DNA from: Lepidurus packardi
Lineage: Eukaryota; Arthropoda; Branchiopoda; Notostraca; Triopsidae
Reading direction: 5' to 3'
DNA: 64,000 nt
Assembly: GCA_023053545.1 (NCBI GenBank)
Contig: JAKZAN010000002.1
Coordinates: 7,498,790-7,562,789 of the forward strand
Of this stretch, positions 1-64,000 are shown piece by piece; positions within the stretch are counted from its first letter, which is position 1, and every line of letters starts with the position of its first letter. The notes beneath the pieces were generated by a model that ran no database searches, was not told the origin of the DNA, and saw nothing but the letters and a program-made list of their open reading frames with translations. A program made the translations under genes and the position numbers.

Positions 1-408
1 TTTGGAGTTGTGTTGCACTTGCCTAAGCTTGAACAAACTTCAGTTTACTCCCAGGAAGAGCTGATGTGGTTGGCAGAGCCAACGATGACGTCATTTGACC
101 CAAACGTGAGACTAAGGTCCCATATTTGTGAAGATTCACCCCTGGCAAATACGTTTTCACCAGGAGAAATTATAGTCATTGGAAAAGAGGAGAAGAGCGA
201 AGAAAATCAGCCGAAAGAGTTGATTGTTACAAAGGAGCATTTGAAAATCGAAGACGGTGATAAGGAAGAGACTATTATTGAAGAAAGGGAAAAATCCAAG
301 ATGGTGGCTGATTTAGATGATTTATTTTCATCCATGACTCTGAGGACGGAGGCGTTGGCGAATTCTTCAAGTTCTTTTAAGTTATATAGGGCCAGACCCC
401 CAGTGTAA
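1..408 (+). CDS. C-terminal exon of an unrecognised protein (partial)
   Basis: The frame is open from the left edge to a TAA at 406-408, about 135 residues. There is no convincing start, so this is the last exon or last part of a gene beginning outside the window. The reading starts near FGVVLHLPKLEQTSVYSQEE, passes an acidic Glu/Lys-rich stretch and ends in a Ser-rich tail closing with RARPPV. I see no signal peptide, membrane segment or known domain and do not recognise the family. Length, composition and termination before the next gene support real coding. An antisense frame over the same bases is treated as a shadow. Confidence 0.55.
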   Translation, partial: FGVVLHLPKLEQTSVYSQEELMWLAEPTMTSFDPNVRLRSHICEDSPLANTFSPGEIIVIGKEEKSEENQPKELIVTKEHLKIEDGDKEETIIEEREKSKMVADLDDLFSSMTLRTEALANSSSSFKLYRARPPV

Positions 409-1119
409 TACCATTTAAAGGAAAAGGAGTGATGTGAAGCGGCCAAAAAACGGTTTGGTTAAAGGAAATTAGAATCATTCCGCATTTCTGGAAGAAATTG
501 CTGCCTGTAAAAGTTTTGTGTGGTGGCTAGTCATTCTTGTTTGACAATCCTAACGGGTTCTTGGTGAGAAGTGTTAAAATTATCTGTAAAGAATGTAGAG
601 CCTAGAGTTTATGTAAAAATTTAAATTATATTCGTAATAGATGGAATACCGCCAGATCTATACTCCTATCGCCACCTATTGGCTTACTAAGAAATATGTT
701 GAACGAACAACTAGCACAGCATAGTGGATAAATCTGAAATTTCGTACACTACTAAGACTGACGAAGCAACAAAATTTTTGTTGTGGGTAAAAGAAATAGC
801 GTTTGATGGTGTGTTTTCTTTCGAAAAATACGAGTCTCAATTTTTCTCACGCGTATCTACTATTAGAGCGTTGCTAAATGGTATGTGAGAATTTGTATAG
901 CCTTTAGGTAGTCAGTTTTTAAATATTTTCTTCATGTAGGTTTCAGAGGCGAGTTTGGCTTTGCATTCGCGTTTAAGATGGGTGAAAGCGTAAAGAAAAG
1001 AAAAAACAATCATTAACAAGTAGGTTCAAACTACAAACAACATTGCACGGTTAAAAAGATTACGTGATACTAACTATGAATGTTTAGTAGTCTAGGAAAT
1101 ACGAACTAAATTCATCAAC
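409..1119. other. Intergenic: 3' UTR of the first gene and upstream region of the zinc-finger gene
   Basis: AT-rich sequence without a supported exon. It should hold the 3' UTR of the upstream gene and the promoter and 5' UTR of the zinc-finger gene. I did not find a clear TATA box or initiator. Confidence 0.4.
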
Positions 1120-3288
1120 ATGGAGATCGAAGAAGGCAAGCTATCCTTACGTTTGCAGTTGGACGAAGCTGACTTGAGCAAACTTTGCCAAAATTTAAGT
1201 GCGCCTTTGGTCCAACTTCCTAAAGATTCTAGCGCAAGTGAAACGACATTTAACATTGGGTATTTCGTGAAAGGGTCACTCGCCATTGACCACGTGAACG
1301 ATATCATTCTTCTCAATATCGACCTCCAGCAATCCACACAAACTCGTGGGACCCAAACCGGCGAGAACTCCTCCACGCCCAGACCTACTCCGTCAACCCC
1401 TAAACTTCCTTGGAATATCCACAGCACGAAATCCAAGTCCGAAGCCCCTCCGGCCTTCTCCAAATCGACAGAAACCCCTCCAGAATCGAATGTGCCCCAA
1501 GTTCCAACGTTTACCATTGATAGCGACAGTAATGACACAGTAACGAAGCCGGTCCCTTGTAAACCCCCTATCAAACACAAACCACCCTTAAGCCTAAACT
1601 GGGGCATCAAAACTAAGTCCGGTAAAACTTCCTGGAAAGTCCTCAAGCCCCTCAAACGTTTACCCCCTCCCAAAGCCTCCCTGTCCTCAGTTTCGTCTCA
1701 AAAAAACACAAAATTTCGCTATCGTGATCCCTATCTTAAAGTTATCTACCGGCTTAAAAAGAAAGGAGTCGAAATTCCTGCCGAAAACGAGCCCAGTCCA
1801 CACGAAAACCCCAATACGTCTTCCAATTCCAACTCAGAAACTCAAGCAGCATTAGAAACTCCATCTTTTGCCCTCACAGACCCCAAATGTGATTCTCCGA
1901 CTGAAAATTCGTCCTCCGGCAAAATGGTGACTGTCGGAGGCCGCGAACCCCGCTACGTTTGCAACTTATGTGGCGCGAGATATAGATCCAAGGTCTGGTT
2001 CGATGAACACACGTGTTCCAAGCCGAAAGAAGACAAAGCGTATGAATGCCCTCATTGCAGCCAAATCCTCCACACCAAGTTCTCCCTGGACAACCACGTA
2101 CGCCTCCATGCGGGTGATTTGCCTTACAGCTGCTCGGTCTGTAAGCAGTGCTTCAAGTGCTATAGCACTATGCGTTACCATGAGCGTAAACATATGCAAG
2201 GCAAACAGTATGAATGCTCCTTGTGCGATAAATCCTATACTCACATCACTAACCTGAAAAACCACATGAAAACCCACACGGCGCCAATTCCTGAGCTTCC
2301 ACCAATCCTATTACTCCCAAGCCGCGCCCCCGAGGGTGTAAACACCTTCGAAACTGCTGTTGCAGAAGCTTGTGCGGATTTAGCCCAGGAAATCCCTGTC
2401 ACAGCGTCCAATTCGACAGAAGAAATCGAGCACATGGAGCCGTTACTCGGGAATGACGTCACAGAGGAAGCGGATCAGGAGGAGGAAGCTCAGTACGTAC
2501 GATGTGGAGTGAACCGGCGCAAACGCAAAGTTCGCAACAAGGCCGGAAGAGCGAATTACGAATGCCAAGTGTGCGGGATTTCCTACAATTCCCGCATTTG
2601 GTTTGAGGAGCATCAGTGCTCGGGCACCAAACGACTCGTTTATCGCTGCGAAGAATGTGGGAAACTTTGCTACACCAAGTTTTCCTATAGAGCTCATGTA
2701 AATTTGCATAAAGGCTTACTACCTTATGAATGCGAGACTTGCCACGAAAAATTTGATAGTATTTCAAGGCTGCGGTATCACGAAAAGAAGCACGGTGATA
2801 GTTTCCCGTACAAGTGCCATTTGTGCGATAAAGCCTATACGCACGTGAGTAACCTGAAAATCCATTTATTGGCTCATAGTGGGTCGCGACCGTACCAATG
2901 CGAACATTGCGGAAGAATGTTTAGTACCGCAAGCAAATTAAAACTGCATATTAATACCCATACGAGGGTTAATCAAACAGAGTGTCCTGAATGCAAGAAG
3001 TTGTTTTCAGCGCGTGAGCAAATGCTGAGGCATATCCGACGTATGCGTTGCCCGGTCATCAAAGAGCGTATGCGCAGCAATGGGGGCGCCGCAGGGGAAG
3101 GCGGGGAAGTTGAAAAGGTGGGCATGGTTGATGGAGAAGTAGAAAATGTGGAGGTGGACATGAGCGGGTTGTTGCCCGACCAAATCGTGGACACGGTGGT
3201 GGTCATTTGCGAAAAAGGCAGCGAAGGAGAATTTGCCTCGGAGGATGTCTTTCTGCTAACCCAAGATTCCGATGCTGACAAAGCCTGA
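1120..3288 (+). CDS. C2H2 zinc-finger protein with duplicated four-finger module
   Basis: A single uninterrupted 722-residue frame, probably a nuclear DNA-binding transcription factor. Residues 1-80 form a non-finger N-terminal region. Residues 80-275 are Pro/Ser/Lys-rich and probably disordered. Residues 281-387 hold four fingers, an acidic linker follows, and residues 482-643 hold six more. The first four fingers of the second block match the first block finger by finger. Each block opens with a degenerate finger in which the last histidine is replaced by H-x-C (spellings WFDEHTC and WFEEHQC), and each fourth finger has a CDK-Y-T-H core. The final finger ends MLRHIRRMRC, again with Cys as a possible fourth ligand. 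The tail is acidic. The ATG at 1120 is the first in frame. No KRAB or ZAD domain is evident and no orthologue name can be given safely. A possible AATAAA for its 3' end is at 3591-3596. Confidence 0.9.
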   Translation: MEIEEGKLSLRLQLDEADLSKLCQNLSAPLVQLPKDSSASETTFNIGYFVKGSLAIDHVNDIILLNIDLQQSTQTRGTQTGENSSTPRPTPSTPKLPWNIHSTKSKSEAPPAFSKSTETPPESNVPQVPTFTIDSDSNDTVTKPVPCKPPIKHKPPLSLNWGIKTKSGKTSWKVLKPLKRLPPPKASLSSVSSQKNTKFRYRDPYLKVIYRLKKKGVEIPAENEPSPHENPNTSSNSNSETQAALETPSFALTDPKCDSPTENSSSGKMVTVGGREPRYVCNLCGARYRSKVWFDEHTCSKPKEDKAYECPHCSQILHTKFSLDNHVRLHAGDLPYSCSVCKQCFKCYSTMRYHERKHMQGKQYECSLCDKSYTHITNLKNHMKTHTAPIPELPPILLLPSRAPEGVNTFETAVAEACADLAQEIPVTASNSTEEIEHMEPLLGNDVTEEADQEEEAQYVRCGVNRRKRKVRNKAGRANYECQVCGISYNSRIWFEEHQCSGTKRLVYRCEECGKLCYTKFSYRAHVNLHKGLLPYECETCHEKFDSISRLRYHEKKHGDSFPYKCHLCDKAYTHVSNLKIHLLAHSGSRPYQCEHCGRMFSTASKLKLHINTHTRVNQTECPECKKLFSAREQMLRHIRRMRCPVIKERMRSNGGAAGEGGEVEKVGMVDGEVENVEVDMSGLLPDQIVDTVVVICEKGSEGEFASEDVFLLTQDSDADKA

Positions 3289-4200
3289 GGTCCTTTAAGA
3301 CGTTGCATAGATTCATGTTCATTGTTCTCTTCGAATGCGCACGAGTGTACATTTGTAGAAGGAAGATAACTTCTGAGGGTTAAGGTGACCTCTTGTGTTG
3401 GATTAGTAACGCGATACATGTGAGAAAATCGTGAAACACGTTTGGGACAATACACAACAACAGAATCTGGGAAAAGTCGACTGGTTCATTGCAGTCAACG
3501 AAGAGAAAATTGAATCAAGAGTTGGCGATAGGCTTCCTTAGATGGCATCAGTTCGAAAACATGCGCTGCCAACAGGTTAACCGGTTTCAGAATAAAAGAT
3601 AAAACTGACACTTTGTCATATTGTTGCAAAACGTCCTCCGGAAAAAGTATGACAAACGGGTGTCACTCAGTTTGAAAATGGGTAGTTGGATTGAAAATGA
3701 ATTATATTAGGTTAGTTAGTTCTCATGAATTTTCGTTGATGAGAATCGTTAATACTTGTACTTTCTTTCACTCCATTAGCGGAAAAAAATTCATAGTTTA
3801 AAAAGTGACAGGGTGGTGTCACTTTTGACAGTGGGACACGTTACGCACGTTTGTCAGTAAATACGGAGAACGTGTTGTGCTGCAGATAAAGAATGAAATA
3901 TAGACAAGTTGAAGATCTAGTGTCCCAAGTGGTATTTACTATCGTTCGTTTCTTAGGAGGAAAATATAAGGAGAAAAGAATATGACACATTTAGTTAAGG
4001 TTTCAGTTCTGGTAAGCGGTAGCTTGTATAATTGTTTTCCATGGGTGTGTTTTAGGTGGGAAACAGTTCTGTTGCGCATGTGTAGCGGAAATGTGGCTTT
4101 GGTTATCTAACTTAATGTATTCCAAAAGCTAATTCAATTAATTAGTTCATGGAAACGTCAGGTGATTCTAATTAGACGCTTGGGGTGTATGGAAGGGGCG
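3289..4200. other. 3' UTR plus interspersed repeat copy
   Basis: The first 300 bases are probably zinc-finger 3' UTR. From about 3590 to 3880 the sequence is a diverged, inverted copy of a repeat also present at 29.9-30.15 kb. It shares the GATGAGAATCGTTAA block near 3740, the TGACAAACGGGTGTCA block near 3650 and the terminal motif CGGAGAACGTGTT at 3864-3876. I see no coding exon here. Confidence 0.5.
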
Positions 4201-4350
4201 CAGGCGTGACTCATAGTATGGATCCACATTCCCAGATGGCGTGACTCATGCGAGACTATTCTGAGTGTGTCAATGCGCCGGCGCGACAGACAAGTGTTGA
4301 GAAGCCGGAGAAACAGACGGAGGGAAAATTTGTTGTTGCTTGAGTCAGTT
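4201..4350. promoter_or_regulatory. AP-1 / TEAD-like site cluster upstream of angiomotin
   Basis: Three perfect AP-1 consensus sites lie within 141 bases: TGACTCA at 4207-4213 and 4242-4248, and TGAGTCA at 4341-4347. A TEAD-type ACATTCC lies between the first two at 4226-4232. The cluster is 1.2 kb upstream of the angiomotin start used here. AP-1 and TEAD are known to bind composite enhancers, and angiomotin-family genes are YAP/TEAD targets in vertebrates. That this is the angiomotin promoter or enhancer is inference. Confidence 0.45.
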
Positions 4351-5576
4351 TAGAAGGCCGTTTAATCGAGAAACTTTGCTCTAATCCTTTCAAAAACGAT
4401 TTCTTGCATTCTCTGACTAGTGACGCGGAACGATAACCGACACAATTTCGCACCCACCGAAAACGGTAACAAAACGGAATTCTTCAAAGTTGGGGCTCCC
4501 AAAAAGTTCGAAATTTTCGAGTGTTACGACGGCTTAAGATTTGCAACGTGGACGGTGCTCCATAAAAACGGAATACAGTTACAACTCAAGACCTTGTTCG
4601 TGGCTCCAATTACGGTTCTTCTGCCCCATGAATTAAAAAAGAAAAAGAAATCTCTCGGAGGAAACGTCAAGTAAGCATTAAATTCCTAAAGTATTAACGC
4701 CGGTATTTCTTTTTATTTTTAGTCCAAGAGAAAGAAGAAAATTCCGCAATTCTTGGAACACCAGTTGTGTTGTTTTGAATGCAGAGGAATAGAAAGAAAA
4801 TCGAAAGTCCGACTCAAACCATTTTTTACGTCTTATTTTTGAAATTTTTTGTTGAGATGCCGAGTTCATCTCGCGCAGCATCATGGAATCTCCCAAGAGC
4901 GTCTGCCGCCCACTTGCGAGGCATTCCCAGCCATACCAGTGACGCTATAAATAGTCGTTGAGTTCTGCGGGCTTGGACGCCATTTAGCTTGTAATTTTTG
5001 AGCGCATTCCAAACGATTCGGTTGGCGGACGTGGATCGACTACTTTTTTTCCAAAGATTTTTCAAACAGAAATTTAATTCTTAAAGAAATAGGAAAATAA
5101 AAAAAGGACTAGTCGGTTTTTTTTCTCGTTTTGGCTCGAGGTTCGCCTGTCTGTCTTTTATTATGCTTGTTGTGGGACGGAGAAAGAGAGGGACGATGGA
5201 AAAAGGGGCCCCCGAAAGTATGAGAAGAAAGAAGAGCAGCTGCGGGATCCGATCGCGTGGACCTTTGAATTGTTGCTATGACTAAAAAGGGGGGGACAAG
5301 GGGGACCAGCTGCACCAAATGGAACGAGAGGACGGTTGTAGGAACGAAACATCTGCCTAGCATGTGTGTATGCGTATGTGTGTGGAGTAGGAAAGAGGCG
5401 TGACTTGGTGTTTGATAGCCAAATGTTTGCTCATTCCAGGTTGCCCCCCCAACTTTTCTTCTCCTGGGTTGGGAGTGAAGCTGCATTCCGGTAGAATTCT
5501 TGGCGCGAGAGCTACATGCACCAGTTTCCAAGTGTTGCCGAACGAAAAGACGAGTTTATTCAATACAGACAAAGAC
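4351..5576. other. Upstream region and probable 5' UTR of angiomotin
   Basis: No supported coding exon. The frame containing the chosen ATG stays open upstream to about 5400, so a longer N-terminus starting at 5400 cannot be excluded, but its composition is not protein-like. A GT-rich run lies near 5360-5385. Confidence 0.35.
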
Positions 5577-7363
5577 ATGCAAGAGAATCAACCATGCTCC
5601 AATCCTGCAGGTAATTTCGACTTTGATTTATAATTATCATTATTTTTATTTTTATTTTATTTTTTCTGGGCTGGAGTGTTGGAAAAGGGTTTTGAGTTTA
5701 GCGCTTGTTAAGGAATTTTAACGAGCCTGAAAGAATTTTAATTTCACAAATAAGCGAGTTTCTATTTCTTGGGGGGTTGGAATTTTTTTCAGATTATTTT
5801 TAGCATCGTCAACGACAAATTCAGAGTGTGATTTGTTTTAGTTTCAAAGATCATTGTAACCTCTTCATCCAAGTAAATTTTCTGTCGTTTTTGCTTTTAG
5901 CGTCGTTGTATTTGATCCTTGTGGACCCCAATTAAGGAGGATTTTCCAATCGGGATGAGGAACTAAGCTATTTTGTACAGATGTTTTTGATTTTGGAATT
6001 GCTGAACCATGAAGAGTAATTCTTTTTTCTTATCATTCTCCGAAATTTTTTTGAGACCGTGGTTGGAAACCGATGGTCTTGTGACCTTGGGAGAAGATAC
6101 TGTTTCACCCAGCTTGCATATTTGTCTAAAATTCCGATTTCAAATCCGTTGGACCCCTTTTCTGGTGAAACAGCCGTGTTTCTCCTGAAAAGCGGGGAAT
6201 TTCCGATCCAGTTACCAAACGAATTCATAGAAATTCGATCTTTTGATAAGAGAGGGATATATTGAGTTTAGTTATGGATTGACAAAGGTTTGGGAGGTTG
6301 AAAGGATTACGGATGGAAAGCTTAGACTTCCGTTTTAAAAAAGTTTTTCGTTAGATTTGAACTGTCGGAAGAAAGTTGAAGACGAAGACAGTGATATCGA
6401 AGATTTGACGCAAGAAGAAAAATTCCAGTTGCAACACATGTCGCGGCAAGACCCCCAAGGCCAAGAAGAAGAAGCGACGTTGCCCGGCGTCGATGATTGG
6501 ATGCTCAAAGGACACTTGGATGCGGCGTCGTCCTGTGGCACGCTCATTATCCATGGAAGTATTTCTGACGACAGTTGGGGCAGGTATGCGACATCTATTT
6601 ATAACCGTCTTCTCCCCTTTTACTAATTTCTTTCATTATTTTCTTGCGTGTGCTTTTTATTATTTTCGATTTTCAAAACGTACCATAATTAGTTTGAAGG
6701 AACTGAACGCACTTTTGGTGTAATTATTGGTTCATTGATGGGATATTTTTGTGTATTTTTTAAGGAATCCTGGGTCGATACAAGATTTGGGTGCGTACCT
6801 GACCAGTACTCCTAATCTACGACGTGGTCAGCATTTTTTAACCTCGAATGTGTCAGTTTTGTCAAGTCCGGCTGGTACTTTAAAGCGGAATTTGCCGGGA
6901 GCGCGAAATTTTAGCAGTTTTGGGAATCTCGCATCGGGGACAGTGAATATGAACGTGATGCAGCAGACGAGCGAAGCCAAAGAGCAAATGAAGCGTTTGG
7001 AACAGTTTGCGCACGACTTGAATATTTCTTTGCCGCCCATGCCGGAGAATCCATCCTCGGAAACGTTGGAATGTGCTGACGTCAGCGCCTTATCCATCAG
7101 TGACACGCTGTTGACGCAAACTAGTGGTGCGTCGTCTAGTTTTCAGTATTATGCAGCCAAACCTCCCCCAGCTTACCCCACCGTGCGCAAAAATGCACAG
7201 GAACCTGAGGTGACACGACCGCGTAGTCGATTACGCAGAACTTTATCCAGATCGCATCCAGATTTGTGTAAAATTGGATGGGAGTTGGGCTTGCGCAGTG
7301 GAGAAAAGAGTCCTGTCTTGCGTGATTTGCGCGAAAAACGGTATTTATTTCTATTCGGCTTGC

Positions 7364-7401
<38 letters not shown>

Positions 7402-9511
7402 CAAAACAAAACATTGTGAATGAAGTGACGTTTTTAAGTTCGCGCATGTCTACGTATTACTGCAGGATTCAGTCGCGCAGTCAGAGTCAAGACAAGGACA
7501 GCATTGCGTTGGGTTTCCCTTCTGCGAATGCCCGATTGCGTCAAAAGGAACCGGCCGAAGATTGGACGTCTGCGGAATTAGTAGATGCACTTTTGGAGGA
7601 GAATTTCGCTTTGCGTAAAGAACTGCGTGGGCACCATGACAATGCGCAAAAATTGCACAAAGTATTTTGATAAGTTTTATATGCAATAAAATGTAACGCA
7701 GTGGTCTAATTGGGTTTAGTTTGAGGAGGAATTGACGAATTTGCACACGGCTTATGAAACGTTGGTGAATTCGTGCGAAAAACGCGAAACGCTGCACCGT
7801 TCCATGCGCATGCGCTTAGAAACAGAGGTACGACGCCTGCAAGAGGTGAACCGCGCCGTGCGCAATCAAGCGGATCTTTTTTCCGCGCAATTAGCCATCC
7901 GGAACGCGTCGTCTGTAGGTGCGCAAACGGCCAATCCGGAATCAAGTGCGCAAAAAGAAATCTCGAGACGTGACTCTTTAATTGCGCAACTCATGACTCA
8001 AAGTATGCGAAAATTCTTTCCCTTAAGTTTTCTTTTATTTTGTCTTTTTCATTCTTTTTAATTTCGTTTTCTTAATTAGATAAAGAGTTGCTCTCCACTA
8101 AAGAGCGCCAGGATGTCGAACTCAACATGCAGCGTGCAACCCTGCAAGATCAGCGTGCGCATATCGAAGTTTTGGACGCAGCGTTGACGAATGCTCAAGC
8201 TAATATTATTCAGCTCGAAGACGAGGCAAGATCTAAGAAGGTTGCAGTGCATAATTGTATATTTAATGTATGATTTTTTTTGTCTGAGCAGGTTAGACGC
8301 AAAGGGACGCTGAATGACAAGGTAGCTCAGCTGCAGAAAGCGTTGATGGCATTGCAGGTTGCCAGCGAACGACGCGAAAGATCTGAACGGAGACTGCGAC
8401 AAGACTTAGAAAAAGAAATCTACTACTTAAAGAGTTCGACTGTAGATTTGATGTCGGAATCAATGATGAAAAGCGATCCGGAAGAACTTCGCAAGACATT
8501 GCGTGTGGCAGCCGAGAAAACGTTGGCTTTAGAAGCCGAAACAGCCCATTGGGAACAACGATACTTGGAAGAAGCTGCTTTGAGACAAGCAATTGTAACA
8601 GCGGCTATTTTACCCAAGTAAGCTTCTTATTTTTCGATCCAGTGCTTCAAAATCGTGAAATTATTCGGTATTTAAACCTTCGTTATGTTTTTTAGAGACG
8701 AAAATAGCGATAATTCCCAGCTCAGCAGAAGCAGGTATGCTGGACGCGATGACGTGTGGGCTTATAAGCGAATCCTTGATCTGGAATCCAAGTAAAAATG
8801 ATTTGCTTAATACATTTTTCGAAAAATTTCCTAGTTATACTTCAAACGATATTCATCCGCTTTTTACCTATTTTAAGATTAAGAGACGTGGAGTCGCGTT
8901 GTGAAGAGAAAGATGCCATGTTACGAATCATAAGCCGAGCGTCTTTAAACAAGGAAAGCCTTTTAAGTAGCAAAGCTCTGCCCATTAGTGAAATTCCAGG
9001 TACAGCCTTGATTGAAAAGAAAGCGGTGCGGGATTTGTAGGATTTTGATGGGGTTTTCTCAAAGTTTAGATTCTTCGAGTACCAGCGGGGCGTACTCTTC
9101 ACCTGCTTCTAGTTTGCCGCCTAGCGTCGGAGGTAGTGCGGCGAGTGTGGCTAGTAGTTTGAGTAGTAATCCAGCAGCAGTGGCCGTAGCGGTGCAGCGT
9201 GCATCCTCAGTCAATGGTAATGACGTTCGATGGCTTCAAAGGGGGCCTTCGATGAGTCGACGAGAACGGGAGACACCTGTAGCACCTTTGCAGCATGGGA
9301 ATGCGACTGCCACCGCTCCTCAGCCTGCCGCAACAGTGGATGACCAATTAAAAGGATTAGATACCCAGCTTCTTAGTAAAGTAAGCGAATGTTGAGTTTG
9401 AAGCATATAGGTTTAGTTGCTCACCGTTAGTGTTTTGTCTGTTAGGATTCACTCATTGCTGCCTTGCGAAACGAAAAAGAGCGCTTTCCTGACCATTACT
9501 GGAGACTCTAA
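5577..9511 (+). CDS. AMOT: Angiomotin family protein
   Basis: Junction and Hippo-pathway scaffold that in animals binds YAP/Yorkie-type WW proteins, LATS kinases and polarity proteins. I join 11 exons: 5577-5610, 6355-6583, 6765-7340, 7466-7661, 7720-8002, 8080-8240, 8292-8617, 8696-8791, 8878-8999, 9070-9380 and 9446-9511. All have GT-AG borders and continuous phase, giving 799 residues. The middle is the angiomotin coiled coil and C-domain, with family blocks such as YETLVNSCEKRE, DQRAHIEVLDAALTNAQAN and ALEAETAHWEQRYLEEA. A PPxY motif (PPPAYP) in exon 3 is a WW-domain ligand. The serine-rich tail ends in YWRL, whose last residues fit a class II PDZ ligand. The start at 5577 is the ATG whose exon splices in phase to exon 2; a longer start is possible. 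A 3' UTR signal AATAAA lies at 9711-9716. Intron 3 holds a run of 37 T. Confidence 0.93.
7365..7401 (+). repeat. Poly(T) run of 37
   Basis: An uninterrupted T run in angiomotin intron 3, about 65 bases before the acceptor. It may act as a long pyrimidine tract, or be the mark of a retroposed poly(A) tail on the minus strand. Its length is likely to vary between individuals and assemblies. Confidence 0.9.
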
Positions 9512-12500
9512 GTCAAATGTATCAAGTCCAAAGTACAAGTGTTTTAAACGTCCGACCATTATGTCGAATTCATTGGCGTTTGAGAGGCTGCAAAGTCCTA
9601 GGCTTATATTTGTGTGTACGTTTTGTGGTGAGTTCTTCCGTGTGGGGAAGTTTTGGAACAAGCACATCTATTTTACATTATGTGGAGAGAATGTCTGGCT
9701 TAATTATATAAATAAAGAAATATTTAAAAATGCTAGCTATTAATCTGGATCTATTCTTTTTATTTAAGAAAAATCTAAGAAGAAACAACTTCGCAGGAAT
9801 TTTTCACCTTTGGATTTGCACCTACAATCAAATCCAAGCTATAGCCGCGTTCGTTTTGACGAAAGTCGACTTAAAAGTCTACATGGAACTTGCGCTTATA
9901 AGCGTTCGAGATGGGTAAACAGACGGGCTTATAAGTGTTTTATTTAGCTAGTTGACTTAGACTTTGAAAGTCGACTTTTAGTTTTAGTCTCAAGTCAGGC
10001 AAGTCTATAACGAGTACGTGATCGTGTGCCCAAACCTATGTGTTTGTATCTATATACTTATTTTTTGGCAATTTCCCGCCAAACCTAGTCTTAATTCCTT
10101 AAAAACTTAGTTATTATCATGTCTAGTCCCTTTGGTTAAAACCAGAAAAACACTCCTGAAAGCCCCTTAAAAAGTTTTGTGTTATAAAATCGTGAAATTA
10201 GCATATTACGTATGAACACCAAAACGTGTCCGGGCAAGTTCAAGCGAACGAATTCACAAGTTTGTTGTCGCTGAACTGATGTGCACCCTGAAGCACCAAC
10301 GTCAACGTCAGTTGCTTGCTAGCAAGCAGTCAGTGCACGTGGATATGGCTTTGTCCAGCGATGTTATTTAAGCTTTATAACATAGTAAGTTAAACATGAC
10401 CAATCGGATAAAGTGTTATCTTCGAAAAAATCAAGGGCGCGTTTAAAGTGTGGGTTTTGGCAAAAGGCTGGTCAGGCCTACGTCATTAAAAAAAAAAAAG
10501 AAAAAAAATTTTGGTATTAAATGAGCCGTCTACTTCAGCCTACTTCATCCCTGCCTTGCATCATCCTTTGCAGTCGACAAGATTTGCAACTTTGATCTGC
10601 TAAGCTGATACTCTGCTACTTGGATGTAGCTACTGAACCTTCTGTGGGAATCAGGAGAACCAGAAGGAAGAGGTGTATGCCAGGAGTTAAAGTGTTGGCC
10701 AGTTAGATCTTTTGCCGCAACTTTTAACTGCCTAGGTGGAGAAATATCTTTGTTGTTGCCATTCATTAGGTCTTTAATGAAACAACGAAGCTTTTCTGTG
10801 GTTTACGGGGGTCAACGGCTTCGGGAGCCTCTGCTGAAGAAAGCCACCCAGGCAGGGATGGAAGTTTCGTCTGTGAAAGAATCTGGCTGATCCTTGTGAT
10901 TCTTACTTGCCCTTTCCTCAGTTCCCAGTGTTTTCAGGAGCGAAAGTTCAACGACGAAACAGTGTTAAGTGTCTCTTTCCCTCAACCGTCCCGTTCATCG
11001 AAAATCAGCCTGGCTCTTCATCATCCATTGATCTAATTACTTAAATTTATGTTTTTATATAGGCCGTTGCTTCTTTTGGTCCCTTTGTGAGCTTTCTTCA
11101 ACTCCGGAGTGTTTTCTGTTTCCTGTTTTTTTTTCTGTTTTCCGGAGTGTTTTCAAGATTTTCTGTCGATGACAAAGTCAACTTTTGGATGTCGGGAGTA
11201 TTGGCGAGGTCAAGGTAAAATAACATTTTTCTTTCCCCAGTCGTTGCGTAAAACGTAATAGATTAATTTTGAGGACATTTTCCCTGTCTTTCGATTTTTT
11301 TTTTATTCTCGAAAATGTAAAAAGTCTAAAATAAAAATGTATTTTTGTTGAATTTTAACGTTAAGAGGAAGATTATTAAAGAATTTTAAAGATATTACAG
11401 AGATACAACGTCAGTTAAAGTTTAGTTTTGAATTATTTGTAAAAGTTTCCGACTAAATTTTTGTCCCCTTAATGTTTTGTTGCAGGACCTTTGGAAACGT
11501 TGACCAAGTAAAGAGGGTGGAAGATGGCGAAAGGGGGAGTGGGAACACAATTGTGGGTAGCGAATTTCTTACGATGCCTCGAACGAAAAGGAAAGGGAGG
11601 TCGACTTGGCCAACGTCTCAAACGTGTGCAACTTGTGTTGTTATTTTGTATTTATCACTGAAAGTCTACAAAAGCGAGCTGGACAAGTTTTAGTTCTTCT
11701 CAAAAGTGAAGTGGCTTTTCATGCGTTTTTTGTTTCATACTCGTTTGGGGTGCTTTCCTCTACGGATGTGTTTGTGGACATTTACACTTATTTGTAAGTT
11801 TTAAACATGTGTTAATGAATTAGTTTCATATATAGTGTTATATTTTCTCTTTTCGTCCAGTTTTCGGTGGCGAAATGAAGGTGAAGAGGAACACGCAGTC
11901 TGTGCCAAGAGGGCCTAACGTCCTACTAATTTTAGTTGAAAGGACTTGGGACCGTCGGGGTGATTGTAGAATTAAATTTTGTAGAATTAAACAATTTCTA
12001 CAATTTTAAGACATTTTAAATTTACATTAGTAACTTTTTAATATCTATTAGTTATCTTTCAGGCAAGTAAATAGAAGCCTGTTTTAAAGTCAGTCGAAGA
12101 TCGATACAAGATTTTGCAGCCATCAGCCATCTAATTCATTCACAAGATCACTCCAAAAGACAGTAAGAAGCAGATTTACATGCAGTTTGGATTGTTGAAT
12201 TTTCGTTTAAGTTTCAGTTTTAAGCTTTTTCACTTTTCCATAGTCACAGAATAATGAACTACCAAACGCAGTGCCCAATCACGTTGCCCGTTCCTAATAT
12301 TGCATGGCCCTCTGTAGGGAACTTGCCGCCACACGAACTTGCGTAGATGACGGAATTAGGTCATGCCAGCCATTTTGTTTCGGAAAGAAATCCAACCTCA
12401 CAAGTTCTTCTGTCAAATTGTCCTTTGTCTACTGCCAAAATTCATACCGCGATCAAGATTATACTTATTGGATTCTGCAGTTTTAACGCTGGAAGAACTT

Positions 12501-13556
12501 GTGCCAAATATGTAACTGCATCGACCTCTTGGTAATATATTCTGCCATGTGCTTAAAGGAATTTCAGACCTAATTACTTTTTTTAGGTGTTGTTTAACGT
12601 TCGGATTTCTGGTTTTGAATACAGAAAGGGAAGACTATTAAACGACCCTAATAAGATTCCTTGCTGCTTTCAAATAACAGTGGATCTTCTGGCCGTGAAT
12701 CTGTTATAATTGTGAATACGGTTTCGTCCATTATTTGAGAAATTTAAAGGTAAATTATTTTAATTTTGTGTTTACATTCCAAGTTTTAACCCTTCCAACT
12801 GCGGCTATTGTACTTCAAGGCAAGATTGGCAAATTAGAAGGTCCCGGTGTTCAGCATAGCAGCTTTTGTGTTTGACTTTGTGTATTATTTTACAAGTTTT
12901 GAGAACCTAGTAGAATTGTAACGCTTGTTTTCCCCTTTTTTTCTTTCTTGTAAAATGTGTCCCTCTCAAAAATCTCAGTTGTCCAAATCTAGTTCAATTT
13001 TTGTTCTGTGTCTTAGCTCCAAAAATTAGATTGTAAATTTTTGCAAATTAGACCTTTTGCTTCCCCACCCCCGGAATCCCTTATTTGCTTATTTGTTGTG
13101 CCCAAAAGGTTCCCCGTAAAATCTAGTTTCCAAAAATGTCCTTTCTGTGGTACGTTTTGGAATTTTTGAAATAAAAGCGGAAATGTGAGAAATTCTTGCA
13201 CGATTTTCAAAATATCCGCTAAAAGGGGTGTGTCCTCTAGAAAAGGGACGAATCCTATTGGAGGATTGGGCCAAAAAGTGGGCGTGGCTCTTTCTCAAGC
13301 TGGAAAAGCGTTTTCAGGGCTTTTCTCCATAAGGAATAATGCTGTATCAAGGGGGTCCCCTTCAAAAATCGTGAAAAATTGAGAGCCTCGCCCCTTTTCC
13401 CTGTTCCCAACTCTCCTGCTCGGTTTCCTATCCCGATATTCATGCTCGTGATGCCGAAGATTCACAATTTCGAATATAAGTATAGGAACCTTGCAGAGAA
13501 GGCATGAGGTACAGAGAAAGGGAGCCATTTAATATTTCGTTTTTTTACGAAATAAA
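9512..13556. other. Long intergenic stretch, no supported gene
   Basis: Angiomotin 3' UTR runs to about 9735. Beyond that the sequence is T-rich with only short chance frames. Two places look slightly gene-like: 11485-11940 and 12240-12540, the latter with cysteine-rich short frames. Neither could be joined into a credible protein with splice sites. They may be decayed exons or a non-coding transcript. Confidence 0.4.
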
Positions 13557-13630
13557 ATGCCTCGACTAGGTTTCGAACCCACGACCTTCCGATCACAAAG
13601 CTTGTGTCTTATCCAATCAGTCATACGCTT
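13557..13630 (-). repeat. tRNA-like sequence, probable SINE head or tRNA pseudogene
   Basis: On the minus strand there is a B-box-like GGTTCGAAACC (13569-13579) and an A-box-like TGACTGATTGG (about 13614-13624), at tRNA-like spacing. A complete cloverleaf cannot be drawn: the T stem pairs in only four of five positions and the anticodon loop lacks the invariant T33. This fits a Pol III-promoter SINE or dead tRNA better than a working tRNA. Confidence 0.55.
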
Positions 13631-15134
13631 ACAGTTGGCAGGCGTTGAAACTTCTATAAAAACTAATATTAACTGAGCCAGTGTACAGTGTGAGGGTAGC
13701 ATCCATCTTTTGTTCGATTGATAAAGATTATACGGTTCGCCTATAGCCATACCTTATATTCTCATACCTTATGTTTTCAGTATATCGTATTTCTTTGTAT
13801 GTATTTAAAAATGTAATAAAACATCCTTACTTAATTTTGCTTAACGAGTCAAAATCATTAAAAAATAAATACAAGGCCATGTGTTTGCTTTTAAGTTCTT
13901 TTTATTTTAAGCTCACACATACAACACAATTTTTCAATGATAACCTATAGTCGCTATAGATCGTAAACTCAACTGCCAGTCACGTCCAGTAGTTATGTCC
14001 TGAAACAACTGTGAACAATGTGGATGGCGCCAAATTCAAACGGCTGACATTTATAATAGGTTTTACGCAAATCAGGCTTCACAGAAGTCTCTGATCAATT
14101 ACGGGTTTAAGTCCAGCCCTAATTTTCCCTAAATCAGTTATAACAAAAGAAACCACATTGCATTCACATTTGTCCTAATACTCTGTGTAGTCATCTCATA
14201 CATAGAGCAATTATGTAAAGTAGAAGTGTAATCTTTGTAATATTACATGACTTCTATGTGTTTTATGTATATTCTTATTTCTTGGCGAGTGCTTTGGCGA
14301 CTCGCTTTTTGCTAGCTGGCAAGACTTACTTATGCTTATAACCGTTCGTTTTGTACTCAAGACTTTCGACTTCCATAAACTTTGTTTTGGCTAAACAAAA
14401 AAAAAAAGATAAAGTTTGGCTAGTCTAAGTTTAAGTGGACCGTACAAAACGAACACGCCTTATGAAAGTAAGATATTGGTTGATTCCATACACGCTCTTG
14501 AACAGGACAATCCCTCTATACTACTATTAACCAGCCAATACATCACACGAAACGTAAAATGTTAATTTAATACACGTTAATCTTACTTATTAGATTCATT
14601 TTTGTTTCACCTGAATACGTCCATAATGACGCAAACTGACAACATAGGAGCCTTGGTGATGCGAGAGTCGATTTGGAAGTTTCCTGGAAGGTCTAAAACG
14701 CTCATCGAATAGTAAATTTGCTTTTTCTCGAAAACTTTTAAGCACTAAAATGCATTAACTTAGTCATACTTCATACACTTTTGGTGATGCCATTAGCTGC
14801 CATGATGAAATATAGCAGGTTACTCAACACTTGCAAATTGGTTAAAAATCTACCCTAAACATTTCTCAGCACGCGTATTTTAGCTTAACATATATAAGCC
14901 TACTGCTTACCCAAAACAAAGCGAACAAAAAGGCTCGTAAATAAAACTATAACTCAAGTATTAAACGGGATGATTACTCATTCCAAGCCCAAAAAGTTGT
15001 GCTAATAAGACTCAAAATTGTGGGGGAAAAAAGCTGTTACACCAGTCTTGGCCTGTGCCCTCTTTAATAGCTACACTTTCTTAGTCTTCGCTAATCAATA
15101 TAAAGTATGTGACGGTTTTCCAACTAATGCTGCT
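13631..15134. other. Intergenic between SINE-like element and FARP 3' end
   Basis: AT-rich and without coding signal. The right part should be FARP 3' UTR (transcribed leftward), but I did not find an obvious poly(A) signal close to the stop. Confidence 0.35.
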
Positions 15135-18100
15135 TTAGGCCTCGGTCCAATAAGCGTCTTCGCTTTCCTTCCGACTAAACAAACGGAGTCTTCCTGAATG
15201 TTGCGTCGCACTGCCAATTACTTCCATCCATCTAAATTCAAGAAATTAAAAAAATGCATACCAACTTATCGTCTCGATTAAATTAGTAAAAGTACCTGTT
15301 GAATGTATATTCACTTTCAGCTCGGAAAAAGTAAACGTGGTTCTTAAACTGCAACTTAAACACGTACTCTTTTTGGATATTATCTTGTTCGCTTGGGCTC
15401 GTCACTGAATAACCCAACAAAGGCAAGCTGGCCAAGGGAAAATCGTCCTAAAAATTACCCCCTTCTTTAAACCCGGCCTAATTGTAAGAAAAATTCAACT
15501 TTACTTGAAAGGTTTTGTAGAAGAAAAGGCAAAAGTTGGTGAAGACAACCCACAATTTTTGCCAGCCATTGCTATTCTTGAATTTCCTCAACAAGTACCC
15601 ACTCAATTGGTTCTAAGAAACAAAGTACCACAATATACGTATATACGTGTAATATAATCGTTTGAGAAATAAATAACTACCTCGACTGAAACCAAATGAT
15701 CCTTAAAGCTCACGGACGTGTTTCTGTGCCAACATACATGCACTGTCGTATTGCTACGTTGCTGGGTCGTTTTTTCGCTGCCTGGTCGTGTACCTTCATC
15801 ACTTCCATACGATTTGTCCAAAACTTCTTCGGAAGAACCTGGACAAACAGCTTTGTCTTTTAGAGAAAACCAATGCGAAAATAAACTAGTTCACTTACTA
15901 CAGGACTTTAATGAGAGATAGTGTAGCTTGTTATCGCCTCCACGCTCTTTGGCAGCTTGAATTGCTTGGCTCAGATCTTCAATCCACTTATCTTTTTCTT
16001 CTTGGGAATGAGCAGCGACCAGAAGTGCTCTAAACAATGTTTACGAATTTTTAGCACTGACTAATACTATGTTTACGCGTTAACTTTACCTATTGCCCCC
16101 GTAAATCGTGAAACAATAGGCGTTTCCCATTTTGGCATCGCTATCTTCCACCATCACACCCCGCAAAGGCAATTGTCCGTGCACTTTGAACTGCAAACAT
16201 GGTCCTCCAGCACGATTCGTGTAAAGCAAAACGTCTGAGAACTGAGAACGAATACAATTTAATTCCCCCTCTTTAAATGTAACTTCCTCCAAATTAAACA
16301 ATTCCTTACCAAGAAAAACATGCGTTGCTGAAATCCTTTACGCGATAATTTCTGCAAACAGCCTTCTCGCAGAAATTCTCTCCCCATTTGGAGCACATTA
16401 TCCATCCCCACCAAGTCTCTTTGCAACTCAACCAATTTCCCAAAATTTTCCTACAAAAAGGACACGAATTAAGTTAAATATGTACGAGAATGTCCTCTTC
16501 TGTTACAGAGATGTGAAGGTTTTGCAATATATGCTGCGTGGTCTGGGACAAATGGCACCGGGCTTGGTAACAGTCATTATAATCCGGATGTTCAGAACCG
16601 TAATGCTTTATCAATCCTAAAATAATAATGATTGCTTAAATTTTGAAGCCCCAAATGAATTCCTAAATGAACTTACGATCCAGAAGTAGCTGATAGTGAA
16701 GCAAGCGCTGTAACGGTTTCAACATGAAGGTGTTGAGGGGCAGGTAACAGACTTTTTGTGTCTCGAAGTCGCGGTAAACTTGCTCAAACTTTTTATTTCG
16801 GCGATACGCTTGGTCAATTTTCTCCAAAATTACTCGATGCTTCTCCATATACCGACTATACACCTCCAACTTTCCTAACGTCCTTAACATGATGTCCCCA
16901 ATTCGCTGATAATCGCCTTTAAAAGTCGTATGACCACGCCCCTCCCTATTATAAAAAAATGAATCAGTAAAATCATGTAAAAATCTAAAAATATCATATA
17001 TAAAAATATATTCCTTATAAGCATTATGCTCAATTGTCATAGCTAAAAACAGTAGAATATTAGTTAGAATAATAACAGGTGTTTTAATTATAACGTAATT
17101 ATAATTAAAGAGCTAAAACTCTAAAATTACCATGCCGCCAAACGATGTTCCACGTCTTTCAAGAAAAGACAGTGACTTTCATAAATGGGGTCGATATGGG
17201 CAAATAACAACGCTAAAACTTCTTCGGGCATTCCTTCTTCCTTGCTGATTTCATCCCGGAACCACTGCGAAATTCACAGTATATTAGCCTCTCTTAACAC
17301 TTAATGTAAATGTGACATACCAGATCTAAAACTTCCAGATCCTTCTTATAAGTCCGTTCGGTCATCAATAATTCTTTTGCTATGTAATATGATTTATCCC
17401 CGGCATGTCGCTAAATTAATAAACGCTTATTAAAAACAAAAATCTTGAAATTAACCCATGATTTACTTTTCTCCGGGTGTCAGGCTCATCACTAGTGTTC
17501 TTTGGACTAATGCAGTTATTATTGTCCAAGATATTCGCATGGTTCCTCAATGGAGACAAAGGTGGCGATTTCATGGAATCGTTATCACTGGCTGCAGCTT
17601 CTCCCGTCAGAATTGTCATGCTATTTCCATTCAAGGCTGGCTGTACTACCCCTTCTTCTATTTTCTCCCCTCCATTCTCTCCTATACAGATACAAAATTC
17701 CAAGAAAATCCATTAGTTTCACGGCAACTCAAAACAAATAAATACGAGACATAGTACAGTACTCAAGCTCCAACAAGCATGCAATCCATGAAAATCAGAA
17801 TGGCAAACTTACCCCCAAAATGTTAATTCACTCGTGAAGCCATAAAAGCAGCAAGAAAAGTGTTAGTGTTTCTTAGAAAAGCGATGGAAAATGCCAAGCT
17901 TAGGCGGTAAATTTATTGAGACCACCCACCCAAATCATGCATTATTTTTTATTCGTTTGGCTCTGCTCTGATCGTCAAACTTCTTAAACAAACCACTACG
18001 AGGCATTAAAACGAACACCTTTCTCTTTCTAAGTATGAAACTCAGAAGGGGGAACAATAAATTCGAGTTCAGTTTCAGTATTGGGAGACGTGATAACCAA

Positions 18101-21100
18101 TGGAACACAGACAGAAAAGGGCTTTTTTGTCACATGAAACTCTGGCACATTAGCTCTGGCACATTAAACCAAGCCACGCCCCATTTTTGCTTATTACTTC
18201 TGAGTTGAACAATTTTTCAAAAAGGTTTTCAAAAAGGTGGGTTTGTACCAAAAAAGGAGGTGTGTAAGGGCGGGTTTTGGTGTAATCGGCCAGACCTATT
18301 AATTCCTTCCATACAAAATTCAACGTTCTGTCAACAACAAAAAGAAAAAAGTGTCGTTTCTTTAAAATAACATTTTAAAGATTTATTTTTTTTTTAGCCT
18401 GGGTAAAGTGGGCGTCCGTTCCGGTAATGCCATGTGGGATAATGCCCAGCCAAGGCTGCGTGTTAAGAAAGGAAAAGAAAAAAAACGCATGAAAAACGGC
18501 AAAAATTTCAGGCACACAAAATTATTTAAATTTCCGTCCAAAATAATTTTTTTTTCTTTTTGGTCAAAAACAATAAAAATATATATTCTTATTCAAGGGT
18601 AGTGATAAGGAGGAATAGGTCTGGCCGGTAGTTTGATTTAAAGGGAAGAGAATCAACAGAAAAATGAAAAAAGGGTTACTTTAAAAGATCCGAAAATACG
18701 GCGCGCGCTAATGAGCCTAATTAAGGGGGATGGGACATCTTTATTTAGAAAAACAGAGCCACGCCTACTGGGATTTGTGTTGAGATCCTACTTCCGAATC
18801 GGACTGATCTTCATTGCGCACACGCAACCCCAAGGAGACGCAAACGCGTCGCCGAGTGGCGGGAGACATGATTTCTTCAGCAGAAATCGAAGGATCGTCG
18901 TACTCACTTTGGTCTAAGCTAATTGTAATGCAATCACCGATGAACCCCGATTCTTGCACATGATTCTCTTCGCCTTCCGAGCTTTTGGAGTCAGGGTCGA
19001 GTTGCAAAAGTGAGCTGGGTGGTGAAGGGAAGATTTCTGCGTCAGGATCAGCCTCTGAATCGCAAAATTCGACGTCTGGGTCTGCCTCGGAATCGCAATC
19101 TCTCGCGCTGAAGTCGTCAACGGGTAGAAACTCCACGAACTCGTTGACTGGAGTAGTATCTTCTAGAGGATCGCAAGGGAAAGCGTCGTGATTCAGGTCC
19201 AAATCGAGATTCAGCTCGCGGCGCTTCTGATTGCTACAAATACTGGCAGAGAAATCGCTGCAATCACCTAAGTGATCATCGAAATCGTCGTCGTCGTCGG
19301 GCGGTTGAGTGATGGAAATCTTTGAATCTGATCGCTCACTAATACGGGAAAGCACTCGGACCGGGAATCCGTAGCCAAGTCCCTCCCCCGTGCTTAAGGG
19401 CCAATGGCGATGGACACTGAACCGCGAATCGGGATCGTCGTCTTCTTCTAAATCGGGAGGATCAGGCAAACCATCGTCGTCTAGGAAATCTTCGAGTTGA
19501 TCTTCAGACACGATTTGGTCTTCTAGGCTCGTTGAGCTCAAGGTATCTTGTCGGTGGATTTCGAATTCCGCGTCGTCATTTGTAGGTGATTCTCCTGATT
19601 CCACTGATTCGCCTTCAATTTCCTGATCGTCAATGTACGGCAAAGGCCATTCTTCGTTCTCTAAATCTTCTTCCTCGGACACTTTTGTACCGAGATCTGA
19701 ATCTCGCGAATCAACGACCCGATTCCCGTCTTCCGCTATGGAATCAAAGTTTTCTCTGCACGATTCCATGGATAGAGCTTCTTCATAAGGCGAAGAGGTC
19801 GATTCAGTGATGACGGTACTAAGAATCGCCAGATTCACACACTGATTCTCAGAGATTTTCTCCACGGCTGATTTCAATAATGAATCTTCTGTAGAACCAT
19901 TTGACCCGGCCGACATACTAGGATCTTCCCCCTGCAGAACCACCGTGATCGGATACGATGGCGAATCAAGGCGACTCGAGTCCACGTCGATTCTACTCAA
20001 AGAATCCTGTTCGCAACAATCAAGCGTGTCGTCATGACTCGAATACGCAGTAGGCGGGGGCAAATCTTGGAACGCAACGAATTCCACTGATTTGGGTCGC
20101 ATCAGGCTCCTCGCAAACAACGATCCTACAACGATTTCCGACTGATCCTTTCTATGAAAATGCCTAAAACTACGACTTCGTTGAGGATTTGGTGACGATC
20201 TCGGATTCGCATTCAGATTCTCACAAGATTTGGATAGAATCGTACCATTCACCGGATTCAGTGCCCAATCTTCACCAAAATCCTCCGGTGGTGGCACGAC
20301 GAGTATTATTTCAGATCCTTCCGCTACATTGTATCGATGCAAAATATATGGAATCGCTTCCTCACTCTTCCGATTCGCTGCAGATTGTACCTTTGAATCG
20401 CCGCATTCATTTTCGTCATCTTGGGACAATAGATCCCCCGAATCAATGGAACACGTCCGTGTTCCCATCTTCCGATGATTCTCGTCTTCCTCTGCCAATA
20501 AATCGTAAGAATCGTGCGACACAGTGGCTCCATCCGTTGACGGTGCCCTAATAAAACTCCGCATTGGCGTCGAAGGCGTGAGTTCGGTCTCTTCGCTCAT
20601 TAAACTCTCTCGTGAACAGAAAGGGGGTTGGCTGGGCTCACTTTCCTCCCACGCAATCACATTATTCACACTTTCCTTCATTTTCCCTACATCCTCAGCT
20701 GAAATCACAATACAACTCTCCTCCTTTTCCTCCCCCTCTTCTTCGCAGACAGACACTCCCATTTGGCTTAGGCGTGGCTTTTGAGAGTTAAGGACAGTGA
20801 GAGCAAAGTTATGACGCTGGGAGGAAACATGCATGAGAGGTGACTGATTCGGCACCGATTCTAGGGTTAGTAAGCAGCCCTGACTCCGACTGGAAGAAAA
20901 ATTAACCTGCTGACCTGGATTGTTGCTGTTGGCACGCCCACCGGAGGGCATCCGGGGCAAGGAACCGTAGCCTGGTTGAGGGGGCGGGCCTGGGTGCTGA
21001 GGACTCGACGTGGCCGACGCACTAGACGTCACGGATGGTCCCATTGAAGGAGAACGGGAACGCGCCAACGAAGCATGGCCAACGTCCTCACTTCCGCCCC

Positions 21101-24100
21101 GCGTAAGGGTGATTTCGTGCACGTCCACCGTTTCCGTACGTTCCGGTGAGGGAAGGGACGAATGGCGGCCTGAGTGGGCATGGGAAGCGAAAGACAACGA
21201 CGTAGGCGTCCCTAATTTTCGTAAAAAAAGAAACGTAGCTTAATGAGATAGAATGCAGGAGTAACTCATACAGTCGACATTTGACTTTCCAGACCCACTG
21301 AATTAGATACAGTACATTTAACTCCATTCCTTTCATTTTCCAACTCAATAAATCGTTCTTAAGTAGACACTAAGAATTCAAGCTCCATAATTTATGAGTT
21401 AATGCAAATGTCAAAAGCGGAGAAGGATTAAATCGATGAAGAAATAGCAAAGGGATTTACCAGCTACGTTGTCGGCGACGGGCAGTAATGGCTGTGCTGA
21501 TACGCTCGTTCCCACGCCGGTGGAATGCAGAGGGCTCGTGTGTCGAAACGATTGGGACCTTTAAAAAAAAAAGAAAAAAGTGACAGCATTACTAACAGGC
21601 TCTGGAAAATGTTTATAAAGGTCTTGGACCCATGCATAAACAAAAAGAAGATGAGTTTTTACGGAACAGAAGCTTAAATGTGAAAGAGTAAGATGAAAAG
21701 AACCAATGAAAATAAAACTAAAAATACTTTGAATACTTTGTAAAAATATTTTGAATACCTTTGGAAGGATTGACGTTTGACATAATTCTCACGCACATAT
21801 TCAATGACTTGCTTCTGCGTGCGGCCAGTGTATCTGGTGAAATTGAAAGGAATGATATAATCATAAAAAGGCTTTTCCCAAAACAGGAAATCAAGGTTAT
21901 AATGGTAATGTACGGTTATAAATATGGGTGACTCATCTCCCGTTATACCTAAAGGACGAACCGCGAGCCATAACGCGAGGTTTGGGCTTGGCGTCCTTTT
22001 TAACAAAAGCGCACCGGAAAAAGCCATGGTGTTCCACGCATTTCTTCCAGAAATTTTTGCAAGCGTCCCGGTGATCAAACACGAACTCCACGGTGTCCTT
22101 ATAATAGCCCTGTTAAACATACACAAGACCATGTTTAATTCATTCGTTTCTTCGTCAGAATTGTTTGCTCCCAAATTAGAATAATCCCACGCGTCACTAG
22201 CGTTTCTTAAGAGAAAAAGAACGAAAACATGGAACTCAGGCTTACAGTTTGACTCACATAGCCCTCCGGGTGTAATTTAATAAGGAATTTTTTCCGTTTA
22301 AAAGATAATTTTCGTATCTTCGCCCAGGAGAAGGTATTGATTTTCGTGAAATTCTGGAAGACGAGAATTCCCATACTGGCCACCGCCAGGTTCAGCGGTA
22401 CGCCCTCATGGTCCTATAAAATCCCATCAAAGAGAATAAACAAAAACGAGTCTCAGAAATATGAATAAACACAAAAATCAATGCTCGTCAGAAGACACAC
22501 AAGAACGACAATCGACCCTTCAAAAGTTTGGGTATATAGGTATGTATGTATATAGAAAAGTTGGCCTACTTTGGCTGGATGCATACGGCAGCCGTAAAGC
22601 TCACATCTCCGAGCCGTTTCAAGCAAATTAACGTCCGCCTCAGCCGGAGTTTGTCCCACGTGCTTCTTATGGTTTTCCATAATTCGTCTTTCAAGTTCTG
22701 CATCTTGGTGAGGAACAAATTTGTACGTCGACAGATAGGTGTGATCGGGGTAATCTTCCTCCACGAAATCTCCACATTCCGCTATTAAGGAAAAAAAATA
22801 AACTTATGAGAAGTCTATCTCGCTTGAAATAGTATGGTGGGTTTAATTACACTTACATTGAACGATGTACGAGGCAAGTAATGCTGCTGTATTGTCATTA
22901 CACTGGAGCCAGCCGTTGGCCAAATCGCGTTTAATTTGCAAACAGAACAAATATCTCGTAAACTCTTCTTCTAATTGTGCAGGATCTGGGGTATAGAATT
23001 TGATAGCAAAACGCAGCAATGGATTTATTAAGGATAAGCCCATCTGGCGCCCAATCGGCTTCTCCAAGTCGAGCCAATACTGAAATATTCGATAGTTTAA
23101 TCGATAACATTGCAAATTTGAAATTAATCTATAACTAACCTAGTCAATATGAATCGATTGTTTGGTTTTATATAATACCGAATGAAATAACACAAATACT
23201 GCAATAATCGGATACTTATTAGGAAATAACAATACTAATGAGGTATAAAAACCATACACACCAAATAATGACTTAATAATGAACTGAATTATATAATGAA
23301 ATATAAGCTAATTATGAGCCTAATTATGATCCTAATATACGGCTCAAGTACAGCAAACATTAACACTAACTTATAACCATAGTGTAATCGACACTAATAA
23401 ATATTGGTAAAATACGAGTACAAACTGCTGAATATAAATGAAGGGAAAGGGTGTAGATACCTTGTTTTCCGCCGAGTCGTCGTATTCCAATCCGAAGTAA
23501 TCCGATTCCAATAAATTCAGTTGCTTGCAAACTTGGGCAAACAGCACACGCGCAATAGCTTTTACCTACAAACCAAGAAAAATGTATACTAATAAACCAT
23601 ATCACCCTTTTTGAACAACTTTAAAACATTTTTTTTTTCCCTGTTCTGCTTTTAAGGAGCCGCAATCAAAAACGGGAACATAAGAGAAAAGTACTAATCA
23701 ATAAAAAAACCAGCGTTTCATATCCCCTAATATGTTCCGCTTTGGCTTGTTTTCCTCTCCAATCTTCCTCCCTTTTCACCAGCCTTTTCTTTCAAGACAT
23801 TCAGCGGCTTTTCAGCAATTCTCCCCTTACCCCCCAATGCGTCACACACACACATTCACACGCAATCTATTTTTACATTTCAAAGTCGTATGCAAAATAG
23901 CCACACAACTTCACGTCATCGTGCCGGGCAGGCAAGCTTTCTACTTTTTTATAAAAAAAAAAAAAATAAAAAAGAGAAAATAAAACTCACTTGGACACGG
24001 AAAGTAGAGACGGAATCGTCTACCATTTGCACACGAATATCCACCATTTTCCCGCTTTTCGTGGGCCCAACGTTGGGTGTGCTGGTACTATTGGTAGGCG

Positions 24101-24191
24101 TGGTATGATTTGCATAAAGTCCAGTTTGGTCGACTCCGGCTGGGGACGAATGGGAGTGGCTTAATTTCCCGGAATTGCTTTCCGTAGCCAT
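15135..24191 (-). CDS. FARP: FARP-type FERM, RhoGEF and pleckstrin domain protein
   Basis: Guanine-nucleotide exchange factor for Rho-family GTPases linked to the membrane by FERM and two PH domains. Exon 1 is 23991-24191 (ATG at 24189-24191). FERM exons are 23461-23565, 22857-23079, 22570-22781, 22258-22413, 21949-22109, about 21760-21835 and about 21480-21560. They carry family blocks [47 protein letters not shown] and [15 protein letters not shown]. Exon 9 (18908-21211) encodes a 768-residue acidic Ser/Asp/Glu linker. After 17467-17681 come the DH domain ([45 protein letters not shown]), PH1 ([16 protein letters not shown]) and PH2 ([18 protein letters not shown]), ending EDAYWTEA. Both linker joins keep phase. 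The total is about 1,750 residues, against about 1,045 in human FARP1; the excess is the linker. Exon 9 can also read through its donor for about 48 codons to a stop at 18765, giving a possible FERM-only isoform. Whether it is closer to FARP1 or FARP2 was not resolved. Confidence 0.92.
18235..18640. repeat. Possible small foldback element in FARP linker intron
   Basis: GGCCAGACCTATT near 18288 is repeated in inverse as AATAGGTCTGGCC near 18615, inside the intron between the linker exon and the DH exons. A related spelling (GGTTTTGGCAAAAGGCTGGTCAGGCCTA) occurs near 10450. The ends and target duplication are not clear. Confidence 0.3.
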
Positions 24192-25437
24192 TGTTGGCTA
24201 TTGTCCCACAACTTCACCGTGGATGAATCGCTAAAGGAAGCTGAGCAATGTGTAATTGGAGAATTTCTTCACTTCCGGGACATTGCAGACGACACCAGCC
24301 TACAGTTTTTGAAAACCGGGCTAGGCAATGATGGTGGAAACTTCTCCAGCTGGGACTTTGGTTCCAAAGCCCTCCGAAATATTCCTGCAGGAAGACAAAA
24401 TTGTTAGGAAATGGGAGAAATAGACGTCTTGGATTAGAAAACAGGATAAATCTTAAATTCTAATCCTCTTAGAACGCCAAAAATGCGAGACAAAACACTA
24501 AATGTGACTAGATTGGCACAGGATGGTTGTGCTTAAAGTAATCCTGGCTGTTAAACCCATCAGCAAAGACTTTCGCTCATTCAATTAACCACTTAACAGC
24601 GTCTTGACATGGGAGATGAATAGTTACTGAGACCTTTTGAGGTTGCGAAGCAGAGGGGAGTCATATCGCGGGTTCAAGAACGCAACTAAATCGGGGGAAG
24701 CAGGTTTTCAAGCTAAGCTGACAGGGATTTAACTACTTGTATCTGCTGGTTTCTCTATCTCTGCTTATTCTCTATGGCTTCTCTATTTTCCGTAATTCTA
24801 AAATCTTTCACGAAGTTGAAATGTTTGGGCTAAACAAACTTCTGTTCCCAACTACTTACTTCAATTGGCTTAAAAGGGAGCCTAAAATTGCTAGAGAATC
24901 CATCAAGAACTAAATGTTGCCCTTTTATAAAGGCAACTGTGAACCAAGGATTCTTCTTTTCTCTTTTTGCCACGTTCACAAGAAGATCAAAGAAAGACAA
25001 GTATAAAACAAGTAAATATTTACCTGAATATTGCTTGGGTTGCGGAAATTCTGACACACAAAAACTATGCGCAAATCACCGTGGCGTGTATCGTATCAAA
25101 CACGGTTGGAAGAGACGGCAAGGAACCGCCCACACATGGGAAGAGGGCTTTAGACCACACGACACAGATGCTTGTTCTCAATCCAATTTATGCGTCACCC
25201 GAACGCTTTTAGCTACCTCCAAGAGCTGCAATAGTTGCGTAAACGTATAAGAACTTGAGTTAATATCTTTTTGAGCAACACTCCAATCCAGAAACAAAAA
25301 TTTACTCCATTTTTGATCACAATATTGACAGCCCCGTCACCGGCCGAACCCGACTGACAAAACTACTTCTTACATTAGCTTAACTGCTCTACCGCTAGGT
25401 AACGCGCATGGGTCTCGACTTATGAATAACAATTAAT
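24192..25437. other. FARP 5' flank; no supported gene
   Basis: Contains the presumed 5' UTR and promoter of FARP, transcribed leftward. Several open frames occur on both strands but none has recognisable domains or matching splice sites. Confidence 0.35.
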
Positions 25438-25602
25438 ATGGAATCAGGCCGTGATCGTTCACCAGGGAGAAAAGGTTTTCGTTTGCACTGCCCAGGCCTG
25501 TCACAAAATGTGCTACGTCGTCAGATGTTCACGGCAGCAAGAAGATGCATAAAGAGCCTGTTTTTTCCTGACGAGGAAGCTGTAACTTTGATACCAGAAT
25601 AA
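25438..25602 (+). CDS. Short + strand frame in the mobile-element island, unrecognised
   Basis: A 54-residue frame from ATG at 25438 to TAA at 25600-25602, basic in the middle (NVLRRQMFTAARRCIKSLFF). It could be a terminal exon or a remnant of an element gene. Nothing identifies it. It immediately precedes a copy of the 13-base terminal motif at 25625-25637. Confidence 0.2.
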   Translation: MESGRDRSPGRKGFRLHCPGLSQNVLRRQMFTAARRCIKSLFFPDEEAVTLIPE

Positions 25603-25698
25603 ATAACTTGAGTCAAAAACGTTCAACACGTTCTCCGAAAGACTGACAAGTCGGTGTCATTTAAACCTGTGTCGAAAACTGACATCGATGTGTCGTTT

Positions 25699-26100
25699 GT
25701 CCTTTGGTGCTATACGAAAAAGCGGGGCCAACTCTGTAAGGCTCCTTGGGCGTTTTCGAGATCAATTACTATTATAAAAGGGTCAGACTTGATAAAAACG
25801 ATAAAATCATACGTATCGGAGCCTTTTTTGAGTACATATGAGCTTAACAGAGTTAGTTTTGTTCAGATGGGGAAACCTTGTCACTTTGTCCCTTTGTACT
25901 AGACGCAAAGGCGGGTTACCTCTGAAAAACGCCCGCAAAGGGTTAACTCAAGTACTATTATAAAAGGGTCAGATTTGCTAAAGACAGTAAAGTTATGAGT
26001 ATTGGAGGCCGTTTGACGTACACATGAGCTTAAAACAGTTAGTTTTATTCAAGATCGGGGAAACTGTGTCACTTGTCCCTTCGTACTACACGCAAAGGCG
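25699..26100 (+). repeat. Diverged tandem repeat, period about 188 bp
   Basis: Three starts of the same block (TGTCC followed by TTTG or TTCG and GTACTA) lie at about 25699, 25887 and 26074. The inner block ACTATTATAAAAGGGTCAGA occurs at 25768 and 25954. This makes two full units and the start of a third. The copies differ by substitutions and small indels, so the duplication is not recent. Confidence 0.7.
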
Positions 26101-26316
26101 TGCCAAGACGCATGCGAGGAATCTGTAGTGGAAGGCATGCGGGCTTTACTTTCCAGAAGAAAACAATATGTGCTTTCGTACAAAGCCGAGGCCGTTCGAA
26201 AATTTCGAAGTCTAGTCTACGAGCAAAGCAATGTAGAGAATAATTCTGACTGCTCATCTGGGGAAGACGATTCGGACCAAGAATTGGAAGACGAATTCAT
26301 AGTAAATATCATTTAA
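26017..26316 (+). CDS. C-terminal coding remnant on + strand, unrecognised
   Basis: The frame is open from 26017 and ends at TAA 26314-26316. A plausible last exon begins after AG at about 26118 and reads ESVVEGMRALLSRRKQYV, a basic helix, then an acidic tail ending EDEFIVNII. An AATAAA follows at 26331-26336. The basic-helix-then-acidic-tail shape resembles the C-termini of some transposases, but this is only inference. No upstream exon could be joined with confidence. Confidence 0.35.
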   Translation, partial: RTHELKTVSFIQDRGNCVTCPFVLHAKACQDACEESVVEGMRALLSRRKQYVLSYKAEAVRKFRSLVYEQSNVENNSDCSSGEDDSDQELEDEFIVNII

Positions 26317-26330
26317 GCTAACACTTATTT

Positions 26331-26354
26331 AATAAAGCTTAAGAATGCTTTATT
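26331..26354. promoter_or_regulatory. Back-to-back poly(A) signals of convergent genes
   Basis: AATAAA at 26331-26336 on + and the reverse complement of TTTATT at 26349-26354 on - serve the + strand remnant and the - strand gene whose stop is at 26377. The two 3' ends must overlap by tens of bases. Confidence 0.5.
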
Positions 26355-26376
26355 TATAAATGGTTCACACATTGGT

Positions 26377-27915
26377 TCACTTCGTTACTCCCGGACAGTT
26401 ATCTTCCCATTCGAATTCTATCACCTATTGTAGATCAAACAACAATCAAGGCTAACGTCTACCGTGGTTCAATTGGATCTTACCACGATCTCCTCTTGTG
26501 TGTCTTGGGCATTTCCAATAATCTCACCGGCTGATGGGCTTATAACCTGTAAATTACTCTAAAACGAGGAAACAGTAAATCGGAAGAAGATAAGACGCTA
26601 GAAGGCAAAGCAACAAAATAATGGAAGCTTTACTTCGGTCGGTAGGGCAACGGTGTGAATCTGCTTCAGCTGGTCATTCGTCCGTCCGGTCACTCGTCCG
26701 TCAGGAAATTCAATCACCTAATATTTTACGGATAAAAATATACTTTCCTTGTGTCAGAAATCCGGTGACCCTTAACTACTCAATTTAGCATAAAGATATT
26801 CAATAGAGTACTTACCACATCAAGCTCAGGTTCAAGTTCTTGGTTACCTTGAATCGAATGCATTGCTGGTGAAATAGGCAGCTGTCTTCTTCTAGTCTTC
26901 TGGAATGAGTCAATGATGAAACAAATGCTGAGACTAATTTGTGAATAGCTGTACTTGGTTGCTTTGCTCTTCTGCCATTTTCGTTCTTTTGGCTTCGTTC
27001 TCTAATTAATTTCGTTCTCTAATTAATTAAGCGATTACTTATAAAAGGTAACACTTACTTGAACACGTCTTGAGATCTTTCGCCTTCCTCGCCTTTGTGC
27101 GTTTTTTCTTCTCCGTTTTAGTAACACCGGATGTATGAGTAGACTCTTTTCCGTGAGTTACATCAATTGAGAGTTCATCTACGTCTTCCTACATTTTTAA
27201 CATTAAAGCGCTCAAATATATGAATACAAAATTACCTTGTCAGCCGTATGATCTTCGTCAGCCGACACTTCCGCTGAATCAGGAAGCGGTTGGGAATCCT
27301 CCCTGAAAGTAACGAAGACTTAACATCTTATAATAGTGTTAAAAGGGTATACTACATGGCATTATTAAACACAATAGATTATACGAATGCCTGTAAAAGT
27401 TTTGTGACTGAACTTGAGAGTGTACTTGTCAACTGCAGAAATGTACTCCTCCTTCAGGAAGGTAAGGATATGATGGCCTCTTAGGCTTACATCCCTTCGC
27501 CCGCAGCTTTTCTCTTCCACAAACATTTTTTCAATTGTTTCGTTATACGTTAAGAAACTTGACCTGTAGCTAGGCTTTCGCCCTATAATAAGCAAGACGC
27601 TTGCGTAACCGACACCTTCTAATTTTGCCATCTGTAAAATAGTTTTTATTTTCATAATTTATGCGCACATAGTCTATGGAAGAAAAGTCTTACTTGTTTA
27701 AAAATAGACTGCTTAATGCGCATTAATGAGTTCGACTGTAAGGAAGCCTTCTGCCCTTTCTCAAAACTTTCTCGCAGCTTTCCATTCCGCTTTTCATTTG
27801 TCACTTCTTTGAAATTCGTTGGTTTCTTACATTCTGAACAAGTTTTTCTTAAGTAATGTAGTGGCTCACTGCAATGCGGGCACGGCTTTTTATTGCTAAT
27901 ATTCCTTTTAATCAT
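26377..27915 (-). CDS. Spliced gene of unknown family with N-terminal zinc knuckle, in mobile-element island
   Basis: I join nine exons, from ATG at 27913-27915 to TGA at 26377-26379, all with GT-AG borders and continuous phase, giving a protein of roughly 320 residues. The N-terminus carries two CxxC pairs (KPCPHCSEPL and KTCSECKKPT) followed by a Lys-rich segment. The second exon (MAKLEGVGYASVLLIIGRKP onward) is the only hydrophobic, folded-looking part. Later exons are acidic, then basic (EKKKRTKARKAKD), then a set of short exons two of which open with VIEF. I do not recognise the family. The start codon context and about 55 upstream bases match the KDZ-like neighbour, which places both genes in the same element family. 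Intact frame and splice sites argue that it is, or was recently, expressed. Confidence 0.6.
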
Positions 27916-27944
27916 TTCCAGTTAACTACCAATTTTCAAATACC

Positions 27945-28110
27945 AATGTTTGTAAACATAAACCAGAAAGAACAACAGCACTCCGAGTGGCGATGTCCCT
28001 AAGCTTTCGCCCAGAGGTTTATAGCAAATTCTTCTGATACACTAGTTTCAGTATTCGACCAGCGGGATACTTTACATCTCTTCGTCAGTTGTTACCGGCG
28101 AACCTGTTGC
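27945..28110 (-). repeat. Shared leader/promoter repeat, copy 1
   Basis: Upstream of the gene starting at 27915. The plus strand reads AGAACAACAGCACTCCGAGT from about 27970, then GGCGATGTCCCTAAGCTTTC. About 50 bases are identical to copy 3 at 29788, and the GTTTACAAACATTGG block nearest the start codon matches copy 2. The last codons of the KDZ-like gene lie inside its far end. Confidence 0.75.
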
Positions 28111-29608
28111 AGATGGCACCTCATCGACAAAACCGCTCAGTCCGGACATGCATCGTACCCATTCTTCAAATGCGTCCTTAAATGCGATTTGGGAGATTAC
28201 CTACAAGAAAAGAGGTTACAAGAGAAATAGAATAAGTAGTAATTGTTATGCAATCAGTAAGTGCAATACTTACGCGTACATCTAAGTCTTTTGAGAGACG
28301 TTGAAGGGAAGCAAGAAACGCTCTAACTGAGAGTTGAGGACTGTCCATTTTTAAAAAGAAGAACGTGCGTAGTGTTTCGGTAGAGAATATATAGCACCCT
28401 TTAAAGTAAGAGTAGAAAAAAGTTAGGCAGCCAGTCTTTAAAGGTCCCGTTTACCTCCGTAAATACTGGACGAACCAGCGAAATAGTTAGAAGCAACGAG
28501 ATTTTCCCAATCGACTTTATGAATGAAAGTGCACGAATGGCATTTCACGGCCGGAAGGAATACATCTTGTTGACCTAAGGGGGAAGGAAAAAGAAATGCA
28601 TGTGATAAGACATTACTGCTTATCTGACAGACTACCTCGAACGGACACGAATACGCAGGGGATATCAATAATGCACTCGACTTCTTCCGAGCCGCAGTTT
28701 TTACAATTGCTTTCAAGTCTTGCCGGGATTGCACGATCTAACACAGATGAACGAGTTTAATGTATTTCCTCATCGATATATTACGAATATACCATCGTTG
28801 CCCAGAGCGTATGATCCATCCTGCTGTAAAACTAAAGTCTGACAAGGTTTAAGGGTCGTCTTAAAGTCAACAACCCAGGTATGACGAACATGCGTAGCTA
28901 AGAATTTGTGTTTTAGTGCGTCACATGTGACGCACAAAGCCCCACAGCCGTCTTCACACCTGTAATGCTTCACTAATTGAAAAACTAGAAGCACTTAAAA
29001 ATGTACCTCATAATCGCCGGATTTGAGTTGCAATTAACACAATTCTCATTGGTGAACGGAGGAGATTCTTCTTTAAAAAACGCAGTGAATATTTCCGGCC
29101 TTCTTGCTTCCCACTCTGAAGATCTCTTTTCTCTCCTTTCAGTCCAAGTCCGAGAAGGGGGTGGATTTGGTTGTCCTTCAGTGAACGTATTTTCATCCAA
29201 AGGTTTCCTGAGCCTCACTAGCTCAACGCGATTACCTACAATAATAAAACATTTAACCAACGAGAATAAATATTCTAACTTAGCTTCCTTACACGCTTGG
29301 GCCTGGGGAATTTCTGGAGCTTCGGACACGAAAGGTTCAGAGGTCGACGCACCATCGTTAAGATTAAGAGTTTTCGCCATACCAGTGGTCTTAGTTTTGG
29401 AAATACGTGATGGTCGGTTTGAGGATTGCAATGTTCCGGCTCTTGTGTGTATATACAGTTTACCACGACTTTTTCCGCCATTTTTTCTACTCTTTGCTTT
29501 TTCAGCTTCCTTTTTCCTTTTCTGTACAGCTTCATACCGTTCTTTCAACATTTCACCGATCGTCGAAGCCAACTTCTGCTCGGTCTCCCTAATATTCCTT
29601 TTATTCAT
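28072..29608 (-). CDS. KDZ transposase-like N-terminal protein lacking the catalytic domain
   Basis: Six exons join in phase from ATG 29606-29608 to TAA 28072-28074, roughly 410 residues. After a basic, disordered N-terminus comes RTWTERREKRSSEWEARR. A zinc cluster follows, with ligands in NCVNCNSNPAIMRCEDGCG, LCVTCDALKHK and THVRHTWV. A second set is NCKNCGSEEVEC and VKCHSCTF. Then come the WENLVASNYF segment and a SVRAFLASLQRLS helix. This order (linker Trp, cysteine cluster, H-x3-H, second Cys pair, W...L segment) is the front half of Kyakuja-Dileera-Zisupton transposases with a CxC-type zinc cluster. The acidic-triad catalytic half is absent; the frame stops after SATGSPVTTDEEM, residues encoded by the repeat shared with other leader copies. 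It may therefore be a truncated transposase or a protein reduced to its zinc region. Confidence 0.7.
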
Positions 29609-29614
29609 TATTCT

Positions 29615-29700
29615 TTCCGATTTTCAACAACCAATGTTTGTAAACAAAAGCCCTAAGGAAGAACAACAGAACTCCTAGGGGCGTAAAACGCAAATTCTTA
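29615..29700 (-). repeat. Shared leader/promoter repeat, copy 2
   Basis: Upstream of the KDZ-like gene. Shares GTTTACAAACATTGG and GAACAACAGAACTCC with copy 1, and the start codon region ATG-A-N-TAAAAGGAATATTAG with the neighbouring gene. Confidence 0.7.
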
Positions 29701-29758
29701 AGACACGATGGTGTCATATTTTATCTGGGTATACTGTACATATATTCGTAACTAAATC

Positions 29759-30365
29759 CGGAGAACGTGTTGGAAACCAGATGGGAGAACAACAGCACTC
29801 CGAGTGGCGATGTCCCTAAGCTTTCGCCAACAGGCATAAACCAAATTCTACGACAAACGGTTGTCATGTTTGACCAGCGGGGATAGACGTTACACCAATT
29901 TTTCACTTTTTACCGGAGAACGTGTTGCAAGTTTTAACGATTCTCATCAACGAAAGTTGATAAGAATCGTTAACCTCAGCTAAACTAACCTAAAGCTAAG
30001 CTAACATAAACTAAACTAACCGAACGTAACCTAATTCATTTCTAACCCAACTACCAAATTTCGAACTCGAATTTCCAACTAAGGTACTCCGGTAAAAGCT
30101 AGCAGTGCGATACATGACACCCGTTTGTCATTCGTTCTGGAAAACGTGTTGAAAACTTGTACTTGGTCGAAAAACTTGGTCGAATGTTAAAAAAGTAGTG
30201 TCAGTTTTGACTCCCGTTTACATGACACCACTTTGTCAGCTTTCAGGAGAACGCGTTGATTAATACAAGAGGTTCTCAATGTTGCAACACGTTCACAATG
30301 TTCACAACACGTTCACTAGTGTCACAATGTTGCAACACGTTCTCGGAAAAACTGACAAACATGTT
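29759..30365. repeat. Leader copy 3 and clustered terminal motifs of the island repeat
   Basis: Contains leader copy 3 (from 29788) without an attached gene, and exact copies of CGGAGAACGTGTT at 29759-29771 and 29914-29926. Looser copies lie near 30135 and 30245, and an inverted near-copy at 30333-30345. Between them is a CTAA-rich stretch (29975-30035) matching the repeat at 3.6-3.8 kb in inverse. It reads as piled-up ends of one repeat family. Confidence 0.6.
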
Positions 30366-30690
30366 TCACGTATCGCGCTGCTGGTTTTGTCCTGTAGCCC
30401 ATATGTGACCCATCTGTACCCATCTATGTCTGCAATAAACCATGTAAACTTGATAAACTGAACACTAAAATTTAAAAGGAATGCATTAGCCAAAATACGT
30501 CGCATTTTAGGATCAAAATTTCAATTGCATGTAGTAACTTTTCCTTACAAAAAGAAATGGTAATAAAGAGCTAAATTTAAGCATTCCTGTCATTTGAGCA
30601 TCTTATGATCTTTGTAATTAATATGCAAGATTTCCATTTTCCAAAAAAGAGCACTCGAACAAAAAGTGTTCATCATCTTCAAATTCATTC

Positions 30691-33600
30691 TCACTGCATT
30701 AGTCCTTGGGAAACCATAAACTGAGTTATTAATTCGGCCAAGACTCGGCGCTTAAATCGCAACGATTCTTCAATGACACCTTGGATAAATGCCACTTTCA
30801 TTTCCGTGCTGCCTTGCACGTTCCCAAGGTCCGTAAACAAACTTTTATAATCTGCAAACAAGAACACCACCGTTTATAAAAGATTTCCCTCGAAACGTTA
30901 CATGCACTTTATTCGTATCAAGTAAAGTACCTTTGCCTGGCCTCCGGATAGCCTTGTAGATGGACATCTTTAAGCTCGCATTATGTTCACGGATCTCTGC
31001 AATCTCGATTTTGCTAGAAACAATATTCCCATTAAGGCGAGGGGCGGGGTGTTCCGCAATACCATTAAAATTGCCTTCATTGGCTTCTCTTTCTCGATGG
31101 AGCGCCAGGCCGTTTGGTAATCTGGGTAAGCCTTGTGCTAAACGATCTTCAGCGTCCGAGTCTACCGGCACATAATCTGAAGAGGGAACATACAAATTAC
31201 GTTATTCCATATGTTCAAATCTTTGTCCAAAAATTAAAAATTACCTCCATTGACCAAAGGATAATCGGGAATTATCGATTCGCGGCTAACTTCATCCGCA
31301 TTGAGAAGAAAAGGCGAAGAAAGGGGCACAAAGGTCTGTGAAGGACTGGGAATTACCAACGGAGGTATGAAAGGAGGGTCTGGGAGGACCACAGGCTGGA
31401 TTATGGGCACTGGAGGGGGCGACACTGCAGGAACAGGATACACGACTGGCGGAGGTGACGGACTGGGCGAGATTATTACAGGAAGGGGAGAACTAGGTCG
31501 ACGAATCACCAAATCTTTGGGTAAAGGCCCCGGTTTTCTTTTGCTGCTTCGCAGCCCGGATGGGGACATGGGATCAGCTGGACGCTTGATTCCGCGTATG
31601 GGACTACTTCCACCGCCCATGAGGTCAATATCTGCTTCATCCACCATCATTCGCTACGAAGAAAGAATAAATTAGAAAAATTTCCTTATTTTGTGTACTA
31701 AAAAAACGTTGCAAAACCTTGTCGATTTTAAAAGGATTGCCGAACATGTGCTGCCGAACAGGTGTGGACTCAATTTCCCTAAGGGGTGGTGGGATCCGCT
31801 TGAGATATTCTTGGTAATTGCCCATTTGTGCTACGGGCATACTGTGTAATTGATCTGAAACGAATATTATTTCATTTTCAGACAATTATTTTGATTTTCT
31901 TCGTTGTTTTCTTTACCATCATCTTGAAGTTTCGTGTGGGTTAGTGAAGGTTGTAAGAAATTAGCGCGCATGCGCGCTACCTGGTCTAATAAAGTGGACC
32001 GCGGAATGTCATAAGGATTGCGAAAACTTTGTGGTCGTACGTCTTTGTCTTTCATGGCTATCGCAAAACCAGGGAAGTCCGTCACTTGGTCCCTCAAGTG
32101 ACTGAACTTACCTAAAGACAGGACATTTTTGTTCAACGAGCACAAAAATACATTAGGTTGAATATAAGTAACCAATCAAAAAGAACGTACTTTGCAATTT
32201 AGGGTTAGAAATCAAGTCTCGCCTTAAGGGAAACCGTGGTACGACTTTCATGCCTTCCAGGCTAACCGGTCTCACTCTTCCTACGTCATTGCACAGTTTA
32301 TCAAACTCCGTTTTGGCTTGATTCTTTAAACGTTTCAGATAATTCACGACGCTGTAGCTTAAGCTGTTATCCAAGGTCTCGGGAATCAAGGAAGTTGCCA
32401 GATTGGGTGCTCCCATTCTTGTCAACGCTCTTCTCAATGGCTGGAAAATCAAAATAATCGTTATTTTATCGCTTTAGATCAGAAAAGTGAATCTACCGCA
32501 GCGTAATAAGGTGGCATGGTTCGTAAATAATTAGCGAATTGCTGTCTCCACTCTACTGTGGGCTTTAAACGCAACAGTTTAAACAACTCATCCAAAAGCG
32601 GTAACAACGCAGGGTAATTGTAAGGCATAACAAACAGATTCACGGTTTGCAAGTTCGTGGATGCTTTCAAATACCCAAAGGGGTGTCCAAGGTCCCCTGC
32701 CTTATGGCTACTGGGCACGAACACCTAAGATAATATCACAGAAATTACCACCAGATATTATCAAAGTATATCAGATAGTATCACAGAAACGACTTGAATG
32801 TGATATTTTAAAAAATATGTTCTATTCGAATGAATGATTTTAATTTTAAATACATTTTCGAAAAATTTTAATATTTTATTTAATCTATACTTTACCTGCC
32901 AACAGGTGGTAGCTTGTTTTCGGGACAAAATAAACTGCGTGAGAGGGCAAGGTTCAACCTCGTATTTGTCAAAAGGAAGATTTTCGATCACCATAGGCTC
33001 TTGGTTGGTACATGTGAATTTAATTAGGGGATGAGCTGTCCTTGGGGGCTAGAATACAAACGTTTACTAGTACTTTTACCTATTTATATCTAAATCAATA
33101 GGTTTACCAAGGCTGGAGCGTTCATATCGGGCCAGAAAGCTTCTGGAATGGGCCAGAATCCCACGGCAAAGCCTTTCTGAGCTGATCGGGGGACCAAAAT
33201 CATCCGTCTACAGGTCTGCCACGCTGAAGGCATTGCAGAGTTCAGATTAATTGGTGTGGGAGTGTGCGGACGGCTCGAGGAGTTGTTATCAAAGGGTTTG
33301 ATCTCGTTTTCCATGTAAATATCCGTGTCGGATTTCACTAGAATTAAGCAAAAGGGTTTCAGAATGCGCAGGAGGAAAACAACAGCTATCTAATTACATT
33401 CGTTGCCCATTGGAGGAGGATCGGGTCCTACTTTCTCGAAATGGATCACTACGCCACTTTGGATCTTCTGGACCAAGCTTTCAACGCACTGCATTAGCAT
33501 TCGATGGGAAGTAATTGCATACGAGCGACCTAGAAAACAACAACTATATTATGACGGGAGATGGCTTTTTGAGCCCTTTGTGTTACCTCCCGTAACCTCA

Positions 33601-34418
33601 CACATGGAATCGATAGGCGAATGGTCACTAGGAACTATTCCTATGCCATCTCGTTCTGAAGGAGGCGTGCCAGTCAAGCGGAGAACGAGGCTAAAGAGCC
33701 TCTGATCCCAGCGAAATGGTTCTCGAGTCAATTCCGAGCCCGGGATGGTTGAATTCATGGGCAGATTCAGCTTTTTAAAAAAATGCAATTTTGTTAGGAA
33801 ACAAAACACTAGAGGTGAAGCGGAGGTTTCTTTTTACCTCTTCCTGGACACCCCCATTGTACGCCAATCTACCTCCATCTGTGATGCAAACGATCACAGC
33901 AGGCTCTAAATAGAAGGGATATCTGCCTTGACCATACATGTCAATCCCAGTCTGCATCCGATTGACATTTAGGAGATCAAACGCGCTTTTCAAGGCCGAA
34001 CCCATGGTTGTTAATCCGGTGGCTTGTAAGTTCTTCAGTTCATTCATGAACGTGGCTAAATTTTCCTTCCATCCAGCCTATTAATAATGTGTTATGCCGT
34101 AAATATTCACTCATAAAAAGTAAAGGATATAGGAATTAAAGGGTGATGTATCGCTACTTTAATATTGAAAGGCGGCTCTTCAAACGTAAGCAACATGTAG
34201 CGGTCTCCACGGCTTTCCTGTGAACGCTGGCGAATCTGAAAGGAACAATTGACTTGATTATGAGTGAAAGGATACGAAAACATATCTGTTTGTTTCTTTA
34301 CTTTGACGAATGTTTCCACGGCGCCTTTTCCGACGTCCAATAAACTAGGTCTGCCACCGAAAAAGGCTCGCTGGTTCATAGATGCTGATGTATCCAGCAG
34401 AAACACGATTATAGTCAT
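30691..34418 (-). CDS. INTS6: Integrator complex subunit 6
   Basis: Subunit of the nuclear Integrator complex, which cleaves snRNA and paused nascent transcripts; INTS6 contacts the PP2A module. Fourteen exons read in order from ATG 34416-34418 to TGA 30691-30693, close to 900 residues, like the human protein (887). The N-terminal von Willebrand A domain has the MIDAS motif DTSASMN, then DRYMLLTFEEPPFNIK and DMYGQGRYPFYLEP. The middle carries PFRWDQRLFSLVLRL, SLVQKIQSGVVIHFEK, VIENLPFDKYEVEPCPLTQF, GHPFGYLKASTNLQTVNLFV and MPPYYAA. Later come MGNYQEYLKRIP and FGNPFKIDK, a Pro-rich stretch, and the conserved C-terminal cap ending RFKRRVLAELITQFM. It is read leftward, with GHITM downstream-to-upstream on the same strand and about 425 bases between. 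Confidence 0.95.
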
Positions 34419-34843
34419 TTTTGAGAGATTTTACTACCACTTTTAAGTTATCACTTTATTTCCACATTCTCTACCACTTTTGATGGCTAGGGGTAGGACC
34501 AATTAAAAGTAACTTTCCCACTCCGCAGCAGTAAAGTATCCACGAACGCTAACTTGACAGATGAACGGATTGGCCATGTTTTATTTGTACTCTAATAGAT
34601 GGCGTCCTCCCTTGCTGGTTTTATGTATGCATTTGCAGATGGCGTCACTTATATTTTTGCGCCAAAAATTGTTCTCTCGAACTTGCACATTTTTTTTAAA
34701 AGAAACGTACTATATTCCATGACTTTCCGCTACAGATAGAGCAACATCGATTCTTAAATTGCGGCATAAAGAAACATCTACGTTCATACAGAAAAATATA
34801 ACACAGGCCAAAGCGATACGTTTTCCAAATCTATCTAGTCTCT
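34419..34843. other. INTS6 promoter and GHITM 3' UTR
   Basis: A short gap between two same-strand genes. It should hold GHITM 3' UTR on the right and the INTS6 promoter and 5' UTR on the left. No TATA box is evident. Confidence 0.4.
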
Positions 34844-36162
34844 TCATTTCCTCCTGTTTCCACCTCCAGCTAAAATGGTGGCAATACGGATGAATATATT
34901 GATCGTGTCCATGTAAATCGAAATTGACCTAAACAATAACTCCTTAAAAGCCCCCACATCTTCAGCTTGACGAATATTCAAACTCACGCATTGACGGGAT
35001 CAAATGGTCGCATAGAATAATTAGGTACGCTTTCAGCTGCTTTAATTATGCGTTGAGTATCGTGCAGTAGGAGGCCAGAAAACAAAACCAAACCTCCATA
35101 AAGCATCACGGAGTACAATCCTGCCCCTAAGGCCGTCGTCGGCGGTAAAAACATGCTTCCTAGAGCAAAACAGTAGGTTTAAATTCTAACAAAACGAGTT
35201 TTAAAAATTACCCAATGACGCCATGAATACAACACCCAAGCCAATTGCCAAGGGACCTCCCATATTTAAGAACTTCTCACTGGGAGCGCAAACAGCGATG
35301 GTAGAAAGGCCTCCTACCACTCCAGCAGTGTACCAGGCAGCTCTGGTAAGAAGAGCTCCTCCTAAAATGCACATAGGTGCCACGACTACTCCTATAATGG
35401 CTGCGTGCAAGGCCCAGGCTGCTTGTTTTGTTCCCAAACCTTCTTGGTAAGGAATACTGCGCACCAGGGCTCCACTAGCAAGCATTGCGGCCAAAGAACC
35501 AAACAAGGTCTAAAACAGTTTGAGATAAGGGTCAAATTCAAAAGAAATTTGATAAACACCTTACTATATAGGGGCTGGTGACCATAAAACGCATCAACGC
35601 TTGGCTTCTAAAGGCGGCCGCGGCGGATGCCGCTGTGATGGCCAAAGAGCCTCCAAAGTAGGCGTACGTGCTGTGGATTCGTTGCTTAACATACTCAGGC
35701 CATATCCTATCGAAAAGTACGGTGAAGTTGCACCGAAATTAGTACTTATGGATTTAACTATAAGAAGAATTGACTTACATAGAGCGATCAATGGCTCCAG
35801 CTTCGGAAGATAAACCCAGTCCATAGAAACATAAGGCTCCTAAACCAAGAACGGATGCTCCAGCAACGATTCCTCGGCCTACAACGAACGCTGGGAAACG
35901 AAAAGGAGACATAAACAAACTTTGTCGGGTTTATGAACAGTAGGATGAACTTACAAGATGATCCTGCAGGAGACAGAACGGTTTCCCTCAATGTTCTTCG
36001 ACGTGCCAAGCGACTGGCAACAGACTCACGGCTTCCATTAGCCGAATTACGCACTTGAGGCAAAACTGCAGGTTGACGAGCCAAAAGAAACCTGGCTGGA
36101 GTCTTGCAAGCAGACTGTGCGACGAATTTCGGTGCACCAGCTCGTATAACGCACGACAACAT
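34844..36162 (-). CDS. GHITM: Growth hormone-inducible transmembrane protein (TMBIM5/MICS1)
   Basis: Inner mitochondrial membrane protein of the Bax-inhibitor-1 family, involved in cristae structure and Ca2+/H+ exchange. Six exons from ATG 36160-36162 to TGA 34844-34846 give about 345 residues, the family length. The N-terminus (MLSCVIRAGAPKFV...) is Arg-rich without acids, a mitochondrial targeting sequence. After DRSMWPEYVKQRIHSTYAYF come several hydrophobic helices, with family blocks YQEGLGTKQAAWALHAAIIG, LLLHDTQRIIKAAE and the final SISIYMDTINIFIRIATILA. The two acidic residues of the family's transport region (in LLHD and YMD) are kept. An upstream in-frame extension exists but disrupts the targeting sequence, so I use the later ATG. 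Confidence 0.95.
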
Positions 36163-36486
36163 TTTCCGTATGTTAACAAGTGACGTTGCGTGATGACTTC
36201 TGCTTATTAAAAATTTTGAATGGAACTTATATAATTTAGTTGTGAAGAACTTCAGAAACGACTGTCTTCTTAAGAGCACTCGATCGACTGCAAACTGCTG
36301 GGTAAGTTACGAAACCAAAACACGGACGTTTCTAGAGCCTATTCTAAGAAACGCGAATTACAAGGGTTTCCGATTGTGAATTGCGAACCATGTAAAAACT
36401 TACCAAAGGTTAAACGGGGGAAGGTGGAAAAAAGGGACGTAGACACAAAGACTGCGGTTTACCCGACACAAGGACTACGGTTCCTT

Positions 36487-37027
36487 AGGGTGGCCTCACA
36501 CTTGGTGCCTATGAGGCCTAAAGTCCCTAAGGGTGGACTCACACTGGAGTGCTTAAGCCCTTAAGGATAGACACCTCACAGACACCAACACGTCTACCTG
36601 CGGTGAGCAGGAGGTAGAGGCGGAGACTAGGTATTAGTAGGATGTGGCGATAATAAATTGTAAGTACAATGCGTGGCTAGATTTACACAAGAATACTCTG
36701 GTCTGAGACAAGGACATATGACGAAGGTCAACAAGGATCAAAAGAAACATTCCACAGGGTAATCAATGACAATAACATTGTACTACAAATCTTAGTTATT
36801 TTTTCCCAACCTTTCCACTACCACGTGTATTCCTAAGTCATGTGACTATACTCTCGTCATTCGTTGGTCAAATACCCTTTTTTGTGACCCTGCCTCATTC
36901 AATTAACGGGCTATCCATAGCTAGCGACCCAAAAAGCCCACTACCCGCTAATTGAAGGTAAAAGGACGTCATGGTCACTCTCTTATGGACTTTAGGCCTC
37001 ATAGGCACCCAGTGTGAGGCCACCCTT
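36487..37027. mobile_element. Foldback MITE, copy A (partly rearranged)
   Basis: Starts GGGTGGCCTCACAC and ends with the inverse GTGTGAGGCCACCC. Only the first about 45 bases of the left arm are present. Then 36531-36766 is unrelated sequence, and from GACAATAACATTGTAC at about 36767 to the right end it matches copy B nearly base for base. No coding capacity. Confidence 0.75.
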
Positions 37028-37904
37028 ACTGGCATTGGTGTTCGAAAGAATAAAAGATTGTCGCTTTTCGATAAATGTGCTAAAACAGATGTGTGCTTGA
37101 CACTGGTTCTTTGGTGTGGTCTGTTTTGCTTTTTGTCCTATTGGTATCATACCTATCACCTTTGTCTTATCAGGATTCCTTTAGTTGTCTGTCTTTCCAA
37201 AAGAACAATGGGTAGTTGGAAGGACATGCTGCTAGATTCACTCTGTAAGAGCGACTAATAATGGTTGCCGTGTAATAAATTCTCCATTAACGTCTCTACT
37301 AGGCGTCCTTTCTATAGACTGCGAGACAGGACAGAATATTTATTCTCAGTTCACCGAGTAAAAAATCTATGCTTCTTGATTATACTTCTGGAAGAAGGCT
37401 TGTGGTTGATTTTTATTTATGTCTAAGGTAAGTCTATTGTTTTAGTAATCTGAGGAACTCGTGAGGTGTAAGAAATCGGCGAGAAAATGAAGTAATTTCC
37501 AGATGATGAAACGTAACGTGTAATGCATTTAGGAAGAGACACTAGGATTTATTCATTGTTTTCTAGAAATTTTGTGAGCTTTTTCAGATTCCTTCCCAAA
37601 TCGGTGTAGGCTGTACTGTACATGTACATTAAGGCAGATTATTTGTGTCACGTGTTCCCGAACTTGTATTCTTTTTATGCGGCTTTTGTGCGTGAAAAAG
37701 AGTGTTAAAAGTGGTCTTTTGTGTAGCCTTAGGTTTATTAGCGGGTCACCTTTTGTGTGAATATAATGTATTTTGCTTTCCGGTACACCTGTGGTGGTTA
37801 GTAACCGAGTATTGATCGCAATCGTACCATAAAGTGAATAAGCTTGCCATGTGGTATAGGCTGATAAACTGCATATAATATAGAATATAACATAGGTGAA
37901 TGTC
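37028..37904. other. Probable 3' UTR of the secreted orphan gene
   Basis: No coding signal on either strand. The minus-strand poly(A) signal AATAAA (TTTATT at 37734-37739 on +) lies about 170 bases after the stop. Confidence 0.35.
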
Positions 37905-39288
37905 TTATTTAAAAGCCAATCTGACTTGTGTATAGCTAAGGCTGCCAAACTTCTGAAATTCACTCATTAAAAGTAGGTTCGTTCGTTGATTGCAAATGTC
38001 GGTGGAATTGGCTGGTATTTTCCAAAATGAACTGCAGAATGAGGTAGTACTTGTTACAAACGGGGCGTTAATTAGGGGAGGATATAGGCCATCTGGAGCG
38101 TTTAATGAAGCGAGTGGGTTGGAAATATACGACTGTACTGTCAAGGCTCCTTGTGGTCCAATATCCAGGCCAGAATAGGTGCAAGACTTATATACTCCAT
38201 TAATTTTATCATAACCTTCAAATAGCAATACTCTACCGGAACTTTGCACTAACGCGGACAAAAGCGGGAAATTTAGCTTTAGAATGGAGTTAGTCCATCC
38301 GGAGAGGTTTGTAGAAGTAACTGTGTCTCCATCCGGCAACAAGGAAGGAAATGGGAAGAAGTATTGCTGATCCGCGTATCCGCCTTTTCCCTGGAAGTAG
38401 TAAGGGAAATTTCTCAGTATAGCAGTGTAGCCAAATCTGCAATACGCATATGTGGAATTGATCACAGTGGAGTTAATTGCCGCCCAAGGCCAAAGCGGTC
38501 GCAGAGTCCAAAGAGCTGAAAAAGTACAAGGATTTCGATAGTTTTATAAGACATCTTCTTACAAGTCCCAGGAATTAACATGTTAAAACTTACTGTCGTT
38601 GTAGCCTGTTATTTCGTAATCATGACAAGTCCTCGGACGTAGAGCTCCAGGTGTTGTTGGCAATACAGTACTAATAGTAGCAGAAGCAGTAGTTGGGAGT
38701 TTAACAGAGCTAGTATTGATAGGAGTACTCCCAGTAGAGGCCACGGTTGATGCTGTGGCGGACGAGGACACGACTGGTGTTGATGGACTATCAGAACTAA
38801 CGATGGTTGTCAAAGTAGGTAGCGTACTAGTTTGCGTTGTTGTTGGATCTACTACTGAACATTCCCCTAAACGTATCGGTACCAGGCTGCCCGGTACCTT
38901 TTGCCAAAGCATACCATTCTGGACTTGTGGATCGATGACGATTTGGGCTGGTACTGTGTTGCTATTGTTTAGGTAACAATTTCGGTCTTGAAATAGATGG
39001 CAGCTTTGTAATTGCGTGGCGAGACTGATGAAGGACAAGTAAGCTTGACATGATTCTGATATCGCACATTTCCGTCTACAGTCGACATCGTTCAAGTTGT
39101 ATAAAGCTATAAAAAATAAATTTTCTTATCAAGGAATGAGCGTATTGGTAATTTGTACCGCGGAATGTGGTGTCCAGGGTTACACTAGGTTGAAATGTAG
39201 GACCAGTCAAAAAGAAATTTCCAAGCTCACTAGTAACGAACGGTAGACAAAGTAGAAGTTTAACCCACAAAAGAGAAACCGATAACAT
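37905..39288 (-). CDS. Secreted protein with PAN/apple-like module and mucin-like linker, unrecognised
   Basis: Three exons join in phase from ATG 39286-39288 to TAA at 37905, about 415 residues. The N-terminus MLSVSLLWVKLLLCLPFVTS is a signal peptide. A PAN/apple-like stretch follows, with spacing seen in DVDCRRKCAISESCQAYL then CHLFQDRNCYL. A Ser/Thr/Pro-rich linker of about 90 residues is probably O-glycosylated. The C-terminal 200 residues hold many N-glycosylation sequons (INSTVINST) and paired cysteines but no recognised domain. A longer in-frame N-terminus exists but lacks an ATG. Likely extracellular; the function is unknown. The gene is flanked on both sides by copies of the same MITE. 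Confidence 0.75.
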
Positions 39289-39558
39289 TGCTGCAAATAC
39301 CGCCCAGTCAAATACAATATACCGCCACTGCTTGAATGCTTGCACACCTTTACATACGAGGCTCAAGAGTAACTGTGTCGGATAGAATTGTTTTTTTTCA
39401 TAAGAAAAGGCGCAGCGATGCTGACGGATTCCTCAAGTCATGAACGTGACGTGTAGAGTGTCGTCAGCACGGGTTCTTTTTTGACAATATAGGAGACGCT
39501 GAATAAAAGTCACATTATTTTTAACTAGTAATGTACTTATTCGTGTTTAGTAGGCTAG

Positions 39559-39967
39559 AAGGGTGGCCTCACACTGGGTGCCTATGAGGCCTAAAGTCCC
39601 TAAGAGAGTGCCCATGACGTCCTTTACCTTCAATTAGCGGGCAGTGGGCTTTTTGGGTCGCTAGCTATGGATAGCCAGTTAATTGAATGAGGCAGGGTCA
39701 CAAAAAAGGACAATAACATTGTACTACAAATCTTAGTTATTTTTTCCCAACCTTTCCACTACCACGTGTATTCCTAAGTCATGTGACTATACTCTCGTCA
39801 TTCGTTGGTCAAACACCCTTTTTTGTGACCCTGCCTCATTCAATTAACGGGCTATCCATAGCTAGCGACCCAAAAAGCCCACTGCCCGCTAATTGAAGGT
39901 AAAGGACGTCATGGGCACTCTCTTAGGGACTTTAGGCCTCATAGGTACCCAGTGTGAGGCCACCCTT
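39559..39967. mobile_element. Foldback MITE, copy B (intact, long terminal inverted repeats)
   Basis: A 409-bp element with inverted arms of about 150 bases that differ at only a few positions: AAGGGTGGCCTCACACTGGG at the left, and its complement ending CCACCCTT at the right. A central loop of about 100 bases contains GACAATAACATTGTAC. No open frame. No clear target-site duplication could be read (flanks GGCTAG and AATCGT). The transcript would fold into a near-perfect hairpin. Confidence 0.85.
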
Positions 39968-40050
39968 AATCGTCCAAGGGACCAAAGCATTTCGAGTTCA
40001 AGAAGTCTGCTCATTGGTTAAGCGCCAACGAGGTTAACTGGTGCCTCAGC

Positions 40051-40290
40051 TCTTAAGGACTATGAACATCGATTTCAGGACTACAAACCCCGACTTATGG
40101 AATACAAACCCCTAACCTAACCTTAACTAGTCCTAACCTAAATTAATCCTAACCTAACGTAACTTAGACCAATCTTAACCTAATCTAGTTTTTTAAGTCG
40201 GGTTCATAGTCCTTATGTAGGGGTTCGTAGTCCTAAAGTCCGGGTTCGTAGTCCTGAAATCGGGTACACGCAGTCCTTGCGTCGAGTCGT
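40051..40290. repeat. Inverted arrays of a 21-bp repeat around a CCTAA-rich core
   Basis: Right arm (40197-40285): four 21- to 22-base units of the form GGGTTCGTAGTCCTAAAGTCC. Left arm (about 40051-40108): three units of the same repeat on the opposite strand. Between them, 40108-40190 is made of CCTAACCTAA-like words. Confidence 0.75.
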
Positions 40291-41500
40291 CCTTGTGTAT
40301 AATTCTCCTCCTCAAATGTGCAACTCTCTACAGATCTTGGGATTGTTACAATGGTACCTCCATAGCGCTACTGTTTCTTTATCCTCAAACGTTCAGCTCT
40401 CTAGGGAGCTTGTGTGAAGCGCTGCGAGTGTACTCTGCTTCTTCAAAGACATTCTGCCGGGTTCTACCCGGCTGGCAAGAACAAAGGAATCCTAAAGAAT
40501 GTCACATTAGCGAAGAATCACGTCATTCTTTTTAGAAATTCTGAAAAGCGGAATGAATCCTAACAAACTAACAGACGAAATGCACTAACTTGGTCCAATG
40601 TAAAAAATAAAAAACTTAGTTTGAATTACGGTATGAATGGAGTGAACAAGACTGAAATTTTAGATACGATAATGTAGAAAAACACTACCAACTCAAGTAC
40701 TACAAAGGAAAATAGATAGCCTGGGCATTGAAAGTTTTAGTTTAACATGACCCTACTTCACTTGTATATAAAAGGCAAAAATTTGAGGATATTTTTTGTA
40801 ATTTTTTTTTAAAGTAAGACAAGGACAGCAGTTTCAAAGAAAACTTATTATTTTCCTATGGAAATTTCCAGGGCCAGTGGACAAAATGCTATTTGGGAGA
40901 AGTCGTTGCGATATTAAACACTACTTTAAAAAATGAACAAAATAGCCGTTTCCAAGAATTCAAGAACGGTAAAAGAAAATTCTCCTTGGGATAACAGTAA
41001 GAAAAGGCAAAACAAGCATCATTGGCAGTGACAGAGCTGAATAGGAAATGAACACAATTCCCAAACTAGAAGAATCTTTTAACGGAAAGGGCCGAACGTT
41101 AAGAACGCATTATTTCTGCTTTTGAAGAAAAAAAAGAAATGTGAAATTTTCTTTCTTTTTTCCTTTTTGACTTAGTTTGGCACATGTTGCACAAAGAGTA
41201 AGACGATCACATAAAAAAGCCGCAGACTTTGGGAGAAATTATACTAAAACCTCAAATTAGCGAACAGAAGTTCTAATAAAAAAAATACTTCGAGCTTTAA
41301 AAAATCAAAGATTAGCACTGGTTTTCTGTTATGGCCTTCAATGTAAAACACGCCCACATTTTTTTTTTAATATAAAGGCACCTTTTCGTCGTTCGAGGCA
41401 CATATTTCATAATCGATTAAAGCAGAAACCCAATTTTCATAGTAGAAAAAAAAACGAAAAAGCCTAAAAAAATTCTGCAAAAACGAATAACGTTCGGTTT
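40291..41500. other. Intergenic, presumed collagen IV 3' UTR at the right end
   Basis: AT-rich, with short chance frames only. The part next to 41500 should be the collagen 3' UTR. Confidence 0.35.
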
Positions 41501-44500
41501 TTAGGTCTTCCGTATGCAAACTTGGCATCGGCTCACGCGCTGACGCAAATTGCCCGCTTTCAAAGTTTCGCTCTGGGGTCGTTCGAACTGGTACTGGTCA
41601 TCCACAGTTGCCAACCAGAAACTCAGCTTATTGGCAAAGTAATGGCAACTACCACGCGCGCCATTGCACTCGATAAACGGAGTAGCACGGAAATCTTCCA
41701 AACAGGATCCAGGACTCGACAAGGACTGACCACCTCCCTCGGCTCCCGCTCCAGTATGCTAAAACGACGATAATAAATAAACATTAGGCTAGACAACACC
41801 TATTAAGATAAGTTTCCTAAAATGTACCATAGCAAAACTCCAACCCATCCACAAACCAGACCAGCCTCCGGGACAATCCGGAATATCGTTGGTCTGGCTA
41901 TGGACAGCAATCACATTAGAAGGCACTTCGCAGACCACGCACCTAAAATTGATGAATTAATTACTGTTTTCTAAATGTGTATGCTATTTTATCCCGGTAC
42001 CGAGAGATGTATTGACGGATTTCATTTTCGGCTACGGGCATCATAGGAATGGGCGCGGTGGTGGAAAGCCAGTAGGATTTGTCGTTACGGCTGGCGTAAT
42101 TGCAGACGTTGTTAAAGTCGCAGAACAAGAATGGCATCGTGTTAAAGCGTCTCACGCATGATCCGGCCACACCTACTCACAAAAAACGTATTTACTTTCC
42201 CATAAGACCACATAAATACACATTTCTACATCAAAGTTTAAAGTACGGACCTAGATCTTGATTATGGGCCTTTTCGTTGCCTTCCAAGTAGAGTAAACTG
42301 TATCCGTTCCATAATTCCACCTGACCTTGGTCACATCTAGGGATGGTCGTGCTCTGGCTGTGGCGTACGAGCAAGAAGCCAGATAAATAGTCAGTCTGAG
42401 CTTGACAACTGCGACCTGCAAGACCTTTGTCACCCTGTAATCCTGGATAACCCTATTTGGAGAATTTTCGAAAGAAAATTTCAACGAACATCTTTACCGT
42501 TCACTTGTTCAATACAAAATTGTATCTTTTTTTATTCACTTTTTCCCATAGGAAATCTAACCTGTTGTCCGGGAGATCCGGTCTGACCAGGTTCGCCTTT
42601 GGCTCCCGCAAAGCCATCCAAACCGGGATTGCCAGGGTTACCCCTCGGGCCCAAATCACCCTTTGGTCCGTTCAAGCCAGGCAGTCCGTCAAATCCAGGG
42701 GGTCCATTGAGTCCAGCAGGTCCTATTCGGGTAGGAAAAGTGAATAACAAGACGAAAAATTAGAATATTTCGAGAAGTAACGGCGAAGTTTGTAATGGCT
42801 GGGATTTTACCTGGTGGACCACGTTCGCCTTTGGCTGCAACATTACCAGGTTCACCTTTTCTGCCAAGGTCACCCTTCGGTCCAGGTTGTCCATCTCTGC
42901 CAGGTTGTCCGGCATTGCCTGGTAACCCGCGATCTCCTTTCTGGCCGTCATTACCTGCAAATCCATCTCGACCATTGAGGCCACGGTCACCCTTCATGCC
43001 GGGGATTCCAGGTAAACCAGGTAAGCCTATATATAAATAGAACGAAAACAAAATAAACTCAATAAACAAAACTCAATATATACTGCAAAGAAACTCAATA
43101 TATAATATCTAACACACAACCTAAAACCTTTTTATACAATAAAGCTAACTAGAACCAATGACAATTATAATGGCTTGTTGTTGTTAATGGCTAAACAATT
43201 CAAATTTTGGACAATGAACTGATACAAGTTTGGTTGGTACCAACTAAATTGATCAGATTAAAACTGTCGAGACTTTTACAAGAAGGATCGTCTTACCTGG
43301 AAGTCCGTCATTGCCTGTTTCGCCTCTCAAACCAGGGAACCCGCGATCTCCTTTCAATCCAGAAGCTCCAGGGGAACCATCAAATCCGGGGCGGCCCGCT
43401 GGACCATCTTGACCGGTTCTACCCGGAGCCCCCGGCAATCCAGAATTACCCTTGTCACCTGAAAATGACGGCATGAGATCGTAAACCTTGCAGTAGAAAA
43501 GTGTTCAAAAAGTAAAGCCTACCTTGCATTCCAATAGATCCACTCAATCCAGGCGGTCCAGTCAATCCGGGCAATCCGGGTAAACCAATATCACCTGAAA
43601 GATACACAACACATAATGTATTTAATGATTATTATAGGCATACCAATCAATAAACTGAAAAAAAAAGAATCAGGGATTTTTACCTTTAGCTCCGTCAATT
43701 CCACCGAATCCGTCACGGCCCATTTTTCCTGGGAGTCCTGGTAGACCCTTCTCACCCTTGGTGGTCAAACCAGGTGGTCCTTGAGGTCCCGGGGGTCCAA
43801 TATCACCTGTAATTTCGAAACATTACTATTTTAGTTGATTCTTTACAAAAATAGTTTTGGACTTAAAATATAAACTTGGAAAAAATACGTAATCCCTTTC
43901 TTGTGAAATGTCTAAGTATTACCTTTAGGACCAGTTGCCCCATCAGCTCCAGGAATACCGGCGCCAGGGAATCCCCGATCTCCTTTGGCTCCCACCAATC
44001 CAGGTCTGCCAGGCCCACCACTGTCACCTTTTTCACCCGCAAAGCCTGGGAAGCCAATTGCGCCAGTATCGCCCCTGTTGCCTTTAGGTCCATCGATTCC
44101 AGGAACTCCTGGGCTTCCGGATATTCCACGGTCCCCTTTAGGTCCTTCAAAACCGGGTCTACCCTGGGGTCCTACACAAAATTGTAAGCAATTCGTACCA
44201 GATAAAAGAAAACAGTGTCCTCTTGATGGAATCACTTTGCTCACCTAGAAGTCCAGGTTCGCCTTTGAATCCGTCCAAGCCTGGGTTACCAGGATAGCCT
44301 CTTTCGCCCTTGAGTCCAGGAGTGCCATCAAGTCCGTTAATTCCGGGATTACCTGTGGGTCCTACAAGTCCATCCAAACCAGGTGTGCCTGGAGTACCCG
44401 TCAGGCCTCTATCACCCTAAAAATAAACAAAATCACCCAATAGAAAACTCACTGATCGCTCTAACTCTCGACCTAACTGCATTTAAACAATTCAAAAACT

Positions 44501-47500
44501 GCGTAGTACCTTGCCACCCTTCATGCCTGGGAACCCTGTTAAGCCGTCACTGCCCTTAGGTCCAGGTATTCCGTCAATTCCAGGTGCTCCGGGTATTCCC
44601 CTATCTCCTTTGGTTCCATCTAATCCAGGAACTCCATAACCTGGCAATCCAGGTTCACCTTTCACTCCTGGGGTACCACTGAATCCAGCAAGACCCTCAG
44701 GGCCTCTAGGTCCAGGAATTCCGGGTTCACCCTTTTGTCCCTTGTCCGAAACTTGTCCACTGTCACCTTTTTGTCCCTGAAAAATTCCAAAGATGAAAAT
44801 CAGATGACCTTCCCTTTCCTTCTTATCTGAAAAAATATCCAGTGTTGAAACTTACAACGTCACCAGGGTATCCACGGTCGCCCTTAGGTCCCAAAGGCCC
44901 CTCCCTGCCAGGAAGTCCCACCAAACCAATATCACCCCTGTCACCTTTCAAGCCAGGTAGACCAACTTCGCCAGGAGGACCAAAATCGCCCGTTAAACCC
45001 CTTTCACCGGTGGCTCCAGTGAATCCAACATCGCCTTTCAGACCAGGTAATCCATCCATACCAGGTCGTCCTAAAAAAAATAAATTAAAATAATAGTTAC
45101 CATTGTTAATTTTTTTTACCTGGTTGCCCAGGTAGGCCTGAAACTCCTTTTTCGCCGCCAGTTCCTGTTAATCCTAGGTCGCCTTTCTGCCCTGGGAAGC
45201 CAGGTAAACCTGATCTACCAGGCTCTCCAGCTAAACCTCGATCACCTGTAAAACATAAACTCGAAATGTACGTCACTTTTTAAACTCATTATTATTTATT
45301 TATTTACTCATTATTTATTTTATTAACTCATTACTATTTATTACTATTTTAATATGGAACGAAATTGTTAACGAATTGAAAGTATCGTTTACGGATTTAT
45401 TTTAGATTTGTTAAGACCTTTTAAAGAAGACATAAATTCCTTACCCTTGCCGCCATCTCTTCCGGGTCTTCCAGCCACTCCAGGTGGTCCAGCAGGTCCA
45501 GGGAACCCGGATTCACCCTTGTCACCGAACGAACCAGGCAAACCGTCCAATCCAGGGACTCCTCTATCCCCCTTTTCACCAGCTATGCCAGGGAATCCTA
45601 AGAAAACCCACAAAACCCAATCAAATTACAATTTTGATTTCTGAAGCTTTGCACATTTTCGTTTACTCGTTCGTTTACAAAATAAGAATAAGGAGAAGAA
45701 AAAGAATTATAACAATAATAAGAATAGCTCTTGCCTTGTAAACCAGGTTGTCCAGGCTTTCCGTGTAATCCTGGTAAACCCTTTTCGCCAGAAGGTCCAT
45801 TTAGTCCAGGTTGACCAGGTAAACCTACTCCCGGAATACCCGCTTCACCTTTTCCGCCTAAACTCACCCAGAACAATTCCAATTCATTAAAGAAAAAAAG
45901 TTACATTTTCAACTGTCCTAAAACTGTCTTCGTTACCTTTCCCTCCAGGTATTCCACTTCGACCAGATGGTCCTATGTCTCCTTTGTCCCCAGGGAAGCC
46001 CATATGTCCGCGATCTCCTTTGTCACCCCTCGGTCCTGGCAAACCCCTCGGGCCAGGAGTACCCACATCACCGGTGTAACCCCTTTCACCTATAGGTCCT
46101 TGCAACCCGGGCAATCCTTTCTGTCCCGGTTCTCCTTTCTCGCCGTCGGCGCCGTCAAAGCCCCTTTCTCCCTTCGCGCCCTTGGGCGGCTCAGGTAGTG
46201 TGAAATTGTCCGGTGCCATACAATTGCCTGATTAAAAATAGTAAAGTACATGTAGTACGTATTTATATAAAATGCTAAAAAATTCCTCCCCTCCCAAAAA
46301 AAAAACAAAAACAAAATAAAACAAAGAAACAAGAAAAGAAAAAGTACCAGGCAATCCAGGTTCGCCAGGAAATCCATTGTCGCCCTTGTCTCCCCTGTGT
46401 CCATCGTATCCTGGCGAGCCAGGTTCTCCTTTAACACTCAATCCATCTCGGCCAGGGATTCCAGGTAAACCTGAGACTCCCGGGAAGCCGTCGATACCAG
46501 GCATTCCAAGCCCACCCTTAAATAGACAAGAAAAACAATGGCTTTTCACTTATTACAGAATGAAATAGAATATGAGGTAACTTCTAAATCGCACAAAAAT
46601 CGGTATATTACAATTTTTAAACAAAACTAAATACATGAAAAGAAACTTGCTTTGGACTCACTTTGTCTCCTTTAGCGCCAGGTAACCCAGGTAGTCCACT
46701 TATTCCTCTTCCGCCAATTAATCCAGGTGGTCCTTGGGGTCCATCTCGACCAAAGCCGCCTCGTTCTCCTTTGTCTCCTGGTGGTCCACGCACCAAATCT
46801 GCTGCAACGAAAGCAGGGTTGCCTTTCTCGCCAAGAGGTCCTGGAGCTCCGGGCTGTCCAGCTCTTCCCTATTAAAAAATCATTAGCTTGAATGTAGGTT
46901 CCTTTTAAGGGCGAAAATAACAAGTAAATTAAATCGACACCATTACTTTAATAACAGAAATTGAAACAAAAAATACTAAATTGAATTCAAACGTACCTCT
47001 GCTCCAGGTAGACCGGCCTGTCCTATGGGTCCATCGTCGCCTCTCTCTCCTGGATAACCCCTTTCTCCAGGGATACCTCTATTGCCTTGCAGTCCTGGTA
47101 GTCCATTTAATCCATTGTCACCCTTGTCGCCTTTCTCTCCACCTCTACAAGCAGAACAGCTACCGCCTTTGTCACCTTTTTCACCCTGGAACCCTACAAA
47201 GACATACAGAGATACACTCAATTTTGATATTCTCAACACAAATTTTTGTCCCCAAAAGTATAGCCAATTTAAAAGAAACACAATTACCTGGTAAACCTGG
47301 TCGCCCTGGTTGACCATCTCTACCGCCTTCTCCTTTGGCTCCTGCTACTCCAGGTGGGCCACGTATTCCTTGTTGGGAATCGCCCGGGGCTCCGGTTTGG
47401 CCCGGAAAACCACGGTCGCCTTTTAGCCCTGGAAATCCGTCCCTACCATTTATACCGTCAGGCCCTGGGGGTCCCTAAATCAGTAATTAAGAAATACTTA

Positions 47501-50500
47501 ACATTTCTTGTCGTTGTTTAAATATACGGAGAAATCAAACACATACCACAACGGAAACTCCCTTGTCTCCAGGCGAACCAGGCAAACCCCGATTTCCTTG
47601 AGGTCCTGTAGGTCCTTGTGCACCCTTTTCTCCCGGGAATCCAGTTAGTCCAGGTTCACCTTTGCCACCCTTGTCAGCAGATGGCCCTTCCCTGCCTGGA
47701 ATACCAGGATCACCCCTTCCACCAGGGGGCCCCATCAAGCCTTAAACATAATAACATGTTGAACCGAAAATGTAATTTTTAGTGCAATAGACAGCAAAAA
47801 AAGAATTTAAAAATAAAGCACACAAGTCCAATGTTTCAGTTATACGCTTCTTGCCATCATAGACTGAACAGTAATTGATATTAAAAAAATTAGATTTAAA
47901 AATAGTAGATTTAAAAATTAGAAAAATCTCAACAAGTTTAAGTGTTGACTACTTCTTTTTAATTGGACTTGAGCTTCTTTCTTTCAAATGATTATTGCTG
48001 CAGAAATACGAGAAAAAATGTACCTTGTGGGCCAGGGTAGCCTGGTTCGCCATCTCGTCCATTTAGTCCAGCCGGTCCAGTAAATCCAATAGGTCCTTGT
48101 TTCCCAGGGGGGCCTGGGATACCTTTACCAGTCTGCAGAAATGATTTAGTAATTATAATTATTACTTTAATATTCCTTAACCCAAAGATAACCCTCGACG
48201 ATATCTCAACCTTACAAAGAAATAATGTTTCATCTAATGTATCAGATAAAATGGTGCCTTATCATGGCCCACATTTTTTCTATAGTCGGGCCACCCGTCG
48301 CCAAATCATTCTTATCAAACCCTGTCAGTGCTGTATCCAATTCCTAACCTAATACTTATTTAACCAGCTTAACTAGCATTAAAAAACACGAATGGGTAAC
48401 TTTTGTTATAGAAAATGGGCAGAATGACTTAATAATTATAATGATAACTTTAATATTCCTTAGCCCAAAGATAACCCTAGACGATATCTCAACCTTACAA
48501 AGAAATAATGTTTCATCTAATCTATCAGATAAAATGGTGCCTTATCATGGCCCACATTTTTTCTATAGTCGGGCCACCCGTCGCCAAATCATTCTTATCA
48601 AACCCTGTCAAGTGCTGTAGTCCAATTCCTAACCTAATACTTATTTAACCAGCTTAACTAGCATTAAAAAACACGAATGGGTAACTTTTGTTATAGAAAA
48701 TGGGCAGAATGACTTAATAATTATAATGATAACTTTAATATTCCTTAGCCCAAAGATAACCCTAGACGATATCTCAACCTTACAAAGAAATAATGTTTCA
48801 TCTAATTTATCAGATAAAATGGTGCCTTATCATGGCCCACATTTTTTCTATAGTCGGGCCACCCGTCGCCAAATCATTCTTATCAAACCCTGTCAAGTGC
48901 TGTAGTCCAATTCCTAACCTAATACTTATTTAACCAGCTTAACTAGCATTAAAAAACACGAATGGGTAACTTTTGTTATAGAAAATGGGCAGAATGACTT
49001 AATAATTATAATGATAACTTTAATATTCCTTAGCCCAAAGATAACCCTAGACGATATCTCAACCTTACAAAGAAATAATGTTTCATCTAATTTATCAGAT
49101 AAAATGGTGCCTTATCATGGCCCACACTTTTTCTATAGTCGGGCCACCCGTCGCCAAATCATTCTTATCAAACCCTGTCAAGTGCTGTAGTCCAATTCCT
49201 AACCTAATACTTATTTAACCAGCTTAACTAGCATTAAAAAACACGAATGGGTAACATTTGTTATAGAAAATGGGCAGAATGACTTAGTAATTATAATGAT
49301 AACTTTAATATACCTTAGCCCATAGATAACCTTGGATGATATCTCAACCTTAGAAAGCAATGAATGTTTTCATCTAATTTATCAGATAGAATGGTGCCTT
49401 AACATGGCCCAAATTTTTTCTATAGTCGGGCCACCCTTCCCCAAATCATTCTTATCGAACCCTGTCAAGTCCTGTAGTCTAATTCTTAACCTAATATTCA
49501 TTTAACCAGCTTAACTAGCATTAAAAAACACGAATGGGTTACTTTTGTTATAGAAAATGGGCACAATTTTTACACTTACCCCAGGTAAACCGGCAGGCCC
49601 TGTTAATCCAGGTAACCCGGGTATTCCACTAATGCCTGTATCGCCCTTTTCACCGCCTCTACCTGGTAACCCATTGAGACCGTCATTTCCACGATCTCCT
49701 TTTTGGCCAGTAGCACCGAAAGGTCCCGGTAAACCATCTTTTCCCTAAAAAAACACACAAATCAGATTACTGTAAACGAAAGACGTATAAACTTTACTCT
49801 GATTCCAGGTGGGCCAGGTAAGCCTTTTTCCCCCTTCATGCCAGTCGTACCCCAAGGTCCGGGCTGTCCAGTATTCCCTGGTGATCCAGGTAAACCCGTC
49901 ATACCCTTGTCCCCAGAATACCCCCGATCACCCTTATCTCCCGGCGCTCCAATAACGGAAGTTCCGTTGGATACTTGTTCGTTATTGCCTGCATCGCCTC
50001 GAGGTCCGGGCTCACCCTTTTGACCTGGGGGTCCTTCAAACCCAATGCCCATGGCTCCTTTCTCACCTTTGGGTCCAAGCGGTCCAAGAATGCCCTTCAC
50101 CACGAAACAAATACGTTAAAAGATAAGCAATTAAGTAACTCAGGCAAATGAAAACTAGCTCAAAACTAATTGGGCAAGATTTTTAAATAAAATTGATGTG
50201 ATTGATTGAAATTGATTTACAGGTCGTCCACCGTCGCCTTTGTCGCCTTTTGATCCAGATAAACCGATCCGTCCAGCGATTCCAGGTGCACCCTGAATAC
50301 CGTCCAAGCCAGGTTCACCCTTCTGACCCCTTTCGTGTGGCCAACTGTACGCGGGCTCACCCTTGTCTCCTTTGAAACCGGGGGATCCCGGTAAGCCCCT
50401 CGGCCCAGGAACGCCAGACGAGCCGGGCATACCAGGTGCTCCCTATGAATGGAAGCAAACTATGATTAAACTGAAGAATATTTTGCCATTTTGTCCAAAA

Positions 50501-53500
50501 ACGGATTTTAGGAAAAAAAGCTCTATAGAACTACTTTAGTTTCCCGTTAATTATTCAATCAACATATGTAGGGATATTCATTATAAATTGTGGTTTCAAA
50601 TGAGCTTAGGTCGTTATTAATTTGAAGTATTGACGTGAATCAATTATCATATTTACATCAGTTCCATTGCAGCCGTCCAAACCAGGCAAACCATTTGGGC
50701 CAGGGGGTCCTTGTACCCCTGGAATACCGTTAATTCCGGGGAAACCTGGCATACCCATTTTACCCTAGAAAGGATTGAAAACCCAGAAAATTTGACAAAA
50801 TTCGGAAAATATAAATTTAAACTTTACTTACTCGGTCACCTTTAGGACCTCGTGGTCCCTGAGCTCCGTATTCACCTTTGTCACCCTTGGGCCCTTCGAT
50901 ACCTTCCACACCCTCCATTCCAGGCAATCCCGGTAATCCAACGGGACCCGCATTTCCATGAGGACCCTAAGAAAAATTTTACAAAATGATTACGGATTGT
51001 AAATCATCTTTTTCTTGAAAGTTTTCTTCGATGTTTTTTCTTTAGTTTTTCTTCTTGGTCAAAGTGGAGACAAAAACATATCTAAACGCCAGACATAGCG
51101 AAAGTTCAGCTACATATAAATCATGATAAGAAATGTATAACAAAATCCTTCAAATATCGGGAAGATTTAGAACCTGATAAGAACAAGAAAAACTGGCATT
51201 GCACTACATCTTGAGCTGAAATACATTACCTTCCTTCAATACTGTGAAGATAAAAGGGACAATTTGAACCTTAGTTACAAATAATATTTAATTTGTCATT
51301 AATTTTCTTGGAAAATTCCCAGAAATGCCCCTCCCCTTTTGGGTGGTAGTTGTGTATACTATATATACAAATGCTGAGCCAGCCCAAGTCCTAGCATAAA
51401 TGTTTTTGCCCAAATTTTTAAACTCCCAAATTATCTAAGCTTTGGGAAAAGCCAGGACTTCGCTTGCGCGCTCGTGTTTATTTGTTCGCTTCCCTCATTT
51501 CCTGCGTCTGTTTTCTGGTCCCGACGTTGCCCAAAGCTTCTTTTTTTACTTCATTTTTTGTTTTACTGTAATTCCAGATAAGAATCCAAAAATGCCATGC
51601 AAGTCTCTGTTACACTGCATAAAAGAGTCTTGTTTTGCAATGGGAGAAAAGAAAACTGAACCACTAAAGTACACTTCTTTTCCTGTTTTATTTTTCGTGA
51701 GAAAAGAACGGAAAAATGAACTCACCCGCGAACCCTTTTCTGCTAAACATCTGGGAGCACATCCTACGCAGCCGCCACATAATTCCGATCCTGTTGGCTG
51801 TTGCTGGGAGTAACTACTGTTGAATTGCTGCAAAAATACATAAAACACAACATGATTAATTAACTCATTAATTCACTAAGAAGGATTGAATGACTACGCA
51901 ACTATCAAACCAATCAAACCTGTTCCATCCCAGAAAACATACATTTTTTTAGAAAAAGCAAACTAAAAAAGAGTCAGGAAATCCGATGAAAAAAACGATT
52001 ATAATTGATTCAAAATACCCCCAAAAATTACTTGAATAATACCAAATCATGCCCTAAAATGGTTAAAAAAGTATGCTAACATCAGCCTCTAACCGTGTCG
52101 CTTTCTCACTATTTATTTAACATTTCATTTCTCTGTTGTGCAACAAAAAGCACATTGCTAAGGGTGTGTACTGTTGACATTTAGATGTATGAAACGTTGG
52201 CATTTGTCCTTTAGCAACTTTTTATTTTCTATGTCCCTCTAAAACCAACGCAAGAGAATCGCAAAAGCAAACTAAATTTGGCGAATGGCCAAAAAACGAA
52301 TTCGTACACTTCCCATGAGTCTTAGGCAAAACTTCCCATGAGTCTTACTTCGGACATCTATGTTATGTGCACCGGATCCATTCATAAAATATCAGTCTAC
52401 ATTGGGCAATTTAAATTCATTCAATTGATGACGTCGCAAGTGTTAGTTGAGTCAACACCTCACCTACCTTTCCATCCCTGACAAGTTATTGTTCATATAA
52501 TTAAAAAAAAACTCTAAAATTAGGTGTTTAACATATACCAATCGAGCTTCCAATCTGACATTTGAGACGAAACAAGGTAATAAAATTCCTCCCCGCCTCA
52601 TCAATCCCAAAGAGCAGAAAGAAACATAAAGAAAAAGCTTTCGATTAAACTGAAAACGGATCCGGTATTAGTTAAGGAATCTTCTCTCTCTCACAGTTCT
52701 TAGGTTTTTTTATGTTACTTTTTATTTTTGCTTTCTTGTCGTTCGAGGAGACTGACATATTCTATGCATGCGCATTTGAACGTTTCTGGCTTTCATCACA
52801 GCTGTGTGGCTCCGTATCATGACACTTGACTAAGGTTTCCTTCGCTCAGTCAAGGCTGAAAATTTTGTTTGTAAATAATCCGAAGCCCCTTCTAACCGAC
52901 TTTTTACCCAGCAAAGGATCGCAAGTGTCTGTTAATTAGTCCAAGTCTCGTTTAACAAATTAATAAACATTGGAGACTTTTTTTTTTCGTTTTTTCAAGC
53001 TCATTTGGATCATAGCCCACATTCTTCTCGTGTTTCTTTTCGGGGAGCCTTTTGCGAAAGAGGTCAAAGGTCAATAACTGACCTCCCCGATTTCGTTTCA
53101 AGTTTCTGGTATTCCCTTCCTTTTCATCCAAATCTTTGCGGGAAATTTTCTCTTCCCTGCTTGTGCTCCTCTCCCATATGCTTTCATGTGCCCCGAAAAG
53201 GCTGAATCCCAAACAGACAAACAGCAAATACCAAATGCGACGACGTCATGCTCTTTTGGTTCTACACTTCTTGCTCCATATTTGCCTATGCAGTACTAAA
53301 CGCTAATCATATGCACAACGCAAAAAGGCTGCTCCTTATCCCAACCCACACATACTTGCATTTCCCAGACCTCATTTTCGCTCTTTACTTTATTCCTAAA
53401 CTCAATTCCGCAACGCTAACATATTCATAACACATGAAAAAACGCAGCCAAACAAATACAAACTCCGGAAATGTAAAAAATACGTTTACTTAAATAATCT

Positions 53501-56191
53501 TCGATTAACTGTGGAATTTCACGAAGTCGAATCCCGGGAAAAGTTTCTTCTCTATAAAAACTCTTTGCATTCTTACAATTTCTGGAATGGAAGTTTCAAA
53601 TCCCAAATGTGCCAAGTTTGCGTAATTTAACGTCTTACTCGCGCGTATACAGAATAGAGGTTCGCATCTCAAACTTGGAAAGTTACAAATCATAAGAAAA
53701 TTGGAAAATAAGATTAGAATCTGCATAAGATGCCCAAGGCGCTAGTAAAATTGCTAAATTATTGCTGAAAATGTGCCGATTTCTGGAAGAGTTACTGACT
53801 CTCAATTCAAGATTTCCAAGCCCATAATTTGCACATACTTGGACATTTTTGAATGAGAAAGGAAGTTAAAAAAGCAAGTTTGTGACTTTGCATCTAATTT
53901 GATCCGCAAGAATGCGAGGAAATGTTCCACGCAACGGTTTCCTAAAGAAAAAGGACTCAGTATAGAAAGTACACACGACTACAAAATAGAATCTCGCTTT
54001 CCCAAACTATATATAGCCCTTAGCAACCAAATTTCTGGCTTAAGGCGACGCTTAGGACTCTTTGGAAGAGAAAAGTACTTAAACTTTAACACTGTTTCCC
54101 CCTTTGAAACTATAACTTCCTGTCTGTATTCCGAGTTCCTCATCTAAAACCTTTCACTTTCACCTAAAACTGCTCAGTTAACATCCATTTTCAACCCAGG
54201 TTAATAATCTCTTTTCGAAGAGAGTGCAAAAGCTAATTTAAAGTTATCTACAATATTCAATTATATACCTTAATACAGTGCTTCAGAACCCTTAAACAGT
54301 CTAAAGTTACGGTTAGTATCAAGCCGTAACGTTGTAGACAGATAAGATTCGCCCAACGACGGTAGGAAACTGCAAAGCTGGAATCGCTATAATCCTCTCA
54401 CGAGACAAAAGCATACGCTTACTGAAACACATTCTCTCATCGTATCCGCAAGACGGAAATCGATTAAGAAATCTAAAAAAACTTCCTCTTATCATAACGT
54501 TATCTTATTATACGGTACTATAACGTTATTTACTTTGTTACCCGTTTAAAATTAACTGTTTCAAAAACGTACAAAATCAACTCAAAATAATAAAGTTTAT
54601 CACTAAACAGCTAAGTAATTAATCTAATCAAGTTTCTCAGTTTCAAAGCCTTATTCATCATATTAAGTTTCCTTTCAATAAATTCTGAACAACAACTCCA
54701 GACTCCAATATCAGATGTTCTCACCCAAAAGTCCAAATAAGTGAAAAAGAAAGCAGAAGTTCCGAAAAACAGGTATAATAATGAACCAAAACTCAAGAAA
54801 CCTCTTCACAATTCCGGAAACCAGTTTCCCTCCACTTCTTCTCACTTTTCGCCCCTTTTCCTACTCATTCATTCTCTTTAGCTCCACATAAGGTCAAAAA
54901 TTCCTCCAAAAGAGATCTTAACACTCAGCCCCTTGCTCCCCTTTTCCAAACGCTAATTGTAACAAAGTAACAATCCGCATCCTAAGTCCTAACAACAAGA
55001 AAAACTACCCATATGTGCCAACCTCTAGTCGCTTTTGGGGACAAATTCTAGAGCCTTAGACAGTCGTGAGACTTACGCAACTCATTAGGACAAACAGACT
55101 GAATTACACACAGGGCGAAAAAAGTAATAACTATTTAAAGTTCTCTTCTATATACTCTCTTTCTTTGTTCGCTTTGTCCCTATTCAGGTAAGAGTCATGC
55201 CTGTTCCTCCAGGTGCTATGGAGCTAAAGGGCAAACAAAAACGTGAACCGCTGAGAAAGTTGAGATTTAAAAAAAAAAAACACAAATAAAAGGCGAACTT
55301 TTTCACGGGAGGTCCATACTTTTTACTTGAAAAGCTGCCCTATAATTCTGGTTTATTATTGTCTTATCAGAGAATGCGATATGGGTTGATTGCACCGCAC
55401 CCTAATCAGGACAATTTGCCTTAAAAAATAGTATCTTTTGACCTCTAGAAAGTCTCTAGCTCTGGTGATACCAAAGCGCGTGAAAGATAAGAGTTGGCTT
55501 CTAACATTTCTCCTCTAGCTTAGCAACCCAAACTGGAAGAAACGGATTTTATTTTTATTTTCCTTTGAAAAATGTTTGGGTGTATGGATCGCACTGTTTC
55601 AAGCTTTCCTGTTGATAAAGTGGGTTTAAACTTTTATCAACAACCATACAGCATCCGCTGTGTGGATTTTATAGGCGTGAGACGCTAATGAATCTCCGTC
55701 AAAATTGGTGGAAAATTTGGGTCATCCGGTTTTCCTTTCATTTTGGGACAGAAAAGCGCCAGTTTTTGCGTTCCTATACTTCAGCCTGCCTCGAAGTCTG
55801 TTCCGAAGAGGTACAATATTTGCTTAACCGTCTTTTCAAGAAAAACTTGCTGACTTTGCAAAGTTTAACTTGTAGAGCAAATAATGATGAGTTCACTTAC
55901 CGCAGTCACCGAAAATAATCCCAACGCCACGAAAAACACCCACGTTATCCTGCAAAAACAGAATCGAAAAAGGAAATGTTACTCATTGCGAAGCCAAAAC
56001 CTTTCTTTGTTTTTCAACAAGCTAACTGGCTCCATTTTAGGTTAAATGTAATTACAATCAAAGCTTGCAGTACGAACATGTGTGTTGTACCACAATTGTG
56101 GTAAACACTATGAAAAGGGGGTAAATCTAATTTACCATAGATGATTGGACCACCGGACTCCCGGTCCGTTGCCGGACAGTCGGGACTTCAT
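41501..56191 (-). CDS. Collagen type IV alpha chain
   Basis: Network-forming basement-membrane collagen. Exon 1 is 56136-56191 and exon 2 is 55901-55949; together they encode an N-terminus whose hydrophobic part is [17 protein letters not shown], a signal peptide split by an intron. Exon 3 (51726-51827) is the 7S region with [18 protein letters not shown]. Many small Gly-X-Y exons follow, with interruptions. These include GLDGCNGT near 50670 (a glycosylated interruption known in collagen IV), [11 protein letters not shown] near 46200, [10 protein letters not shown] near 49960 and GSCSACRGG near 47150. The end is the duplicated NC1 domain: [84 protein letters not shown] and stop 41501-41503. 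All twelve NC1 cysteines appear present. Whether it corresponds to the alpha-1-like or alpha-2-like insect chain was not settled; NC1 spelling leans to alpha-1. Confidence 0.95.
48135..49560. repeat. Tandem satellite, five units of about 285 bp, in a collagen IV intron
   Basis: Units begin with GCAGAATGACTTAATAATTA or a variant at about 48135, 48419, 48704, 48989 and 49274, and the array ends at 49560. Periods are 284, 285, 285, 285 and 287. The three central units are nearly identical, while the first and last are diverged. The array fills the intron between exon ends 48132 and 49580, and its left edge coincides with the splice acceptor CTGCAG. Confidence 0.95.
51828..55900 (-). other. Collagen IV intron 2 (4 kb), no gene seen
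   Basis: Unlike other introns here (typically under 100 bases, a few up to 1.4 kb), intron 2 spans 4.1 kb between the signal-peptide exon and the 7S exon. It is AT-rich. Open frames on both strands are short and without recognisable domains. First introns of collagen genes often hold enhancers, but none can be pointed to here. Confidence 0.5.
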
Positions 56192-58139
56192 GGTGTGTTG
56201 ATCACCCGACAATTAACGTTTCAATAATGAGTTTTTTAAATAGATCCCAATTTGTGGCTAATTAAACCCACACAACACAAACAAATCCGCGGTGGCGCTT
56301 CTTCACAGCCAAAAAAGTCTGCATGGGACACCTATTTTTTATAATCTTCCAAATAGATTTGTAAGGAGTAATTTGAAAATGGTGTTTGGAAACCCCTTTA
56401 CACGGTTAAACCGTCAGGAGAAATATCACACTCACACACGGGACACAAGAGCCAGCGAGACAAACGCCAGCCCTGGCTTTGGCTCTTTTAAACTGCCCAG
56501 CTGTCCGTCTATCTCGACCCCGGGAACCCACACTTTTCTCGACGAGACGGGAATCTCAGCGAACGTGACGAAAAGAACCGCCACCGAGTCAAGGCGCTCT
56601 TGTACAGTGCAAGTTCAGAACTTCGCCTGCGCTTATAAAACAGTCACTGCTTTTCTTATCCGAAATCGTGAGATAATAGTTTCCTTTTGTGGCTTAGGTG
56701 GTTACTAAGCGTTTCCGATAACGTGATAACGGAAGACAAAAGGCGAAACTTGAAATGAAATCAACTCAACTCGGGCTACGTTCTAGCGCAACATTAATCG
56801 TATTGCAGTAACATAGTAACTTGAAGAAGGTCGCATTTTTTATAAAGGTGTTACCTTTTCTGTCCAAAGTGAACCAAATAGCCACTTTTTACGCATAATT
56901 AGAGTTAAATATGAACTTAAGCGACACAAGAACAGAATTTTTTATTTGAATCTTGCTGAGTTAGCATATCTTATGCCATCTATGTTTGAAGCACACACAA
57001 CAAGTCACAGCTTGGCGGATTCGACAAGAAATGTGATTTTAGAATTAAATTTGTTATTTCAAGCTAGATGTTTGTAATAAAAAAATTTAATACGGATACA
57101 AATCCATTATTTTAGTGCTATTATTAATTAATAATAACAATACAGTGGATTTAAACGAACCCAGATCATTTCCAGGGGTTTTCCTTTCGTACATTTACCA
57201 ATTAACTAAACTACAGCAACTATCCCTCACAATATTTAAAATTTTCTTAATCCCTTTTCTCATGCAAAATATACAAATAATTATTGTAGTTGTCAGGGAA
57301 ATGATCCAGTTTCCCAACTACACTGAATAAAATTTGAAAAGTTACCAGAAGATCAATGAAATTTGTAACTTACAAAATAAGAAGATAACTTGTAGCCAAT
57401 TCGTTATTGAAATTTGAAAAATTGAATAAAATATTCTAAACAGCGTTACAATTAGAAAATCGTAATAAAATGTTTTTAGCAACATTTTACGGAGTAGTCG
57501 CACTGACACTAAACAAACGGAAAGAAAGACAGCTCTGCGATGGAGATTATACCTCGAGTTTCTGGCGGCATTTCTTTATTTCAATACAGAAGCTCTACTT
57601 TTCAAAATAGCTAAAACAAAAAAAGGTATTAATATATTTAAAAACCACTGGGGCTAATTTTCTTGGAATATTCGTTCAAGAGAATGCATTGTGTCCACTA
57701 GTATAAGTCACACTTGTGGAAGACCTCTCATTAAAGGTGAACGACCAGTCCTGGTTTCTGCACGACTAAATATGGGCTTCATAATTCCATGCCTTCATAA
57801 CTGCTGCCAAAATGAAAAAGCCACATTTGTCACTGCCAAGAATCAGCCGTGTATAAAATAGGCCTCTCGCTTGGAATTAACTAAATTCCCGTTCCTACTT
57901 CACATAATTATATGAACAGCGTCCCATCGAAAAGTGAAACCTTGCCTAACTTACGTGTACTGTACATGATAACTATTTTACGCTTGGCGGTCCCCGCTAT
58001 CCTTGCTGTACTGCACACGAGAATCAAGCAAGCTCATACAAGCAAAGCCATTGTCCCTGGATCGAGTATGGGATTCTCTCATTATTCCATTCCGGAGATT
58101 TACACCGTAAGGGAGGAGTGGCCGGAAGTCTTAGCTTCG
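56192..58139. other. Intergenic between divergent collagen IV and CUB genes
   Basis: Upstream regions of two divergently transcribed genes. A 138-residue + strand frame at 56292-56708 has no recognisable features. TATAAAA occurs near 56635 on +, with no supported gene after it. The collagen promoter should be near 56200-56500. Confidence 0.35.
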
Positions 58140-58175
58140 TATATAAAGCAACTTTTCAACGGAAAAGTCAGTCAT
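58140..58175 (+). promoter_or_regulatory. TATA box and initiator of the CUB gene
   Basis: TATATAAA at 58140-58147 and the arthropod-type initiator TCAGTC at 58168-58173 lie 30 bases apart (first T to initiator A). This is the canonical spacing, and they sit just before the ATG at 58197. Confidence 0.75.
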
Positions 58176-58196
58176 TCCAGCAAGTTACACCTGAAA

Positions 58197-59961
58197 ATGA
58201 AGTATTTACTCAGCGTTAGTGTATTTCTGTTGATTATCTCTTCGATCCAAGCAAGAGAATCCAGAGTATCGTCTGAGAATTTGATTCCAGCGGACAATTC
58301 TACACGAGAAGGCAAATGTAAGTAAACATGGCAGTTGTTTTCTTTAGGTAGATTATAGTTACTTAGATCCTGTTCTCCGTAGTTTTCTCCCTTTTTACGA
58401 TCGTTCGGTTCAACAACGGGGAATGTGTCGGGACGAATAAATACAACGGAACTTGTATGACTGCAGCAGAATGCAGTAACAATGGCGGTACAGCTGCAGG
58501 CTCTTGTGCATCTTCGTTCGGTGTTTGTTGCACTTGTAAGTACAATACCTTCTTTTCACCATTGTGTCGAAAACCAATTAAATTGAAATTTATCTGAAGT
58601 CTTGATCACGAAATGCGGGTCTTCGACCAATCGCAACTGCACGTACTGGCAAAGTACTACCTCATCTTCGTACACCACTTCTGGCCAGTGCTTGCTTACA
58701 GTGCGAAAATGCAGCTCCAACATTTGTCAATTACGGTGAAGATTACATATTACTAATTGATTAAATACTACCATTTTAAATATTTGTCTAATAAAAATTT
58801 TTATTGCATCGTACTTTATTTTAAAAAAATCTATTAGACTCGATTTTATCTCGTTCACCTTGGCTCAACCTGATCCTCAAGACCAAAAGTGCGTTTTGGA
58901 CCTTTTTACTGTTACAGGAGCGTCAAATCCAGTGCCTACAATTTGCGGAGATAATAGTGGCCAACACAGTAAGTACCACAAGTACTATAATCTTATTTCT
59001 TTTCCCTAACAAAGTCATTTGCACGTATTAAAAGCGAATTACGTATTAAATTATTTAGTCTACTTGGATATGACACCCAATACCAATTCCTGGACGCTGG
59101 GCTTCGTGACAACCGGAACTAATTTCTCACGTAACTGGAATGTAAAAATTTCTCAAATTCCTTGCGACCAAACATATGCAGGTACATTTTGATCACAATG
59201 AATTTATTTAAATATTAAATATATTTTCTTTAGCTCCTGATCAATGTTTGCAATATTATACTGAAACGACGGGGACCATTTCGAGTTTTAATTACGCCTC
59301 CACGGCCGTGGCGACTACAGGAGGGACTATTGGCCGGCAACTGTCCAATCAAGATTACACGATCTGCATTCGCATGGCGCAGGTAGACTGTAAAACAAAG
59401 GCGAGAAATAATTCATATTACTTTTTGAAAAGGGATTTTGCGGAGTTTGCTACAGCGTCTGTACCGATACGGCTAATACAAATAATCTAGCCTTTTCTAT
59501 CTCCGGTGATGCCAGTGCAGCCACGCCTGTAGGAACCGCTGTCGACGCTAATTGTGTGAGCGACTGGCTGCAAATTCCCTGCGCTTCCAATGCCATGAAT
59601 TCGGTGGCCCAGTCTGGAGGAGTTACGCCTGCTTCGTGTACCAGCCGCATATGTGGAACTGTCTTTTCGTCGTACGATACGCCTGTCCTGACAGCTCCCG
59701 TACCTGTATACAGTAAGTTGGTTTTAACTTTTCATGATCTTTCAAAATAAGAATAGTTTGCTCCAAATAATATGCTGATGACTTATTTAATAAGTAATTA
59801 AGAGTAAAAAAATGTTTTTATATTATGTTTTAGGTTATAGTAAGCCATTCGAACTCCGATTCTATTCAGACACGACAGAAGTCGGTTCCACTACTAGTGA
59901 GGTTTCCAATTTGGGATTTTGTTTGAATTATATTCAACAACCTTGCACCACAAGCGGCTGA
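58197..59961 (+). CDS. Secreted CUB-domain protein of the arthropod cysteine-rich CUB family
   Basis: Eight exons join in phase, from ATG 58197-58199 to TGA 59959-59961, about 430 residues. MKYLLSVSVFLLIISSIQA is a signal peptide. Next comes a compact Cys-rich segment (CVGTNKYNGTCMTAAECSNN, then GSCASSFGVCC) typical of a family widespread in insects and crustaceans. The first CUB-like region follows, with NCTYWQSTT, CSSNICQLRLDF, VPTICGDNSGQH and NWNVKISQIPC. The second begins DQCLQYYTETTG and carries FNYASTA, DYTICIRM and GFCGVCYSVC, ending near LNYIQQPC. Introns are 50-90 bases, and the start is supported by the TATA/Inr pair upstream. It probably acts outside the cell; a specific partner or role cannot be given. 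Confidence 0.88.
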
Positions 59962-60536
59962 TCAAACTTAAAAGTAGATCAAAAATCAAAATAACGAAGT
60001 CCTCGCTTTTCCCATCCATATGTTACGCTGTTGTTGATACCGTATTTATTTTCCGTATTTATCGAGCCTGTACAATTTTCGAACATTGAAGTAATACATG
60101 TAATTACCAGAATAGATCTTTCTACATACATCAACACTAGAGAGCATGCCGAGAGAGTATAACATATATTACAGAATTTCCATTGCGGGAAAAAGTAAAT
60201 TCCCCTCGAAATCAGTTAAATCCTTAAATCGACTAGTAAATTCCTATTGAGAACCACACGTGTAACTATCGATCATGCGAGGGATCCGCAAGCATCGATT
60301 CCGTTTTTGTATTGAAATCGAAAAAATTTTGCGATATGTAAACGTGAGGCATGTTTACTTTTGTCCATTTTGCGTCATTCCTTTCTAACACGTATCCGTC
60401 ATTCATTCGTTTGCCGTTATCACTCATATTTTTATTAGTTCTTGGTGCGTTATTATCCTCAGATCTCTATAGTTAAATTGTTTTAGTAAAGCTCTTTTCC
60501 TTATTATCGCCTGAAGGCTGAAGGTCCAAGTCAGCA
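59962..60536. other. CUB gene 3' UTR and UBE2J1 promoter
   Basis: No coding signal. The two genes are head-to-tail on +. No TATA box was found before UBE2J1, whose ATG follows TCAGCA closely. Confidence 0.4.
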
Positions 60537-61551
60537 ATGGAGCCAAAATATAACATGAAAAGCCCAGGTAAGAAATCGAATTTGATCCATTTAAAGCAGT
60601 TTCAAAAATCCTCTTCAAAATAGCTGTGAAACGTCTCATGAAAGAAGCACACGAACTCTCAATAGCAACATCAGAATATTACGCTCAGCCCTTGGATGAT
60701 AACCTTTTCGAATGGCATTTTACCGTCCGCGGACCTAGTGACACTGAATTTCAAGGTGGAGTTTATCACGGTCGCATTATTCTCCCCCCGGAATACCCCA
60801 TGAAACCACCTAGTATCATTTTATTGACGGTAAAGATCCATTCATTTACGTACAAAATCTTGACATTGACTGTATATTTCTCTGTTATATTTTAGCCGAA
60901 TGGTAGGTTCGAAACCAACCGCAAGATCTGTCTGAGCATCTCAGGCCATCATCCCGAGTCTTGGCAGCCTTCGTGGTCTATTCGCACGGCGTTATTGGCC
61001 ATTATTGGTTTCATGCCCACGCCAGGCCATGGAGCTATCGGATCCCTGGATTACAGTCCAGAAGAACGCAAAAAGCTTGCGATAAAATCCCAAGAGTGGC
61101 AGTGCGAATCTTGCAATAAAATCAAGGACCTGTTACTAGAGGTTTCTGAGGAAAACAACGCAGCCACTGCCCTAGAAGCGAAGGAAATAGTTAGTCAAAT
61201 TTCCATGAAAGTAAAAACAAAAAACAAAAAGACTCTTCTCGAGTTCCAAGTTTTTATCAAATTCAATATATTTTTCAGACCGAGGGATCGAAAGAAAGAA
61301 ACGAAGAGAAAGAACCTTCCTCTCCAGCATTGCAAGAAAGTGAGCAATCCGAACTACGCCAAAGAAACGTGGTGCAGTCAAACATGAACTTGAATCTAAA
61401 TCAAAATCCAATTATTCCAACGTCTTCCTCTGACACTGTGCGCTCGCCTCGATGGGACAATCGACGCTACAACATCCTTATTACATTCCTGGTCTTCACG
61501 TTGGCTGCATTGGCCTACAGACGCTGCTTTATCGTAGGATGGGATGTATAG
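60537..61551 (+). CDS. UBE2J1: Ubiquitin-conjugating enzyme E2 J1
   Basis: Tail-anchored ER ubiquitin-conjugating enzyme (yeast Ubc6 family) acting in ER-associated degradation with HRD1-type ligases. Exons 60537-60567, 60624-60829, 60896-61210 and 61279-61551 join in phase to 274 residues. The UBC fold is nearly identical to the family: QPLDDNLFEWHFTVRGPSDT, GGVYHGRIILPPEYPMKPPS, then the catalytic cysteine in KICLSISGHHPESWQPSWSI, and GFMPTPGHGAIGSLDYSPEE. After a variable linker, the C-terminus has a basic flank and one membrane helix (YNILITFLVFTLAALAYRRC). It is shorter than human UBE2J1 (318) in the linker only. AATAAA words follow at about 61620 and at 61758-61763. Confidence 0.96.
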
Positions 61552-61757
61552 TAAGAGAGGAGGGAGAGAGAGAGAGAGCTTTTTGTGTACAAAATATTAA
61601 TCACCCCTTTAAGAGTAAAATAAATAAAAAAATAACGCCTGATTTTGTGTCAAAAGTAATCAAGAATGCTGAAGACCTCTATATTTACTACACAGAACCC
61701 CCTGTACGCTTTAATGTAACTATTTAGTGTGTACATTGCAGTAAAAAATCACCCTCG

Positions 61758-61796
61758 AATAAAATTTTAGAAAAATGTTGAGCTAACGCGTTTATT
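61758..61796. promoter_or_regulatory. Overlapping 3' ends of UBE2J1 and TRIM23
   Basis: AATAAA on + at 61758-61763, and AATAAA on - (TTTATT at 61791-61796), sit 28 bases apart between two convergent stop codons only 290 bases apart. Confidence 0.5.
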
Positions 61797-61841
61797 TGGT
61801 AATTAAAATCTATCTTCAAAGGTTTACAGAATTAAAAGTTC

Positions 61842-64000
61842 TTACATGGAAGTCGTACTATATACACCACTGGATACTAACTGACAAGACAACCAATCCA
61901 AACCTTCCAACAAACCTAAAAGACAATCCATGTTATCTACTAGAATAATCGAAAATTTCAAACAAATACTGAAAGTTGTTTACCTGTTCCAGAAGGAGCA
62001 TCACAACCTTGCGCGTGCCAACTTCGTCCATAACAAAGTTTAAGCAACGTTAATTGTTCAGTCAAATCTTCTACAGTCGCCGCATTTGCCACATCCTTTG
62101 TCACATTCCAAGAAAAATGAGCAAACAGCCCGTTTAACGTACTTCCCTTACTTGCTTATTGGCCAAAATTAACAATGCTGCATCCTTCAGCTCTTTCTCA
62201 GCTAACAATTTGCTCAGTTCAGACTGCACTTCAGCTAATCGGTCAGGACACGAGGAATCCACCACAAAAATTACCGCCTAGATCCAACAAATCCAACATT
62301 GGAAACGAAAAAGTTAGAATTTATCCCTTGCAGGAGTTCTAAGTTGGGTTGACCTGGGTATTCAAGTAGTAATGCTTCCATAAAGGTCTCAGTTTAGGTT
62401 GTCCGCCCACGTCCCAAAAGGTAAACTGCAAGTTTTTGTACTCGATGGATTCCACGTTGAAACCAATCGTCGGAATGGTGGTAATAAACTCGTTTTGCTT
62501 GAGTTTAAACAATAAACTGGTTTTCCCAGCTCCATCCAGACCCAACGTGACTACCCGTACTTCGATTTTCGGCCCGATATGAACTCTGTTATCCTAAAAT
62601 ATTTCTCATTGATTTGTTAAGTAAAACAAATTTTAAAGAATAATACCTTTGTGAAAGTTATAGGTATACTAGGGTCCAGCTGAAGTTGTTCTGGGCTTAG
62701 TTCAGCTAACTGGCTCTTTTGTTTGTCCATACTATCCAATAAGACACGTATATCTCGCGTCGCTACCACCAATCGTGCATCGTCTTGTCGAACCGCTCGT
62801 TCACATTGGACACAAACTTCTGCCGCCTAAAGAAAATCTGAGCGTAACATATTGTAAAAGGAAAAATTGAAACTATACTTGTGACAAAAGCATTGCCAAG
62901 TCTTCTTGACGCTGTCTAATCGAACACAAACGCTCCCTGACGTGCGTATCTACTACAGTCAATGCTGCAGCTTCTTGCAGAGCTAACTGCTCGTACAACT
63001 GTCGGAAATAGCTTTTGATTTTAAGTCGTGCATCATCAGCGGTGCCCATATGCGCTCCAGTATTGGAACTTTGCTCCATTGAATGAATATGGTTGCGTAA
63101 TAAAGGCAAATCAGACCTTGCAGCTGGTACGCCCTCTATTTGGACAGCAATGTGCTCTTAAAAGTTAAAAGAGGTCAGGAGTGGTGTTTAACTGCAATAA
63201 AGTGTACCTAATCGCTGAACCACTTCCGTGACTTCTTCCATGAATACTTTCATATGAGTCATGGCGGACAGAATAGAATTCCGTAGCTTTTCAGCTTCTA
63301 TGTCCAATAGTGCATGCTGGACAATAAAGATAAAAGTTTAGTTTGGATGTAAATAAAAGGGAAAACAGGAAGCTATTTGATGGTATTTTACACTGTGCCC
63401 TTTATGACGTCCGTAGTCTTTGCAAATGAAACACAATAATGGAGCATCTTGGCAGGATTCCTCCAAACAAGCGAATTCTACGCTATGCGAAGGATGGAAG
63501 GGACACTTGGGACGTTCGCGAGGCTTTTCAGACAAGGGAACGCGTTTGTGACGAATCAAGGTCCGTGTTGAGTGAGTGCGTTCTGCGCAGTCCATGCATA
63601 AATGCGTTCCGCAGACCATACAGTACAAAACTGCTGCGTGATCTTCATTTTCATCGCAGGAGACAGAAATCTAAACCAAAAAATGGTTAAGGTTCCACTT
63701 GTTACACGAGACAATTAAAACAGTTACGGCTGATTCAGTTTCGCTAAAGAAAACGTTCAGTGAAAAAGTTTTCTCGGACGAATGCTGGAGTTTCTCCAGA
63801 AGCTCCAATAAAGCGAAATTCTTTTTCAAGCCCCAAACGCCGGAAGAGCCTATTACAAATAAGAACGTAGAGCAAATTAAGTTTAATTTTAAATGAAGCA
63901 TTACCTATAGGTGTTGGCTGTCTGTCGAATGGACACTGAAGAAAGTCTTCTCTCAATGGAAGTCTTAAAAGACAGGCATGGCACAGTGTATGTCCGCAGT
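61842..64000 (-). CDS. TRIM23: TRIM23 (ARD1), E3 ubiquitin ligase with ARF domain, N-terminus cut off
   Basis: RING/B-box/coiled-coil ubiquitin ligase fused to an ARF-type GTPase, known for unanchored-chain signalling and autophagy. The gene runs off the right edge. The visible RING part is [18 protein letters not shown] and [12 protein letters not shown], so only about 40 N-terminal residues are missing. Then come [20 protein letters not shown], the B-boxes ([48 protein letters not shown]), a coiled coil with [20 protein letters not shown], and the ARF domain: P-loop GLDGAGKTS, switch [12 protein letters not shown], switch [24 protein letters not shown] across an intron, and GCDAPSGTG. The last exon ends GVYSTTSM at TAA 61842-61844. 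The GTPase motifs are intact. Confidence 0.95.

Follow-up and report, generated by a model that had tools for sequence, protein, structure and literature searches.

The window analysed here, a stretch of 64,000 nucleotides (C2:7498790-7562789), carries two genes for different proteins which start at 29608 and 27915 on the minus strand, where the first-pass annotation had placed them, and which begin with much the same leader. The question raised by this locus is how two such genes came to share a beginning and to lie head to tail. They had been read as a mobile-element cassette whose layout could not be matched to a described one; of that reading, the two-gene mobile element with a shared leader was retained, and the head-to-tail design and the unmatched layout were given up. 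The account developed below is that of a two-gene KDZ (Kyakuja-Dileera-Zisupton) transposon with a leader belonging to its terminal inverted repeat (TIR) and a rearranged copy in the window, and taken as a whole it is held to be highly probable.

Shared leader and start codons

The leaders of the two genes were compared by BLASTN, using 200 bp of each leader reaching as far as codon 6, with 200 dinucleotide shuffles as a control. The leader common to both genes scored 72.5 bits, against 22.0 bits for the best of the shuffles. The likeness had been put at about 55 upstream bases; the likeness was confirmed but the length was not, as the similarity extends further, over 97 vs 95 bases at 77%. 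Another match, of 78%, links the outer part of the second leader (27960-28111) to positions 29774-29929 (152 vs 156 bases). The first codons said to be shared are also present, reading MNKRNI in the KDZ gene and MIKRNI in the second gene of the window where the TIR ends are aligned. Across the 108.6-Mb genome, 13 occurrences of the start context ATGANTAAAAGGAATATTA were found and none of the reversed pattern used as a control, and each of the 13 is the start of either gene in a copy of the KDZ element.

Full-length elements in the same genome

Searching the genome with the window region gave 41 matches. Two type A copies, at C5 (8444 bp) and C16 (8439 bp), are complete from end to end, with a TIR of approximately 200 bp (about 183-219 bp) starting CAACACGTTCTCC. 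The ends of both elements read CAACACGTTCTCCGG, giving the termini CAACACG...CGTGTTG, i.e. CA...TG. Perfect 8-bp target site duplications (TSDs) were found at both of the type A copies with both ends intact, AATTTCTT at C5 and GATAGACC at C16, and these stop at 8 bp, the ninth base being different. Inside the TIRs lie a KDZ transposase gene and the second gene, in convergent orientation. The KDZ transposase domain (PF18758) was identified on the C5 exon L009:5018-5467 (E=6e-17; 62.5 bits, cut-off 26.6). For the CxC-type cysteine clusters expected upstream of this domain, the scan gave a CxC3 match (PF18804; E=1.9e-4) which at 21.6 bits falls under its cut-off of 26.6. Genome-wide, there were 16 KDZ-domain matches, 15 of them above the curated cut-off. 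By its domain, its 8-bp TSD and its TIRs with CA...TG ends, the element is a KDZ DNA transposon. Its closest described group appears to be Zisupton, judged by the available parts of published descriptions rather than by a tree.

Given the KDZ domain, the inverted-repeat ends and the 8-bp duplications of the full-length copies, the shared leader is therefore almost certainly the TIR of this KDZ transposon. The two genes have a common start because each normally occupies one end of the same transposon, the ends of which are mirror images. In all nine aligned ends (C5, C16, C4, C38 and the window) the ATG and the codons up to codon 6 lie within the TIR, so that both proteins of type A copies begin with MNKRNI. 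It is also probable that the TIR acts as the promoter of both genes.

Pairing of the two genes across the genome

The proposal of a mobile element with two genes and one duplicated leader was borne out by other copies holding both. Seven of the 16 KDZ matches have a convergent second gene 5.3-6.0 kb away (C5, C16:1.15 Mb, C38:50-56 kb, C4:1.2 Mb, C3:2.0 Mb, C1:4.23 Mb and C16:0.63 Mb), the second gene being cut short in the pair at C4:1.2 Mb. At two more KDZ matches (C58 and C100) it lies on the same strand. For the other 7/16 no second gene was detected nearby in a genome search conducted exon by exon with queries from three sequence groups; two of these (C3:0.35 Mb and C1:10.7 Mb) are truncated type A copies. 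The second gene itself was found at 22 loci, one of them a fragment, which fall into four sequence groups, with several lying within TIR-bounded elements; a chance match at C16:579230 (E 0.13) is left out of this count. One TIR-bounded unit (C1:8354078-8359048) has the second gene and no KDZ match.

Family C, a divergent second family, accounts for three of the seven convergent pairs; it has a KDZ domain approximately 50% identical to that of type A (53% at C1, 50% at C16, 59% and 40% for the two pieces at C3) and a second protein of 35-40% identity. Matching TIR ends enclose both convergent genes at C3 (8465 bp) and C1 (9385 bp), and no TSD was seen at either of these two elements. The family C TIR at C3 is 137 bp long and the start codons of both genes fall outside it; TIR-coded N-termini are therefore not universal. 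Family D comprises seven KDZ loci, ~98-99% identical to the family representative, none of which has a convergent second gene and two of which have one on the same strand.

The second protein

The second gene had been described as encoding a zinc-knuckle protein. This was not upheld, as the protein has a four-cysteine zinc ribbon; with its cysteines spaced CPxC...CxxC, a CCHC zinc knuckle was rejected. Pfam gave matches below the cut-off, all of them sub-threshold zinc ribbons (DZR, E 0.01-0.16). The CPxC...CxxC ribbon is N-terminal, and a conserved AxLEGxG...VL block comes after it. All five aligned rows of exon 1 have the four cysteines, and 15 of 69 columns of exon 2 are invariant in all six rows; one of these columns, that of the first M, depends on a TTG codon in family D. 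Homologues of the second gene are present in families A, C and D, and in all three a GT...AG intron, located within about one residue of the same position, supports the predicted joint between exons 1 and 2.

A PDB sequence search with the second protein returned nothing significant (best E 0.063), and the AlphaFold2 model of exon 2 was poor (mean pLDDT 53.2, pTM 0.36). A MADS-like fold was rejected: hhalign, run against two MADS sequences, gave a probability of 0.4%, though in the same register as a by-eye guess, and Pfam detected no MADS/SRF match in the protein. There is an even chance that the second protein is an accessory of transposition, in which case it would likely be a DNA-binding or regulatory factor.

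Between the window and a related copy at C2:6.62 Mb, dN/dS for exons 1 and 2 of the second gene was 0.086 (18 synonymous and 7 non-synonymous changes), and between C5 and the window it was 0.44. Nothing was found to favour a conserved host gene which acquired the leader by chance, although the conservation between the window and C2:6.62 Mb, taken alone, would fit it. Against a host gene stand the 22 loci in four sequence groups, several of them inside TIR-bounded elements; copies of the second gene were found inside full-length transposons, for which reason a host origin of this gene was rejected and is considered extremely unlikely.

Organization of the window copy

Positions along the element (el) refer to the 8444-bp C5 element, el 1-8444. 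The outermost feature on the KDZ side is the outer part of an older type B TIR (29774-29927, minus strand), beginning CAACACGTTCTCCGG, which is 78% similar to the outer TIR of the second gene and includes an exact match to the terminal 15-mer. Its inner edge is broken off by a type A end, and the type A TIR that follows (29590-29772, minus strand), from the terminal CAACACG to codon 6 of the KDZ gene, was aligned with the TIRs of C5 and C16. The 8 bp preceding the type A end, CTGGTTTC (29780-29773, minus strand), are similar to CTGGTTTA, which occupies the corresponding position in the TIR of the second gene.

The KDZ-like gene of the first-pass annotation was recognized as the 5′ part of a KDZ transposase gene (28110-29608, minus strand; el 165-1675) and not as a whole gene. 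It encodes the N-terminus and cysteine clusters and has no catalytic domain, the frame stopping before the KDZ domain with its last codons and stop read from the adjoining TIR. Over el 1-1675 the window is 92.7% identical to C5, and predicted exons 3-7 (28959-28793, 28737-28636, 28574-28455, 28398-28274 and 28200-28110, minus strand) are open in all four aligned copies. For these exons dN/dS was 0.40 (window vs C2:6.62 Mb), 0.66 (window vs C5) and 0.33 (C5 vs C2:6.62 Mb), the value of 1.16 for C5 vs C16 being based on five changes. KDZ exons 3-7 thus appear to be under weaker constraint than exons 1 and 2 of the second gene as compared between the window and C2:6.62 Mb.

The 5′ part is also a mosaic. 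Of the positions where C5 and C16 agree with each other but not with C2:6.62 Mb, 68 lie upstream of 29072, and at 67 of these the window carries the type A state, at none the other and at one a third; from 29072 on, the 85 sites divide into 40 with the type A state, 40 with the other and five with a third.

Beyond the KDZ 5′ part lies the second TIR, of type B (27896-28109, minus strand), which begins CAACAGGTTCGCCGG and holds the ATG and codons 1-6 of the second gene. The gene for the zinc-ribbon protein (26377-27915, minus strand) was recognized through its homologues, its end coordinate being that of the first-pass annotation; exon 1 spans 27915-27694 and exon 2 27631-27425 (minus strand), and the later exons are as given in that annotation only. 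Three further pieces of the element were identified: interior sequence from downstream of the second gene (26111-26587; el 6007-6489; 82.6% to C5), a remnant of the central ~190-bp tandem repeats (25689-26106; el 3720-4541; 73-76% to C5), and a remnant of the KDZ body (25440-25623, plus strand; el 1668-1933) in the orientation opposite to the KDZ 5′ part.

The segment el 1-1675 occupies 29772 to 28110 on the minus strand and is followed by the second TIR and the second gene, which also run leftward. On the plus strand, the pieces of the window follow one another in rising element order from el 1668 to el 8288, interrupted by large deletions, as far as the second TIR, in which they end; the part of the element that starts at el 1668 is therefore inverted throughout relative to el 1-1675. 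The terminal base of the second TIR directly abuts el 1675, and the 8 bases of el 1668-1675 are found at both joints. Both copies are degenerate relative to el 1668-1675, which reads GGAATCTG: the right copy (28110-28117, minus strand) reads GCCATCTG, and the left copy (25440-25447, plus strand), which opens the KDZ body remnant, reads GGAATCAG. No matching original TSD was found at the left flank of the window copy. The window copy is a dead, rearranged and internally deleted mosaic remnant of a two-gene KDZ transposon, without the catalytic transposase domain.

Origin of the head-to-tail arrangement

The head-to-tail pair had been taken for the layout of the element. Full-length copies have convergent genes between TIRs, and the cassette was rejected as a design on this ground. 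A purposeful two-gene cassette, or a derived family moving in tandem form, would be in keeping with the occurrence of a similar tandem three times, namely in the window, at C2:6.62 Mb (86% similar) and at C2:7.28 Mb, and with the strong conservation of the second-gene exons between the window and C2:6.62 Mb (dN/dS 0.086). However, the C2:7.28 Mb tandem and that of the window, 99.6% identical over all 9501 bases compared, belong to a single segmental duplication; the joint at C2:6.62 Mb connects the same TIR end with el 1712, which is 37 bp from the window joint at el 1675; and the transposase of the tandem is truncated before the KDZ domain. Together with the convergent arrangement of the full-length copies, this makes such a cassette very improbable.

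The joints suggest a different course of events. The starting point would be a full-length copy in which the KDZ transposase and zinc-ribbon accessory genes face each other from two TIRs, each with the observed start codon and first six codons and a putative promoter. A younger type A element would have inserted into the KDZ-side TIR of an older copy, and recombination between the two KDZ genes would have produced the mosaic gene. The second TIR end, once freed, would then have attached itself to the KDZ gene at el 1668-1675, duplicating these 8 bp. This step would have inverted the rest and turned the convergent genes into head-to-tail genes. For piggyBac, the available part of one account (PMC3952818) describes single-ended transposition into the element's own sequence. 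One-ended self-insertion of this kind is, on balance, the likely cause of the window tandem.

Another possible origin is a nested insertion, in which a deletion derivative with only the second gene jumped into the KDZ gene of another copy. The terminal base of a TIR does abut KDZ sequence in both tandems (window and C2:6.62 Mb), the far side of the C2:6.62 Mb tandem has a TIR end at 6621150 which bounds a 2.1-kb unit, and the unit at C1:8354078-8359048 is an example of a TIR-bounded second gene without a KDZ match. The KDZ remnant on the far side of the window copy (25440) is inverted, unlike the product of a simple insertion, which was rejected for the window tandem for this reason. At C2:6.62 Mb, no KDZ remainder was found within 3.1 kb to the left of 6621150, and the flanking 8-mers differ (AAATCCGG vs AAACGAAA on the other side). 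Nested insertion is accordingly regarded as rather unlikely. It should also be noted for one-ended self-insertion that no inverted KDZ remnant was found to the left of the C2:6.62 Mb tandem. The window copy illustrates how a TIR end attacking its own element could mimic a head-to-tail cassette, which would be a trap for annotation.

Comparison with known transposons

To our knowledge, KDZ transposons have been described mainly by their transposase and, in fungi, also by a TET/JBP gene. A zinc-ribbon partner is not described in the available parts of two accounts of KDZ elements (PMC12730594; PMC9297572), and a literature search, which covered parts of the sources and does not establish absence from print, found no KDZ element with such a partner. 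Two features may thus be new, namely the conserved second gene in KDZ elements and the TIRs that encode a common N-terminus of both proteins. That the second gene is conserved between two divergent families in the same genome is suggestive of a helper protein for KDZ transposition. A tentative extension, which we consider possible but doubtful, is a two-component KDZ transposon with the zinc-ribbon protein as an obligate and anciently conserved partner, and with a TIR that would combine transposase binding site, promoter, start codon and shared MNKRNI tag. TIRs with start codons and putative promoters would let the element express both proteins together at any landing site.

The element shares with Zisupton/KDZ transposons the PF18758 domain, the 8-bp TSD, the TIRs, an apparently multi-exon transposase and a similar length. 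In the available parts of the literature, Zisupton makes 8-bp target duplications (PMC12730594), and two KDZ groups of Pristionchus measure 8099 and 8870 nt with no TSD found (PMC9297572). It differs from them in its convergent zinc-ribbon gene and in type A and B TIRs that enter both coding regions; the cargo reported for fungal KDZ elements is a TET/JBP dioxygenase gene (PMC12730594, in part). With Kyakuja it shares the KDZ transposase group and the 5′-CA...TG-3′ termini, whereas fungal Kyakuja has a 7-bp TSD and no TIRs according to the available part of the same source (PMC12730594).

The claim that the layout matches none described did not stand either, since Zisupton/KDZ is a described group (PMC12730594) and maize MuDR is similar (PMC3440606), both as far as the available parts of these papers go. 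MuDR has two convergent genes, for a transposase and a protein of unknown function, and ~215-bp TIRs which hold promoters and transcription starts (PMC3440606, in part). The layout and the start codons of the KDZ element fit two convergent genes started from the TIRs as in MuDR, the TIR promoter of the Lepidurus element being a putative one, and TIRs reaching both reading frames would offer a straightforward example of probable co-regulation, comparable with that of MuDR. The transposase of MuDR belongs to another superfamily, and it is in the KDZ element that the start and first codons of both genes are inside the TIR. MuDR has a TSD of 9 bp, in contrast to the 8 bp at C5 and C16. No MULE-type transposase was detected at E<=1 in 10 frames (nine from C5 and one from the window), one of which was identified as KDZ.

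KolobokP and Harbinger are also alike in combining a transposase with a second protein. The second gene of KolobokP lies downstream on the complementary strand (PMC9587614), and in Nuwa, a Harbinger lineage, the additional protein is of the Myb/SANT type (PMC12730594), each as described in the available part of the source. The partner of the transposase in these elements is a His-Me finger nuclease or Myb/SANT protein, whereas it is a zinc ribbon here.

Organization of the KDZ transposon copies

The middle of the KDZ transposon was occupied by tandem repeats of approximately 190 bp, which were located at local positions 6761–7629 for the full-length C5 element (sequence pieces L009/L010) and at 25689–26106 in the rearranged copy of the window. 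This copy lies within a region (window 23072–32573) sharing 99.6% identity with G000:C2:7281000–7290500 of the same genome, approximately 241 kb away. The two regions are a segmental duplication of at least 9.5 kb, the length of the stretch compared. Ends resembling CAACACGTTCTCCGG, with up to 3 mismatches allowed, were found 12 times in the window against 1.26 expected (3570–3877, 25624 and 29758–30347), which suggests that additional small elements with KDZ-type ends are present.

For the divergent family C, 29 occurrences of the TIR end were detected in the L. packardi genome with up to 2 mismatches allowed (among them C1:6835622, C2:192128 and C5:6751008). A good part of these lay apart from the detected genes and probably represent short non-autonomous elements. 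One unit of 4971 bp (G000:C1:8354078–8359048), with family C TIR ends at both sides, carries a zinc-ribbon (second) gene at each end, both directed inward, with no KDZ match found within it, and is apparently a mirror-symmetric derivative. The family C element on contig C3 was probably inserted into a relative, as the sequence beyond its KDZ end (L026 4441 onward; C3:2022440) resembles, by eye, the TIR interior of another copy.

Other open frames in the window

An open frame at 21674–22276 gave a FERM-adjacent domain slightly below the cut-off (30.2 versus 30.6 bits). The long open frame at 1096–3288, containing C2H2 zinc fingers (zf-C2H2, E = 1.4e-26), is an ordinary host-type gene.
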